From Deltaproteobacteria bacterium (GTDB taxonomy: Bacteria; Myxococcota_A; Polyangia; JAAYKL01), in NCBI GenBank assembly GCA_030595125.1, contig JAUVDV010000041.1, forward strand, positions 1 through 47,367: 47,367 nucleotides of DNA, read 5' to 3'. Under the pieces are notes generated by a model. That model did not search any database and was not told where the DNA came from. It was given only the letters and a program-made list of their open reading frames with translations. This document shows positions 1-47,367 of this stretch, one piece after another. Made by a program: the position numbers and the translations under genes. Numbering within the stretch: the first letter of the stretch is position 1; each line of letters starts with the position of its first letter.

Positions 1-120
1 ACCCCAACCCCTCCCCATTGCGGGGCGGGGCTAGCTCGGATCCAATTCCGATCACCTCCCCCCGCAATGGGGGGAGGCCAGGAGGGGGGTCGCGGGGAGG
101 GGAGCAGCTTGTCAGGGAGG
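1..120. repeat. GC-rich palindromic repeat block, left of the DUF559 gene
   Basis: The block holds short inverted repeats built from CCCTCCCC, a central CATTGCGG or CCGCAATG, and GGGGAGGGG. The module around 97-112 (GGGAGGGGAGCAGCTT) recurs at about 619-635 on the other side of the DUF559 gene, and CCCCTCCCCATTGCGGGG near 8-25 recurs near 604-621. No coding potential is visible. This looks like a REP-like or non-autonomous repeat associated with the gene it flanks; that association is inference. Confidence 0.6.
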
Positions 121-131
121 AGGGTTAATCT

Positions 132-542
132 TTATTGATCCGTAAGTTTTTTTAGCTCGTGCCGTATTTGTTCGACGGCTTCCTCAACTTGTTCAAGCAC
201 GAAGCCGTTCTTAAGCCTCAGAATTGTAAAGCCGGCGCTCTCAAAGACGGCATCTCGCTCTCTGTCATACTCAATTGTTTCCTCATGAACGCCGCCATCC
301 ACTTCCACAATAAGGCCGGTGTCAGCGTTGAAAAAATCGACAATGAAACCCAAAATGAGCTGCTGACGTCTGAATTTGTATCCATCGATTCTCTTCCCTT
401 TTACCGCTGCCCACAAAACAGCTTCCGCCTTGGTAGGTGTCTTGCGAAATGATCGAGAAAGCTCGACCTTTTCATCTCGCACCCGTTGTCCACGAATGCT
501 CATTTTTTTTACAGCCACAGCTTTCCCCTTTTTCTGAAACAC
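132..542 (-). CDS. DUF559 domain protein, Vsr/PD-(D/E)xK endonuclease-like
   Basis: This 136-residue protein matches the layout of DUF559 proteins. A basic N-terminal part contains R-x-TPTKAEAVLW. It is followed by FRRQQ, the predicted nuclease strand pair IVDFFNADTGLIVEVDGG with its D...E-x-D pattern, and then YDRERDAVFESAGFTILRL. The family is related to very-short-patch-repair-type nucleases, but most members have no proven role. The start given is a GTG with GAGGAAAG just upstream; an ATG 39 bases further in (503) is possible. The gene stands alone between GC-rich repeats, opposite in orientation to rnf. Such isolated DUF559 genes may travel with their flanking repeats (inference). Confidence 0.85.
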   Translation of the reverse strand: MFQKKGKAVAVKKMSIRGQRVRDEKVELSRSFRKTPTKAEAVLWAAVKGKRIDGYKFRRQQLILGFIVDFFNADTGLIVEVDGGVHEETIEYDRERDAVFESAGFTILRLKNGFVLEQVEEAVEQIRHELKKLTDQ

Positions 543-745
543 CTTTCCTCATTAACATCCTGGCGACCCCACCCCAACCCCTCCCGGGGAGACCCCACCC
601 CCGGCCCCTCCCCATTGCGGGGAGGGGAGCAGCTTGGCGGGGAGGGGCTTGCCCGAATTCTAATCGGATCGGCGGTCCCTCCTCCTTCCCCCTCCCTGCA
701 GTGGGGAGGGGGACCGAGGGGGTGGGGTCAGGTGGGGTCGTCTAA
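543..745. repeat. GC-rich palindromic repeat block, right of the DUF559 gene
   Basis: This non-coding stretch has several C-runs and G-runs arranged as inverted repeats, including CCCCTCCCCATTGCGGGG (near 604-621) and CCCCCTCCCTGCAGTGGGGAGGGGG (near 690-714). It repeats modules of the block at 1-120. Both blocks also carry a short non-GC-rich insert with a TCGGATC core (36-54 and around 661-675). The overlapping open frames here are products of base composition. Confidence 0.6.
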
Positions 746-752
746 TCTGCTG

Positions 753-781
753 TTGACCGACTTATCCGATCGGACTATTAC
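753..781 (+). promoter_or_regulatory. predicted sigma70-type promoter of the rnf operon
   Basis: A -35 hexamer TTGACC (753-758) is followed by a 17-base spacer and a -10 hexamer TATTAC (776-781). Transcription would start about seven bases on, at or next to the A of the rnfA ATG at 788. There is no Shine-Dalgarno sequence before that ATG, so a leaderless transcript is likely. This is a prediction from consensus matching only. Confidence 0.5.
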
Positions 782-787
782 CAGCCC

Positions 788-1369
788 ATGAGCGTTGTGA
801 TCATCGTCATCATGGCCATGCTTACCGAGAACTTCGTTCTCTCGAAGTTCCTGGGGATTTGCCCCTTCCTTGGCGTTTCCAAGCGCATCAGCACCGCCGT
901 CGGGATGTCCATGGCGGTTCTGTTCGTCATGCTGGTCGCCTCGGTGATCACCTACACCCTGCAGCGGTTCGTGCTCGTCCCCCTGGAGGTGACCTATCTC
1001 CAGACCATCGTGTTCATCCTGGTGATTGCGTCCACGGTCCAGCTCACGGAGATGGCCGTCCAGAAACTCTCGCCCACGCTCTACCAGGCCCTGGGAATCT
1101 TCCTCCCGCTGATAACCACCAACTGCGCCGTGCTCGGACTGGCGGTGCTCAACATCCAGCGTAACTACTCGCTTTTGGAGGTAATCTTTCACTCCATCGG
1201 CGCCGCCGGCGGCTTCGCCATCGCGTTGCTCCTCTTTGCGGGCATCAGGGAAAAACTGGATTGGGCCGAAGTGCCCGACGTGTTCAAGGGCGCCGCCGTG
1301 GCATTAATCACCGCAGGGATCCTCTCCCTCGCATTCATGGGCTTTTCCGGCCTCGCGCCGTCCAACTAG
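788..1369 (+). CDS. rnfA: RnfA, ion-translocating ferredoxin:NAD oxidoreductase membrane subunit A
   Basis: This 193-residue integral membrane protein has about six hydrophobic segments. It carries the family signature ENFVLSKFLGICPFLGVSK near the N-terminus and ITTNCAVLGLA in the middle, which matches RnfA/RsxA in length and pattern. RnfA and RnfE form the paired inverted-topology core of the Rnf complex. That complex couples electron flow between reduced ferredoxin and NAD to Na+ or H+ movement. It is the first gene of a complete rnfABCDGE operon, with rnfB 15 bases downstream. The ATG at 788 has no ribosome binding site and coincides with the predicted transcription start. Confidence 0.95.
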   Translation: MSVVIIVIMAMLTENFVLSKFLGICPFLGVSKRISTAVGMSMAVLFVMLVASVITYTLQRFVLVPLEVTYLQTIVFILVIASTVQLTEMAVQKLSPTLYQALGIFLPLITTNCAVLGLAVLNIQRNYSLLEVIFHSIGAAGGFAIALLLFAGIREKLDWAEVPDVFKGAAVALITAGILSLAFMGFSGLAPSN

Positions 1370-1384
1370 GAGGCCGTAGACACA

Positions 1385-2284
1385 ATGATCCCCATGATCG
1401 TGCTCTGTGGAATCGGCCTTGTAATGGCTTCGCTCCTGGCGGTGGGACGCAAGGCTTTTGCAGTGGAAGTGGACCCGCGCCAGGAACGGATTGACGAAAT
1501 TTTGCCCGGCGTCAATTGCGGTGGTTGCGGATTCCCCGGCTGCTCCGGATTTGCCGCTGCACTCGTGGACGGCAAGGCTTCTCCAACCGACTGCGCGCCG
1601 GGTGGGGCCGATCTCGCGACCGAACTCGGCAAGATCCTGGGTGTGGAGGTAGAGATCACAGAGCCCATGGTCGCCCTGATAGCCTGTGCCGGCACCGACA
1701 AAGCATCCCCTCCACTCGCCGGCTACATCGGCCAGATGACCTGCGCGGCCGCTCACGCTGTCCCTGGCGCGGGCAAGGCGTGCACCAGAGGATGCCTGGG
1801 TCTTGGAAGCTGCATCGAGGCGTGCAAGTTCGACGCCATAGTCACGACATCAAACGGTCTTGTCGTCGTAATTCCCGAGGCCTGCATAGGTTGCGGGGCG
1901 TGCGTCGATGCATGTCCCCGGGGCGTCATCAAGATGGTGCCAAAAAAAGAAACCGTCCACGTTCTGTGCGTCAACCCCGACAAACCCAAGTTGGTCAAGG
2001 CGGTTTGCACCGTCGGATGCACCGGCTGCAAGCTGTGCGTCAAGCAGTCAAAGCGCTTCGAACTCGACGGGACCCTAGCGCATGTGAATCATACCGGCGA
2101 CGAAGAGATTCCGGAGTCGGCCGCCCTCGCCTGCCCTCAGGGAACTATTCTCGATAGCAGGAAGTATACGGTCGCGGCCTGGATCGCGGACCCGTCGGCT
2201 CGTGAGGATTACGACAAGCGGTCCGTGGTCTGGAAGGACGAGGAAAAGAAGCGCAAGGCCGAACTGAAGAAGGCAAAGGCATGA
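1385..2284 (+). CDS. rnfB: RnfB, iron-sulfur subunit of the Rnf complex
   Basis: This 299-residue protein has an N-terminal membrane anchor (about residues 2-20) and the RnfB-specific cluster motif CGGCGFPGC. It then has ferredoxin-type 4Fe-4S motifs (CLGLGSCIEACKF and CIGCGACVDACPRG) and a further Cys group, VGCTGCKLCVK. RnfB is the likely entry point for electrons from ferredoxin. It is longer than the roughly 190-residue enterobacterial RsxB because of the extra Cys-rich region and a basic, lysine-rich tail. An AGGAGG ribosome binding site lies at 1368-1373, overlapping the rnfA stop. The last codon overlaps the rnfC start (ATGA). Confidence 0.95.
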   Translation: MIPMIVLCGIGLVMASLLAVGRKAFAVEVDPRQERIDEILPGVNCGGCGFPGCSGFAAALVDGKASPTDCAPGGADLATELGKILGVEVEITEPMVALIACAGTDKASPPLAGYIGQMTCAAAHAVPGAGKACTRGCLGLGSCIEACKFDAIVTTSNGLVVVIPEACIGCGACVDACPRGVIKMVPKKETVHVLCVNPDKPKLVKAVCTVGCTGCKLCVKQSKRFELDGTLAHVNHTGDEEIPESAALACPQGTILDSRKYTVAAWIADPSAREDYDKRSVVWKDEEKKRKAELKKAKA

Positions 2285-3603
2285 GTACCGCGACCTTCGA
2301 CGGCGGCATCCACCCCCGCTACAACAAGGACCGTTCCTCGGCGGAGAAGATCCGACCGCTCCCCGCTCCGGCGCAAGTCGTGATCCCGCTGTCGCAGCAT
2401 ATCGGCGCGCCGGCGAAGGCCTGCGTCAAGAAGGGCGACGATGTGCTCATGGGACAGACCATTGGAGAGCCCGGGGGATTCGTTTCCTGTCCGGTTCACT
2501 CCTCTGTGTCCGGCACGGTGCTGTCCGTGGAGCCGCGCCCCGGAGCGATGGGCTCGCCGGTGGAATCGGTGGTGATAGAAAACGACTACGCCGAGCGACT
2601 CGCGCCCATGGAAGGGTTGGGAGAAGACTGGAAGTCAGCCACCGTCGACCAGATCAAGGCCGCGATCAGCTCCGCCGGCATTGTGGGTATGGGCGGCGCC
2701 ACGTTCCCGACGCACGTCAAGCTCTCTCCCCCCTCTGACAAGCCCATAGATACGCTTATCCTCAACGGGGCGGAGTGCGAGCCATACCTCACCGCCGACC
2801 ATCGATTGATGTTGGAGCACAGCGACCGAATCGTCACCGGGATGAAAATCGCCGCCATGGCGCTTGGCGCTTCGAGACTCATAGTAGCTGTTGAGGAGAA
2901 CAAGCCCGACGCGGTGGAAGCCATGCGAAAGGCTACCGTTAGTGAGAGCGCCGATGTGGTGCCCCTAGCGGTCAAGTACCCTCAGGGCGCAGAGAAACAG
3001 ACCATCGACGCCTGCCTGCGCCGCCAGGTTCCATCCGGGGGGCTACCCATGGACGTGGGGGTGGTTGTTCTCAATGTGGGCACCGCCGCTGCAATCGCGG
3101 CAGCTGTCATCGAAGGTCGTCCGCCGCTCGAACGGGTAGTGACGGTCACCGGCGCCGCCGTCTCGAAACCCTCCAACCTGCTCGTCAGGGTCGGAACCCC
3201 CATCGGCGCAGCAATAGAGGAGTGCGAGGGCGATCTGGCAAGGACGGGGAAACTCATCATGGGCGGGCCGATGATGGGGTTCTCCCAGTTCTCCGTCGAA
3301 CCTCCGGTCACCAAGGGCACCAGTGGAATCCTCTTGCTGGAGCACAAGGAAATCAACCTGCGTGAACCGGACCCCTGTATCCGTTGCGGTCGATGCCTTC
3401 GCGCATGTCCCATGAAACTGGTGCCAACCGAGATAGCCGCCGCGGCATTGAAGGGCACACCCGATCAGATAAGCGCCGCCGACGTCATGGATTGCGTGGA
3501 ATGCGGATCATGCGCTCACGAGTGCCCGTCCAGGATTCCCCTGGTGCAGCAGATCAGGTTGGGCAAGGCTGCGGTCAACGCGGCGCGGCAAGGCAAGGGT
3601 TGA
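2281..3603 (+). CDS. rnfC: RnfC, NADH/FMN-binding subunit of the Rnf complex
   Basis: This 440-residue soluble subunit is related to the NADH-binding subunit of complex I. The N-terminal half has the RnfC barrel-sandwich region and a glycine-rich nucleotide site (GIVGMGGATFPTHVK) followed by LILNGAECEPY. An SLBB-like part comes next. The C-terminus holds two 4Fe-4S motifs, CIRCGRCLRACP and CVECGSCAHECP. It should exchange electrons with NAD(H) on the cytoplasmic side. The length is typical of compact RnfC proteins, without the long Ala/Lys-rich tail of the E. coli protein. It overlaps rnfB by four bases and ends two bases before rnfD. Confidence 0.95.
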   Translation: MSTATFDGGIHPRYNKDRSSAEKIRPLPAPAQVVIPLSQHIGAPAKACVKKGDDVLMGQTIGEPGGFVSCPVHSSVSGTVLSVEPRPGAMGSPVESVVIENDYAERLAPMEGLGEDWKSATVDQIKAAISSAGIVGMGGATFPTHVKLSPPSDKPIDTLILNGAECEPYLTADHRLMLEHSDRIVTGMKIAAMALGASRLIVAVEENKPDAVEAMRKATVSESADVVPLAVKYPQGAEKQTIDACLRRQVPSGGLPMDVGVVVLNVGTAAAIAAAVIEGRPPLERVVTVTGAAVSKPSNLLVRVGTPIGAAIEECEGDLARTGKLIMGGPMMGFSQFSVEPPVTKGTSGILLLEHKEINLREPDPCIRCGRCLRACPMKLVPTEIAAAALKGTPDQISAADVMDCVECGSCAHECPSRIPLVQQIRLGKAAVNAARQGKG

Positions 3604-3605
3604 GA

Positions 3606-4676
3606 ATGGGACAGACTGAAAACAAGCTGTACGTCTCCTCCTCACCACACGCTCACGGCGGAATCTCCTCGTCCAGGATCATGTGGACCGTATCGGCAGT
3701 TCTTTTGCCGGCGGCCGGATGGTCCGTTTATCTTTTCGGACTGAGCGCCCTGATGGTCATCCTCTCGACGGTAGCCTTCTGCGCCGTGTTCGAAGCCATC
3801 TCCCAGCTGATGGCAAAAAAACCCGTCTCGATACGCGACGGCTCTGCGGTGCTCACGGGTCTCATCCTCGCGCTGACCCTGCCGCCCGGACTACCCATCT
3901 GGATATGTGGGGTGGGAGCGTTCGTGGCCATCATCGTCGCGAAGGCGGTCTTCGGCGGGCTTGGGCAGAATCCATTCAATCCTGCGATGACCGGCCGCGT
4001 GTTCCTGCTCATCGCCTTCCCCGGCCCCCTGACGCGATGGCTGGTCCCCTCGGGCACGGGAGAAACTCTCTTCAACCATCCGGTAACGGCATACGACGCA
4101 TCCGGATCGCTGGTGGAATTGGGCGCAAATAACATCGACGCCGTGACCGCTGCCACACCGCTGGGTCTGCTCGCAGAGAACGGCGCTCACGCGGTGGCGG
4201 CGCTAGAGAACAGCACCGAAATTTTCATCGGCCAGATCAACGGCTCTCTGGGAGAGACCTCCGGGCTGCTTATACTTCTCGGCGGCGTTTTCCTGCTGGC
4301 GCGGAGAATAATCTCCTGGCACATCCCCATAAGCTTCCTGGGGTCGGTAGCGCTCTTCGCCGCCATCACGAACATGATCGATCCGGATCACTTCGCGGGG
4401 ATTACATTCCATCTGTTCACCGGGGGGGTAATGATCGGGGCCTGGTTCATGGCGACCGATTACGTGACGAGCCCCATGTTCCCCGGGGGTAAAATTGCTT
4501 TCGGCATAGGCTGCGGCGTGCTGACAATGGTCATCAGGTTGTGGGCCGGTTATCCCGAGGGGGTCTCCTTTGCGGTGCTTCTGATGAACGCCACGGTGCC
4601 CATCATCGACAGGTACACGCGGCCGAAGAAGTTTGGGTGGAAGAGGATGGCGGCGGCGGCGAAGGGAGGCGAGTGA
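3606..4676 (+). CDS. rnfD: RnfD, flavin-carrying membrane subunit of the Rnf complex
   Basis: This 356-residue multispanning membrane protein is of the NqrB/RnfD family. The motif DAVTAATPLG (codons around 4138-4167) corresponds to the site where FMN is attached to a threonine in RnfD. FGGLGQNPFNPAM and the C-terminal AVLLMNATVPIIDRYTRP are also family hallmarks. The ATG at 3606, two bases after the rnfC stop, is chosen because the in-frame extension upstream lies wholly inside rnfC and has no family similarity. The stop codon shares one base with the rnfG start. Confidence 0.93.
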   Translation: MGQTENKLYVSSSPHAHGGISSSRIMWTVSAVLLPAAGWSVYLFGLSALMVILSTVAFCAVFEAISQLMAKKPVSIRDGSAVLTGLILALTLPPGLPIWICGVGAFVAIIVAKAVFGGLGQNPFNPAMTGRVFLLIAFPGPLTRWLVPSGTGETLFNHPVTAYDASGSLVELGANNIDAVTAATPLGLLAENGAHAVAALENSTEIFIGQINGSLGETSGLLILLGGVFLLARRIISWHIPISFLGSVALFAAITNMIDPDHFAGITFHLFTGGVMIGAWFMATDYVTSPMFPGGKIAFGIGCGVLTMVIRLWAGYPEGVSFAVLLMNATVPIIDRYTRPKKFGWKRMAAAAKGGE

Positions 4677-5317
4677 TGCCCGAGACGCTCAAGATGCTCA
4701 TCGTCCTCACGGTCATCGCCGGTGCGGCAGGTCTCGGTCTGGCCGGCATGCACGACGTGACAGAAGGGCCCATAATCGAGAACGAGCGAAACTTCACGCT
4801 GCGATCCATCACCAAGGTGCTGCCGGATGCGGAGAAACCCGATCCCTGCGTAAAGAAGGACGCTGTCTTCGACAATGAGCCCATGAACGACGCGATCTGC
4901 CTGGACGGGCACAAAATCTACCGGGCGCGCAAGAACGGCGAGCTGGTGGGGTTGGCCATCGAGTCGATAGGCGACAAGGCCTACGACGGAACCATCCTCA
5001 CCCTTGTGGGCGTGCGCATGAGCGATGGGGTGCTAACCGGGGTAGAGGTTCTGCGGCACAGAGAAACCCCCGGTCTTGGCGCGCTGTTCACCAGGTGCGA
5101 ATACCAGCAGCAGATGGTGGGCAACGGACCGGACGATATAAAGTGGTCGGTGAAGAAGGACGGTGGAGACATCGATCAGCTCAGCGGGGCCACAATATCG
5201 TCCAGGTGCATGCTGAACGCCATCGCAAAGGCTCAGCGCTTGTGGAGAGAACGAGGGGACGAGATCGCGCAGGCCGAGCCCCTGGAGGATTCGCGGGAGG
5301 TGTGCGATGCCCGCTAA
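4676..5317 (+). CDS. rnfG: RnfG, covalent-flavin periplasmic subunit of the Rnf complex
   Basis: This 213-residue protein has one N-terminal membrane segment (about residues 5-25) and an outward-facing FMN-binding domain. The flavinylation motif appears as LSGATISS, with ETPGLGA upstream, as expected for NqrC/RnfG proteins whose FMN is attached to the motif threonine. The ATG at 4676 overlaps the rnfD stop, which is the usual coupling; a longer upstream frame is part of rnfD. A flavin transferase (ApbE) would be needed for maturation and is not encoded in this window. Confidence 0.93.
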   Translation: MPETLKMLIVLTVIAGAAGLGLAGMHDVTEGPIIENERNFTLRSITKVLPDAEKPDPCVKKDAVFDNEPMNDAICLDGHKIYRARKNGELVGLAIESIGDKAYDGTILTLVGVRMSDGVLTGVEVLRHRETPGLGALFTRCEYQQQMVGNGPDDIKWSVKKDGGDIDQLSGATISSRCMLNAIAKAQRLWRERGDEIAQAEPLEDSREVCDAR

Positions 5318-5954
5318 CAAGACCTCTCATCTCGGAGAACTCTTCAAGGGACTGTGGAAGGACAACCCCATCATGGTGCTGCTGCTGGGCCTGTGCCCTG
5401 CTCTGGCGGTCACCAACTCCGCATACAACGGTCTGGGGATGGGCGCGGCCACCACGTTCGTTCTTCTGGGGTCCAACATCCTCGTTTCCATTATCAAGCC
5501 CATAGTGCCCAAGAGCGTGCGTATCCCGGTCTACATCGTGGTCATCGCGGCCTTCGTTACCGTCGTCGATATGCTGCTCAAGGCTTACCAGTACGAGCTG
5601 TCCCGCAGCCTTGGTCTGTTCGTTCCTCTGATCGTGGTCAACTGCATCATCCTGGGACGGGCGGAGGCGTTCGCATCGCGCAACACCGTCCTGCGGTCGG
5701 CTCTCGACGGACTCGGAATGGCCCTGGGGTTCACCCTCGCGCTGTTCGTTCTGGGCGCGTTGAGGGAGATCATCGGCTCGGGCACCATCACCTTTTTCCA
5801 GATGGGCGAGACGGAGATCAAGTTCAACCTCCTGGGTGAAAATTACCCGGGAATTCTCGTGATGATCCTCCCCCCCGGCGCGTTCCTCACCCTGGGATTC
5901 ATGCTCGCAGCGCGAAACGCCATCCAGAAACGCCTGGACAAAAAAACCCGCTGA
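5307..5954 (+). CDS. rnfE: RnfE, ion-translocating membrane subunit E
   Basis: This 215-residue hydrophobic protein is homologous in layout to RnfA. It has NPIMVLLLGLCPALAVTNS near the N-terminus, LGLFVPLIVVNCIILGRAEAFA in the middle, and GTITFF plus a PPGAFLTLGF segment near the end. It overlaps rnfG by 11 bases and ends the operon in the order A-B-C-D-G-E, the same as in gammaproteobacteria and unlike the C-D-G-E-A-B order of many clostridia. A weak GC-rich stem without a T-run follows at 5986-6004. Confidence 0.95.
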   Translation: MPANKTSHLGELFKGLWKDNPIMVLLLGLCPALAVTNSAYNGLGMGAATTFVLLGSNILVSIIKPIVPKSVRIPVYIVVIAAFVTVVDMLLKAYQYELSRSLGLFVPLIVVNCIILGRAEAFASRNTVLRSALDGLGMALGFTLALFVLGALREIIGSGTITFFQMGETEIKFNLLGENYPGILVMILPPGAFLTLGFMLAARNAIQKRLDKKTR

Positions 5955-5985
5955 TTCACCGCCCTCATATTGTCCTCGTAAGATC

Positions 5986-6004
5986 CCGCCGTAGGCCCCG
6001 GCGG
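5986..6004 (+). other. GC-rich stem-loop after rnfE
   Basis: CCGCCG (5986-5991) and CGGCGG (5999-6004) can pair around a seven-base loop. No T-run follows, so it is at most a weak or factor-assisted end signal between rnf and the lipoprotein array. Confidence 0.3.
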
Positions 6005-6014
6005 AGGCGGACAA

Positions 6015-6053
6015 ACGACAAACGTGAAGGCCCATGTTAGAATGCTCTCACGT
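6015..6053 (+). promoter_or_regulatory. predicted promoter with ACGTGA/TCACGT inverted repeat, upstream of lipoprotein 1
   Basis: ACGACA (6015-6020), a 17-base spacer and TAGAAT (6038-6043) form a plausible promoter. ACGTGA (6022-6027) and TCACGT (6048-6053) form an inverted repeat around the -10 region. The same arrangement, with the same distances, occurs before the third paralogue (8909-8947), which supports a conserved regulatory function. Confidence 0.42.
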
Positions 6054-6074
6054 CAATATTGAAAGGCGGGGGTG

Positions 6075-7724
6075 ATGCGATACTTTCTCTTGATGACGCT
6101 TGCGACCGCGACGGTTTGCGGTGGGTGTTCGAAAAGCTCGTCGGTCGTCCTTGACGGTGGGACGTCCGACACTGACACGGATACAGATACCGATACGGAT
6201 ACCGGTCCGATCGAGTGCAATCTGGGAGAGTACACCGGCGATGGCGATTTCTTGGTCGGCACACAAGCGGATATTTCGCCACTCGCGGGATACACGTCGA
6301 TCTCGGGAAACCTTGATATCAAATGCCCGTTTTGCACCGACCTGAACGAGTTGGTTTGCCTCACCACGGTGGGCGGGGGATTGAGGATCACCGAGAGCAA
6401 GGTCCACAGCATTCTTGACGGTCTGAATGCCCTCACCTCGGTGGGCGGGTGGTTGACTATCAGCTGGAACGACGCCCTCACAAACCTGGACGGGCTGAGC
6501 GCCCTCACCTCGGTGGATGGCTTGTCCATTTGGCGCAACGCCTCCCTCACCGACCTCGACGGGCTGAGCGCACTCACCTCGGTGGGTGGTTTGTACATTA
6601 GTTTCAACCCCGCCCTCACCGACTTGGACGGGCTGAGTTCCCTCACCACGATGGACGGGAGCTTGGAAATCATCGGCAACCCCGCCCTCACAAACCTGGA
6701 CGGGCTGAGCGGCATCACCTCGGTGGGCGGGAGATTGAAAATAGGTTCATATCTACATCAAGATGGCGGCAACCCCGCCCTTGCCAACCTGGACGGGCTC
6801 AGCAACATCACCTCGGTGGACGGTAGTCTGGGGATCGAATCCAACCTCACCCTCGCCAACCTGAATGGGCTGAGCGGCATCACCTCGGTGGGGGGGGTGG
6901 TGGGCTGGGAGGATGGGGAGGGCTTGAGGATCATGGACAACCCCGCCATAACGAACCTGGACGGGCTCAGCAACATCACCTCACTGGACACGTACATGAG
7001 CTTGTCCATTTGGTTCAACGCCTCCCTCACCAACCTGGACGGGCTCAGCGGGATAGCCGGCTCGGGGGGCTGGTGGCTGGGCGTCGGCTGGAACGACAGC
7101 CTGACGAACCTGGACGGGCTCAGCGCGCTCACCTCGGTAAATAGGATCAATATCAGTGGAAACGCCGTCCTCACCAACCTCGACGGGCTCAGCAATATCA
7201 CCGGCCCGGTGAGCGAGAGCCTGGAAATCTCCTACAGCCCCACCCTGACAAACCTTGACGGGCTGAGTGGTATAACCTCGGTGGGTTATAACTTGCGAAT
7301 ATTGAACAACACCGCCCTGACCAACCTGGACGGGCTCAGCGGGATAACCGGCTTTGTGGAGGGGTGGGTGACTATCTCCGAGAACGCAGCCCTCACAAAC
7401 CTTAACGGCCTGAGCGGCATCACCTTGATGGACAAGGACCTGCATATTGAAGAGAACGCCGTACTGACAAATCTGAACGGTCTTGGCGCCCTCACCTCGG
7501 TGGGTCAGGGCTTGATTATCTCCGACAATGCCGCCCTCACAAACCTGGACGGGCTGGGTGCTCTCAACTCAGTGAACTATGAATTTGACATCTACTCCAA
7601 CGTCGGTCTCCCCGACTGCGAGGCGTGTGGCCTGTTGGACCAGCTCATCAGCGGCCCCGCTTCAATAGATGTTTACGACAACCTCGACGATACCTGCACC
7701 CCGGTTCCGGGGAATTGTCCGTAG
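6075..7724 (+). CDS. lipoprotein with 16 leucine-rich (L-domain-like) repeats, paralogue 1
   Basis: The protein has 549 residues from the ATG at 6075 (a GTG directly before it is also possible). A lipoprotein signal ends at Cys18 (VCGGC) and is followed by an Asp/Thr linker. A Cys-containing cap precedes sixteen copies of a ~24-residue repeat, typically LTNLDGLSALTSVGG-x-L-x-I plus N-x-A. The cap at the end has CEACGLLDQL and a terminal NCP. The repeat resembles receptor-L-domain or leucine-rich folds, so a surface binding or adhesion role is reasonable but unproven. It is the first and longest of five tandem paralogues; variation in repeat number is the main difference among them. Confidence 0.85.
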   Translation: MRYFLLMTLATATVCGGCSKSSSVVLDGGTSDTDTDTDTDTDTGPIECNLGEYTGDGDFLVGTQADISPLAGYTSISGNLDIKCPFCTDLNELVCLTTVGGGLRITESKVHSILDGLNALTSVGGWLTISWNDALTNLDGLSALTSVDGLSIWRNASLTDLDGLSALTSVGGLYISFNPALTDLDGLSSLTTMDGSLEIIGNPALTNLDGLSGITSVGGRLKIGSYLHQDGGNPALANLDGLSNITSVDGSLGIESNLTLANLNGLSGITSVGGVVGWEDGEGLRIMDNPAITNLDGLSNITSLDTYMSLSIWFNASLTNLDGLSGIAGSGGWWLGVGWNDSLTNLDGLSALTSVNRINISGNAVLTNLDGLSNITGPVSESLEISYSPTLTNLDGLSGITSVGYNLRILNNTALTNLDGLSGITGFVEGWVTISENAALTNLNGLSGITLMDKDLHIEENAVLTNLNGLGALTSVGQGLIISDNAALTNLDGLGALNSVNYEFDIYSNVGLPDCEACGLLDQLISGPASIDVYDNLDDTCTPVPGNCP

Positions 7725-7790
7725 ATTGTTATCGTAAGATGATAGACTAACTCTCACGTACAAAACGAAGGTGGGGTGATGCGATACTTG
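7722..7790 (+). repeat. intergenic segment duplicated at 9650-9718
   Basis: The 69 bases from the stop codon of paralogue 1 through the first codons of paralogue 2 are identical to 9650-9718, between paralogues 3 and 4. The coding sequence on both sides is also nearly identical. The segment carries the CTCACGT block and the ribosome binding site. It marks a recent duplication of the block containing two paralogues. Confidence 0.85.
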
Positions 7791-8897
7791 TTGTTGATGG
7801 CAGTTGCGACCGCGCTGATTTGCAGCGGGTGTTCACGCGTTTTGTCCATCAAAGACGGTGGAACCGACTCGGACTCGGACTCGGACACCGATACGGATAC
7901 GGACGTAGATACAGACACCAATACCGACACGGATACCGGCCCGGTCGAGTGCAATCTGGGAGAGTACAGCGGCGATTTTACGATCGACGCACAATCGGAT
8001 GTCTCAACCCTCGCGGGATACACATCGATCTCTGGACACTTGTTTATCAAATGCCCGTTTTGCACCAACTTGAACAAGTTGCTTTGCCTTACTTCGGTGG
8101 GCGAGGGCTTGAACATTACAGGCAACACAGCCCTCACCAACCTGAATGGGCTGAGTTCCCTCAACTCGGTAGGTGAGGAATTGTGGATCTCCAGCAACCC
8201 CTCCCTCACCAACCTTGACGGGCTGAGTTCCCTCAACTCGACAGGCAGGGAATTGTGGATCCGCTACAACAACGCCCTCACCAACCTTGACGGCCTGAGC
8301 GCCCTCACCACAGTGGGCAGGGAATTAAATATCCACAATAACGCCGCCCTCATTAACCTTGACGGCCTGAGCGCCCTCACTTCGGTGGACGAGGGCTTGT
8401 TCATCGCACGCAACTACGCCCTCACCAACCTGGACGGCCTGAGCGCCCTCGCTTCGGTGGGTAAGTCCATTTCCATTGGACACAACGACGCCCTCACCGA
8501 CCTGGACGGCCTGAGCGGCATCACCTCGGTGAACTGGTACTTGTGGGTCGATAACAACGACGCCCTCACAAACCTGGTCGGCCTGAGCAACATCACCTTG
8601 GTGGACGGGAACTTGACCATCCAATACAACTATGCCCTCACCAACCTGGACGGGCTGGGTGCCCTCACCTCGGTGAACAAGGACCTGTATATTCGGAGCA
8701 ACGACGCCCTCACCGACCTGGACGGGCTAAGCTCCCTCACCTCGGTGGGCTGTGACTTGACCATCTTCAATAACGATCTTCTTCCCGACTGCGAGGCGTG
8801 TGACCTCCTGGACCAGCTCATAAGCGGACCTGCCTCAATAGACGTCCACGACAACCTCGATGATACCTGCACCCCGGTTCCGGCGAGTTGTCCGTAG
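7779..8897 (+). CDS. lipoprotein with 9 leucine-rich (L-domain-like) repeats, paralogue 2
   Basis: This protein of 372 residues (start ATG 7779, or the GTG at 7776) has a lipobox ICSGC at Cys18 and an Asp/Ser/Thr linker. The shared N-terminal cap contains CPFC and the following ~24-residue repeats number nine. The C-terminal cap carries CEACDLLDQL and ends in SCP. The signal region is most like paralogue 4, and the upstream intergenic DNA is identical to that before paralogue 4. It probably lies on the outer-membrane surface. Its binding partner is unknown. Confidence 0.85.
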   Translation: MRYLLLMAVATALICSGCSRVLSIKDGGTDSDSDSDTDTDTDVDTDTNTDTDTGPVECNLGEYSGDFTIDAQSDVSTLAGYTSISGHLFIKCPFCTNLNKLLCLTSVGEGLNITGNTALTNLNGLSSLNSVGEELWISSNPSLTNLDGLSSLNSTGRELWIRYNNALTNLDGLSALTTVGRELNIHNNAALINLDGLSALTSVDEGLFIARNYALTNLDGLSALASVGKSISIGHNDALTDLDGLSGITSVNWYLWVDNNDALTNLVGLSNITLVDGNLTIQYNYALTNLDGLGALTSVNKDLYIRSNDALTDLDGLSSLTSVGCDLTIFNNDLLPDCEACDLLDQLISGPASIDVHDNLDDTCTPVPASCP

Positions 8898-8908
8898 ATG
8901 TTCGTCAA

Positions 8909-8947
8909 ACGACAAACGTGAATGTCCATCCTAAAATGCTCTCACGT
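8909..8947 (+). promoter_or_regulatory. predicted promoter with ACGTGA/TCACGT inverted repeat, upstream of lipoprotein 3
   Basis: ACGACA (8909-8914), a 17-base spacer and TAAAAT (8932-8937) are followed by TCACGT (8942-8947), which pairs with ACGTGA (8916-8921). Positions relative to the start codon match the element before paralogue 1 exactly. Confidence 0.42.
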
Positions 8948-8968
8948 GCAAAACAAAAGGGCTTGGAC

Positions 8969-9652
8969 ATGAGGTCTTTGCTTTTAACGGTGATTGCGAC
9001 AGTGCTGGTCTTTGGCGGGTGCTCGAACGTTTCGTCCATCGGAGACGGTGGGACCGCTGATGTCGACACGGACGGGGATGCAGATACCGACTCAGATTCC
9101 GACACGGGCACCGACACGGATACCGGTCCGATCGAGTGCAATCTGGGAGAGTACAGCGGCTTTTTGATCATTGATGCTCAATCGGATATTGAAGCCTTCG
9201 CAGGATACACATCGATCTCGGGAAACCTTTATATCTACTCGTGCACCGAGTTGAGCGAGTTGATTTGCCTCACCTCGGTAGGCGGGAACTTGTCCATAGC
9301 ATACAATGCCGCCCTGACCGACCTGGGCGGGCTGAGCGCTCTCACTTCGGTGGGCGGTATGTTGGGAATCGGAGGCAACGCCACCCTGACCAACCTGGAC
9401 GGATTGAGCGCTCTCACTTCGGTGGGCGGGTGGCTGGAAATCAGCAATAACACCGCCCTCACAAACCTTGACGGGCTGGGCAGCGTTGCCTCATTGGGCG
9501 GAAGCGGAACCTTGTATATCAACGACAACACTGTCCTGCCCGACTGCGAGGCGTGTGACCTCCTGGACCAGCTCATCAGCGGCCCCGCTTCAATAGATGT
9601 TTACGACAACCTCGACGACACCTGCACCCCGGTTCCGGGGAGTTGTCCGTAG
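8969..9652 (+). CDS. lipoprotein with 3 leucine-rich (L-domain-like) repeats, paralogue 3
   Basis: This is the shortest paralogue, 227 residues. The ATG at 8969 is used because it starts the lipoprotein signal (VFGGC, Cys18); the longer upstream frame runs into paralogue 2. After an Asp/Thr/Ser linker and the Cys-containing cap come only three ~24-residue repeats and the usual C-terminal cap (CEACDLLDQL, final SCP). Its upstream element is of the same type as that of paralogue 1, so it is probably the duplicate of that gene with repeats lost by recombination (inference). Confidence 0.82.
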   Translation: MRSLLLTVIATVLVFGGCSNVSSIGDGGTADVDTDGDADTDSDSDTGTDTDTGPIECNLGEYSGFLIIDAQSDIEAFAGYTSISGNLYIYSCTELSELICLTSVGGNLSIAYNAALTDLGGLSALTSVGGMLGIGGNATLTNLDGLSALTSVGGWLEISNNTALTNLDGLGSVASLGGSGTLYINDNTVLPDCEACDLLDQLISGPASIDVYDNLDDTCTPVPGSCP

Positions 9653-9718
9653 ATTGTTATCGTAAGATGATAGACTAACTCTCACGTACAAAACGAAGGT
9701 GGGGTGATGCGATACTTG
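9650..9718 (+). repeat. intergenic segment duplicated at 7722-7790
   Basis: The segment is identical to 7722-7790, from the stop codon of the preceding paralogue to the first codons of the next one. It pairs paralogues 3 and 4 with paralogues 1 and 2. Confidence 0.85.
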
Positions 9719-10543
9719 ATCTTGATGGCAGTTGCGACCGCGCTGGTTTGCGGTGGTTGCTCACACGTTTTGTCCATCAAAGACGGTGGGACCGACTCGG
9801 ACACGGACACCGATACAGATACCGACACAGATGCCGATACAGATACGGATACCGGTCCAATCGAGTGCAATCTGGGAGAGTACAGCGGCAATTTCACTAT
9901 CGACGACCAATCAGATGTCGCATTCCTCGCGGGATACACCTCTATCTCGGGGAGACTTAGAATCATCTGCGATTCTTGCACCGACTTGAGCGGGTTAATT
10001 TGTATTGCATCTGTGGGAGTGGACTTGAGAATCGAAAACAATGACGTCCTCTACAGTCTGATCGGTCTGAGCGGCCTCACCTCAGTGGGCGGGTCCTTGA
10101 TTATCTCCGAAAACGATGCCCTCTCTAGTCTGATCAGTCTGAGCGCCCTCACCTCGGTGGGCGGGGAATTGTGGATCTTTATGAACCTTGCCCTGACGAA
10201 CCTGACAGGCCTGAGCGGCATCACCTCAACGAACTATGGTTTGAAAATCCAAGATAACGACGCCCTCACCAATCTGGACGGCCTGAGCGGCATTACCTCG
10301 GTGGGCGGGGACTTGATAATAGGTAGCCAGTTTTCTTACGGCGGCAACCCAGTCCTTGCAAACCTGGACGGGCTGAGCAACATCCTCTCGGTAGCGGGTG
10401 ACTTGACCATCTTCAATAACGATCTTCTTCCCGACTGCGAGGCGTGTGACCTTCTGGACCAGTTCGCCAGCGCGCCCATAACGATATACGTCCACGACAA
10501 CCTCGACGACTCGTGCACCCCCGTTCCGGCGGGTTGTCCTTAG
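9707..10543 (+). CDS. lipoprotein with 5 leucine-rich (L-domain-like) repeats, paralogue 4
   Basis: This protein of 278 residues (ATG 9707, or GTG 9704) has a lipobox VCGGC at Cys18 and VLSIKDGGTDSDT directly after it, nearly the same as in paralogue 2. An Asp/Thr linker and five repeats follow; these are more degenerate than those of the others, with LIGLS and LISLS variants. The C-terminal cap has CEACDLLDQF and ends in GCP. Role unknown; a surface-exposed binding protein is the best guess. Confidence 0.83.
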   Translation: MRYLILMAVATALVCGGCSHVLSIKDGGTDSDTDTDTDTDTDADTDTDTGPIECNLGEYSGNFTIDDQSDVAFLAGYTSISGRLRIICDSCTDLSGLICIASVGVDLRIENNDVLYSLIGLSGLTSVGGSLIISENDALSSLISLSALTSVGGELWIFMNLALTNLTGLSGITSTNYGLKIQDNDALTNLDGLSGITSVGGDLIIGSQFSYGGNPVLANLDGLSNILSVAGDLTIFNNDLLPDCEACDLLDQFASAPITIYVHDNLDDSCTPVPAGCP

Positions 10544-10621
10544 AAATGATTCTGACACTTCCTGAAGAAGGCGCGGCGAACTGATGGTATCATCGTCACA
10601 ACTGATATAGGTGGGCGTCAG

Positions 10622-11545
10622 GTGATCGACATCAAACATTTTCTACTGGGGCTTGTGCTGGTTGTGGCAGCAGCGCTTTCAGCGGGTTGCTGGTCCATGC
10701 AAGAGATCATCATGGGGACCGACTCGGACACGGACACAGGCACCGATACAGATACCGATACTGACACTGATTCTGATACTGACACCGATACAGACACTGA
10801 TACCGGCCCGGTCGAGTGCAATCTCTTGGATTACAACGGCGATTTCGAGATCACTACACAATCGGATCTCGCAACTTTCGCGGGATACACATCGATCTCT
10901 GGAGGTCTTGAAATCAATTGCCCTTCGTGCACCGACTTGAGCGAGCTGGTTTGCCTCACCTCGGTGGGTGGTCTGTTGTACATCGAATGGAATACCGCCC
11001 TCCCCAACCTGGACGGACTGAACGCCCTCACCTCGGTGGGTGGGGACTTGTACATCTCCTGGAACGCAGTCCTCCCCAACCTTGACGGGCTGAGCGCGCT
11101 CACCTCGGTGGGCGGGTGCTTGTACATCAAATACAACGCCGCCCTCCCCAACCTGGACGGACTGAACGCCCTCACCTCGGTGGGAGAGGGCTTGTACATC
11201 AACGACAACGACGCCCTCACAAACCTGATCGGGCTGAGCGCACTCACCTCTGTGGGTGAGCATTTATATATTCAAGGTAACGACGCCCTCCCCAACATGG
11301 ACGGGCTGAGCGCCCTCACCTCGGTGGACGGGAAATTGGTCATCTCCGATAACGACATCCTGACAAACTTGGACGGCTTGAGCGACATCACCTCGGTGGG
11401 GACATTGGGGATCGGTTTCAATGTTTCCCTACACGACTGCAAGGCGTGCGAGCTGTTGGACCAGTTCACCAGCGTGCCCACATCGATAAATGTTTACGAC
11501 AACCTCGATGATACCTGCACCCCGGTTCCGGGGAATTGTCCGTAG
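10622..11545 (+). CDS. lipoprotein with 6 leucine-rich (L-domain-like) repeats, paralogue 5
   Basis: This 307-residue lipoprotein starts at a GTG preceded by AGGTGGG. The lipobox is LSAGC (Cys23) and the signal differs from the other four. A long Asp/Thr/Ser linker precedes the common cap and six repeats, often LPNLDGLNALTSVGG with Pro in place of Thr. The C-terminal cap has CKACELLDQF and ends in NCP. Its upstream region is unrelated to the two types shared by paralogues 1-4, so it is probably an older copy. It converges on a vWA gene with only 29 bases between stops. Confidence 0.83.
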   Translation: MIDIKHFLLGLVLVVAAALSAGCWSMQEIIMGTDSDTDTGTDTDTDTDTDSDTDTDTDTDTGPVECNLLDYNGDFEITTQSDLATFAGYTSISGGLEINCPSCTDLSELVCLTSVGGLLYIEWNTALPNLDGLNALTSVGGDLYISWNAVLPNLDGLSALTSVGGCLYIKYNAALPNLDGLNALTSVGEGLYINDNDALTNLIGLSALTSVGEHLYIQGNDALPNMDGLSALTSVDGKLVISDNDILTNLDGLSDITSVGTLGIGFNVSLHDCKACELLDQFTSVPTSINVYDNLDDTCTPVPGNCP

Positions 11546-11574
11546 GTCAGTTCGTGTTTTTCAGGGAGGTTCGA

Positions 11575-12624
11575 CTACTCAACAACCGTCGGGCAACCCC
11601 ATGCGGCCGAGATGTCCGGCGGATCGCCGTCCTTGATCTCATCGCAGGATACCGGGCAGAACTCGACCTGGGTATGCGCCGCGTCAACCCACTGCCAGCC
11701 CTCTCCTGAGCCGCCGCAGCCGTCGTTATAGGGCACGACCACGCCGTCGAAATAGAAATTCACGTTGTCGGGATCCGCTGTCGCGTCCGGGCTCTGCACA
11801 TCGAAGATGCAGGTAATGACAACCTGCGCGATGTCGTTGAAAGCGTTCTGCATTGTCGTCGAGTCGGTAACCTGGATCGGGACGTTGTAGGGAGCCGGCA
11901 TACCTCCCGCCGCCGCGACCGCGTTGAGAGATGCGCTGGTGTAGTTGAAACCAACGGCGATGGTCTTGATCTGGTTTGCCAGCAGGCTGGCGGTGGTGGC
12001 GGAGAAGGAAGCCGTGTCTCCGCTGATGCAGTTGGGGGAACCGTCGGTGACGACAACCAGGTAGGATTCAACGCCCGACTCCGGAAAACTGGTCGCGTAG
12101 CCGAAGTTCAGGTAGTTGAGCATCGCCTCCTCGGTGGGCGTGTTGCCCCCGGACGAGATACCGTTGAGCATTGTGGTAATTCCGGTCTCGGTGCCCGCAG
12201 CGGGAGACACGGGAATGGCCGTGTGAACAGCGCAGTATGTATCGCTGGGATAGTAATCGAACCCAAACTCGATCTGCTGGCCCGCCCATATGCCCAGAAT
12301 ATTGTTGATGGCGTCCTTGGCCTGCTGCATGGGGGTGGTGCTCATTGAGCCCGATTTGTCCAGCAGGAACACCAGCCGCACGGGCGTGATCTCGATCTCG
12401 AAATCCTGCTCGTCACAGACGGTATCGCCGCCGTCACCGTCGGCGTCGGAATCGCTGTCCGAATCCGAATCGGAATCTGCGTCGGTGTCCGTGTCGGTAT
12501 CCGTATCGGTGTCCGTATCGGTGTCTGCGTCACCGCCCGTCTCATCTGCATGCTTGACGGACTCGCAACCGAAGATTCCGAGAGTCAAAAGAACCGCCAT
12601 CAGAAAATACATGGAGGATTTCAT
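11575..12624 (-). CDS. von Willebrand factor A lipoprotein, copy 1
   Basis: The 349-residue protein has a lipoprotein signal (GIFGC, Cys20) and an Asp/Thr/Ser linker. A vWA domain follows with a complete metal-site pattern: DKSGSMS, a Thr in GGNTPTEEA, and VVVTDGSPN. The last ~80 residues form a separate Cys-containing module (DPDNVNFYFDG, CGGSGEGWQW, FCPVSC, WGCP). vWA domains bind protein partners through a bound divalent ion. A clear AGGAG lies before the ATG. It lies 36 bases downstream of a close paralogue, so the pair arose by tandem duplication. The exact role is unknown; surface adhesion is a possibility. Confidence 0.9.
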   Translation of the reverse strand: MKSSMYFLMAVLLTLGIFGCESVKHADETGGDADTDTDTDTDTDTDTDADSDSDSDSDSDADGDGGDTVCDEQDFEIEITPVRLVFLLDKSGSMSTTPMQQAKDAINNILGIWAGQQIEFGFDYYPSDTYCAVHTAIPVSPAAGTETGITTMLNGISSGGNTPTEEAMLNYLNFGYATSFPESGVESYLVVVTDGSPNCISGDTASFSATTASLLANQIKTIAVGFNYTSASLNAVAAAGGMPAPYNVPIQVTDSTTMQNAFNDIAQVVITCIFDVQSPDATADPDNVNFYFDGVVVPYNDGCGGSGEGWQWVDAAHTQVEFCPVSCDEIKDGDPPDISAAWGCPTVVE

Positions 12625-12636
12625 TACTGTTCTCCT

Positions 12637-12655
12637 TTCGGGGATATTTCCCGAA
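12637..12655 (-). other. small hairpin between the two vWA genes
   Basis: TTCGGG (12637-12642) and CCCGAA (12650-12655) form an inverted repeat in the 36-base spacer, just upstream of the ribosome binding site of the downstream copy. It could modulate expression of that gene or processing of a joint transcript. It has no T-run and is not a standard terminator. Confidence 0.35.
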
Positions 12656-12660
12656 TAACT

Positions 12661-13713
12661 CTAAATAAGCTCTGTCGGACAACCCCACGCTGCCGTGATG
12701 TCCGGCGGATCGCCGTCCTTGATGTCATCGCAGGATACCGGGCAGAACTCCACCTGCGTGTGCGCCGCGTCAACCCACTGCCAGCCCTCTCCTGAGCCGC
12801 CGCAACCGTCGTTCATCGGCAAAACCACGCCGTCGAAATAGAAATTCACATTGTCGGGATCCGCGCTCGCGTCCGGGCTCTGCACGTCGAAGATGCAGGT
12901 GATGACAACCTGCGCGATATCGTCGAATGCGTTTTGCAGGGTGACCGAATCGGTGGCGTTGATGGGAACATTGTACGGAGCGGGCATACCGCCGGCTGCT
13001 GCCACCGCATCGAGCTGTGTGCTGGAGTAATTGAACCCGATTGCAAAGGTTTTGATCTGGTTGGCCAGCAATGAGGCTGTTGTGGCCGAGAAGGAAGCGG
13101 CGTCTCCGCTGGCGCAATTGGGCATGCCGTCGGTGACCACTACCATGTACGAGTTGACGCCGGACTCCGGGAAGCCCGCAGCGTAACCGTAATTGAAGTA
13201 GTTCATCATGGCTTCTTCGAGTGGGGTCATGCCGGTGGGAGTATGGGAGGTCATCCAGGTGATGATCGACGTTTCGGTACCGGCGGCCGGAGGGATCGTT
13301 ATGGTCGAGTTGACCCCGCAGTTCCCGTCATTGGGGAAATAGTCGAACCCGAACTCGATGCCCATGCCCATCCACAGAGTGAGGATGTTGGTCAGCGCGG
13401 TTGTGGCCTGGGTCCAGTTTGTTCCGCTCATGGAACCCGAAAAATCCTGAAGGATGACCAGGCGCACGGGCTCGATTTCAATATTAAAATCCTGCTCGTC
13501 ACAGACGGTATCGCCGCCGTCGCCGTCCGCGTCGCCGTCGCTGTCCGAATCCGAATCGGCGTCGGTATCCGTGTCGGTATCCGTATCGGTATCCGTATCG
13601 GTATCCGCGTCACTGTTGCTGTCATCGACACGGTCTACTGGATTGCAACCTGGCGCCCCGATCATCATTGTGCCGAGAGCTGCCATCAGTAAAAAACGAA
13701 GTGAAAGATTCAT
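12661..13713 (-). CDS. von Willebrand factor A lipoprotein, copy 2
   Basis: This 350-residue paralogue of the adjacent gene has a lipoprotein signal (GAPGC, Cys23) and an Asp/Thr/Ser linker. Its vWA domain carries QDFSGSMS, a Thr in HTPTGMTPLEEA, and VVVTDGMPN. The same C-terminal Cys module follows (DPDNVNFYFDG, FCPVSC, WGCP). The strong ribosome binding site AAAAGGGG lies before the ATG. A 155-base gap separates it from the upstream gene, so it may have its own promoter rather than belonging to the sigma-factor operon. Confidence 0.9.
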   Translation of the reverse strand: MNLSLRFLLMAALGTMMIGAPGCNPVDRVDDSNSDADTDTDTDTDTDTDTDADSDSDSDGDADGDGGDTVCDEQDFNIEIEPVRLVILQDFSGSMSGTNWTQATTALTNILTLWMGMGIEFGFDYFPNDGNCGVNSTITIPPAAGTETSIITWMTSHTPTGMTPLEEAMMNYFNYGYAAGFPESGVNSYMVVVTDGMPNCASGDAASFSATTASLLANQIKTFAIGFNYSSTQLDAVAAAGGMPAPYNVPINATDSVTLQNAFDDIAQVVITCIFDVQSPDASADPDNVNFYFDGVVLPMNDGCGGSGEGWQWVDAAHTQVEFCPVSCDDIKDGDPPDITAAWGCPTELI

Positions 13714-13868
13714 TGTTTTCCCCTTTTCAGGAATTTTGTTCGTCGTTTAACCACGTTCGCGCGCACCCGGTCATATATAGTACTACTCCAAGAATAGTTC
13801 ATTTCACCCTATTAGGTGTAATTAATTTGGAATGTGAATAAATAATTAACGCAGCGGAAGAACGTGCG

Positions 13869-15728
13869 TTACTCGATCACGACGGGATTGGTGTGGCGAA
13901 GGTCTGATCCTGCAGGGTAGGCATAGGAACCGGCGCTGTAATAACCATACACGTACACGGCGATATTTTCGCCGGTATCGTCCGGGTTTGCACCGGAATA
14001 TACAGTGTGCACGCCGTCCTCGATCTCGCAATCGTATGCCACGTAAGTGATACCACCGAGGGTTCCATTGGGGAGCGGGCCCAGACAGTTGCTGGCGTTC
14101 ACGTCCTTGGTCTGGCTACTATCCGTGTAGTGGGCCTCGGTTCCCTCCGGCATGGAGATCACAACCTGATTGATAGAGAACCCCTGCCCCGTGGTGAACA
14201 CGTACAGGCTTCGCCGCTGTTCCACGGCGGGAACATACAGAAGCGACGAGTCGCCGATCCAGGCGGTGGTATTGCCGCCCTCCACCAGGAATTGAGCTAC
14301 GTGCAGGTAACCGTCCGTGGTTTCCACGGTGAACCCCGTGTTGACAAAGAAGTCCCTGAACTCTCCCACACCAAGAGTGAACGAATCATTTGGCGATGGA
14401 AGACTCGTTGTGACTGTTGCGGTTTCGTAGGCCATGATCCTGTAGTAATCCATCTCGGCGGTGCCGGCGTTGCGCTGTGCCGAGTGGGAAACCACGAAGT
14501 TCTGCCCCATCGCCATGGAGGGAATGACCTGCTGCTCGAGGTGTTCTGCGCAGCAACTATCCGTGAAACTCTCCTGGCCGATTGAGGTCAGATCCACTCC
14601 GAAGAAAACCGCCACCGACTTGTCCGCCTCGACGCGGGTTCCTGTCAGGTCCGCATCGTGTCCCCCCATCAGCTCTACCAGAGTGAACAGACGCGTTTCC
14701 AGATTGAGCACATCGAATGGACCGATATTGAATGTGTGACTATCCCCTGCTGCCATGGCGGGCACATCCCAGCCGGCTTCGATGTCTTCGGCCACCTGCA
14801 CCGTCACCGATGTGTTTTCCTCTGTTCCCAGAATCGTGACGTACCCCCGGTTTCTGGGAGATCCCGCCGCTGCCGTGGGGGCTCCCGGTGGAAATCCGAC
14901 TACCAGATGATCCTTCCCAAGCCCGGAGGTGGGCAGGAGCAGTGACGCATCGTTCGAGTACTGCTGGTCGAGAGTGTTGAATTGATACGCCGCCACCGGA
15001 AGGTTCGAGACAATCCTGAATGCCCGTGAAGAGAGCCATGACTGGGGGCCGTCGTCCACGTTGTTGGTGACATTGTCTCCGTCAGCGTCGCGCCGGGGAA
15101 GCAGGAAAATATAAACCTCGCCCTGGGGCACGTCGTGTTCCTCGACGAGTTCCAGATTGAGCGCGTCACCGTAAACAGCATTGTTCAGGTGAACCTCTAC
15201 CTGCGCGGTTCCCTGATTGCCGATATTGGCGATCGCGACGGCGAACTGCGCCGCAGCCGCATCGTCGAAATAGTTTTCGGCATTGTCGAGATCGACGGCC
15301 CAGTATTCGCAACCGATGTTGTTCTTGGTGGCGATGGCCTCCGCGCAAGGATCATCGAAGACGCAGGCCCCGTCCTCGCAGACGGTTCCGAGCTCCGCGC
15401 AGTCCTGATCTATCGAGTAGCCCAATCCGTCGTCATCGCAAACCATGACAAGATCGCCTTCGCAGTAGGCGTCTCCCGGCACGCATACGACACACCCCAG
15501 ATCCGGGACGCAGATCTCCTCGCATGTCTCGACCAGAGACCACTGCCCGTCAACGCACTCCATATAGTCGGCGCCGTCGCAGCTGAACTCTCCGTCCACA
15601 CAGTCCGCGTCGGTGTCAGTGTCCCCGCCGCCGGCCAGGGCTTTGTCCTTCGCCTCGCATCCGGCAAGGGACAATAGCGCGATTGTCAGGAGCGACACTC
15701 CCAGAAAAATGATGTTGTTTTTCTTCAT
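13869..15728 (-). CDS. lipoprotein with Cys-rich repeats and IgGFc-binding-like domain
   Basis: The protein has 619 residues. The lipobox is SLAGC (Cys24), followed by a short DTDTDAD linker. A disulfide-type region of about 110 residues (repeated C-x-DG-x-C patterns such as CVDGEFSCDG and CVPGDAYCEGD) comes next. The rest resembles the bacterial IgGFc-binding-type domain, with RAFRIVSNLPVAAYQF and SNDASLLLPTSGLGKDHLV. Such domains are common in myxobacterial surface proteins; actual immunoglobulin binding is not implied. The ATG overlaps the stop of the anti-sigma gene by four bases, so it is probably the output or the sensor of the sigma/anti-sigma switch. Confidence 0.85.
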   Translation of the reverse strand: MKKNNIIFLGVSLLTIALLSLAGCEAKDKALAGGGDTDTDADCVDGEFSCDGADYMECVDGQWSLVETCEEICVPDLGCVVCVPGDAYCEGDLVMVCDDDGLGYSIDQDCAELGTVCEDGACVFDDPCAEAIATKNNIGCEYWAVDLDNAENYFDDAAAAQFAVAIANIGNQGTAQVEVHLNNAVYGDALNLELVEEHDVPQGEVYIFLLPRRDADGDNVTNNVDDGPQSWLSSRAFRIVSNLPVAAYQFNTLDQQYSNDASLLLPTSGLGKDHLVVGFPPGAPTAAAGSPRNRGYVTILGTEENTSVTVQVAEDIEAGWDVPAMAAGDSHTFNIGPFDVLNLETRLFTLVELMGGHDADLTGTRVEADKSVAVFFGVDLTSIGQESFTDSCCAEHLEQQVIPSMAMGQNFVVSHSAQRNAGTAEMDYYRIMAYETATVTTSLPSPNDSFTLGVGEFRDFFVNTGFTVETTDGYLHVAQFLVEGGNTTAWIGDSSLLYVPAVEQRRSLYVFTTGQGFSINQVVISMPEGTEAHYTDSSQTKDVNASNCLGPLPNGTLGGITYVAYDCEIEDGVHTVYSGANPDDTGENIAVYVYGYYSAGSYAYPAGSDLRHTNPVVIE

Positions 15729-17332
15729 GGTTTTGGTTCCTCTTTCAGTTCGCGCAACCGCCTTGTGGCCATGGGGGCCTGGATCGCGCCGGGAAAATCA
15801 CCAAGGAATTTTTCGAGTGCTTTCATTTCGGCCTGTTTCCGTGACAGCCCGCGAAAGGCTCTCGTCTTGCCCCATGCCGCCTCCTGGGCGAGAGCCCCGG
15901 TTCGCGAAGAGGACAGGTATCGGCCGAACGAACCAAGGGCCTTGCCCGGCTGCCCCAGGTGATCGAGCTGGATCACCCCGAGGGAAATGAGCGACGTCCT
16001 GGCCTCCACGCTTCGCGGATAGGCTCTGATCAGCTCGTTGTAGGTCTTCGCAGCGCCTTTCCATTTTCGAGAGGCGCGTTGCCCCTGCGCAATGGCCAGC
16101 AGCTCCGATGGGGTGCCGCGCACGGTGTGGACAACCGACGGTCGGCTGGATTCGATTGTCGCCACATCCTCGTTATCGATAAACTCCTCGAGGGCAAAGA
16201 CCCTTGATATCTCTGTGCCGCGACCCAACTCCACGAGCTCTCGCACCGGCGCGCGTCCGTCCATCTCCAGTTCGAGAGCCCTGTGTCCCGCTCGTATTGT
16301 TGCGAAAAGCGGTGTCCGTCCGATCTTGACCTTGTCCACCGAAACAACCGCTCCGACGGGCAGGCTTCGCAGATACATACTTGCCGAATCGGAGGAGGTC
16401 AGCATGTCCAGCATCTTGAGAATCGACTGGGCTTCCTCCTCTGCCTGCGGGCGAAGGCCGGCTACCACGGGCCGCCCCATCACGGCGGATTGTCCGAGTC
16501 CGATGGTTCTGGCCGAACCGCCCTTCTCCTCCAGGCTCACCTCTCCGCGCATCACTCCAACGCGAACACTATCCGTGGTTGCTTCAACGGAGAAGACTGT
16601 TCCCTTTGCAATCACGGTCCCCTCTCTTGTGGAGACGGCGAATTCGGGACCGCTCCTCATGGGATCAATGGATGCGATGATCCGGCCCGAGACCAGATTG
16701 ACTTCCATATTCGCGGAGTTCAGGCTCGTTATCTCCACCTCGGTTTGCGCAACGAGATACAGGCGCACCCCTGTGCCGAGATCGACTACAAATCGGCCAT
16801 CGCCCGCCTTGAGGCTGTCACCCGCGCCGACCGGCCTGGCCGACGACGAGCCTTCTTCACGGGTGCGAAGAAGGACATGGCCTGTCATTTGTGTGGTTCC
16901 GTCGCCCTCCATTGTTCCGTCGGCCACGGGAGAAGATGAAGCGTCGTGCTCTGCCTCGCTATTGAAGAAGCCGTTCACGAATAGCGCGGTCGCGCCGACA
17001 ATAATGCCCACCACTGCCGCCGCCGCCGCAAACCTCATGAAAGGCATCGGTCGCTCTCGGTCTTCCGTCGCGTGTTCGCCTGCCGCTGCCGCCCTGGCGA
17101 CCGCAGTGTCGATCCACTTGCGTCGTGCGATGTCATCATCGAGGAACCGTGGAGGTCCGTCCGGGCCGTTCACATCCATGGAATCGATGCTCACTGCCTC
17201 GAAGCGACATTCATCACAGTGCTTGAGATGCTCTTCAATGAGATCTCGATGAGACTTGTCCAGAACTCCACCGGATGTCTCACGATCCCACAGCTCATGT
17301 ATTTTTCGACAATCATCCATTGAACTACTCAT
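15725..17332 (-). CDS. membrane anti-sigma factor with zinc finger, FecR and C-terminal TPR-like region
   Basis: This 535-residue protein begins with a zinc-finger anti-sigma motif, H-x3-C-x2-C (His35, Cys39, Cys42). A single membrane segment lies at about residues 97-118. A FecR-type domain follows (GDGRFVVDLGTGVRLYLV, then GTVIAKGTVFSVEA and RVGVMRGEVSLEEKGG). Next is a PEGA-like stretch (SLPVGAVVSVDKVKIGRTPL), and the last ~130 residues look like TPR helices. It should hold the ECF sigma factor at the membrane until an envelope signal arrives. It overlaps the sigma gene by four bases upstream and the lipoprotein gene by four bases downstream. Confidence 0.85.
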   Translation of the reverse strand: MSSSMDDCRKIHELWDRETSGGVLDKSHRDLIEEHLKHCDECRFEAVSIDSMDVNGPDGPPRFLDDDIARRKWIDTAVARAAAAGEHATEDRERPMPFMRFAAAAAVVGIIVGATALFVNGFFNSEAEHDASSSPVADGTMEGDGTTQMTGHVLLRTREEGSSSARPVGAGDSLKAGDGRFVVDLGTGVRLYLVAQTEVEITSLNSANMEVNLVSGRIIASIDPMRSGPEFAVSTREGTVIAKGTVFSVEATTDSVRVGVMRGEVSLEEKGGSARTIGLGQSAVMGRPVVAGLRPQAEEEAQSILKMLDMLTSSDSASMYLRSLPVGAVVSVDKVKIGRTPLFATIRAGHRALELEMDGRAPVRELVELGRGTEISRVFALEEFIDNEDVATIESSRPSVVHTVRGTPSELLAIAQGQRASRKWKGAAKTYNELIRAYPRSVEARTSLISLGVIQLDHLGQPGKALGSFGRYLSSSRTGALAQEAAWGKTRAFRGLSRKQAEMKALEKFLGDFPGAIQAPMATRRLRELKEEPKP

Positions 17333-17949
17333 GCCACCTGTCCGGAAATCGACCCCGCGAACTCCTTGAGAACGGGATCCCTTTGAATTTTCTTTCTCAG
17401 CTGTCTTCGCGCCACGGCCAGACGGTCGCGAACCGTGTTTATTTTCATGCCGGTAATCGAGGATATCTCCTCGATGCTGTATCCGAGCACCAGCCTCATG
17501 GTCAGAACCCTTGCGCGCTCGGGAGTCAGTGTTCCCATGAGTTTCGCAATACGCTCGGACATGCGGTGTCTGATGAGCTTTCGCTCCGGGGCGGCCTCGT
17601 GGCCCGTGCCGCGCCCTTCCCTCTCGGGAGCGGCCTCTTCCATCCGGTCGCGCCGTCGCCGCTTCTTGAGTTGGCGAATGGCAGTGCGAACCGTGATCCT
17701 GTCAGCCCATGACTCCAGGGTGCTCTCGCCACGAAACGAGCCCACCGATTTGAGAATCTCGATGATGGCCAATTGCGCGTAGTCATCGGCATCCGGATCG
17801 CTCCCCGCAAGATAGCGAACCGTTATGGACACCCGATCCACGAGCCTGTCCACTACCCGACGCCTGGCAACGTCGTCACCGAGAGCCGCCGCCTTCGCCA
17901 ATTCGAGGTCAGGGCTGGGATCGGTCTTTTCTGAAATTACTGCCATCAT
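17329..17949 (-). CDS. ECF-type RNA polymerase sigma factor
   Basis: This 206-residue protein has a sigma-70 region 2 (DADDYAQLAIIEILKSVGSF and GESTLESWADRITVRTAI). A basic linker follows, then region 4 (LTPERARVLTMRLVLGYS, then IEEISSITGMKINTVRDRL) with a helix-turn-helix. It is the first gene of a translationally coupled operon with its membrane anti-sigma factor and a surface lipoprotein. ECF factors commonly activate their own promoter; the short 67-base gap upstream was read but no distinctive promoter was identified. Start could be either of two adjacent ATG codons. Confidence 0.92.
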   Translation of the reverse strand: MMAVISEKTDPSPDLELAKAAALGDDVARRRVVDRLVDRVSITVRYLAGSDPDADDYAQLAIIEILKSVGSFRGESTLESWADRITVRTAIRQLKKRRRRDRMEEAAPEREGRGTGHEAAPERKLIRHRMSERIAKLMGTLTPERARVLTMRLVLGYSIEEISSITGMKINTVRDRLAVARRQLRKKIQRDPVLKEFAGSISGQVA

Positions 17950-18016
17950 TTCATCTCGGATGTGGGATCGGTCACTGGGTTCGGATGTGCTTTTTTGGCC
18001 GAAAAGCGCATTCCTT

Positions 18017-19132
18017 TCAAACCAGATTCACCCGAATTCCCAACATAAAACCGGGTTGGATCGGCCATGTGTCCACCAGGAGTTCCCTTTCCCCACCAAG
18101 GCTCGCCGTATAACGCCTGGAGTTGAAGAAGAACTCGGCTCCTGCGGCGAGAAAGATCCCCAACCTCCCGGTGATCTGAACAACCATATCCACCATGGGG
18201 AACAGCCCGACTGCAAGATCATTCATGTCGTTGCTCGCGTCGACATCCTGCGCCAGGTTCATCACCTCCTGTGTCGTATAGTCCAGCACCAGGGACAGGG
18301 AGAGTCCGAGCCGAAACCGTTTTACGGCAATCCCTCCTCTGAGTCCGAGGCGGAAAGGATGTCTGTATATTCTCGCGGTAGCGAATTCGCCCCTGCCCTG
18401 CACCGGGAAGAAAACCGTGTAGCCGGCAGTCGCTGCAAGAAATCGGTTGAAGTGAAGGAGCAAGTCCAGACCGAAGCCGTTCACTACTGGATTGTCCCTG
18501 GAGCGAACACCGATATTATAACCAAGCCTCATGAATAACCGTAAAGAGTCGGCGGATCCTGGCTCCTCCACGCGAACCGCTTCGTCGGAATCCGGGCCGT
18601 CTCGGGTGTCCTTGCCTTCCCTGGTCTCCGCTTGTTGGGATTCGTGAACGGAAATCCCTATGATCCCTCCGTGCAGAAGCGCAATTATGGAGGATCTCAC
18701 AATGATCGCCAGTCCTTCCGCCCTTCCCCTGGCCTGCGCTTCACGCTCCAGTTTTCTGACGAGAATGCGGTTCCCATCGTTGTTGGAGAGGTAGAGATAC
18801 ACTTGATCTTCCAGGGAGGCATACCAGAAGACCGCGATGACGTTCTTGTCGGTCGCCACCCCACCTGCCAATCGGATGTTTGCGGCTGCTTCCGATGGGC
18901 GTGGTCCCACAACACGGGAGCCGAAATCCACATCCAGATCGCTCAACTGACCGCCGACGGCCTCAACGATCTCCCTTGATGCCTCCTCCTGCTTCTCGAA
19001 GACCATCATCACCACCAACGGCCGAATCTCCTCGTCGGCCGCCACGCCCGGCGTCCCGGCCAGCGAAATGGCAATTGCCACAAAGATGGCGAGAACCGCG
19101 CGCAGGATGGAGAAGTGGTTCATTGCAAACAC
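18017..19132 (-). CDS. exported protein, probable outer-membrane beta-barrel, function unknown
   Basis: This 371-residue protein has an N-terminal signal peptide ending near AGTPGVAADE. An alpha/beta-looking first half (about residues 30-165) contains VIAVFWYASLEDQVYLYLS. After a charged, low-complexity spacer (around residues 170-195), the second half alternates short hydrophobic and polar strands with many aromatic residues and ends in GIRVNLV, as in outer-membrane barrels. I do not recognise a named family. It lies downstream of nothing obvious on its strand and diverges from the gene at 19260, with a repeat remnant between them. Confidence 0.75.
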   Translation of the reverse strand: MFAMNHFSILRAVLAIFVAIAISLAGTPGVAADEEIRPLVVMMVFEKQEEASREIVEAVGGQLSDLDVDFGSRVVGPRPSEAAANIRLAGGVATDKNVIAVFWYASLEDQVYLYLSNNDGNRILVRKLEREAQARGRAEGLAIIVRSSIIALLHGGIIGISVHESQQAETREGKDTRDGPDSDEAVRVEEPGSADSLRLFMRLGYNIGVRSRDNPVVNGFGLDLLLHFNRFLAATAGYTVFFPVQGRGEFATARIYRHPFRLGLRGGIAVKRFRLGLSLSLVLDYTTQEVMNLAQDVDASNDMNDLAVGLFPMVDMVVQITGRLGIFLAAGAEFFFNSRRYTASLGGERELLVDTWPIQPGFMLGIRVNLV

Positions 19133-19158
19133 AATACACCATTCGCTGCCCCGGAAAA

Positions 19159-19190
19159 AATCTGGAAAATAATGTGTCTGGCACCCTTGT
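19159..19190. repeat. 32-base dispersed repeat, copy 1
   Basis: AATCTGGAAAATAATGTGTC followed by TGGCACCCTTGT. It matches 24826-24857 at 31 of 32 positions. The TGTCTGGCACC core resembles short repeats that are widespread in bacterial genomes near REP-associated transposases, though no transposase gene is in this window. It lies between two divergent genes. Confidence 0.7.
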
Positions 19191-19259
19191 GAACAAACGC
19201 GAATGTAAAACTGGAGCTTTTTGCTCGCTATTATTTGATATTAATAGGATAAACGGCCA

Positions 19260-19988
19260 GTGATTATACAGGAAATCATTCGGGACACCTTGCCCCTGTT
19301 GAAGGGCAGAAGCATTGTTGAAGTCCGGATCGGCCTTGCTTTTACGGCGGTCCAACTCGACAACGGCTCGTGCGGGCTGGCCTCCGCCGCCCATCCACTG
19401 GCCATGTCCTCGTGCACGGTTCTGGACGAGGCGGGCTCGCTCAAGGGTCGCAGCGCAGAAGATCTTGTTCACATGGCGCAGCCGGGGGATCCCGTTACAA
19501 CGGGAATCGCTCTGGCCACGGTAAACGCCTCGCTCAATACATCGAACAACCCTGACCCCGGCATCGAGAATTGCATCGATCTCAATGGAGCGGTCATCGG
19601 ATTGGTAGGCCACATTGCGCCTCTCGTCCCCCTGCTCGAGTCCAGGGCAAAGAATCTCTATATTTTCGACCGGCGACCGCTGCCGGCGCCCGTACTCTCC
19701 GAAGAAAGAGCGGCCGATCTGCTGCCGGGATGCGACGTGGCTATCTTCACTTCGCAAACCCTGGTCAACGGAACGGCGGACGATCTCCTGGGCATGGTGA
19801 GCGGAGAAATCGTGATGATGGGGCCGACAACCCCCATGTGGGCCGGATTCGCCCGGCACGGGGTTTCTCACCTCTTCGGCAGACAGATCGTCGATGTCGA
19901 CGCAGTGCTTGATATTGTGAGCCAGGGTGGTGGAACCAGGCGGTTTTCACCGCACACAAGCAAAATCTATTCGCATTTACCTCGATAA
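19260..19988 (+). CDS. DUF4213/DUF364 family protein (putative metal-chelation fold)
   Basis: This 242-residue cytoplasmic protein has an N-terminal part with VRIGLAFTAVQL and GLASAAHPL. The C-terminal part contains VIGLVGHIAPLV, ADLLPGCDVAIFTSQTLVNG, and MMGPTTPMWAGFARHGV. This order fits the DUF4213 plus DUF364 proteins, for which a metal- or cofactor-related role has been proposed but not established. The start is a GTG with AGGAT upstream. It is followed 18 bases later by a saccharopine-dehydrogenase-like gene, which suggests a shared small-molecule pathway. Confidence 0.8.
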   Translation: MIIQEIIRDTLPLLKGRSIVEVRIGLAFTAVQLDNGSCGLASAAHPLAMSSCTVLDEAGSLKGRSAEDLVHMAQPGDPVTTGIALATVNASLNTSNNPDPGIENCIDLNGAVIGLVGHIAPLVPLLESRAKNLYIFDRRPLPAPVLSEERAADLLPGCDVAIFTSQTLVNGTADDLLGMVSGEIVMMGPTTPMWAGFARHGVSHLFGRQIVDVDAVLDIVSQGGGTRRFSPHTSKIYSHLPR

Positions 19989-20006
19989 GAAAGGATACTC
20001 CTCAAC

Positions 20007-21143
20007 ATGCACAAGCTCATTATCCTGGGGGCTGGACGCGTAGGACACGTGATCGCCCGCGATCTCAACGACGACGCCGATATTCAAGTCACTATTGCGG
20101 ACCGACGAACTGAGTACCTCGACGCTCTCTGTGAAAAACTCGAATGTGAAACCGTTTTCGCGGACCTCTCCGACATCGGCACCATCGAACGTCTCGCATC
20201 CGACCACGATCTGGTGATCGGCGCGCTCCCCGGCGCCATGGGACTCAACGCGTTGAAAGGGGTTATCGCCACCGGGAAGCCATGCGTGGACATCTCCTTC
20301 ATGCCGGAAGACCCATCCAGCCTCGACGAGGAAGCCAAAAAGACCGGTTCCAGGGTACTCTACGACTTCGGTGTCGCGCCGGGCATGAGCAATCTCCTCG
20401 CCGCAACAGCCGCGATGGAAGTGGCCCCCGCGCGACAGATCAGAATTGTGGTAGGCGGTCTGCCGATGGTGCGCCGTCAACCCTGGGAGTACGCCGCCCC
20501 ATTCTCCCCCGTTGATGTGCTCGAGGAGTACACCCGGCCTGCCAGAATAAAGGTGTCTGGAAACATGGTCGAGCGGGTGCCTCTGTCCGGAATAGAGCAG
20601 ATCGAGTTCCCCGAGGTCGGCACTCTCGAGGCGTTTTTCACAGACGGTCTCCGATCCCTGATCCGGACCATCGATTGTCCCGGAATGGAGGAAAAGACCC
20701 TTCGATATCCAGGTTACGCCAAAAAGATAGGCCTGCTGAGAGACAGCGGGTTCCTGGGAAACGAGCCCATCGACGTGAACGGCGTCAAGATTGCGCCCGT
20801 CGACCTGACGCTCAAGCTTCTTGAACCCGCATGGCATCTGGACGATATGATGGAAGAGTTCACGGTGATGCGAATCACTGCAATGGGCGGCAACGGGCAT
20901 CCTTTCAACAGGGTTACCTGGGATCTTTTCGATCGAACCGACCGTGACAGGAACGAGACCTCCATGGCCAGGACCACAGGGTTCCCGGCCGCCATCGTCG
21001 CGCGAAGGATGCTGGATGGAACGATCGACCTGGAGCCGGGAATTCATCCTCCGGAAGCACTCGCCGGCAACACTGCGTTTGTGGAGGGTATTCTCAAAGA
21101 CCTCAAGGCCCGCAAAGTGGTTTATCGGAAAACCATGATCTAG
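20007..21143 (+). CDS. saccharopine-dehydrogenase-like NAD(P) oxidoreductase
   Basis: This 378-residue protein has an N-terminal Rossmann motif (ILGAGRVGHVIARDL) and IADRRTE, as in the saccharopine dehydrogenase / lysine 6-dehydrogenase group. DLVIGALPGAMGLNALKGVI and YDFGVAPGMSNLLA follow; the latter is the family's conserved catalytic-region signature. The C-terminal half is the usual substrate domain. It probably reduces or oxidises an amino-acid-derived imine or aldehyde; the substrate is unknown. A good ribosome binding site (AAAGGA) is present. It forms a two-gene unit with the DUF364-type gene and ends in a REP-like palindrome. Confidence 0.85.
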   Translation: MHKLIILGAGRVGHVIARDLNDDADIQVTIADRRTEYLDALCEKLECETVFADLSDIGTIERLASDHDLVIGALPGAMGLNALKGVIATGKPCVDISFMPEDPSSLDEEAKKTGSRVLYDFGVAPGMSNLLAATAAMEVAPARQIRIVVGGLPMVRRQPWEYAAPFSPVDVLEEYTRPARIKVSGNMVERVPLSGIEQIEFPEVGTLEAFFTDGLRSLIRTIDCPGMEEKTLRYPGYAKKIGLLRDSGFLGNEPIDVNGVKIAPVDLTLKLLEPAWHLDDMMEEFTVMRITAMGGNGHPFNRVTWDLFDRTDRDRNETSMARTTGFPAAIVARRMLDGTIDLEPGIHPPEALAGNTAFVEGILKDLKARKVVYRKTMI

Positions 21144-21147
21144 GAGG

Positions 21148-21217
21148 GGCCAGCTTTAACCCCATCCCGGCCTTCCCCTGCGAGGGGAAGGGGAAGTTGA
21201 TGGAGGCCAGCTTTAAC
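21148..21217. repeat. REP-like palindrome with flanking direct repeats
   Basis: CCTTCCCCT (21171-21179) and AGGGGAAGG (21183-21191) pair perfectly around a GCG loop. The palindrome is bracketed by direct copies of GGCCAGCTTTAAC at 21148-21160 and 21205-21217. The right copy covers the stop codon of the minus-strand lipoprotein gene. It lies between converging genes and may serve as a two-way transcription end signal. Confidence 0.6.
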
Positions 21218-21638
21218 TGGGTCCGCCTCCGGGAATTCTCGGCGGGTTCATCTTTGCCTCGCAGGTTCCCTCGTTGCAGACGCAACTTCCGCCGCCGCAG
21301 TCCATGGTGTTGGATCTGCAATCCATGGTGCACATCACGCCCTCGCACTTGGGTTTCGATGCCTTCGCGACGCAGGTGGTGGGATGGCAGCACTCGCCGT
21401 ACACACAATCTGCATCGACGGCGCACGAGCGATCTGCCTCCGCGGCCGGCTTCGCCTCTTCGACCGGCTTTCCGATAGCCGGCATCGGACCCGGCTTCTC
21501 GACCGGCAAGACCTCCGCCTCCGGCTCGGTTTCCGCTGGTGTATCGGCGCCCTGCCCGTTTGCTGCGGTCCCGCAACCGAGCACGATGAAAGCCATAAAC
21601 AGCACCGCGACCACACTCGACAATTTTTCAAAATTCAT
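21213..21638 (-). CDS. small Cys-rich lipoprotein
   Basis: This 141-residue protein has a lipobox VLGC (Cys22). A low-complexity Glu/Pro/Ala region (about residues 30-68) follows. The tail has about ten Cys in C-x(n)-C patterns (SCAVDADCVYGECCHPTTC, CTMDCRSNTMDCGGGSC) and probably folds by disulfides. No enzymatic motif is visible. A GGGAGA ribosome binding site precedes the ATG. Its stop codon falls inside a REP-like repeat, so the last residues (GGGPS) may have been added by insertion of that repeat. It diverges from the subtilisin gene. Confidence 0.8.
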   Translation of the reverse strand: MNFEKLSSVVAVLFMAFIVLGCGTAANGQGADTPAETEPEAEVLPVEKPGPMPAIGKPVEEAKPAAEADRSCAVDADCVYGECCHPTTCVAKASKPKCEGVMCTMDCRSNTMDCGGGSCVCNEGTCEAKMNPPRIPGGGPS

Positions 21639-21798
21639 TGATCATCTCCCTTCCCTTGAAGGTGCGAACATAACACGGACTGGCAATCAGACCTGAAACT
21701 TCATGCACATTTCGACTAAAATGAATATCCGCACCGAAAATGTCCTCAAAGAAATAGTGAATGGTGTTGCCGACAACAAGGAATCGAAAGGAACCGAC

Positions 21799-23586
21799 AT
21801 GAGAGTCTCGGGGCGTATATTCCTGTGCAGCTTTGTCATACTCGCGGCCTTCTTGCTCGTTCCCGGCCCGGCCCGGGCGGGAGACGATTTTGCATCCGGG
21901 GAACTGCTGGTCAAGTTCAAGTCCGGATACGACGGCAAGGGCGCAAAGGCCATAGAAGAGATCGGCGCAAAGGTCTTGGAGAAGCTGTCGCGTCTCGACG
22001 TTTCCAGGCTCGGGCTGCCCGGGGGCCTCGACGTCAAGAAGGCGATGGCCCTGCTCAACAAGCTGCCCTTCGTGGAATTTGCGGAGCCCAACTATATATT
22101 CAAGCCCACCTGGAACCCAAGCGATCCGAAGTGGAATGATCAATGGGGAATAACAAAGATCGATACTCCCGCCGGATGGGGAATGGAAACCGGGGACAGG
22201 GATGTGATCATCGCAATCGTGGACACCGGCGTGGATCTCGATCACCCCGATCTCAAAAACAAGATCGTCGCCGGTTATGATTACGTCGGCATGGACTCCG
22301 ATCCCGACGATGTCGGGGGACACGGCACCCACTGCGCCGGTATAGCCGCAGCCTCCACCAACAACGGTATCGGCGTGGCCGGCGTATGCGCCAACTGTTC
22401 CATCATGCCCCTGCGGGTGCTCGGCGCCGAGGGAGGGCTCGCCTCGGACGTGGCAAAGGGTATCGTCTGGGCGGCGGATCACGGAGCCAATGTAATATCC
22501 CTCAGCCTCGGGGGCATGTTCCCCTCGTCGACCCAGGAAGACTCCATCAAATACGCCTGGAACAAGGGCGCCATTGTTATTGCCGCCGCGGGCAACATGG
22601 GAGTACAGGACGCGCACTACCCGGCCTATCACTCCACGTGTGTGGCCGTGGGCTCCACAGAAAGCAACGACGCGCGCTCCGGGTTCAGCAACTACGGGTC
22701 GTGGGTCGACGTGGCTGCCCCGGGCGGCTTCATCATGAGCACGATCCCCGACGGCGAGTACGGGTACAAGAGCGGCACCTCCATGGCCACACCCTTCGTC
22801 GCCGGTCTCGCCGGGCTTCTTTTCAGCAAGATGGGATCGGGGGCTTCCAACTCCGCGGTCAGGGCCGCCATCGAGGACAATTGCGATTCTGTCGGAGGTG
22901 CCTGGGTTACCAGAGGGCGTGTAAATGTTTCCAGGGCGTTGGCGAGTGTGAAAGCGCCGGCGCCTCCGTTGAGCCCCCCGGCCAAAGCTCCGAAAACCGG
23001 CTCGGGATCCGGCGGTGGTTCTCCCGCCAAGTCGTCCGACGGAGGTTATTCGCCAAAATCCTTTGCCATGGGTGCGGGGTCCACCTTGAAATCGCCCGCG
23101 GACAGTCTGGTAAAGAGTGACGACGCTGCCCTTGTCATGCGAAGCACCCAATCGGGCAAGAAGAGACACATGGATCTGGAGGTGACCACGAAGGCGTCAA
23201 CAAAGGGCGGCGTGGAGTCGATACAGGTGTTGCTCGAGGGTAGATTCTTCATCAAGGGCGCTGGAGTAACCGCCCATCTGTGGAACTGGAAAGGGAACAA
23301 GTGGGACTGGATCGGTCGTGAAAAGATGACCACCGAGGACAAGACAGTGATGTTCCGGCGAGAGAAAGGCGCGACATACGTGTCCGGCGACGGCGAAATC
23401 AAGGTGAGCTTCCGCATCGACAGCGACTGGTTCTCAACGTTTGAATTCGGCGCGGACAAGGTGCGTTTCTACGTAAAGACAGGCAACAAGAAGGGCGCCG
23501 GCTCCGGGGGCGGCGAATCGGGCTCCGGCGGCTCGGACGACCTGGGGAAAAAGGTTGCCGACACCTGGAAGAAACTCCTGAAATAG
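21799..23586 (+). CDS. secreted subtilisin-like serine protease (S8 family)
   Basis: This protein of 595 residues has a signal peptide ending at PGPARAGDD. An inhibitor-like propeptide (about residues 30-105) precedes the S8 domain. Its triad is Asp142 (IVDTGVDLDHPD), His175 (GGHGTHCAGIAA) and Ser328 (SGTSMATPFVAG). A Pro/Gly/Ser linker leads to a C-terminal beta-rich domain of about 130 residues, and a Gly/Ser tail ends the protein. The ATG at 21799 is preferred because AAAGGA precedes it and the signal peptide starts there; an upstream in-frame ATG (21703) would put 32 charged residues before the signal. It probably degrades extracellular protein or matures envelope proteins. Confidence 0.92.
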   Translation: MRVSGRIFLCSFVILAAFLLVPGPARAGDDFASGELLVKFKSGYDGKGAKAIEEIGAKVLEKLSRLDVSRLGLPGGLDVKKAMALLNKLPFVEFAEPNYIFKPTWNPSDPKWNDQWGITKIDTPAGWGMETGDRDVIIAIVDTGVDLDHPDLKNKIVAGYDYVGMDSDPDDVGGHGTHCAGIAAASTNNGIGVAGVCANCSIMPLRVLGAEGGLASDVAKGIVWAADHGANVISLSLGGMFPSSTQEDSIKYAWNKGAIVIAAAGNMGVQDAHYPAYHSTCVAVGSTESNDARSGFSNYGSWVDVAAPGGFIMSTIPDGEYGYKSGTSMATPFVAGLAGLLFSKMGSGASNSAVRAAIEDNCDSVGGAWVTRGRVNVSRALASVKAPAPPLSPPAKAPKTGSGSGGGSPAKSSDGGYSPKSFAMGAGSTLKSPADSLVKSDDAALVMRSTQSGKKRHMDLEVTTKASTKGGVESIQVLLEGRFFIKGAGVTAHLWNWKGNKWDWIGREKMTTEDKTVMFRREKGATYVSGDGEIKVSFRIDSDWFSTFEFGADKVRFYVKTGNKKGAGSGGGESGSGGSDDLGKKVADTWKKLLK

Positions 23587-23599
23587 GCTCCGGGGCGGG

Positions 23600-24340
23600 G
23601 TGGCGAATTTCCACCTTTCGTGGTATCGCCCGTTCAGCATGAAGAACGCATTTTTCCACGCGCTGACCCTCATTGCCGCTGCGCTGTTGCTGGTCACGCT
23701 ATACCTAGTGTTCTTCCACGCGCCGGTGGAAGCCCGCATGGGGATTGTTCAGAAAATCTTCTACTTTCACGTTCCGGCGGCCTATTCCATGTATCTCGGA
23801 TGGGCTGTCTGCACGTTCGGGTCCATCGCGTTTTTGATCAAACGCAAGGAAAAATGGGACATGATCGCCCTTAGCGGCGCCGAACTCGCATTTCTGTTCG
23901 CCGTCGTGGTGATGATCACCGGCCCCCTGTGGGGACGCAAATCCTGGGGAGCCTACTGGACATGGGATCCACGGCTCACTTCTTCGCTTCTTCTGACGTT
24001 GATAATTGTTTCCTACGTGCTGTTGCGCAACCTGGCGAGCGGCGAGGTGGAGAAAAAATTCGCTGCCGCTCTTTCCATACTCGGCGCGTGCGTCCTTCCC
24101 ATCATTCACCTGTCCGTCCAGAAGTGGCGCGGACAGCATCCAACGGTCATCGGCGCCAAGGGTGGAGGACTCGCGCCCGAGATGAAGCTGTCGTTCATCA
24201 TCGGCATGATCTCCTTCACCGTCCTCTTCTCGGTCCTGCTGTGGCGCAGATACGAACTGGAAAAAAGTCGGAGGCATCTCGCCCGCCTGGAGGAGAACGC
24301 CGCCGAGCGCGGTCTGCTGGCCGAAGGGGAGCGCTCATGA
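23600..24340 (+). CDS. ccmC: CcmC/CcsA family haem-handling membrane protein
   Basis: This 246-residue polytopic protein has the tryptophan-rich haem motif WGAYWTWDPR and the flanking conserved histidines in KIFYFHVPAAYSMY and IIHLSVQKWRGQHP, as expected for CcmC. CcmC presents haem in the periplasm during cytochrome c maturation. The length is that of typical CcmC. The start given is a GTG at 23600; the ATG at 23639 is also plausible because it begins the first hydrophobic segment. No ccmA, B, E or F is in this window; the gene ends by overlapping a tiny membrane-protein gene (ATGA). Confidence 0.88.
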   Translation: MANFHLSWYRPFSMKNAFFHALTLIAAALLLVTLYLVFFHAPVEARMGIVQKIFYFHVPAAYSMYLGWAVCTFGSIAFLIKRKEKWDMIALSGAELAFLFAVVVMITGPLWGRKSWGAYWTWDPRLTSSLLLTLIIVSYVLLRNLASGEVEKKFAAALSILGACVLPIIHLSVQKWRGQHPTVIGAKGGGLAPEMKLSFIIGMISFTVLFSVLLWRRYELEKSRRHLARLEENAAERGLLAEGERS

Positions 24341-24558
24341 TGCTGCTCAACGTCACCGAGGGAACCGCCTTCACCGCCGCTGCGGAAGATACCGCCGAGA
24401 CCTTCTCCGGCGCCGAAGGGACCGTCCTTTTCATCCTGGCCGTTGCGGGTATTCTGGCGATCGCAGTCACCTTGATCCTGAACGCTCGATTCCACTCGCG
24501 GTGCGTCAAGCAACTCGATAGCCTCGAAACCGATATTGGCAAGGAGGTCGACAGATGA
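24337..24558 (+). CDS. small single-span membrane protein in the ccmC operon
   Basis: A 73-residue protein with a polar N-terminus, one hydrophobic segment (about residues 29-48, TVLFILAVAGILAIAVTLIL) and a charged tail. Its ATG overlaps the ccmC stop and its stop overlaps the next small gene, so all three are translationally coupled. I do not recognise the family. A role as an accessory to haem delivery is inferred from position only. Confidence 0.65.
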   Translation: MMLLNVTEGTAFTAAAEDTAETFSGAEGTVLFILAVAGILAIAVTLILNARFHSRCVKQLDSLETDIGKEVDR

Positions 24559-24809
24559 CCAGGATCTCCAATGCTCTCCTCGGATTCGCATGCATCCTCC
24601 TGTTGCCTCTGACCTCCCTGGCCGCACAGGACGAATTCCTGCCAGTGGATCCCGCCACATTCGACACCGTCAGCGGAAAGAAGCTGATGCTCATCTCCTA
24701 CGGCGTGATATTGGGCCTCCTTCTCGCATACACGATTTTCACGTTGCTGCGGCAACGCGCAGTCAATCGAGGCATCCTCCGTCTCAAAAGTCAGATCAAT
24801 CGCGGATAG
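24555..24809 (+). CDS. CcmD-like small membrane protein
   Basis: An 84-residue protein with a cleavable-looking signal (about 1-24, LLLPLTSLAAQ). An outward segment contains DEFLPVDPATFDTVSG, and one membrane span (about residues 45-65) is followed by a basic, helical tail (LLRQRAVNRGILRLKSQINR). This fits the loose CcmD-like family found next to ccmC in many bacteria. CcmD helps release haem-loaded CcmE in the classical system. The assignment rests on layout and context more than on sequence. Confidence 0.65.
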   Translation: MTRISNALLGFACILLLPLTSLAAQDEFLPVDPATFDTVSGKKLMLISYGVILGLLLAYTIFTLLRQRAVNRGILRLKSQINRG

Positions 24810-24825
24810 ACTCCTGCACACCCCA

Positions 24826-24912
24826 AATCTGGAAAATAACGTGTCTGGCACCCTTGTCTTTGCACCTTTGCACCTTTGCACCTCCTGGAAATGTGTCTGA
24901 CCCCAAAATAAG
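24826..24912. repeat. dispersed repeat copy 2 with 8-base tandem repeats
   Basis: Bases 24826-24857 match 19159-19190 at 31 of 32 positions. They are followed by three tandem TTTGCACC units (24859-24882) and by TGGAAATGTGTCTGACCCCA, another short repeat of the TGTCTGRCNCC type that is common in bacterial genomes. The arrangement looks like the remnant of a small REP-like mobile unit lying between converging genes. Confidence 0.6.
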
Positions 24913-24930
24913 TCAATAATCTAGAATGGT

Positions 24931-26058
24931 TCAATAACTCCGTAGCATCTCTGTCCAGAACCGGATCATCTTCCAGTACTCCCCAAGCGGCGGATCTCTT
25001 TCGTCGGCGTCCAGGTCGACATGCTTTATCAACTCACTGACAAGGGCCGTAGACTCAGTTCCACCTGACGCCCACTGGTGAACGAGCCTTGTCTCGGATG
25101 GAGGGATGACATTGTCAACCGCTCCGTGTAGCAAAAAGAGCGGGCAATCCGGCGGATTTTCGAGGACCGGCGACATGGCCTTCTCTATTGTGAACTCCCT
25201 CCTCTTCGAGATGAGTATGGCCCCAAGAGCCTCGTCGTCCCTTTCCAGAAGCAACTCGACAATCGCCCGCGACTCCGATCCCAGAGAGCCGAGGCCTTTT
25301 CGCACAGCCTTCTTCTCACCTCGCAAATACTCGAAAACAACTTTGCGGAAGTCCTCGACTTGCTCTGCCGGCACGAACAGGGCGGCGAAGTGCCTGACGA
25401 CGACCGCCTGGCCGTAGATATGAGCGCCAAGTTCCTCCCCGTCGGGCATCCTCCCCGTCACCAGGTAGTCGAGAGTTCTGCCCATATCCCCGTGCCCGCC
25501 GAAGGAAAAGACGAATGCCACCCGATCCGCGAGACCGGCGCGGTTCGCAGCGCTGAGACAGAGACCGCCGCCGAAGCTGATCCCCAGAAGACCGATCTGC
25601 TTTCCTTTTTTTACGAATCCGGATTCGTTCAGCACCCAGTTTGCGCTACGCTCAATATCATCCACCGCTCTCGTTTTGAGGTCGTAATTTCGCAGATCCT
25701 CTATGTTGGGCGTTACGACGGTGTATCCCTGCCTCGCCAGATTCTCGGCGAAATGTATCAAACGAGGCTCCGCGAAGCCCTTCCAGTGAACACCGTGGAT
25801 GACCAATAGGGTCTTTTCGCTATCGACTCGCGAGGAGTAAACCCTCATCGGAATCTCTCTATTACCCGTAACGAAGAATTTCTCGTCGATTTTCGCGGGC
25901 GGCTCTCCCGAATGTTCACCATTCTCCATGTAGCGTGAAAGGAATAGTGCGCCCGGCATCACAAGTCGGTACAATAGCGCGCTGCCGATTCCCACGATCA
26001 AGCACAAAACCAGGAAAAACTTGAATTTTATTCCCGCTGTCGGATTCTTCATGCTCAA
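24931..26058 (-). CDS. membrane-anchored alpha/beta hydrolase
   Basis: A 375-residue protein with one N-terminal membrane span (about residues 12-33) and an alpha/beta-hydrolase domain. LLVIHGVHWKG resembles the oxyanion region. The nucleophile elbow is GISFGGG. The acid lies in FLLHGAVDNVIPPSE and the His in LIKHVDLD. Substrate is unknown; esterase- or peptidase-like activity in the periplasm is likely. The TTG at 26058 has AGGGGG at a good distance; the ATG at 26052 is the alternative. It faces the REP-like remnant downstream. Confidence 0.85.
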   Translation of the reverse strand: MSMKNPTAGIKFKFFLVLCLIVGIGSALLYRLVMPGALFLSRYMENGEHSGEPPAKIDEKFFVTGNREIPMRVYSSRVDSEKTLLVIHGVHWKGFAEPRLIHFAENLARQGYTVVTPNIEDLRNYDLKTRAVDDIERSANWVLNESGFVKKGKQIGLLGISFGGGLCLSAANRAGLADRVAFVFSFGGHGDMGRTLDYLVTGRMPDGEELGAHIYGQAVVVRHFAALFVPAEQVEDFRKVVFEYLRGEKKAVRKGLGSLGSESRAIVELLLERDDEALGAILISKRREFTIEKAMSPVLENPPDCPLFLLHGAVDNVIPPSETRLVHQWASGGTESTALVSELIKHVDLDADERDPPLGEYWKMIRFWTEMLRSY

Positions 26059-26229
26059 TCGTTCGCCCCCTGTCCTCTCGATCCTGATTTATTGCGCAAA
26101 CAATGCACGCTGTTTACAGGGAGATGGAAACCATGTGTGCATATTTTTCGCACCAGGCTTTCGGTTCAATAACGCTCATTTAAACCAATATACTCGAATA
26201 ACTTGAAGAAAACATACCAATTGAATATT

Positions 26230-26245
26230 CGGCATAAATAATGCA
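26230..26245 (+). promoter_or_regulatory. possible sigma54-type promoter upstream of vWA-like lipoprotein
   Basis: CGGCATAAATAATGCA has GG and GC separated by ten bases and keeps GGCA and TGCA of the -24/-12 consensus. Transcription would begin near 26256, about 70 bases before the ATG. The match is partial, so this is tentative. Confidence 0.3.
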
Positions 26246-26272
26246 AGTTAATTTGTCCAAAGCAATTCATTT

Positions 26273-26303
26273 TTTGTTGATATTGATAAATAGTATCAAC
26301 AAA
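26273..26303 (+). other. perfect 10-base inverted repeat in the leader of the vWA-like gene
   Basis: TTTGTTGATA (26273-26282) and TATCAACAAA (26294-26303) are exact complements separated by 11 bases. The element sits 25 bases before the ATG and just upstream of the GGGAGG ribosome binding site. It could be a repressor operator or an mRNA hairpin that affects translation. The surrounding DNA is much more AT-rich than the rest of the window. Confidence 0.6.
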
Positions 26304-26327
26304 CCAATTTAATGGGAGGTCAAGAAA

Positions 26328-27539
26328 ATGCTCATGAAATCAACAGCGTTGGTGATGTTGGCAATCCTTCTTGCGATCGGCATCGCGTGCAGCAACAATT
26401 CGGGGACTGTCGGAGACGGTACCGACACCGATGCGGATGGCGACACCGATGCGGATGGCGATTCCGATTCGGACACGGATACTTTCGATGAGTGTGAGTC
26501 AATCGAAGAGGGAGTGGGCAATACACTGCAACCTGCTGATATCGTATTTGTTATCGACAACTCGCCAAGTCTTGAACTCGAAATCGCCCAGGTGCGAGCA
26601 AACATGAATACGTTTGCCTCAGACATCGTGGCCAGCGGCATCGATGCTCGCATCGTGATCGTTTCGTGTATCCCCGGGGATTGCGGAAGTTCCGGCGGCG
26701 GTGACAACGAATTCTACGGCATCTGTATCGATCCCCCGCTTGGGGATGCCGCCGGTTGCCAGGGCGATCCGGACGTTGGACCCGTTTCCGATGACACCAA
26801 CCTTCCTGATTACCTGCACTTGAGCACCCGGGTACCCAGCGTGAAGCTTCTCGAATGGCTCCTCGAAACATACGAGGATAACAATATCCTGACCGCTGAC
26901 GGCTGGCACAGCATGATTCGCACCAACTCTACAAAGCATGTCGTGGTGGTTTCTGACGACGCCGATGAAATGAGCGCGACCGACTTCAATGCGGCGTTCC
27001 TGGCGCTGGATCCGGTATTGTTTGCCGACTACCTGTTCCACGGAATCTTCTCTTCCACGAGCAAGGACGAGGCCTGCGCCATCAGCTTGAGCGAACCCTG
27101 TTGCGAATTCTCAGCCCCTGAAGACGTTCCCCCACTCGACTGGGACGTCTATGCCGACCTGGTCACCCTTACCGGCGGCGTATCGGGCGATCTCTGCCTC
27201 CAGGATTTCGACCCGGTATTCGATGCTCTCACGGCATCAGTGATCACAAACTCAGAGATAAACTGTGAATGGATTATTCCGGAACCTCCAGAGGGCGAGG
27301 TCTTTGATCCGGACATGGTAAACATTGTCTTTTCGTACGATGGAGACTCTCACATCGTCGGCAGGGTGAACTCCGAAGATGATTGCGACAGCGTTTCCCA
27401 CGGCTGGTATTATGACGACCCGTCCGACCCGACAATGATTTTTGTATGCCCCCAGACTTGCGACTGGTTCCAGAGTGAGGAAGGTGCGGGTCTTATCATA
27501 CAGTTCGGTTGCGAAACAGAAGTAGCCAACCCCGAGTGA
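26328..27539 (+). CDS. von Willebrand A-like lipoprotein, divergent third copy
   Basis: This 403-residue lipoprotein has AIGIAC (Cys21), an Asp/Thr/Ser linker and a vWA-like domain. The metal-site motif is DIVFVIDNSPSL, and VVVVSDDAD is in the later position. Several Cys pairs are inserted (CIPGDCGSSGGG, CAISLSEPCCEF). The C-terminal module resembles that of the two vWA proteins at 11575-13713 (DPDMVNIVFSYDG, FVCPQTC, FGCE), so the three share one architecture. A strong ribosome binding site (GGGAGG) is present. It may be sigma54-controlled together with the neighbouring system (tentative). Confidence 0.85.
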   Translation: MLMKSTALVMLAILLAIGIACSNNSGTVGDGTDTDADGDTDADGDSDSDTDTFDECESIEEGVGNTLQPADIVFVIDNSPSLELEIAQVRANMNTFASDIVASGIDARIVIVSCIPGDCGSSGGGDNEFYGICIDPPLGDAAGCQGDPDVGPVSDDTNLPDYLHLSTRVPSVKLLEWLLETYEDNNILTADGWHSMIRTNSTKHVVVVSDDADEMSATDFNAAFLALDPVLFADYLFHGIFSSTSKDEACAISLSEPCCEFSAPEDVPPLDWDVYADLVTLTGGVSGDLCLQDFDPVFDALTASVITNSEINCEWIIPEPPEGEVFDPDMVNIVFSYDGDSHIVGRVNSEDDCDSVSHGWYYDDPSDPTMIFVCPQTCDWFQSEEGAGLIIQFGCETEVANPE

Positions 27540-27593
27540 GCCGCATCCGCACAGATAATGGCCGTTGGAAAACCGCCGGCCCCGAATGTAGAT

Positions 27594-27621
27594 TTGGAAA
27601 AGCAGATATGATACTTAATAT
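27594..27621 (+). promoter_or_regulatory. candidate sigma70 promoter upstream of the Cys-rich lipoprotein and operon
   Basis: TTGGAA (27594-27599), a 16-base spacer and TAATAT (27616-27621) lie in an AT-rich stretch upstream of AAGGAGAG and the ATG at 27648. It is a moderate consensus match only. Confidence 0.35.
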
Positions 27622-27647
27622 GGTGAATTTTTAAAAAGGAGAGAAAC

Positions 27648-28019
27648 ATGCCGGTCAAAATTTCGTTCGTAATAATGCTTGCTTGCGCCATGATGGTATT
27701 CTCATGTGGCGACGATGATCCAAGCAATATCGATTCTGGAACTGATACGGACACCGATGGCGACACTGATGGTGACACTGATTCGGACAGCGATTCAGAC
27801 ACCGATTCAGACACAGACACAGACACCGATTCAGACACAGACACCGACACTGATCCGGACGCCGGATCGGACAGCGGGCCGCTGGATGGTGGGCCGGACA
27901 GCGGGATCAGCGCCTGCGAAGCTGCCGGTTTTGGATGCCACGGCGCCTCCTGGTGCACCAACCATGATGCCGGTGTTCAGGCAGCGTACACGTGTCCGGG
28001 AAGCCAGGTCTGTTGCTGA
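27648..28019 (+). CDS. small lipoprotein with acidic linker and Cys-rich C-terminal domain
   Basis: The 123-residue protein has lipobox VFSC (Cys20) and a long Asp/Thr/Ser/Gly linker (about residues 25-80). A compact tail of ~35 residues carries six Cys (CEAAGFGC, SWC, YTCPGSQVCC). The tail pattern is typical of small disulfide domains in myxobacterial lipoproteins. It lies 37 bases before a PqqD-like gene and the ATP-grasp pathway, so it may be a substrate or partner of that system, but it could also be an unrelated lipoprotein. It has an excellent ribosome binding site (AAGGAG). Confidence 0.8.
   Translation: MPVKISFVIMLACAMMVFSCGDDDPSNIDSGTDTDTDGDTDGDTDSDSDSDTDSDTDTDTDSDTDTDTDPDAGSDSGPLDGGPDSGISACEAAGFGCHGASWCTNHDAGVQAAYTCPGSQVCC
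27742..27860 (+). repeat. GAYWCNGAY-type repeats encoding the acidic linker
   Basis: Imperfect 6- and 12-base units (GACACN GATTCN) encode alternating Asp with Ser or Thr. All units are multiples of three, so changes in copy number would alter linker length without frameshift. Confidence 0.7.
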
Positions 28020-28056
28020 CCAGTCTTCCGAGCTACTGTGGTGAAGCGGCATTCCG

Positions 28057-28320
28057 ATGACGCAGGCACCATTGCGATGCAAGGATCTGGCAATCAGTGA
28101 CTCCGGCTTCGTCTTCGATCCTGTTTCCGGAACAGTGTTCACCGTCAACTCCACCGGACGCGCCATTCTGACAGTCCTGAAAAAGGGCGCGACAAATTCT
28201 GAAATCTTGAGAGCGCTCTCGCTGGAATTCGATGTCCGAGAGAATGATGTGGAAAGGGATATCGGCGAGTTCCTCGATATACTACGTGGACACCGATTTC
28301 TTCAAAGTGACGAAAACTGA
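28057..28320 (+). CDS. PqqD-like peptide-binding protein
   Basis: This 87-residue protein has the PqqD/RRE layout. The beta-hairpin contains GFVFDPVSGTVFTVNSTGRA, and helices follow with ILRALSLEFDVRENDVERDIGEF and LDILRGHRFL. Proteins of this family bind leader peptides of ribosomal peptide precursors or act as small chaperones for partner enzymes. It heads a run of tightly packed genes (next start three bases after its stop), so it should deliver a substrate to the ATP-grasp or PLP enzyme that follows. The ATG at 28057 has only a weak ribosome binding site. Confidence 0.82.
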   Translation: MTQAPLRCKDLAISDSGFVFDPVSGTVFTVNSTGRAILTVLKKGATNSEILRALSLEFDVRENDVERDIGEFLDILRGHRFLQSDEN

Positions 28321-28323
28321 GAA

Positions 28324-29403
28324 GTGGACAAGAATACGACACTCCATGCAACGGTAGCTGTCACGGGGCTGAATGCAAACGACAACCCAGGCCCCGGTGT
28401 TGGAGTAATCAGAAGTCTTCGCGCAGACCCTTGCTTCGATGGTCGGATAGTCGGCTTGACATACAACCATCTTGACCCGGGGATCTACGATTCCACGCTG
28501 GCAGATGACGTCTACCTCCTGCCGTATCCGAGCAACGGGCGAGCATCGCTGCTCGAACATCTTCGAAGGATAGTCGGAGAAGCCGGCATCGATGTCATCA
28601 TTCCAACCCTTGATGCAGAATTGCCTGCGTTTATAGATTCCGAAGAAGAACTGTCTGCCGCAGGCGCTAAAATGTTCGTTGCCAGTCGGAAAAACCTGCA
28701 CTTGCGCGAAAAGACGCGCCTTACCGACCTCGGAAAAATGTGCGGCATTCCGTCGCCCAAAACACATCGGATCACCGCTCATCGGGAGTTGCCCGAAATA
28801 CTTGACAGTCTGAGTTGTCCAATCGTCGTCAAGGGCATCTTCTACGAGGCCACGATCTGTCGAAACCTCGAGGAAGCGGTGGAAGCCTTCAACACAATAG
28901 CGGCGCGATGGGGTTTGCCCGTGGTAGTGCAGGAGTACATCGAGGGCGAAGAGTACGACGTTGCCGCTGTGGGAGACGGGGCGGGTGGTTTGTTGGGTGC
29001 AGTCCCAATGAAGAAGCTCTCCCTGACGGAAAAGGGCAAGGCGTGGGCTGGAGTTACTGTTGGCGATACTGAACTCATCGATACTGCTAAACGACTCATG
29101 CAATCACTCTCATGGGCAGGCCCCTGCGAGGTCGAACTCATTCGCGAAAAGGCTACCGGGATACTGCACTTGCTGGAGATCAACCCCCGGTTCCCGGCAT
29201 GGATCTATCTCGCCACCGGGGCTGGACAGAACCTGCCTTCGCTGGTTGTCAGAAAGGCCCTCGGCCAGGAGCCGACCCCGCTGACCTCGTACTCGGTTGG
29301 GACGATGTTCGTGCGCATGGCGAGCGACATGATCGCCGAATTATCGGATTTTGAAAAAATCACCACAGGCGGACATGTGGCGAGAGGCGACATCCGACCA
29401 TGA
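28324..29403 (+). CDS. ATP-grasp carboxylate-amine ligase (CarB/PylC-like)
   Basis: The 359-residue protein starts with a nucleotide-binding-like N-domain (VAVTGLNANDNPGPGVGVIR) and DVIIPTLDAELPAF. The ATP-grasp fold follows: SCPIVVKGI, VVVQEYIEGEEYDVAAVGDG, and metal-binding residues near PCEVELI and LHLLEINPRFPAW. Enzymes of this superfamily join a carboxylate to an amine through an acyl-phosphate. The layout is nearer to carbamoyl-phosphate-synthase/PylC-type ligases than to RimK-type peptide graspetide ligases. Substrates are unknown. Start is a GTG; the stop overlaps the next gene by four bases (ATGA). Confidence 0.85.
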   Translation: MDKNTTLHATVAVTGLNANDNPGPGVGVIRSLRADPCFDGRIVGLTYNHLDPGIYDSTLADDVYLLPYPSNGRASLLEHLRRIVGEAGIDVIIPTLDAELPAFIDSEEELSAAGAKMFVASRKNLHLREKTRLTDLGKMCGIPSPKTHRITAHRELPEILDSLSCPIVVKGIFYEATICRNLEEAVEAFNTIAARWGLPVVVQEYIEGEEYDVAAVGDGAGGLLGAVPMKKLSLTEKGKAWAGVTVGDTELIDTAKRLMQSLSWAGPCEVELIREKATGILHLLEINPRFPAWIYLATGAGQNLPSLVVRKALGQEPTPLTSYSVGTMFVRMASDMIAELSDFEKITTGGHVARGDIRP

Positions 29404-30746
29404 ACAAACCACTTTACGAAAAACCTATCATTTCGAAATTGGCCCCCGGAGTGGCAAACAAGTTCGGGCATCGGCTGGCTGCGCCGGTCACCGAGTCCAT
29501 CGAGGGCATACCGATCCGCGATCTCATCGACGCACACGGATCCCCGTTGTTCGTATTTGTGGAGAACAAGCTCCGAAGACAATATCGCGATCTTCACGCC
29601 GCCATGACCTTGCGTTATCCGAAGATCAAGCTTGCATGGTCGTACAAGACCAACTACCTCGGGGCCGTTTGTCGGGTCTTTCACGATGAGGGCGCCTGGG
29701 CAGAAGTAGTTTCCGATTTCGAATACAACAGGGCGGTAGCTCTTGGTCAGCACAGGTCGGAAATTATTTACAACGGACCGTACAAGTCCAGATCTTCGCT
29801 GGAAGAAGCTGTTTCCAACGGCACCATCATCAACATCGATCATTACGATGAAATGCAGGTTCTCGAAGAAATCGCCAGACAACAGAAGACTGAACCGACG
29901 GTCGGCCTCAGGATAAATCTCTCCACCGGCTTCACTCCCCACTGGGACCGCTTCGGTTTCAATCTCGAAAACGGGCAGGCGATGACCGCCGCCGAGCGAA
30001 TTCGCTCCAGAGGTGTTCTCCGACTGGCCGGCCTCCACTGCCATATAGGCACTTTTGTACTTGAAGCCGACGCCTATCGCTCGGCCGCCCAGAAACTGTC
30101 CGAGCTGGCAAATCAGATCGGGAAGGAGCTGGGCATTACGCTCGATTACCTGGATCTGGGTGGAGGTTTCGCTTCGAGAAACACTCTTCATTCGCAGTAC
30201 TTGCCGGGAGATGAAGTCTCGCCGTCTTTCCAGGAGTATTCCAACGCGATCGTGGAAGGACTCGATCATCTCGACAACAATGGAAACAAACCCACGCTGA
30301 TTCTCGAAACCGGTCGGGCGCTGGTGGACGACGCCGGTTATCTCCTGACATCGGTGGTCGCCACCAAGCGGCTGGAAGATGGGCGAAGAGCAATCGTACT
30401 GGATGCAGGCACCAATCTTCTTCCAACCTCCGCATGGTACAGACACGACATTTTCCCCGCGAGCGAGTGCCAGGGAGGCCCGGAACCTACCGCCGTCCTG
30501 GGCCCTCTCTGCATGCAAATTGACATCCTCAGGGAAAACATGATGCTTCCACCGCTCACCAAAGGAGATCTGATGGTCTTCAAACGGGTGGGAGCCTACA
30601 ACGTCTCCCAGTGGACTCAATTCATCACACTGAGGCCGGCGGTTGTCATGATCTCGCCCGACGGGGAAGTGCACGTCATCCGAAAGAGCGAGACCATCGA
30701 TGATGTGACAGGACGCGAAGAGATCCCGCCTCATCTCTCGTCGTAA
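29400..30746 (+). CDS. PLP-dependent decarboxylase of the DAP/ornithine decarboxylase (fold III) family
   Basis: The 448-residue protein has the alanine-racemase-like barrel with catalytic Lys83 in WSYKTNY. Further motifs are GLHCHIGTF, LDLGGGFAS, ILETGRALVDDAGYLL and DAGTNLLPTS. The C-terminal part has GPLCMQIDIL and GAYNVSQWTQF, equivalent to the GPxC and GAY motifs of diaminopimelate decarboxylase. It may decarboxylate a free amino acid or an amino acid conjugate made by the adjacent ligase. It differs enough from LysA around the substrate motifs (CMQID in place of C-E-S-x-D) that housekeeping lysine synthesis is unlikely. Confidence 0.87.
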   Translation: MNKPLYEKPIISKLAPGVANKFGHRLAAPVTESIEGIPIRDLIDAHGSPLFVFVENKLRRQYRDLHAAMTLRYPKIKLAWSYKTNYLGAVCRVFHDEGAWAEVVSDFEYNRAVALGQHRSEIIYNGPYKSRSSLEEAVSNGTIINIDHYDEMQVLEEIARQQKTEPTVGLRINLSTGFTPHWDRFGFNLENGQAMTAAERIRSRGVLRLAGLHCHIGTFVLEADAYRSAAQKLSELANQIGKELGITLDYLDLGGGFASRNTLHSQYLPGDEVSPSFQEYSNAIVEGLDHLDNNGNKPTLILETGRALVDDAGYLLTSVVATKRLEDGRRAIVLDAGTNLLPTSAWYRHDIFPASECQGGPEPTAVLGPLCMQIDILRENMMLPPLTKGDLMVFKRVGAYNVSQWTQFITLRPAVVMISPDGEVHVIRKSETIDDVTGREEIPPHLSS

Positions 30747-30753
30747 CGCGCTT

Positions 30754-32889
30754 ATGTCCACATCGCATCCCAGATCGATCCGACACGTCATGGGAGCGGT
30801 GATCGACTCTACGCTTGCAAGCTACAGCCAGGTGCTATTCTCAAGATTTCGGACTTCGGGCTTGATCCTTATGTGCGCGACGGCTGTCCGCCCTTCTGTT
30901 TTCGCCCATGGGTTGCTTGCCGTTCTCATCTCAAATGCGGTGGCGCTCTGGATCGGCATGAATCGGCGGGCGATCAGGACGGGGCTATTCGGATTCAACG
31001 GCCTCCTCGTGGGGCTGGGAATCGGCGCGTGGTTCACCCCCTCCCCTGCCACCGTCGCCTTGCTGGTAGCCGCATCCATCGCAGTTGTTCTCACCAACGC
31101 CGGAATGCGAAGACTTCTCGGTGAGACGCTCGGACTACCTGTTCTCTCGGTGCCGTTCCTGATCGTTTTCTACGCGATCCTTGCCGCGAGTCCGTCCATT
31201 GAGGCGTTCGAGTTCCAATCCTGGTTGCCGGCATCTACTCCCGTTGCGACATATCCATGGTGGTTAGCAACAACCTTCGGGCGCTGCCTCGGCGCCATCT
31301 TCTTCGTCCCCGAGCCGATGGCCGGCGCCCTGGTGCTCCTCGCGCTCATTTTTGCTTCTCGATCAAGCGTGTTCCTGTCGTTGGTTGCCTTCGCCATCGT
31401 GTTGATCGCGGGAGTGCCCCTGCTCTCAAGCGAAGCATCGATCACCACCCTGGAACTGGTAATGAATTCCGTGCTCATCGGCATCGCCCTTGGAGGTGTG
31501 TTCTTCGTACTGGGACGAGCTTCCCTTCTCACTGCAATCATCGGAATAGTAATCGGAATGCTGGTCGCGTTGGCGACCTGTCGGATATGCCGGATGGCCG
31601 GGTTGCCCGGGCTCGTACTGCCATTCAATGTCACAGTACTTCTCTTTCTCTACGCCATGCGCCATCGCACAAGGAATCGAGCACCGGTGCAGCTCAATGT
31701 TGTCCTGCGTTCTCCGGAGGAGAGCTGGTACAGACATTGGGAGCGCGTGGAACGGTTTGGGTGGTCCTTGCCCAAAAGATTGTCTCTACCCTTCAGGGGA
31801 ACCTGGCAAGTGACTCAGGGATGGAACGCCACTGAAACTCACAATCGCGATTGGAGCCACGGTTGGGATTTCCAGGTATTCGACGAAAGGGGCTCTCCAT
31901 TCAAAACGCAGGGAGCTGACGTGTCCGACTACCATTGCTTTCGCCTCCCGGTGACTGCTCCGGCAGACGGCGTTGTTGTCAGCGTGAACGACGGAGTGGA
32001 GGATAACCCTGTCGGCGAGCAGAACATGGTCCAGAACTGGGGTAACAATATTTCAATGCAGCACGCCGACGGTCTCTTTTCCCTGGTGGCACACCTGTCC
32101 CTGAACACCATCACTGTTCAGGAGGGCCAGCGGATCAAACGGGGTGACGAAATAGGGCTGTGTGGAAACTCGGGGAGATCTGCAATTCCCCACTTGCACG
32201 TCCAGTTCCAGGCCAGCCGCCATGTCGGAGCCCCTACTATCCCCGGAGAATTTCACGACACGGTCCTTGAATGCGAACCTTCCAAAGTACACGGCTGTTA
32301 TGTGCCGATCGAGGGCGATCGGGTCAGAAACCTCATGCTGGATATGCACTCACTAGGGCTTTTCAGCTTGCCTCGCGGACGCAGTCTGTCATTTCAGGTC
32401 GACACTCCTTCCGGATCTTCACACGTGGAGACAATCCGGGTCGAAACCAATCCTTACCAGGAAAAGCTTCTACGCTCCGTCGAAACGGGTTCAATTCTCA
32501 AGTTCAACGACGAAGAACCTGCCCTGTCATCACTGGAGTTCAGCGGGAGTCGGAGTTCCGCTCTTGCGGCGATCCATATGGCAACGGGGCAGATCCCGAT
32601 GGAAATCAAGGACGGCGCAATCTGGAAAAGCAAGATCGTCTGGCACCCGCACAGAACGATACTCTCCAGGTGGCTTCGCGAGTTTTCAAGGCCGCTTATC
32701 GGATCCGATATGCGATGCATGGCATACGAAATGCGGAAGCACGGCGCCGATCTGATCGTAACCGGACGCTCCTCGGGAATCGGCTATTCCATTTCCACCG
32801 AGGCTCGTTTCTCCAACGGGCACGGCCTTGTGGATGTCACTGTATCCCTGGGAAAAAAACAACTGAAAGTAAGGAGACTCGATGTCTAG
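30754..32889 (+). CDS. urea-transporter-like membrane domain fused to an M23 peptidase-like domain
   Basis: The 711-residue protein has two parts. Residues ~12-300 are a hydrophobic, roughly ten-span domain matching urea transporters (STLASYSQVLFS, FGFNGLLVGLGIGAW, LVLPFNVTVLLFLYAM). After a linker, residues ~345-500 form an M23/LytM-like domain: HNRDWSHGWDFQVFD, then IGLCGNSGRSAIPHLHVQFQ with HLH at 480-482. The rest, to 711, is beta-rich and unassigned. The metal-site His-Gly-x-Asp spacing differs by one residue from classical M23, so activity is uncertain. It starts seven bases after the decarboxylase and overlaps the next gene by eight bases. It may carry a small product and act on the cell wall. 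Confidence 0.82.
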   Translation: MSTSHPRSIRHVMGAVIDSTLASYSQVLFSRFRTSGLILMCATAVRPSVFAHGLLAVLISNAVALWIGMNRRAIRTGLFGFNGLLVGLGIGAWFTPSPATVALLVAASIAVVLTNAGMRRLLGETLGLPVLSVPFLIVFYAILAASPSIEAFEFQSWLPASTPVATYPWWLATTFGRCLGAIFFVPEPMAGALVLLALIFASRSSVFLSLVAFAIVLIAGVPLLSSEASITTLELVMNSVLIGIALGGVFFVLGRASLLTAIIGIVIGMLVALATCRICRMAGLPGLVLPFNVTVLLFLYAMRHRTRNRAPVQLNVVLRSPEESWYRHWERVERFGWSLPKRLSLPFRGTWQVTQGWNATETHNRDWSHGWDFQVFDERGSPFKTQGADVSDYHCFRLPVTAPADGVVVSVNDGVEDNPVGEQNMVQNWGNNISMQHADGLFSLVAHLSLNTITVQEGQRIKRGDEIGLCGNSGRSAIPHLHVQFQASRHVGAPTIPGEFHDTVLECEPSKVHGCYVPIEGDRVRNLMLDMHSLGLFSLPRGRSLSFQVDTPSGSSHVETIRVETNPYQEKLLRSVETGSILKFNDEEPALSSLEFSGSRSSALAAIHMATGQIPMEIKDGAIWKSKIVWHPHRTILSRWLREFSRPLIGSDMRCMAYEMRKHGADLIVTGRSSGIGYSISTEARFSNGHGLVDVTVSLGKKQLKVRRLDV

Positions 32890-34207
32890 GCTCGTCTCCT
32901 CTTGTTGCCTTGCGATGTTGATGCTGGCCGGAAAAGTCGGCGGCGCCGCTGAGGAGCCGCAAGACTTCGATGTTCTGATGCGCGCCGGCTGGGCCGCACT
33001 TCAACAAGAACATTATTCGCTCGCGGTCGATCACTATTCGGCCGCCGTCGAGCTCTCCGATGGAAACAAAACAGCGCTGTTCGGTCTGGCATCAGCACTG
33101 AACGGCAAGGGAGACTTCAACGAGGCCGTCCCGATAGCTCGCAGAGCCGTCGAGGCCGCTCCCGACAAAACGGGGCCGCGACTTGAACTGGCATTCGCTC
33201 TGTACAATCTCGATCGCATCAGGGGATCTCTTGAGCAATATGCTCTCATAGTCGAGGCGCACCCGGACAACGCAGACGCTCGCGCCGGCATGGGATGGTG
33301 TCTGTACAAACTCGGCAACCGCGATGAGGCGATAGACCATTTTGACCGCGCCCTGTCACTGGAACCCGGCCATGTCCCTTCGCTGGAAGGAAAGCGGGCG
33401 CTCGCCCAGGATAGAATAGACTTCGGTGTTACGGGTCTACTCCTTATCGGGGACAACACACCCAGCTTTTCTGCAGGAGGAGGAGTGGCCACTTTCATCG
33501 ACGGATTCTCGCGCAGGGTCCGTATGAGGGCAGCCTACCGTGTAGTCCTTCTGGACCTGGTCAGCGATCTGGAAACAACCTCGGACGGCACTCCGATCGG
33601 TAGCTCGAGCAGCCGTCCGGGCGAAAAAAAAACGAATCTGGTTGGAGCACACTTCGGCGCTGCCGGGATCGACTACCTCGGCCGCCGAGTGGAGGTCGGA
33701 TTGCTTGGCGGTGTGGCAGGAACCTCCGATAGAAGTTGGCTCTCGGGCGTCGTAGCTGCGCGTTTTGCCCTTCTGGTACGGGCAAGACTGGTGCTGGACA
33801 GCGCCCTCTTGCCCTCTTCCAATGGTGTCATATGGCAGATAACGCCACGCATTGAGATTCCGGCAACGAGCATGTTATCCATCTGGGCGGGATCGAGGAT
33901 CACGGATTCGAGGGGAGACTGGCTTTTTGCCGGCGAGGCCGGTCTTCATATACACGGCGCACGTCTGAGCCTGGATCTCTGGGGGGGATACGGCCCGACA
34001 GACAGCCCGTTTGTATACGACCCGGCGATTCTGAAGGACTATCGCGAATTGCTGGTGTGGCTCGGCGCCGCCGCCATGGAGGTAATCATTTCACCGAAGT
34101 TTACGCTGAGCTTCGCATACGAGGCGGCCGGAACACTGGGAGAAGACGAAAATATGATTGAGCGCTCCGGGATTGTTCATACCATCTCTCTTGGAATGAT
34201 CCTGTAG
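32882..34207 (+). CDS. exported TPR protein with C-terminal beta-barrel-like domain
   Basis: A 441-residue protein with a signal peptide (about 1-22, ending GGAAEEP). At least four TPR units lie in residues ~30-175 (GWAALQQEHYSLAVDHYSAA, GLASALNGKGDFNEAV, GMGWCLYKLGNRDEAIDHF). The second half (about 185-441) has alternating strands typical of outer-membrane barrels and ends in HTISLGMIL. This pairing suggests an outer-membrane pore or assembly factor whose periplasmic TPR part binds partners. It overlaps the transporter-peptidase gene by eight bases, so it belongs to the same system. Confidence 0.78.
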   Translation: MSRLVSSCCLAMLMLAGKVGGAAEEPQDFDVLMRAGWAALQQEHYSLAVDHYSAAVELSDGNKTALFGLASALNGKGDFNEAVPIARRAVEAAPDKTGPRLELAFALYNLDRIRGSLEQYALIVEAHPDNADARAGMGWCLYKLGNRDEAIDHFDRALSLEPGHVPSLEGKRALAQDRIDFGVTGLLLIGDNTPSFSAGGGVATFIDGFSRRVRMRAAYRVVLLDLVSDLETTSDGTPIGSSSSRPGEKKTNLVGAHFGAAGIDYLGRRVEVGLLGGVAGTSDRSWLSGVVAARFALLVRARLVLDSALLPSSNGVIWQITPRIEIPATSMLSIWAGSRITDSRGDWLFAGEAGLHIHGARLSLDLWGGYGPTDSPFVYDPAILKDYRELLVWLGAAAMEVIISPKFTLSFAYEAAGTLGEDENMIERSGIVHTISLGMIL

Positions 34208-34223
34208 TATTTGGAGGAGGATA

Positions 34224-34874
34224 ATGAACCATAAGATTACAGCCAGAATAGGTATTGGATGGGCAGTGTTCATAACGCTTGCGCTGACGGCCTGGCTTGC
34301 CGCAGGCGGCCCGTCCGCCAGGGAGATCATCCCCTCCCTGTTTCAGGAATCCTACATTCTGGAGTCAAAAGGCAAGCACAAGGCGGCGCTGAAAAAAGCG
34401 CGTGAGGTTTTGAAACGCGACCCCAACGAATACGTTGCACAGCTACGGGTGGGTTGGCTCCTGTACCTCGATGAAGAGTACACTGAATCCGTTATTGCCT
34501 ATCGCAAAGTCGTCGCCATGAAACCGTCTGCCATCGAACCCAAGCTCGGATTGATGCTCCCCCTGATGGCGCTCAAGAAAAACTCGGAGGCAACCGGGGT
34601 CGCGCAGGAAATACTGAAGGTAGATCCGCAGAACTACCTGGCGCGAAGTCGCATGGCATTTTGTCTGTATCTCATGGGAAGGTATGAAAAAGCCGGCCGG
34701 GAATACGAGAAGCTTCTCGTATTATACCCTTCGGATGTAGAGATGATGGCGGGCCTCGGATGGTCCCAACTCAAGATGGACAAGAAAGAGGCCGCAAGAT
34801 CAACTTTCGCGCGCCTCCTGCACATAGCTCCCAATCACGTAATCGGGAAAGACGGTTTTTCAAGGTGCAAGTAG
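34224..34874 (+). CDS. membrane-anchored TPR protein
   Basis: The 216-residue protein has an N-terminal hydrophobic segment (about residues 9-29) that is a signal anchor or signal peptide. About four TPR units follow (AREVLKRDPNEYVAQLRVGW, LYLDEEYTESVIAYRKVVAM, MGRYEKAGREYEKLLVLYP, GLGWSQLKMDKKEAARSTF). An AGGAGG-type ribosome binding site lies 16 bases after the preceding stop. It is probably a periplasmic scaffold that works with the TPR/barrel protein. No enzymatic motif is visible. Confidence 0.82.
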   Translation: MNHKITARIGIGWAVFITLALTAWLAAGGPSAREIIPSLFQESYILESKGKHKAALKKAREVLKRDPNEYVAQLRVGWLLYLDEEYTESVIAYRKVVAMKPSAIEPKLGLMLPLMALKKNSEATGVAQEILKVDPQNYLARSRMAFCLYLMGRYEKAGREYEKLLVLYPSDVEMMAGLGWSQLKMDKKEAARSTFARLLHIAPNHVIGKDGFSRCK

Positions 34875-34885
34875 CCGGGGTGTAG

Positions 34886-36253
34886 TTGAAGTATTCGAGA
34901 CAAAAAGAGGCCCGTGGAAATCAGGCCGTCTTGCGAAGATTGTCTCTCACGCTCTTTCTCGTCGCACTGGCCGGAGCAGTAACCGCCGTGGCTTATCAGG
35001 ATCTGACATCCATAAGCACAACAAGGAAAATGGAGAACGGGAGGGCGCTATCCTTTTCTGCGCTTGTCGAAACAGAGGTTGCCAATGTTGCGCAGTTCGG
35101 CACCATGCGCATGGAGCGCCTGGAGCGATTGTTCAAGGATCTGGTTGCAAACGGCAACGTCGAATACCTGGGACTTCACAATGAGGAAGGACAGCCCCTG
35201 GTAGAGGCAGGCCACTCCAAAGACGCCAGGGATCTCTCCGCAAAAACCGAAGGTCTCCATTCTCTTGGCGACGACATCCAAGTCTTTCGCAGACTGTCCA
35301 TCCGTGAGTCATTCTCCGCGTCACACGGCGGCACCTGGGCCGGGGCTTCACCGGGTGGCCCCGGTGGAAACCCGAGCGGCATGATAACGGGAAACGTAGC
35401 ATTGACTCTGGAGTTCAACGGGCGATGGACAACAGAGGCCCGGTCGGATGCCATAGCCCATCTCCTGGTAACAACACTCATCCTGGTAGCGTTTGCTTTT
35501 TCGGCGGTTCTCATGCTCAGAGCAACCCGGCGCTCCGAAGTTGCGCAAAGGCAAAAGCGACTAGCCGAACAGCGCAGCCAGTATCTGGAAGGCATCAACC
35601 TGATGGCATCCGGGCTTGCTCACGAGATAAAGAATCCCATCGGCGCAGTCACGGGATTTGCTGAGCTGCTGGCGCAGAAACACTCGGCTGACACCGAAGA
35701 CGGTCGATTTTCGAGAACAATGTTGGAGGCCCTCGAGGGCGTCAATGAGAGAGTGAATCGACTGCTCAGTTTCGCCAAACCGAAGCCAACTGCAAGAACC
35801 AGACTGGACATGGACAATATCGTCCAGAAGGTCGTCGATCTGCTGGAGCCCGACATCTCCGAAAACAAGGTGACCGTTGAGCTTTCACTGAACGGGTCTA
35901 TTCCCCCTGCGTCCCTGGATCCGGAACAGTTCAAGGAAATTGTCCTTAATCTCATGTTGAACGCCGTCGATGCGGTCGGCAGTGGTGGAAAGATTCGTCT
36001 GGAAACCAGGTACGATGAAAATGACTCGGTGCACGTGTTCACCATGACGGACAACGGTCCGGGAATAGCGGCGCAAGACGTCGAGAAAGTATTTCGGCCG
36101 TACTTCACGACCAAGGCGTCGGGTTCGGGTCTCGGCCTGGCAATTTGCAAGAGGAACGCAGAAAACCATAATGGAACAATCTGGATAATCAGCGACTCAA
36201 ACGCCGGAACTTCGGTTATTGTCACGATACCACTGGAAGAGGTCGATGAATAA
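34886..36253 (+). CDS. membrane sensor histidine kinase
   Basis: A 455-residue kinase with two membrane spans (about residues 15-35 and 190-212). They flank a periplasmic sensor region with a Gly/Pro-rich stretch (GGTWAGASPGGPGGNPSG). His246 lies in GLAHEIKNPIGAV, the phosphorylation site. The ATPase domain shows the N box (LNLMLNAVDAVGSGG), MTDNGPGIA, FRPYFTTKASGSGLGLAICK. It starts with TTG and overlaps the response regulator by eight bases. It should sense a periplasmic signal, perhaps the product or effect of the upstream enzymes, and phosphorylate that regulator. Confidence 0.92.
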   Translation: MKYSRQKEARGNQAVLRRLSLTLFLVALAGAVTAVAYQDLTSISTTRKMENGRALSFSALVETEVANVAQFGTMRMERLERLFKDLVANGNVEYLGLHNEEGQPLVEAGHSKDARDLSAKTEGLHSLGDDIQVFRRLSIRESFSASHGGTWAGASPGGPGGNPSGMITGNVALTLEFNGRWTTEARSDAIAHLLVTTLILVAFAFSAVLMLRATRRSEVAQRQKRLAEQRSQYLEGINLMASGLAHEIKNPIGAVTGFAELLAQKHSADTEDGRFSRTMLEALEGVNERVNRLLSFAKPKPTARTRLDMDNIVQKVVDLLEPDISENKVTVELSLNGSIPPASLDPEQFKEIVLNLMLNAVDAVGSGGKIRLETRYDENDSVHVFTMTDNGPGIAAQDVEKVFRPYFTTKASGSGLGLAICKRNAENHNGTIWIISDSNAGTSVIVTIPLEEVDE

Positions 36254-37568
36254 AATTCTCATAATCGATGACGAATTGAGTCAACGCGAACTTCTTTGCG
36301 CCGTTCTTGAGAAGGATGGATACTCCTGCGTCTCAACTCCGGACGGAAACGACAGCGTTGATCTCATTGGACAGCACGGTATCTCTCTCGTCTTGCTGGA
36401 CATGCGAATGCCCAAGCTCGACGGCCTGGAAACACTCGATCTGATCCGGAAGCATTTTTCACAGTTGCCCGTTGTCATGGTGACCGCCCACGGAGATGTA
36501 AAGACCGCAGTTGACGCAATGAAAAGAGGGGCCGTCGATTTCATTGAAAAGCCTGTTGATATCACGCGCCTTCGAAATCTCGCCAATAGTCTCCTCAATA
36601 ATACAAACCCCGCCACGCCCCCGGAACAGGCCTCGGCCGAATCCATGGGCTTCATCGGTGTAAGCAAGGTCGCCGAGGATATTCGGGAGCTTTGCAAGGT
36701 TAGCGCGAAATCAAACGCAACAATTCTGATCACCGGAGAAAGCGGCACCGGAAAAGAAGTGATCGCCAGGGCGACACACGCAATGAGCACGCGCGCCGCA
36801 GGGCCATTTGTGGCCATCAACTGCGCCGCAGTGCCTGAACAGCTTCTTGAAAGCGAAATCTTCGGACACGAAAAAGGGGCTTTCACCGGAGCGGTCGCCC
36901 GAAAGATCGGCCGATTTGAAACGGCAAACGGCGGGACGATCCTGCTCGACGAAATCGCAGAGATGCGCTCGGATCTTCAGAGCAAGCTGTTGAGGGTCTT
37001 GCAAGAGAGGTCGCTGGAACGTGTGGGCGGAACTGCGAGCATCCCGGTCGATGTTCGCGTGATAGCCGCAACGAATACCAATGTGGAAGAAGCCCTCGTC
37101 GAGGGCACCCTGAGGGAGGATCTTTTCTATCGTCTGAACGTATTGCGCATTGCGATACCCCCTCTTCGCGAACGCCCCGAGGATATTCTTCCGCTGGCGT
37201 GCCACTTCCTGACAAAACATGGGGCCGGAAAACCAAGACGACTGACCCAGGCGACAATCAAGAAGTTGAACTCATACGACTGGCCGGGAAACGCACGGGA
37301 ACTCGAAAACACCATAGAAAGATCATTTCTCTTTGCCAAGGGACAGGACATCTTGCCGGAGCATCTTCCTCCCCAGCTGGGTGGTCGCTCATCCGAGGGA
37401 ACCAACGAAACCGGGGTGCGCCCCGGCTGGAGTCTTCAGGAGGTTGAACGCGATCTGATCATCAAGACCCTCAGAGTGAACAACAACAACCGCACCTTGA
37501 CCGCCAGGGCTCTTGGGATGTCGCGCCGATCCCTCCAGATGAAGATCAAAAAGTTCGAAATCAGCTAA
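36246..37568 (+). CDS. sigma54-activating response regulator (NtrC family)
   Basis: The protein has 440 residues from the ATG at 36246 (in-frame sequence upstream belongs to the kinase gene). The receiver domain has IIDDE and Asp52 in LLDMRMPKLDGLE. The AAA+ domain has Walker A GESGTGKEV, the sigma54 contact loop GAFTGA, and Walker B ILLDEIAEM. The C-terminal Fis-type helix-turn-helix is in RTLTARALGMSRRSLQMKIK. It should activate sigma54 promoters when phosphorylated. It ends the operon; a sigma54-like promoter lies 191 bases further on. Confidence 0.94.
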   Translation: MNKILIIDDELSQRELLCAVLEKDGYSCVSTPDGNDSVDLIGQHGISLVLLDMRMPKLDGLETLDLIRKHFSQLPVVMVTAHGDVKTAVDAMKRGAVDFIEKPVDITRLRNLANSLLNNTNPATPPEQASAESMGFIGVSKVAEDIRELCKVSAKSNATILITGESGTGKEVIARATHAMSTRAAGPFVAINCAAVPEQLLESEIFGHEKGAFTGAVARKIGRFETANGGTILLDEIAEMRSDLQSKLLRVLQERSLERVGGTASIPVDVRVIAATNTNVEEALVEGTLREDLFYRLNVLRIAIPPLRERPEDILPLACHFLTKHGAGKPRRLTQATIKKLNSYDWPGNARELENTIERSFLFAKGQDILPEHLPPQLGGRSSEGTNETGVRPGWSLQEVERDLIIKTLRVNNNNRTLTARALGMSRRSLQMKIKKFEIS

Positions 37569-37759
37569 CCTGATTCCCCCTCAATATTCGTTACCCTCAC
37601 GAGCATCTGTCGGGATTTCCTGCGTGAATAATCTGCACAATCGACGGTGATACGGGCCCGCACACCGCGAATATTTTTCGCACCTGTTCGTCGTCGGCTC
37701 CTCCACCCCCCAATTGCAATCGTTTGTCGAACACAGAGTTAGCCGGTCCTGGCAATATG

Positions 37760-37775
37760 TGGCGCATTTCGTGCA
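37760..37775 (+). promoter_or_regulatory. predicted sigma54 promoter (-24/-12) of the IPT/Kelch-like lipoprotein
   Basis: TGGCGCATTTCGTGCA matches the consensus TGGCACG-N4-TTGCA at TGGC, C, and TGCA, with the required ten bases between GG and GC. The predicted start is near 37787, about 29 bases before the ATG at 37816, with AAGGAGGT between. It follows immediately after a sigma54-activating regulator gene, which makes it a natural target. Confidence 0.5.
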
Positions 37776-37815
37776 TATGGATTTTATTCCAACTTGTAAT
37801 CCAAGGAGGTCTGAA

Positions 37816-40800
37816 ATGGTCAAGGCGAGGTTCATTTTTCGGGCAATGTTAATGGCACTAGTTGTCGTGTCGTGGGGTTGTGGGGATGACGGAGGAGGAG
37901 CCTTCGATGCCGGGCCGGATACAGGAACAGACACGGACACTGATACCGACACGGACACTGATACCGACACGGACACTGATACCGACACCGACACGGATAC
38001 CGACACGGACACAGATACCGACACCGACACGGACACCGATACAGACACGGACCCGGACGCCGGCGTGGATGCCGGTCCGGTGCCGCTGGTGCTGCTCGAC
38101 ATCCAACCCTCTGCCGCGTCACGTGAGGAGTTGACTGTTCTCACCGTGATAGGAGAGGGGTTTCTGACCGGGATGACCGTTGTCCTGTACGAGGATGTGA
38201 CCGCAACCACCGTGGACCTCGGCGTGTCAACAGTTGCGCCGGACGGTCTGTCGGCAACGGCAACGATTCCCATTGATTCAACCCGCCCTCAGGGCCTCTA
38301 CGATGTGACGGTGACAAATACGACAACTGAAACCGACACTCTACTGGACGCGCTTTTCGTCTCTGCGCTCCACTCGCCGACAGTCGACGATGTGGTGCCG
38401 CCCCTGGCCTGGAATGGTGTCACCACGGATACCGTGATCTCCGACAAGAAGGTCCTGATCAGCGGAACCGGTTTCGTCAACACTCCGTGGGTAACCTGGG
38501 TAGACGTTGCCGATCCCAGCATTCAGTTCGAAGCCATCGCGGTGTATTTCATCGACTCTCAGACCATCGAGGCGATTGCCCCATCCGAAACAGGGCCCAT
38601 GCCGGCTGGTGATTACCATGTCTGGGTAACCAACCCGGACAACCTGGCCGGTCAGTGGATCGACGGAACTACTTCCTCGCCGGGAATTTTCGTGGTCAGC
38701 GATATTCCACCTCCACAGATAGATTCCATCGACCCCGTTCAATGGCCTTTCATGGATGATCTCACTCTGTTCACGGTGTACGGTCAGTATTTCCAGAGCG
38801 GTGCAACTATCGCTTTTGTAACACCGACCGGCGATGTCGACTTGAATTCCCCAGCATGGGTCAACTCCACCGAGGTGACAGCCTCCATCACGGGCAGCAC
38901 CTTTGATGTCGGCTTCTATCCGGTGCGGGTCACTAACCCGGATGGGCAGTGGGACATATTCTACATTTTCGAGTCCAGAAACGGAACGGACGCTCACTTC
39001 GACGCTCAAAGCTTTATCGAAGCCACGGATTCTCCGCTGGGCACGGGGCGTGAACGCCTCGATGTGGAGTACGCGTTCGACTTGTTCGGAGGCACCCACC
39101 TGTATGCAGCGGGTGGTCTCGACGACACGGGGACCGTCCGTGACGACGTGGAAGTTGTCAACGTCAACCTGTACGGAGAATTGGGATCCTGGAAAACCCT
39201 GACACAATGGGGTTCATCAACCAATCCCAGGGTAGTTAACACTCTGGCAACACCAAGGGGCGGCCATCAACTCGTTCGCGCGGCCGGATGGATGTACGCC
39301 ATCGGAGGGAGCGATCAGGATACCACTGACGTTCAAGACAACACCATTCTCTCACTGGATACCGTAGATCGCGCCAAAATTCTGGGCATCGACACCCGTC
39401 CCGTTCCCACACCCCCCACGGCCTCTCTTGGCGGCGATCTCCCGATGGGAACATGGTATTATCGTGTTTCCGCTCTGGGAACATGGGGAGAGAGTCTTGC
39501 TTCCAAGGAAGTGCAGATCCTCAACTCGGGAGAAACACTTCAACTGGATTGGGCTCCAGTAACCGACGCCGTTTCCTACAACGTATATCGCTCACCTGCG
39601 GCAGATGGCCGCCCAGGTTCAACCAGGCTCCTGGCCACAGAGATCGCGAGCCCTACCTACACCGATGACGGCACGGCCTTCCCCGCACCGGGTTTCGTAT
39701 CCGGCACAGCCACAACCGGAGGCACGCTGGCGGCAGGATTCTGGACCTACCGCATGACTTCCGTGATCGGAACGGAAGAGTCTGTCGCCGGTTACGCGAT
39801 CAACGTGGAAACAGACGCATCAAACCCCACAGTCACGCTGAGCTGGAATGAGGTGACCGGGGCGACCTACAACATCTACCGGACCGAGACCGAAGGCACC
39901 GTCGTAACCGGCGATGAAGAAGTGTATCTGCTGGTCAGCGGTATCACCTCTTTCACATGGGCAGACGATGGAAGCCTGACGCCGGACAATACAACGCCTG
40001 CACCCGACGGGATCCAGATGCTTCCCCCGGGCAGCCTCAGCCTGTGGGAAGAAATGACAGGCACCCTTGTCACCGCCCGTGAGGGCGCGGCAGCTTGTGC
40101 GGTTCTCGTTCCTTCAGATGACCTTGTCATCGACGACAAGACTTTCATTTACACCGCCGGGGGCAGACCACACGCGGGTGGCGATGGTTACCTCCAGACA
40201 GTAGAGAAAGCCGAGGTGCTCACAAACGGCGACCTGGGAGTCTGGACCGTAGAGACCGAGCAGCTGACAACAGCGCGCGCTTTTTACCCTCTTCTCACTT
40301 CACAGGATCGGGACAAGACGCCGGTGCCCGAGATCCCCGGCCCCTTGGACAAGGGTTATATGACTCCGACCACGCTCATCACGGAGCCGATTTTCCTGTT
40401 TGCGCTTCAGGGCGACGATGCCGCTGCGGCGACCAACAACTCAGGCCTGATCACCATGGAGGCCGCAGAGGTCAGCTCGCCGGACGGGGTTCTGGTTTCG
40501 TGGACGGAACAGACCCATGCCCTTCCGTCCGGCCGACGCACATACGGCCATGAGGGAGTCATCGTTGACGACTTCATCTATTCCTTCCCCGGTGTGGACA
40601 TGGAAACCGTGACCGGTGAACCGGACGCCCTGATCAACAACACTTCGCGTTTCCCGATCGACATTCCTCCGAGCTCCGCGGAGCTGCTGATAAGCGGGGG
40701 CTTCATGGCCGCAAACGCATCATTCGACCAGGAGCGCTCGTACTACGCCGTTGAGAAGGTAAACGCGCATGTGTACATGGTGGGAGGAAATGACGGAGTC

Positions 40801-40836
40801 GGACCGATAAGCTCGGTGGAGGTCATTCCTCAGTAG
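37816..40836 (+). CDS. large lipoprotein with IPT/TIG and Kelch-like/fibronectin-like domains
   Basis: This 1006-residue protein starts at ATG 37816, after the full ribosome binding site AAGGAGGT. The lipobox is SWGC (Cys22). An Asp/Thr linker of about 45 residues leads to three IPT/TIG-type Ig-like domains (starts near LDIQPSAASREELTVLTVIG, VDDVVPPLAW, and IDSIDPVQWPF). Kelch-like units follow (LYAAGGLDDTGTVRDDVEVV, GWMYAIGGSDQ, FIYTAGGRPH, HVYMVGGNDG), interrupted by two fibronectin-like segments (MGTWYYRVSALGTWGESLAS and AGFWTYRMTSVIG). It is probably displayed on the cell surface and could bind glycans or proteins. A sigma54-like promoter precedes it. Confidence 0.87.
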   Translation: MVKARFIFRAMLMALVVVSWGCGDDGGGAFDAGPDTGTDTDTDTDTDTDTDTDTDTDTDTDTDTDTDTDTDTDTDTDTDPDAGVDAGPVPLVLLDIQPSAASREELTVLTVIGEGFLTGMTVVLYEDVTATTVDLGVSTVAPDGLSATATIPIDSTRPQGLYDVTVTNTTTETDTLLDALFVSALHSPTVDDVVPPLAWNGVTTDTVISDKKVLISGTGFVNTPWVTWVDVADPSIQFEAIAVYFIDSQTIEAIAPSETGPMPAGDYHVWVTNPDNLAGQWIDGTTSSPGIFVVSDIPPPQIDSIDPVQWPFMDDLTLFTVYGQYFQSGATIAFVTPTGDVDLNSPAWVNSTEVTASITGSTFDVGFYPVRVTNPDGQWDIFYIFESRNGTDAHFDAQSFIEATDSPLGTGRERLDVEYAFDLFGGTHLYAAGGLDDTGTVRDDVEVVNVNLYGELGSWKTLTQWGSSTNPRVVNTLATPRGGHQLVRAAGWMYAIGGSDQDTTDVQDNTILSLDTVDRAKILGIDTRPVPTPPTASLGGDLPMGTWYYRVSALGTWGESLASKEVQILNSGETLQLDWAPVTDAVSYNVYRSPAADGRPGSTRLLATEIASPTYTDDGTAFPAPGFVSGTATTGGTLAAGFWTYRMTSVIGTEESVAGYAINVETDASNPTVTLSWNEVTGATYNIYRTETEGTVVTGDEEVYLLVSGITSFTWADDGSLTPDNTTPAPDGIQMLPPGSLSLWEEMTGTLVTAREGAAACAVLVPSDDLVIDDKTFIYTAGGRPHAGGDGYLQTVEKAEVLTNGDLGVWTVETEQLTTARAFYPLLTSQDRDKTPVPEIPGPLDKGYMTPTTLITEPIFLFALQGDDAAAATNNSGLITMEAAEVSSPDGVLVSWTEQTHALPSGRRTYGHEGVIVDDFIYSFPGVDMETVTGEPDALINNTSRFPIDIPPSSAELLISGGFMAANASFDQERSYYAVEKVNAHVYMVGGNDGVGPISSVEVIPQ
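37920..38054 (+). repeat. 18-base tandem repeats encoding the Asp-Thr linker
   Basis: Units of GACACGGACACTGATACC and close variants repeat several times, encoding alternating Asp-Thr. The period is a multiple of three, so the linker can lengthen or shorten in frame. It is the most regular of the linker arrays in the window. Confidence 0.8.
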
Positions 40837-40920
40837 TTTTATCCCAACAGAAACACCCCGGAGTTTTCCAATTGATTTCGGATATCTATCTTCTTCCCGA
40901 CAACTAACAAAAAAGTAGTA

Positions 40921-40942
40921 AAATACGATTTGCCTCGTATTT
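40921..40942 (+). other. perfect 8-base hairpin upstream of DUF2341 lipoprotein 1
   Basis: AAATACGA (40921-40928) and TCGTATTT (40935-40942) pair around TTTGCC. There is no T-run. It lies 54 bases before the start codon and might be an operator or leader hairpin. Confidence 0.45.
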
Positions 40943-40961
40943 GCGGCACGAAAATTAAGCA

Positions 40962-40983
40962 GGGGTTTTCCAGTGAGAACCCC
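40962..40983 (+). other. 6-base leader hairpin before the ribosome binding site
   Basis: GGGGTT (40962-40967) and AACCCC (40978-40983) can pair. The hairpin is immediately followed by the AGGGAG ribosome binding site at 40984-40989, so it could affect translation of the next gene. Confidence 0.4.
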
Positions 40984-40995
40984 AGGGAGTTCTTG

Positions 40996-42339
40996 ATGTT
41001 AAAGTATTTGGTTTTACTCATATTTTATTGTGTCTTCCTCTGCGCCATCTTTGGAGTTCAGTCGTGCGCAGACACCAAGTTCGAACCCGGTTCTCCTTCC
41101 GACAGCGATTCCGATACGGACACCGACACCGATTCGGATACTGATTCCGACACGGACACTGATTCGGATACCGATTCCGACACGGACTCTGACACAGACA
41201 CGGACACCGATTCCGATACGGACACCAATATCTCGGACTGGAGCTACCGGCGGGAAATCACTATTACATCGATCGCCTCTTCGGATCTCACCGATCATCA
41301 ATTGCTCGTATTACTCGAATCCAGTTTCGAATATTCGAACGCGGAGTCAAACGGGGAAGATGTTCGATTCTCCACCGATGGTACCGGCGCGACCTTCGAT
41401 CTGGATCACCATATCGAGAGCTGGAACACTAGCGGCGAGAGCAGAATATGGGTCAAGATTCCCACCATCACCGCAGCTAACGACACGGTATTTTACATGT
41501 TCTACGGAAATGCCGGCGAACCCGACGACCAGATCGATTTCACGACCATGTTCCCCAATGCATTCACTAGCACCGGCGCGGTGGCTCTGACCGGTGACAA
41601 CGACTACGACTATTTTGAACTGCAAGCCGGTCACACGCTCACAGTAGGAAACGGCCAGGTCTTGCACATCACGGCACGTATCATCACGATTGCCGGTGCG
41701 GTAAATGGTGATGGCTCGGGATACACTTCCAGCACCGGCCCCGGCGCTGGCGGCGACGCCAGCAGTTCATCGGGCGGAGGCGGAGGAGGATACGGCGGAG
41801 CGGGTGGGCAGGGCGGCTTCGATTCGGGAGATAGTCCCGGGGCCGGCGGAATTGCGAACGGCGATCAGACAGGCGTTTCCGTGGATATGGGCTCCGGCGG
41901 CGGGGTATATTCGAGCGGCACCGGCGGCGCGGGCGGCGGTGGAATCTGGCTGGACGGAACAGTTGTGAATGTCTCGGGAAATATTCAGGCAAACGCAAAC
42001 AACGGAACGGGCAGCGCCGCGTTCGGCGGAGGGGGCGCCGGCGGTGGGATATTGATCACAGGCGATCACGTCACTGCTTCGGGTGCCTATTCGGCACAGG
42101 GTGGCGACGGCGGTTCCGGCACCAGCGCCAACGACGGCGGGGGCGGCGGCGGCGGGGGACGGATCAAGGTATTCTACGACACATCGAGCAATACTACCTA
42201 TACCACCGATGTCTTGTACGGAAGCGGAGGATGTTGTGGCGACAGCGATTACGGCGACAACGGTTTCATCGGCACTACCCACGAAGGGCAGACCCCGTAC
42301 ACCGTGTCGCTGACAATCGGGGCACAAACAACGATTTAA
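40996..42339 (+). CDS. lipoprotein with DUF2341 and glycine-rich domain, copy 1
   Basis: The protein has 447 residues from ATG 40996, chosen for AGGGAG six bases upstream; a longer frame from 40930 would push the signal inward. The lipobox is GVQSC (Cys24). An Asp/Ser/Thr linker leads to a DUF2341-type domain at about residues 81-200 (WSYRREITIT, NGEDVRFSTDG, RIWVKIPTITAANDTVFYMF). A glycine-rich region (about 235-440) has repeated GGGGGGYGG-type segments and LTVGNGQVLHI, suggesting a Gly-rich beta-helix. It is probably surface-exposed; function unknown. A paralogue follows directly. Confidence 0.85.
   Translation: MLKYLVLLIFYCVFLCAIFGVQSCADTKFEPGSPSDSDSDTDTDTDSDTDSDTDTDSDTDSDTDSDTDTDTDSDTDTNISDWSYRREITITSIASSDLTDHQLLVLLESSFEYSNAESNGEDVRFSTDGTGATFDLDHHIESWNTSGESRIWVKIPTITAANDTVFYMFYGNAGEPDDQIDFTTMFPNAFTSTGAVALTGDNDYDYFELQAGHTLTVGNGQVLHITARIITIAGAVNGDGSGYTSSTGPGAGGDASSSSGGGGGGYGGAGGQGGFDSGDSPGAGGIANGDQTGVSVDMGSGGGVYSSGTGGAGGGGIWLDGTVVNVSGNIQANANNGTGSAAFGGGGAGGGILITGDHVTASGAYSAQGGDGGSGTSANDGGGGGGGGRIKVFYDTSSNTTYTTDVLYGSGGCCGDSDYGDNGFIGTTHEGQTPYTVSLTIGAQTTI
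41098..41226 (+). repeat. repeats encoding the acidic linker of DUF2341 copy 1
   Basis: Imperfect GATTCNGAYACN units encode alternating Asp with Ser or Thr. The array is similar to, and shorter than, that of the downstream paralogue. Confidence 0.65.
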
Positions 42340-42385
42340 AGTTACTATTCATAATGCATCAAGAAAGAGAAAGGGTCTTTCAAAG

Positions 42386-43756
42386 GTGAGCAATATTTTA
42401 AAAACAACCATGGTATCTCTCTTTGCAATCTTGCTTCTCGGCCAGTCGGGTTGCGCCCAGACCAGTGTGAAACCCGGATATTCGGACTCCGACGCTGACT
42501 CTGACAGCGATTCCGATACGGACACCGACACAGATTCGGATACTGATTCCGACACGGACTCTGACACTGATTCGGACACCGATTCCGACACGGACTCTGA
42601 CACAGATACGGACACCGATTCCGATACCGACACTGACACCGATACGGACAGCGACTGGAACTACCGACGGGACATCACCATCACCTCCGTCGGGTCCGGC
42701 GTCTTGACAGCTCATCAGATTCCGGTCTTCCTTGACTCAACCTTCGATCACTCGAACGCCGAAGCAAACGGCGAAGATGTTCGGTTCTCCACCGATATCA
42801 CCGGGTCGGTTTTTGACCTGGACCACTACATTGAATTTTGGAACGACGGCGGCGAAAGTGTCGTCTGGGTCAAGATCCCCACCATCGCCGCCAGCGCGGA
42901 CACCACCGTCTATATGTTCTACGGTAAAGTCGGAGAGCCTGACGGTCAGACCGCGTTCGCGACCATTTTCCCAAACGCGTTCGTCAGCGCCGGCGGAGAA
43001 ACACTGACCGGAACCAACATTTACGACTGGTTCGAGGTGCAGTCGGGCCATACGGTCAACGTTGGCACGGGCCAGGTGCTTCGTATAGCGGCGCGTAATA
43101 TCATCGTCGACGGCACGCTACTTGGTGACGGCAAGGGGAACCTTAGCGCTGCAGGCTCCGGTTCCGGCGGGTACTCCAGCACAGCAGGTGGCGGAGGGGG
43201 CGGCTACGGCGGAAACGGCGGACTGGGCGGCTACGATTCCGGCGATTCCCCGGGATCAGGCGGCAGCACAAACGGAAGCCAGACCACCCCTGGGATCGAT
43301 ATGGGATCCGGCGGTGGCGCGACAGATTCCTCGAGCGGTGGCGCCGGTGGCGGTGCGACCTGGCTGGAAGCCTCGCGAATCGGCGTTTCCGGCACCATAG
43401 AAATGGGCGGGAGCATCGGCGGAGGGAGCGGACGTTCGGGGGGCGGCGGCGCCGGCGGTGGAATCCTCATGATCTCCGACAGAATCGAAGTCTCCGGAAC
43501 GCTCACAGCGACTGGTGGCGCCGGAGGAAGCGGCGGTGACAGCGCCAACGACGGCGGTGGTGGCGGCGGCGGCGGACGTGTGAAACTGTTCTACGATTCG
43601 GACGACAACATAACGGGAACCATGAGCGTTTCCGGTAGTGCCGGCGGCTGTTGCGGAGACAGTTCGTCCGGCGCAAGCGGCGCCAGCGGTACCACCCACC
43701 AGGCCACCTTGCCGTTCGAGACCACAATAACTGTCGGATCCGAAACCTCCATCTGA
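42386..43756 (+). CDS. lipoprotein with DUF2341 and glycine-rich domain, copy 2
   Basis: This 456-residue paralogue of the preceding gene has lipobox GQSGC (Cys23) and a longer Asp/Ser/Thr linker. DUF2341 follows (WNYRRDITIT, NGEDVRFSTDITGSVFDLDH, VWVKIPTIAASADTTVYMF), then the Gly-rich region (GGGGGGYGGNGGLGGYDSGD, DGGGGGGGGRVKLF, GGCCGDSSSG). The two proteins align along their whole length, so this is a tandem duplication. The GTG start has AAGGG upstream; an in-frame ATG at 42410 is possible but would shorten the signal. Probably co-transcribed with copy 1 (46-base gap). Confidence 0.85.
   Translation: MSNILKTTMVSLFAILLLGQSGCAQTSVKPGYSDSDADSDSDSDTDTDTDSDTDSDTDSDTDSDTDSDTDSDTDTDTDSDTDTDTDTDSDWNYRRDITITSVGSGVLTAHQIPVFLDSTFDHSNAEANGEDVRFSTDITGSVFDLDHYIEFWNDGGESVVWVKIPTIAASADTTVYMFYGKVGEPDGQTAFATIFPNAFVSAGGETLTGTNIYDWFEVQSGHTVNVGTGQVLRIAARNIIVDGTLLGDGKGNLSAAGSGSGGYSSTAGGGGGGYGGNGGLGGYDSGDSPGSGGSTNGSQTTPGIDMGSGGGATDSSSGGAGGGATWLEASRIGVSGTIEMGGSIGGGSGRSGGGGAGGGILMISDRIEVSGTLTATGGAGGSGGDSANDGGGGGGGGRVKLFYDSDDNITGTMSVSGSAGGCCGDSSSGASGASGTTHQATLPFETTITVGSETSI
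42483..42652 (+). repeat. repeats encoding the acidic linker of DUF2341 copy 2
   Basis: About 170 bases of GATTCCGACACGGACTCTGA-type units encode alternating Asp with Ser or Thr. Units are in frame, so copy-number change alters only linker length. Confidence 0.7.
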
Positions 43757-43805
43757 AATCGATTTTTCTGTTATCATACCGCGATGAGCCTGCAGCACTT
43801 CGGGA

Positions 43806-46800
43806 ATGGTTAGGCCGTTGAAGCCCATCGGCAACCTATCGACTGCTATTACGGGGACAATCCCTGCAACCCTGATTCTATTACTCGTTTTTCTGGCTCC
43901 CGTAGCTTCGACTGCGGACAACATCCCCGACAATCCCCGCTATCTCTTCGAACCCATCGGCAATGACATGGGTCTCGCTACTCGCGGCGCCACCACCATG
44001 CTCCAGGACCGAGTGGGCTTCATCTGGATAGGCACCCAGGATGGCCTGTTCAGGTACGATGGCGCGCAGGTGAGGAGCTTTTCGGCGGATGACGGCGCTC
44101 CATGGGCGGTCGTGGACCAGATTCTGGAAGGCCCGAACGGGGACGTGTGGTTAGTCGCAGAGGGAGACGTCGCCAGGTTCAACGGGCTCGGGTTCGAGTC
44201 ACTGAACATCGCCTTCAAAAAGGGAGCTGCCGGAGGGATCACTCTGGATGTCCCGCAACCCATGGCCTTCGATCGCACTGGACAGTTCTACCTGGCCACC
44301 ACCGCCGGCCTGGCGCTGGTCGATCCCCTGAGCGGTGAGATCAAAAGAAATTGGTCGGTTGAGGAGGGGATACCGTCGCCTGCTGTCCGTGCGGTTCATG
44401 TGGCGCCGGACGGTCTCGTGTGGTTCGCAGCCGGAAGTCATCTGGGATGGCTGCGGCCCGAATCTGGGGCGGTCAAATTGTTCGATATTTTCGAGAGCAT
44501 GCCCAAAGAAGACATTGTAGCGATCCTGGTCAACGAGACGGGCACGGTCTGGGTCAGAACCAGAAACAACCTCATGCGGATGGACCCTGGAGCAACGGTG
44601 TTCACTGCTGCCTGCGAGGAGATCGCGGAAGCTGCTTCGGGCGGGATGCCCAGTCTGGATCAAGCCGGCAATATCCTCGTGCCGACCAGGATCGGGCTGC
44701 TCTTGCAAGATGGTGATGGATGGGAGCGGCTCTCCGCCAAAAACGGCCTCAGAGTCAACGCGGTGTGGTCGGTCCTCGAAGACCGGGAGGGCTCTCTCTG
44801 GATCGGTCTGGGTGGCGCCGGCGTGAGCTGGTCCCCTGGACGTGGGAACTGGTCTGCCTGGACTTCCCGTGAAGGCCTGCCGGATGACGGCGTCTGGGGC
44901 ATCATCCGAGATCCCATGGACAGACTCTGGGTGGGGACCAACCAGGGCGTGGGAATCTGGTTGCCTGACGAGGACAGATGGGACGTTCTGACCAAGAAGG
45001 ACGGGATCTTCGGCGACAGCGTCTGGAAGCTGGTCCTGGGCAACCACGGTGAAATGTGGAGCCTGTCGAGACGACTGGGCATCACGAGAATCGACCTCGA
45101 GACCCTCACACCGGAAATAGTGACCCTGCCGGAGCGGTTTGTAAGCGGACCGACCGACATGGTGATGGGCCCCAAGGGAGACCTCTGGGTCGGGGGCAGT
45201 CAATACCTCCTGAAAATTCGTGTCGGTGAAGAGGGGTTAACCTTCGAAGACATTTCCTTCCCGGACGAGATCGTCGGATGCACTGAAGTGGCCTCCGTCT
45301 CGGACGATGGCGTGGTATGGACGGCCGGGCAAAATGGCCTCGGGCGATTCGACGGCGAAAAGTGGGGCCATTTTGCAAAGAAAGATGGCCTGCAGGTTGA
45401 CCGGCTGGAGTACCTCTCCGCCGAGTCGGACAATGTGGTCTGGATAGATTATCGCGCGTCTGTCGGCATCACTCGCTTCGAGTTGACGGCTTTTGGCCCG
45501 GCGGTGAGACAATATGGTTCGGAAGACGGACTCACGGGAGACACTGTTTTCCTCTTGCAGCACGATGCGATCGGGCGTGTCTGGGTGGGGACCGCTGACG
45601 GTCTGTCCGTCATTTCCAGAGACGGAAAGATCACGAGTTTCGATACCGGTGACGGTCTGATCTGGAATGACATCTCCCAGGGGGGGCTCTGGTCCGAGCC
45701 GGACGGCACCGTGTTCATCGGCACAGGGCGGGGGCTGGCGTACTATCGACCGTCCGAAAAGACCGCCTTGAGTTTGCCGCCAACCGTCGTCATCACCTCG
45801 GCTACACTGGGTGGTCGCGAGCAGATTCTCTCCGAGAATCCCATTGTGCCGTACGCGAGCAACACCTTTGTGGCCAAGTACTCGGGGCTTGTTTTCAGGG
45901 ATTCGGCACGGACGACGTTCAGGTACCGGTTGGAGGGACTGGAGCAGGAGTACTTCGAGACAAACCAGCGGGAAGTCCGATATCCGGCGTTGCCGATGGG
46001 CACGTACAATTTTGAGGTGATGTGCGCAAATGCCGACGGTGTCTGGAGCGAGAAGCCCGCAGTGTTCTCCTTTGTCGTGGAATCTCCCTGGTGGGAATCC
46101 CTGTGGGCGCGGTTCGGGGGCGGCGCCATACTGGTGCTCATCGTCTTCTTGATCCTGGAGATCCGCACGCGCAAGCTGGCCAGGGACAGACGTCGTCTGG
46201 AGGCCGCCGTTACCGAGCGTAGCGCTCAGCTGGCGGAGGCCAACCGGGAACTTCGGGAGATGAGCTTCACCGACGCTCTGACCATGGTTCGCAACAGGCG
46301 GTTCTTCTCCTCGGTCATCGACGGTGACGTCTCCAACGTTCTGCGGAAAAACGATCCGCGCAGCGATGATGCCTGCGACAGAACCAGGGACCTGATTTTT
46401 TACATGGTGGATATCGATTTTTTCAAGAAGGTCAACGACGTGCTCGGTCACATGGCGGGCGACAGAGTGCTCGTGGAGACCGCGAGCCGACTGGGCATGA
46501 GCATCCGACAGTCCGACTTGCTGGTGCGCTGGGGTGGTGAAGAATTTCTGATAGTTTGTCGCAACACCGTACGGGAAGAAGGACACATGGTCACCCAGCG
46601 CATCCTTGACCTGATCGGGGCGACACCATTTGAAACGGAGAAGGGCCAAAAATTCAGGCGCACCTGCTCGGTCGGGTGGGCGGTACTCCCCTCCTATCGG
46701 GAGCATCCGACGGATCTTCCCCACGAAACTGTCATCGAACTGGCTGACAAGGCCCTGTACCTCGCCAAGGAGTCGGGGAGGAACTGTGGGGTCGGCGTGG

Positions 46801-46964
46801 AGGTCATCGCCGAAGCGTATAACCCAGACAACCCTGCAGGATGGCTTGACAAACCACTGCCCGAGCTGGACGGCAAGTATATCAAACTCACCCGGATAGA
46901 CGGCCCCGGACCCACACCGAATCCCGACCCACTTTCGGACATAGCCGACGAGGATGTGAAATGA
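43806..46964 (+). CDS. membrane diguanylate cyclase with propeller (Reg_prop), Y_Y_Y and GGDEF domains
   Basis: The 1052-residue protein begins with a signal peptide (to about residue 38, ASTADN). A long series of two-component-regulator-type propeller repeats follows to about residue 640, with units such as DRVGFIWIGTQDGLFRYDG and DRLWVGTNQGVGIW. A Y_Y_Y domain (about 665-755) and a membrane span (about 770-788) are followed by a short coiled coil and a GGDEF domain with the active motif GGEEF at 910-914. RQSD (901-904), five residues before it, is an inhibitory-site pattern. It should make cyclic di-GMP in response to a periplasmic ligand. It overlaps a small lipoprotein gene by four bases. 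Confidence 0.93.
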   Translation: MVRPLKPIGNLSTAITGTIPATLILLLVFLAPVASTADNIPDNPRYLFEPIGNDMGLATRGATTMLQDRVGFIWIGTQDGLFRYDGAQVRSFSADDGAPWAVVDQILEGPNGDVWLVAEGDVARFNGLGFESLNIAFKKGAAGGITLDVPQPMAFDRTGQFYLATTAGLALVDPLSGEIKRNWSVEEGIPSPAVRAVHVAPDGLVWFAAGSHLGWLRPESGAVKLFDIFESMPKEDIVAILVNETGTVWVRTRNNLMRMDPGATVFTAACEEIAEAASGGMPSLDQAGNILVPTRIGLLLQDGDGWERLSAKNGLRVNAVWSVLEDREGSLWIGLGGAGVSWSPGRGNWSAWTSREGLPDDGVWGIIRDPMDRLWVGTNQGVGIWLPDEDRWDVLTKKDGIFGDSVWKLVLGNHGEMWSLSRRLGITRIDLETLTPEIVTLPERFVSGPTDMVMGPKGDLWVGGSQYLLKIRVGEEGLTFEDISFPDEIVGCTEVASVSDDGVVWTAGQNGLGRFDGEKWGHFAKKDGLQVDRLEYLSAESDNVVWIDYRASVGITRFELTAFGPAVRQYGSEDGLTGDTVFLLQHDAIGRVWVGTADGLSVISRDGKITSFDTGDGLIWNDISQGGLWSEPDGTVFIGTGRGLAYYRPSEKTALSLPPTVVITSATLGGREQILSENPIVPYASNTFVAKYSGLVFRDSARTTFRYRLEGLEQEYFETNQREVRYPALPMGTYNFEVMCANADGVWSEKPAVFSFVVESPWWESLWARFGGGAILVLIVFLILEIRTRKLARDRRRLEAAVTERSAQLAEANRELREMSFTDALTMVRNRRFFSSVIDGDVSNVLRKNDPRSDDACDRTRDLIFYMVDIDFFKKVNDVLGHMAGDRVLVETASRLGMSIRQSDLLVRWGGEEFLIVCRNTVREEGHMVTQRILDLIGATPFETEKGQKFRRTCSVGWAVLPSYREHPTDLPHETVIELADKALYLAKESGRNCGVGVEVIAEAYNPDNPAGWLDKPLPELDGKYIKLTRIDGPGPTPNPDPLSDIADEDVK

Positions 46965-47230
46965 AGATTCTTTGGGTATGTAGTCTTTGTTTTTTTGTCG
47001 TGTCTTGTACGGCGATACCCAAAAGCCGTGTGTCGTTCATGAAGAGCGGCCTGGTTCACGACAACAATGCATACGAAATCAAGTTCTCAAAGGCATCGAG
47101 GCTTCAATTCATCAACGCCGATTGGATAATCGACAATTGGTATCTCGAGAAAGGTGAGGGCAAAACACTCAAGAGGCGAATTGGCCCCAAACACAAAGGT
47201 GTTGTTTACATGGACCTGTCGGGGAACTGA
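46961..47230 (+). CDS. small lipoprotein downstream of the diguanylate cyclase
   Basis: An 89-residue protein with lipobox FVVSC (Cys16) and no acidic linker. The mature part is short and polar (VHDNNAYEIKFSKAS, INADWIIDNWYLEKGEGK). I do not recognise the family. The start overlaps the cyclase stop (ATGA), so the two are co-translated and may act together, for example as an accessory to the periplasmic sensor. Confidence 0.75.
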   Translation: MKILWVCSLCFFVVSCTAIPKSRVSFMKSGLVHDNNAYEIKFSKASRLQFINADWIIDNWYLEKGEGKTLKRRIGPKHKGVVYMDLSGN

Positions 47231-47334
47231 AAGATCCCCTCAAGATCAGGCATGATCCCGCGCGATCTTAAATTGTTGAAAATATTAATGAAAAAGGCCG
47301 CGCCGGCTTCGTCTATTTGGGTATGCGAACACTC

Positions 47335-47367
47335 AAAAAAACAAAAAAGGTGCGACCTCAGGTCGCA
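47335..47367 (-). terminator. intrinsic terminator for a leftward gene beyond the window
   Basis: TGCGACCT (47351-47358) and AGGTCGCA (47360-47367) form a perfect hairpin with one unpaired base. On the minus strand it is followed by a T-rich run (the complement of AAAAAAACAAAAAA at 47335-47348). This is the classical layout for termination of a gene transcribed from right to left. It may also act on the plus strand if T residues follow outside the window. Confidence 0.6.

Follow-up and report, generated by a model that had tools for sequence, protein, structure and literature searches.

A conserved bacterial fusion of a urea-transporter domain with an M23 peptidase domain and its possible place in a synthesis-export operon

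Introduction

Proteins with the urea transporter (UT) fold have been studied as urea channels, and proteins of the M23 family as enzymes of the cell wall. The family mark of UTs consists of two repeats, each carrying an LPxxTxPF-type motif, which is also seen in dvUT. As described in the structural literature, the filter residues in the N-terminal half of solved UTs line the inner site Si and those in the C-terminal half the outer site So, UT-A2 having Gln at the position of dvUT Glu187 and Thr at that of Thr294 (PMC4357013); the pores are 2-3 Å wide, and the inhibitor pocket of human UT-B lies on the intracellular side (PMC10541013). The M23 family is defined by the motifs H(x)nD and HxH, the latter preceded at a distance of about 30 residues by another catalytic His, according to a review that counts more than 1,000 InterPro architectures for these peptidases and in whose main text no word begins with 'urea' or 'transporter' (PMC9662197).

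A search of the open-access literature, an incomplete source, returned no description of a UT-M23 fusion or of the operon reported here. Architectures joining UT and M23 are listed in Pfam-type databases, and the present one may already be known to them. Both domains belong to known families, and it is their stable combination with this operon that was not found described. The fusion is encoded on a contig of 47,367 nucleotides (JAUVDV010000041.1, assembly GCA_030595125.1, Deltaproteobacteria bacterium), the whole of which was analyzed and is referred to as the window.

The Fusion Protein and Its Conservation

Residues 17-301 of the fusion (Table 1) match the Pfam family UT (PF03253) with 167.9 bits against a gathering cut-off of 25, and residues 399-487 match Peptidase_M23 (PF01551) with an E-value of 1.1e-15 and 58 bits against a cut-off of 28.7. 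These profile searches bear out the two domains proposed in the original prediction, namely a urea transporter pattern in the N-terminal ~300 residues and an M23-like domain in the middle. In the PDB, the UT part finds its best sequence matches in 8blo, 3k3f, and 3me1 (E 1e-19 to 1e-18), and the second part in M23 structures, among them 6jmx (E 2.7e-7). The UT repeats read LPVLSVPF (residues 128-135) and LPGLVLPF (284-291), the T of LPxxTxPF being replaced in both, and P129, P134, and P290 are kept in 28 of 28 aligned sequences. The ~200 residues left unassigned by the prediction (515-711) match no Pfam family or PDB chain: searches with 33 homologues gave scattered single Pfam matches and no convincing family, and a profile of the domain retrieved no PDB chain better than E 2.1. 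This C-terminal domain is kept in the fusions and is absent from nine free-standing M23 relatives aligned alongside.

Table 1. Features of the fusion protein and its operon, in window coordinates.
Feature	Position	Strand	Details
PqqD-family small protein, first gene of the conserved operon	28057..28320	+	87 aa; Pfam PqqD E 9.7e-12
ATP-grasp ligase	28324..29403	+	359 aa; Pfam ATPgrasp_Ter E 3.3e-14, ATP-grasp_3 E 1.4e-9
PLP-dependent decarboxylase, DAP/ornithine decarboxylase fold	29400..30746	+	448 aa; Pfam Orn_Arg_deC_N E 1.2e-36
UT-M23 fusion ORF	30754..32889	+	711 aa, ATG start
Urea-transporter domain, residues 17-301	30802..31656	+	Pfam UT E 3.8e-49
Ala181 at dvUT Glu187 position, outer filter	31294..31296	+	A in 34/36 fusions
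Val288 at dvUT Thr294 position, middle filter	31615..31617	+	A12 I10 V8 S5 T1 of 36
M23 domain, wide sense, residues 335-515	31756..32298	+	includes N-terminal stretch common to free-standing relatives
His363, candidate zinc ligand (H-x8-D)	31840..31842	+	36/36 fusions
HGWD, residues 369-372	31858..31869	+	D372 36/36, H369 33/36
His447, catalytic-histidine position, 33 residues ahead of HxH	32092..32094	+	36/36 fusions
HLH, residues 480-482 (HxH motif)	32191..32199	+	35/35 fusions reaching it
C-terminal domain, residues 515-711, fold without known match	32296..32886	+	
TPR protein, signal-like N-terminus, probable C-terminal outer-membrane barrel	32882..34207	+	441 aa; TPR E 8e-17
TPR protein, N-terminal membrane anchor (by eye)	34224..34874	+	216 aa; TPR E 5.3e-18
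Sensor histidine kinase	34886..36253	+	HATPase_c E 9.4e-26, HisKA E 1.8e-10
Sigma-54 response regulator, NtrC type	36219..37568	+	Sigma54_activat E 2.3e-68, Response_reg E 2.9e-30

Among 377 sampled genomes of the phylum, 35 were confirmed to carry the fusion, that of the window included, and two further genomes (G121 and G164) carry the same operon on contigs that end inside the UT domain, with the M23 part missing; together these make up the 37 fusion genomes considered below. When 282 genomes of the phylum were searched at the protein level, a single alignment covered both domains in 27 rows, at 32-100% identity, and a separate, pattern-based contig scan yielded two relatives of 85-88% identity in metagenome-assembled genomes labelled Deltaproteobacteria. 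Relatives outside the phylum of the fusion were drawn from plasmids and one pattern-based contig scan. Thirty-six sequences, the window included, share this domain order down to ~31% identity, which excludes a chance fusion. These 36 rows belong to a set of 45 aligned proteins, from which the nine free-standing M23 proteins are left out of the counts; they exclude G121 and G164 and include L002, which came from the contig scan. Alignment A3 was built from the window and 32 of 34 computed loci, and alignment A4 from the window, 38 of 44 loci, and three plasmid loci. An assembly artefact or a frameshift product has practically no probability left as an explanation and was rejected, being refuted by independent genomes that carry the same single stop-free frame in the 27 search rows and the 36 aligned proteins. 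The fusion of UT and M23 is genuine.

In this 377-genome sample, the UT domain is mostly the M23-fused protein. It was found by Pfam search in 41 genomes, and the four without the fusion contain a UT alone (G035), a UT with EF-hands (G101 and G353), or a UT split over two frames (G249). The two frames of this last gene overlap (L090:7030-8147, minus strand), and it could be a decayed copy. One genome (G100) has a UT-only copy in addition to its fusion, while a search of the window's own genome found the fusion as its sole UT.

The Metal Site of the M23 Domain

The complete M23 motif set is present in the fusion as His363/Asp372, His447, and His480/His482. His363 sits nine residues ahead of Asp372, and since this H-x8-D arrangement, His447, and HLH fit the definition of the family, the zinc site is expected to be intact, with His363, Asp372, and His482 as its predicted ligands. 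HLH was conserved wherever the sequence extends to it, one of the 36 fusions ending at a contig end ahead of the motif.

HGWD and HLH had initially been taken as the M23 motifs, the former with one residue fewer than H-x-G-x-D. The count is right, as HGWD is one residue short of HxxxD, and HLH holds as the second motif. HGWD probably does not hold as the first metal motif, given that His369 is replaced in three of 36 fusions (by Asp, Ser, and Phe) and is missing in all aligned free-standing relatives, whereas His363 occurs in every fusion. The free-standing relatives of alignment A4 are ten, seven from the phylum and three from plasmids of Haloferax, Thermus, and Haladaptatus, with further members viewed by eye; all ten have a His in the same upstream stretch as His363, and three positions ahead of the Asp they carry Trp, Tyr, Phe, or Arg in place of His. 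Asp372 is probably the conserved zinc-ligand Asp, and His369 is probably dispensable.

The Membrane Side of the M23 Domain

Lys and Arg residues are more numerous on the side of the N- and C-termini than on the opposite side in 36 of 36 fusions, and in 34 of 36 the internal loops also have the higher net charge there. Raw Lys/Arg counts in the internal loops alone are nearly equal between the sides (means summing to 4.0 versus 3.8), and the cytosolic call rests on the termini, the charge density, and the net charge. The loop boundaries behind these figures are approximate, having been set by hand from averaged hydropathy and from the helices of a low-confidence AlphaFold model (full length, three close sequences, mean pLDDT 32; mean pLDDT 28 for residues 335-515). 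The same loop pattern is seen by eye in L079, a protein consisting of the UT alone. Moreover, the residues of the UT-B inhibitor pocket map to the N-terminal half in our own mapping, and this intracellular pocket, together with the distribution of Si and So over the two halves, points to termini, and with them an M23 domain, on the cytosolic side. The M23 domain thus probably faces the cytosol; the estimate is kept at this level because, judged by eye, the phylum's free-standing relatives frequently appear exported, L047 and L052 being lipoprotein-like and L041-L045 showing three membrane segments with the M23 domain placed outside. The positive-inside count, a prediction with hand-set helix boundaries, does not give the extracytoplasmic location expected of a wall peptidase. 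A cytosolic peptidase domain devoid of a metal site, the combination named as speaking against the original prediction, was found only in its first half, as the site residues are conserved.

If instead the UT were inverted or the C-terminus translocated, the M23 domain could act on peptidoglycan in the periplasm, as a peptidase that makes local openings in the wall for the TPR/barrel export machinery. Such an arrangement would suit an operon encoding envelope proteins, and wall enzymes or their activators make up most of the M23 relatives that the PDB searches name; the lipoprotein-like and the outward-facing forms noted by eye among the phylum's free-standing relatives point the same way. It is nevertheless rather unlikely in view of the charge pattern shared by all fusions, the matching pattern of L079, and the orientation of solved UTs. 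Moreover, the nearest plasmid relatives of the M23 domain include haloarchaeal ones, and haloarchaea are without murein. The proposal that the wall-peptidase-like domain couples wall state to transport is disfavoured because the M23 domain is predicted to be cytosolic and these murein-free organisms are among the holders of its nearest plasmid relatives.

A cytosolic placement would also suit a domain that serves as a metal- or ligand-binding gating module of the channel and not as an enzyme. An IIA-like domain of the same broad fold class gates the LacS permease, and in two genomes the UT is fused to another sensor-type domain, EF-hands. Catalytically dead M23 binding domains are moreover known from EnvC and NlpD, according to the family review (PMC9662197). 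This role appears distinctly unlikely, since all catalytic positions (His447 and His480), beyond the metal ligands, are kept across the 36 fusions and a binding module would not need them.

The Pore and Urea Transport

Filter positions were mapped from the alignment to dvUT in the PDB search. The inner half is mostly kept, with Gln at the inner-filter position of dvUT Q24 (Q26) in 26 of 35 fusions and Ser or Thr at the middle-filter position of T130 (132) in 36 of 36, whereas the polar residues of the outer filter are lost in 34-35 of 36. Judged from this alignment, the polar groups usual in the outer half of the pore are gone in the fusions. In L079, a UT-only protein of the same phylum, the four filter positions read Q, T, Q, and T (by eye). 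The UT-only protein L081, whose genome encodes the fusion as well, has Ala at the E187 position too (by eye), so the outer-filter change is not confined to fusions.

The fusion also misses the cut-off of the NCBIfam equivalog model urea_trans_yut, with 102 versus 274.6 bits, although L079 as a UT-only control lies under it as well (186 bits). Genome searches found no urease alpha in the window's genome and, among the 41 UT genomes searched, no full-length match in any of the 37 with the fusion; the sole full-length match is in G101, which has a UT-EF-hand protein and no fusion. Four weak partial matches (25-28 bits against a cut-off of 23) in the fusion genomes G102, G229, G265, and G334 are tentatively read as other amidohydrolases. 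Urea uptake for nitrogen supply through urease is unlikely on these grounds.

There remains the view of the protein as an ordinary urea channel that releases urea formed as a cytosolic by-product and has an accessory hydrolase attached. The high score of the UT domain, far over the Pfam cut-off, and the mostly preserved inner filter are consistent with it; the loss of outer polar residues, which L079 retains, and the missed urea-specific cut-off, which L079 misses too, leave it highly doubtful. Of the channel for urea or small amides originally proposed, the similarity to UTs stands and urea as the solute is weakened by the loss of filter residues and the lack of a full-length urease match in the fusion genomes.

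The Operon and Its Neighbourhood

In the window, the genes follow the order PqqD, ATP-grasp, PLP decarboxylase, UT-M23, TPR-barrel, TPR, histidine kinase, and sigma-54 response regulator, and those of the operon overlap or nearly touch: the decarboxylase start overlaps the ATP-grasp stop, and the start of the 441-residue TPR protein overlaps the stop of the fusion. The barrel of this TPR protein was judged by eye from it and from comparable proteins. The PqqD-family protein reaches 43.1 bits with NCBIfam TIGR04353, over the cut-off of 35. The best NCBIfam models for the decarboxylase are FslC (262.7 bits) and lysA (232.5 bits), both under cut-off; a rhizoferrin-type NIS siderophore pathway was considered and rejected, as the FslC-type N-citrylornithine decarboxylase model requires 500 bits.

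The suspected link to the neighbouring enzymes is supported by gene order. In a table of 37 UT loci, from which L087 is missing as it falls under the UT threshold, all 35 loci that extend for 250 bp or more ahead of the UT have the decarboxylase directly upstream of it on the same strand. The second TPR protein is encoded downstream in all 33 loci that reach far enough, either adjoining the fusion or after ~1.0-1.7 kb, a gap that in the window holds the TPR-barrel gene; a barrel-like gene (by eye) is found upstream of PqqD in L048, L056, L066, L067, and L084. Of the 377 genomes, 36 encode the operon's ATP-grasp (E <= 1e-40), and 34 of these belong to the fusion genomes (Fisher p 1.7e-42 with the 37 fusion genomes, uncorrected for shared descent). 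The ATP-grasp is missing from the fusion genomes G331, G256, and G260, in which the contig ends at or close to its place, and the ATP-grasp genomes without the fusion are G190 (contig end) and G351 (no UT nearby). In the latter, ATP-grasp and decarboxylase share one 907-residue frame beside PqqD, without UT-M23 (L091:6648-9371, minus strand), which suggests that the two enzymes catalyze consecutive steps. In G251, no ATP-grasp stands beside the decarboxylase (L059), and PqqD and ATP-grasp are on another contig (L097) with no decarboxylase after them. The ORF starts in these loci are the first start after a stop, and long N-terminal extensions, such as a 'PqqD' of 372 aa, may be start-call artefacts.

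A carrier or precursor peptide was sought among same-strand ORFs of at least 18 aa in the 900 bases upstream of PqqD, and no conserved small-ORF family was found there; the clusters obtained are low-complexity chance matches, pieces of sensor kinases, Cys-rich proteins, and barrel pieces. The ORF just upstream of PqqD in the window (27648-28019, plus strand) encodes a lipoprotein-like product that combines long Asp/Thr/Ser repeats with a Cys-rich tail and is conserved in the closest relatives alone (L002 and L054). Further upstream, 26328-27539 (plus strand) encodes a 403-residue protein that matches neither Pfam nor NCBIfam models and is conserved in L002. Elsewhere in the window, two adjoining DUF2341 proteins (40930-42339 and 42386-43756, plus strand) precede a GGDEF protein that carries a Reg_prop propeller (43806-46964).

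Proposed Function

The fusion is tentatively read as the inner-membrane part of a six-gene synthesis-export operon, in which a cytosolic zinc hydrolase would be mounted on an altered small-solute pore; we consider this the likeliest of the readings weighed, though somewhat short of an even chance. The PqqD protein, the ATP-grasp ligase, and the PLP decarboxylase would make, in the cytosol, a small product containing an amide or amine group. The M23 domain, hanging from the cytosolic face of the UT and binding zinc through the three predicted ligands, would hydrolyze an amide bond of a pathway intermediate or of its carrier, and the UT fold would let a by-product, or a small uncharged solute that is not urea, through towards the periplasm. 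The TPR and TPR-barrel proteins would serve the rest of the envelope, and the two-component system beside the operon may control it. Against this reading, UT pores of 2-3 Å (PMC10541013) are too narrow for most amide products, and the exported look of several free-standing relatives suggests that M23 domains of this type frequently act outside the cytosol. A far more specific version, which we regard as a long shot, is that the M23 domain frees a small amide-type product from a PqqD-held carrier after ligation and decarboxylation and hands it to the re-cut UT pore for exit through the TPR/barrel proteins.

An ordinary urea channel or a cell-wall enzyme is unlikely. Two folds usually studied apart are here found together, jointly altered, and in a conserved operon. 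Should the synthesis-export reading hold, UT pores could carry solutes other than urea and M23 enzymes could act in cytosolic biosynthesis. Moreover, an uncharacterized small molecule would still have to be found, for which the operon provides a concrete handle.

Comparison with Known Systems

Compared with dvUT (PDB 3k3f and 3me1) and with UT-A and UT-B, the whole UT domain of the fusion aligns and the inner filter is largely kept. However, the fusion adds a C-terminal M23 domain and an extra domain, has Ala for E187 and Ala, Ile, Val, or Ser for T294 in nearly all members, and belongs to an operon without urease. With the M23 family (LytM, lysostaphin, ShyA, and DipM) it shares H(x)nD, the upstream catalytic His, and HxH. 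It differs from classical members in having H-x8-D where these have Hx3D, ~25 additional residues inserted ahead of the Pfam-matched part, and attachment to a membrane channel on the predicted cytosolic side.

Closer to the M23 region are free-standing proteins of haloarchaea, Thermus, and Thermomicrobium (H1-H8 and L074-L077), with 36-40% identity over ~150 residues, the same insert, and the same upstream His. In these proteins, a short hydrophobic N-terminal anchor replaces the UT and the C-terminal 200-residue domain is absent, and no such operon was seen within 3 kb on each side of their genes in the plasmid loci viewed. L074-L077 are membrane-anchored H-x(n)-D M23 proteins on plasmids of Haloferax, Thermus, Haladaptatus, and Thermomicrobium. 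The UT-EF-hand fusions of the same phylum likewise join a UT to a soluble C-terminal domain, with EF-hands instead of M23; C-terminal EF-hand pairs are found in L049:8655-10316 (plus strand) and L080:5560-7167 (minus strand). The genome of L049 has a full-length urease match, unlike any fusion genome.

Lastly, the carrier-peptide (pearlin) pathways and the peptidase-containing ABC exporters serve as a working analogy only, which extends to a PqqD-type chaperone, a ligase, a modifying enzyme, a peptidase, and a transporter. The transporter and peptidase families differ, and no carrier or precursor peptide was found here. In the former pathways, the pearlin is released from its carrier peptide by proteolysis (PMC9016710). 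If the specific version of the proposed function were true, the fusion would be a UT-based counterpart of the peptidase-containing exporters and its M23 domain an enzyme with a biosynthetic job inside the cell.
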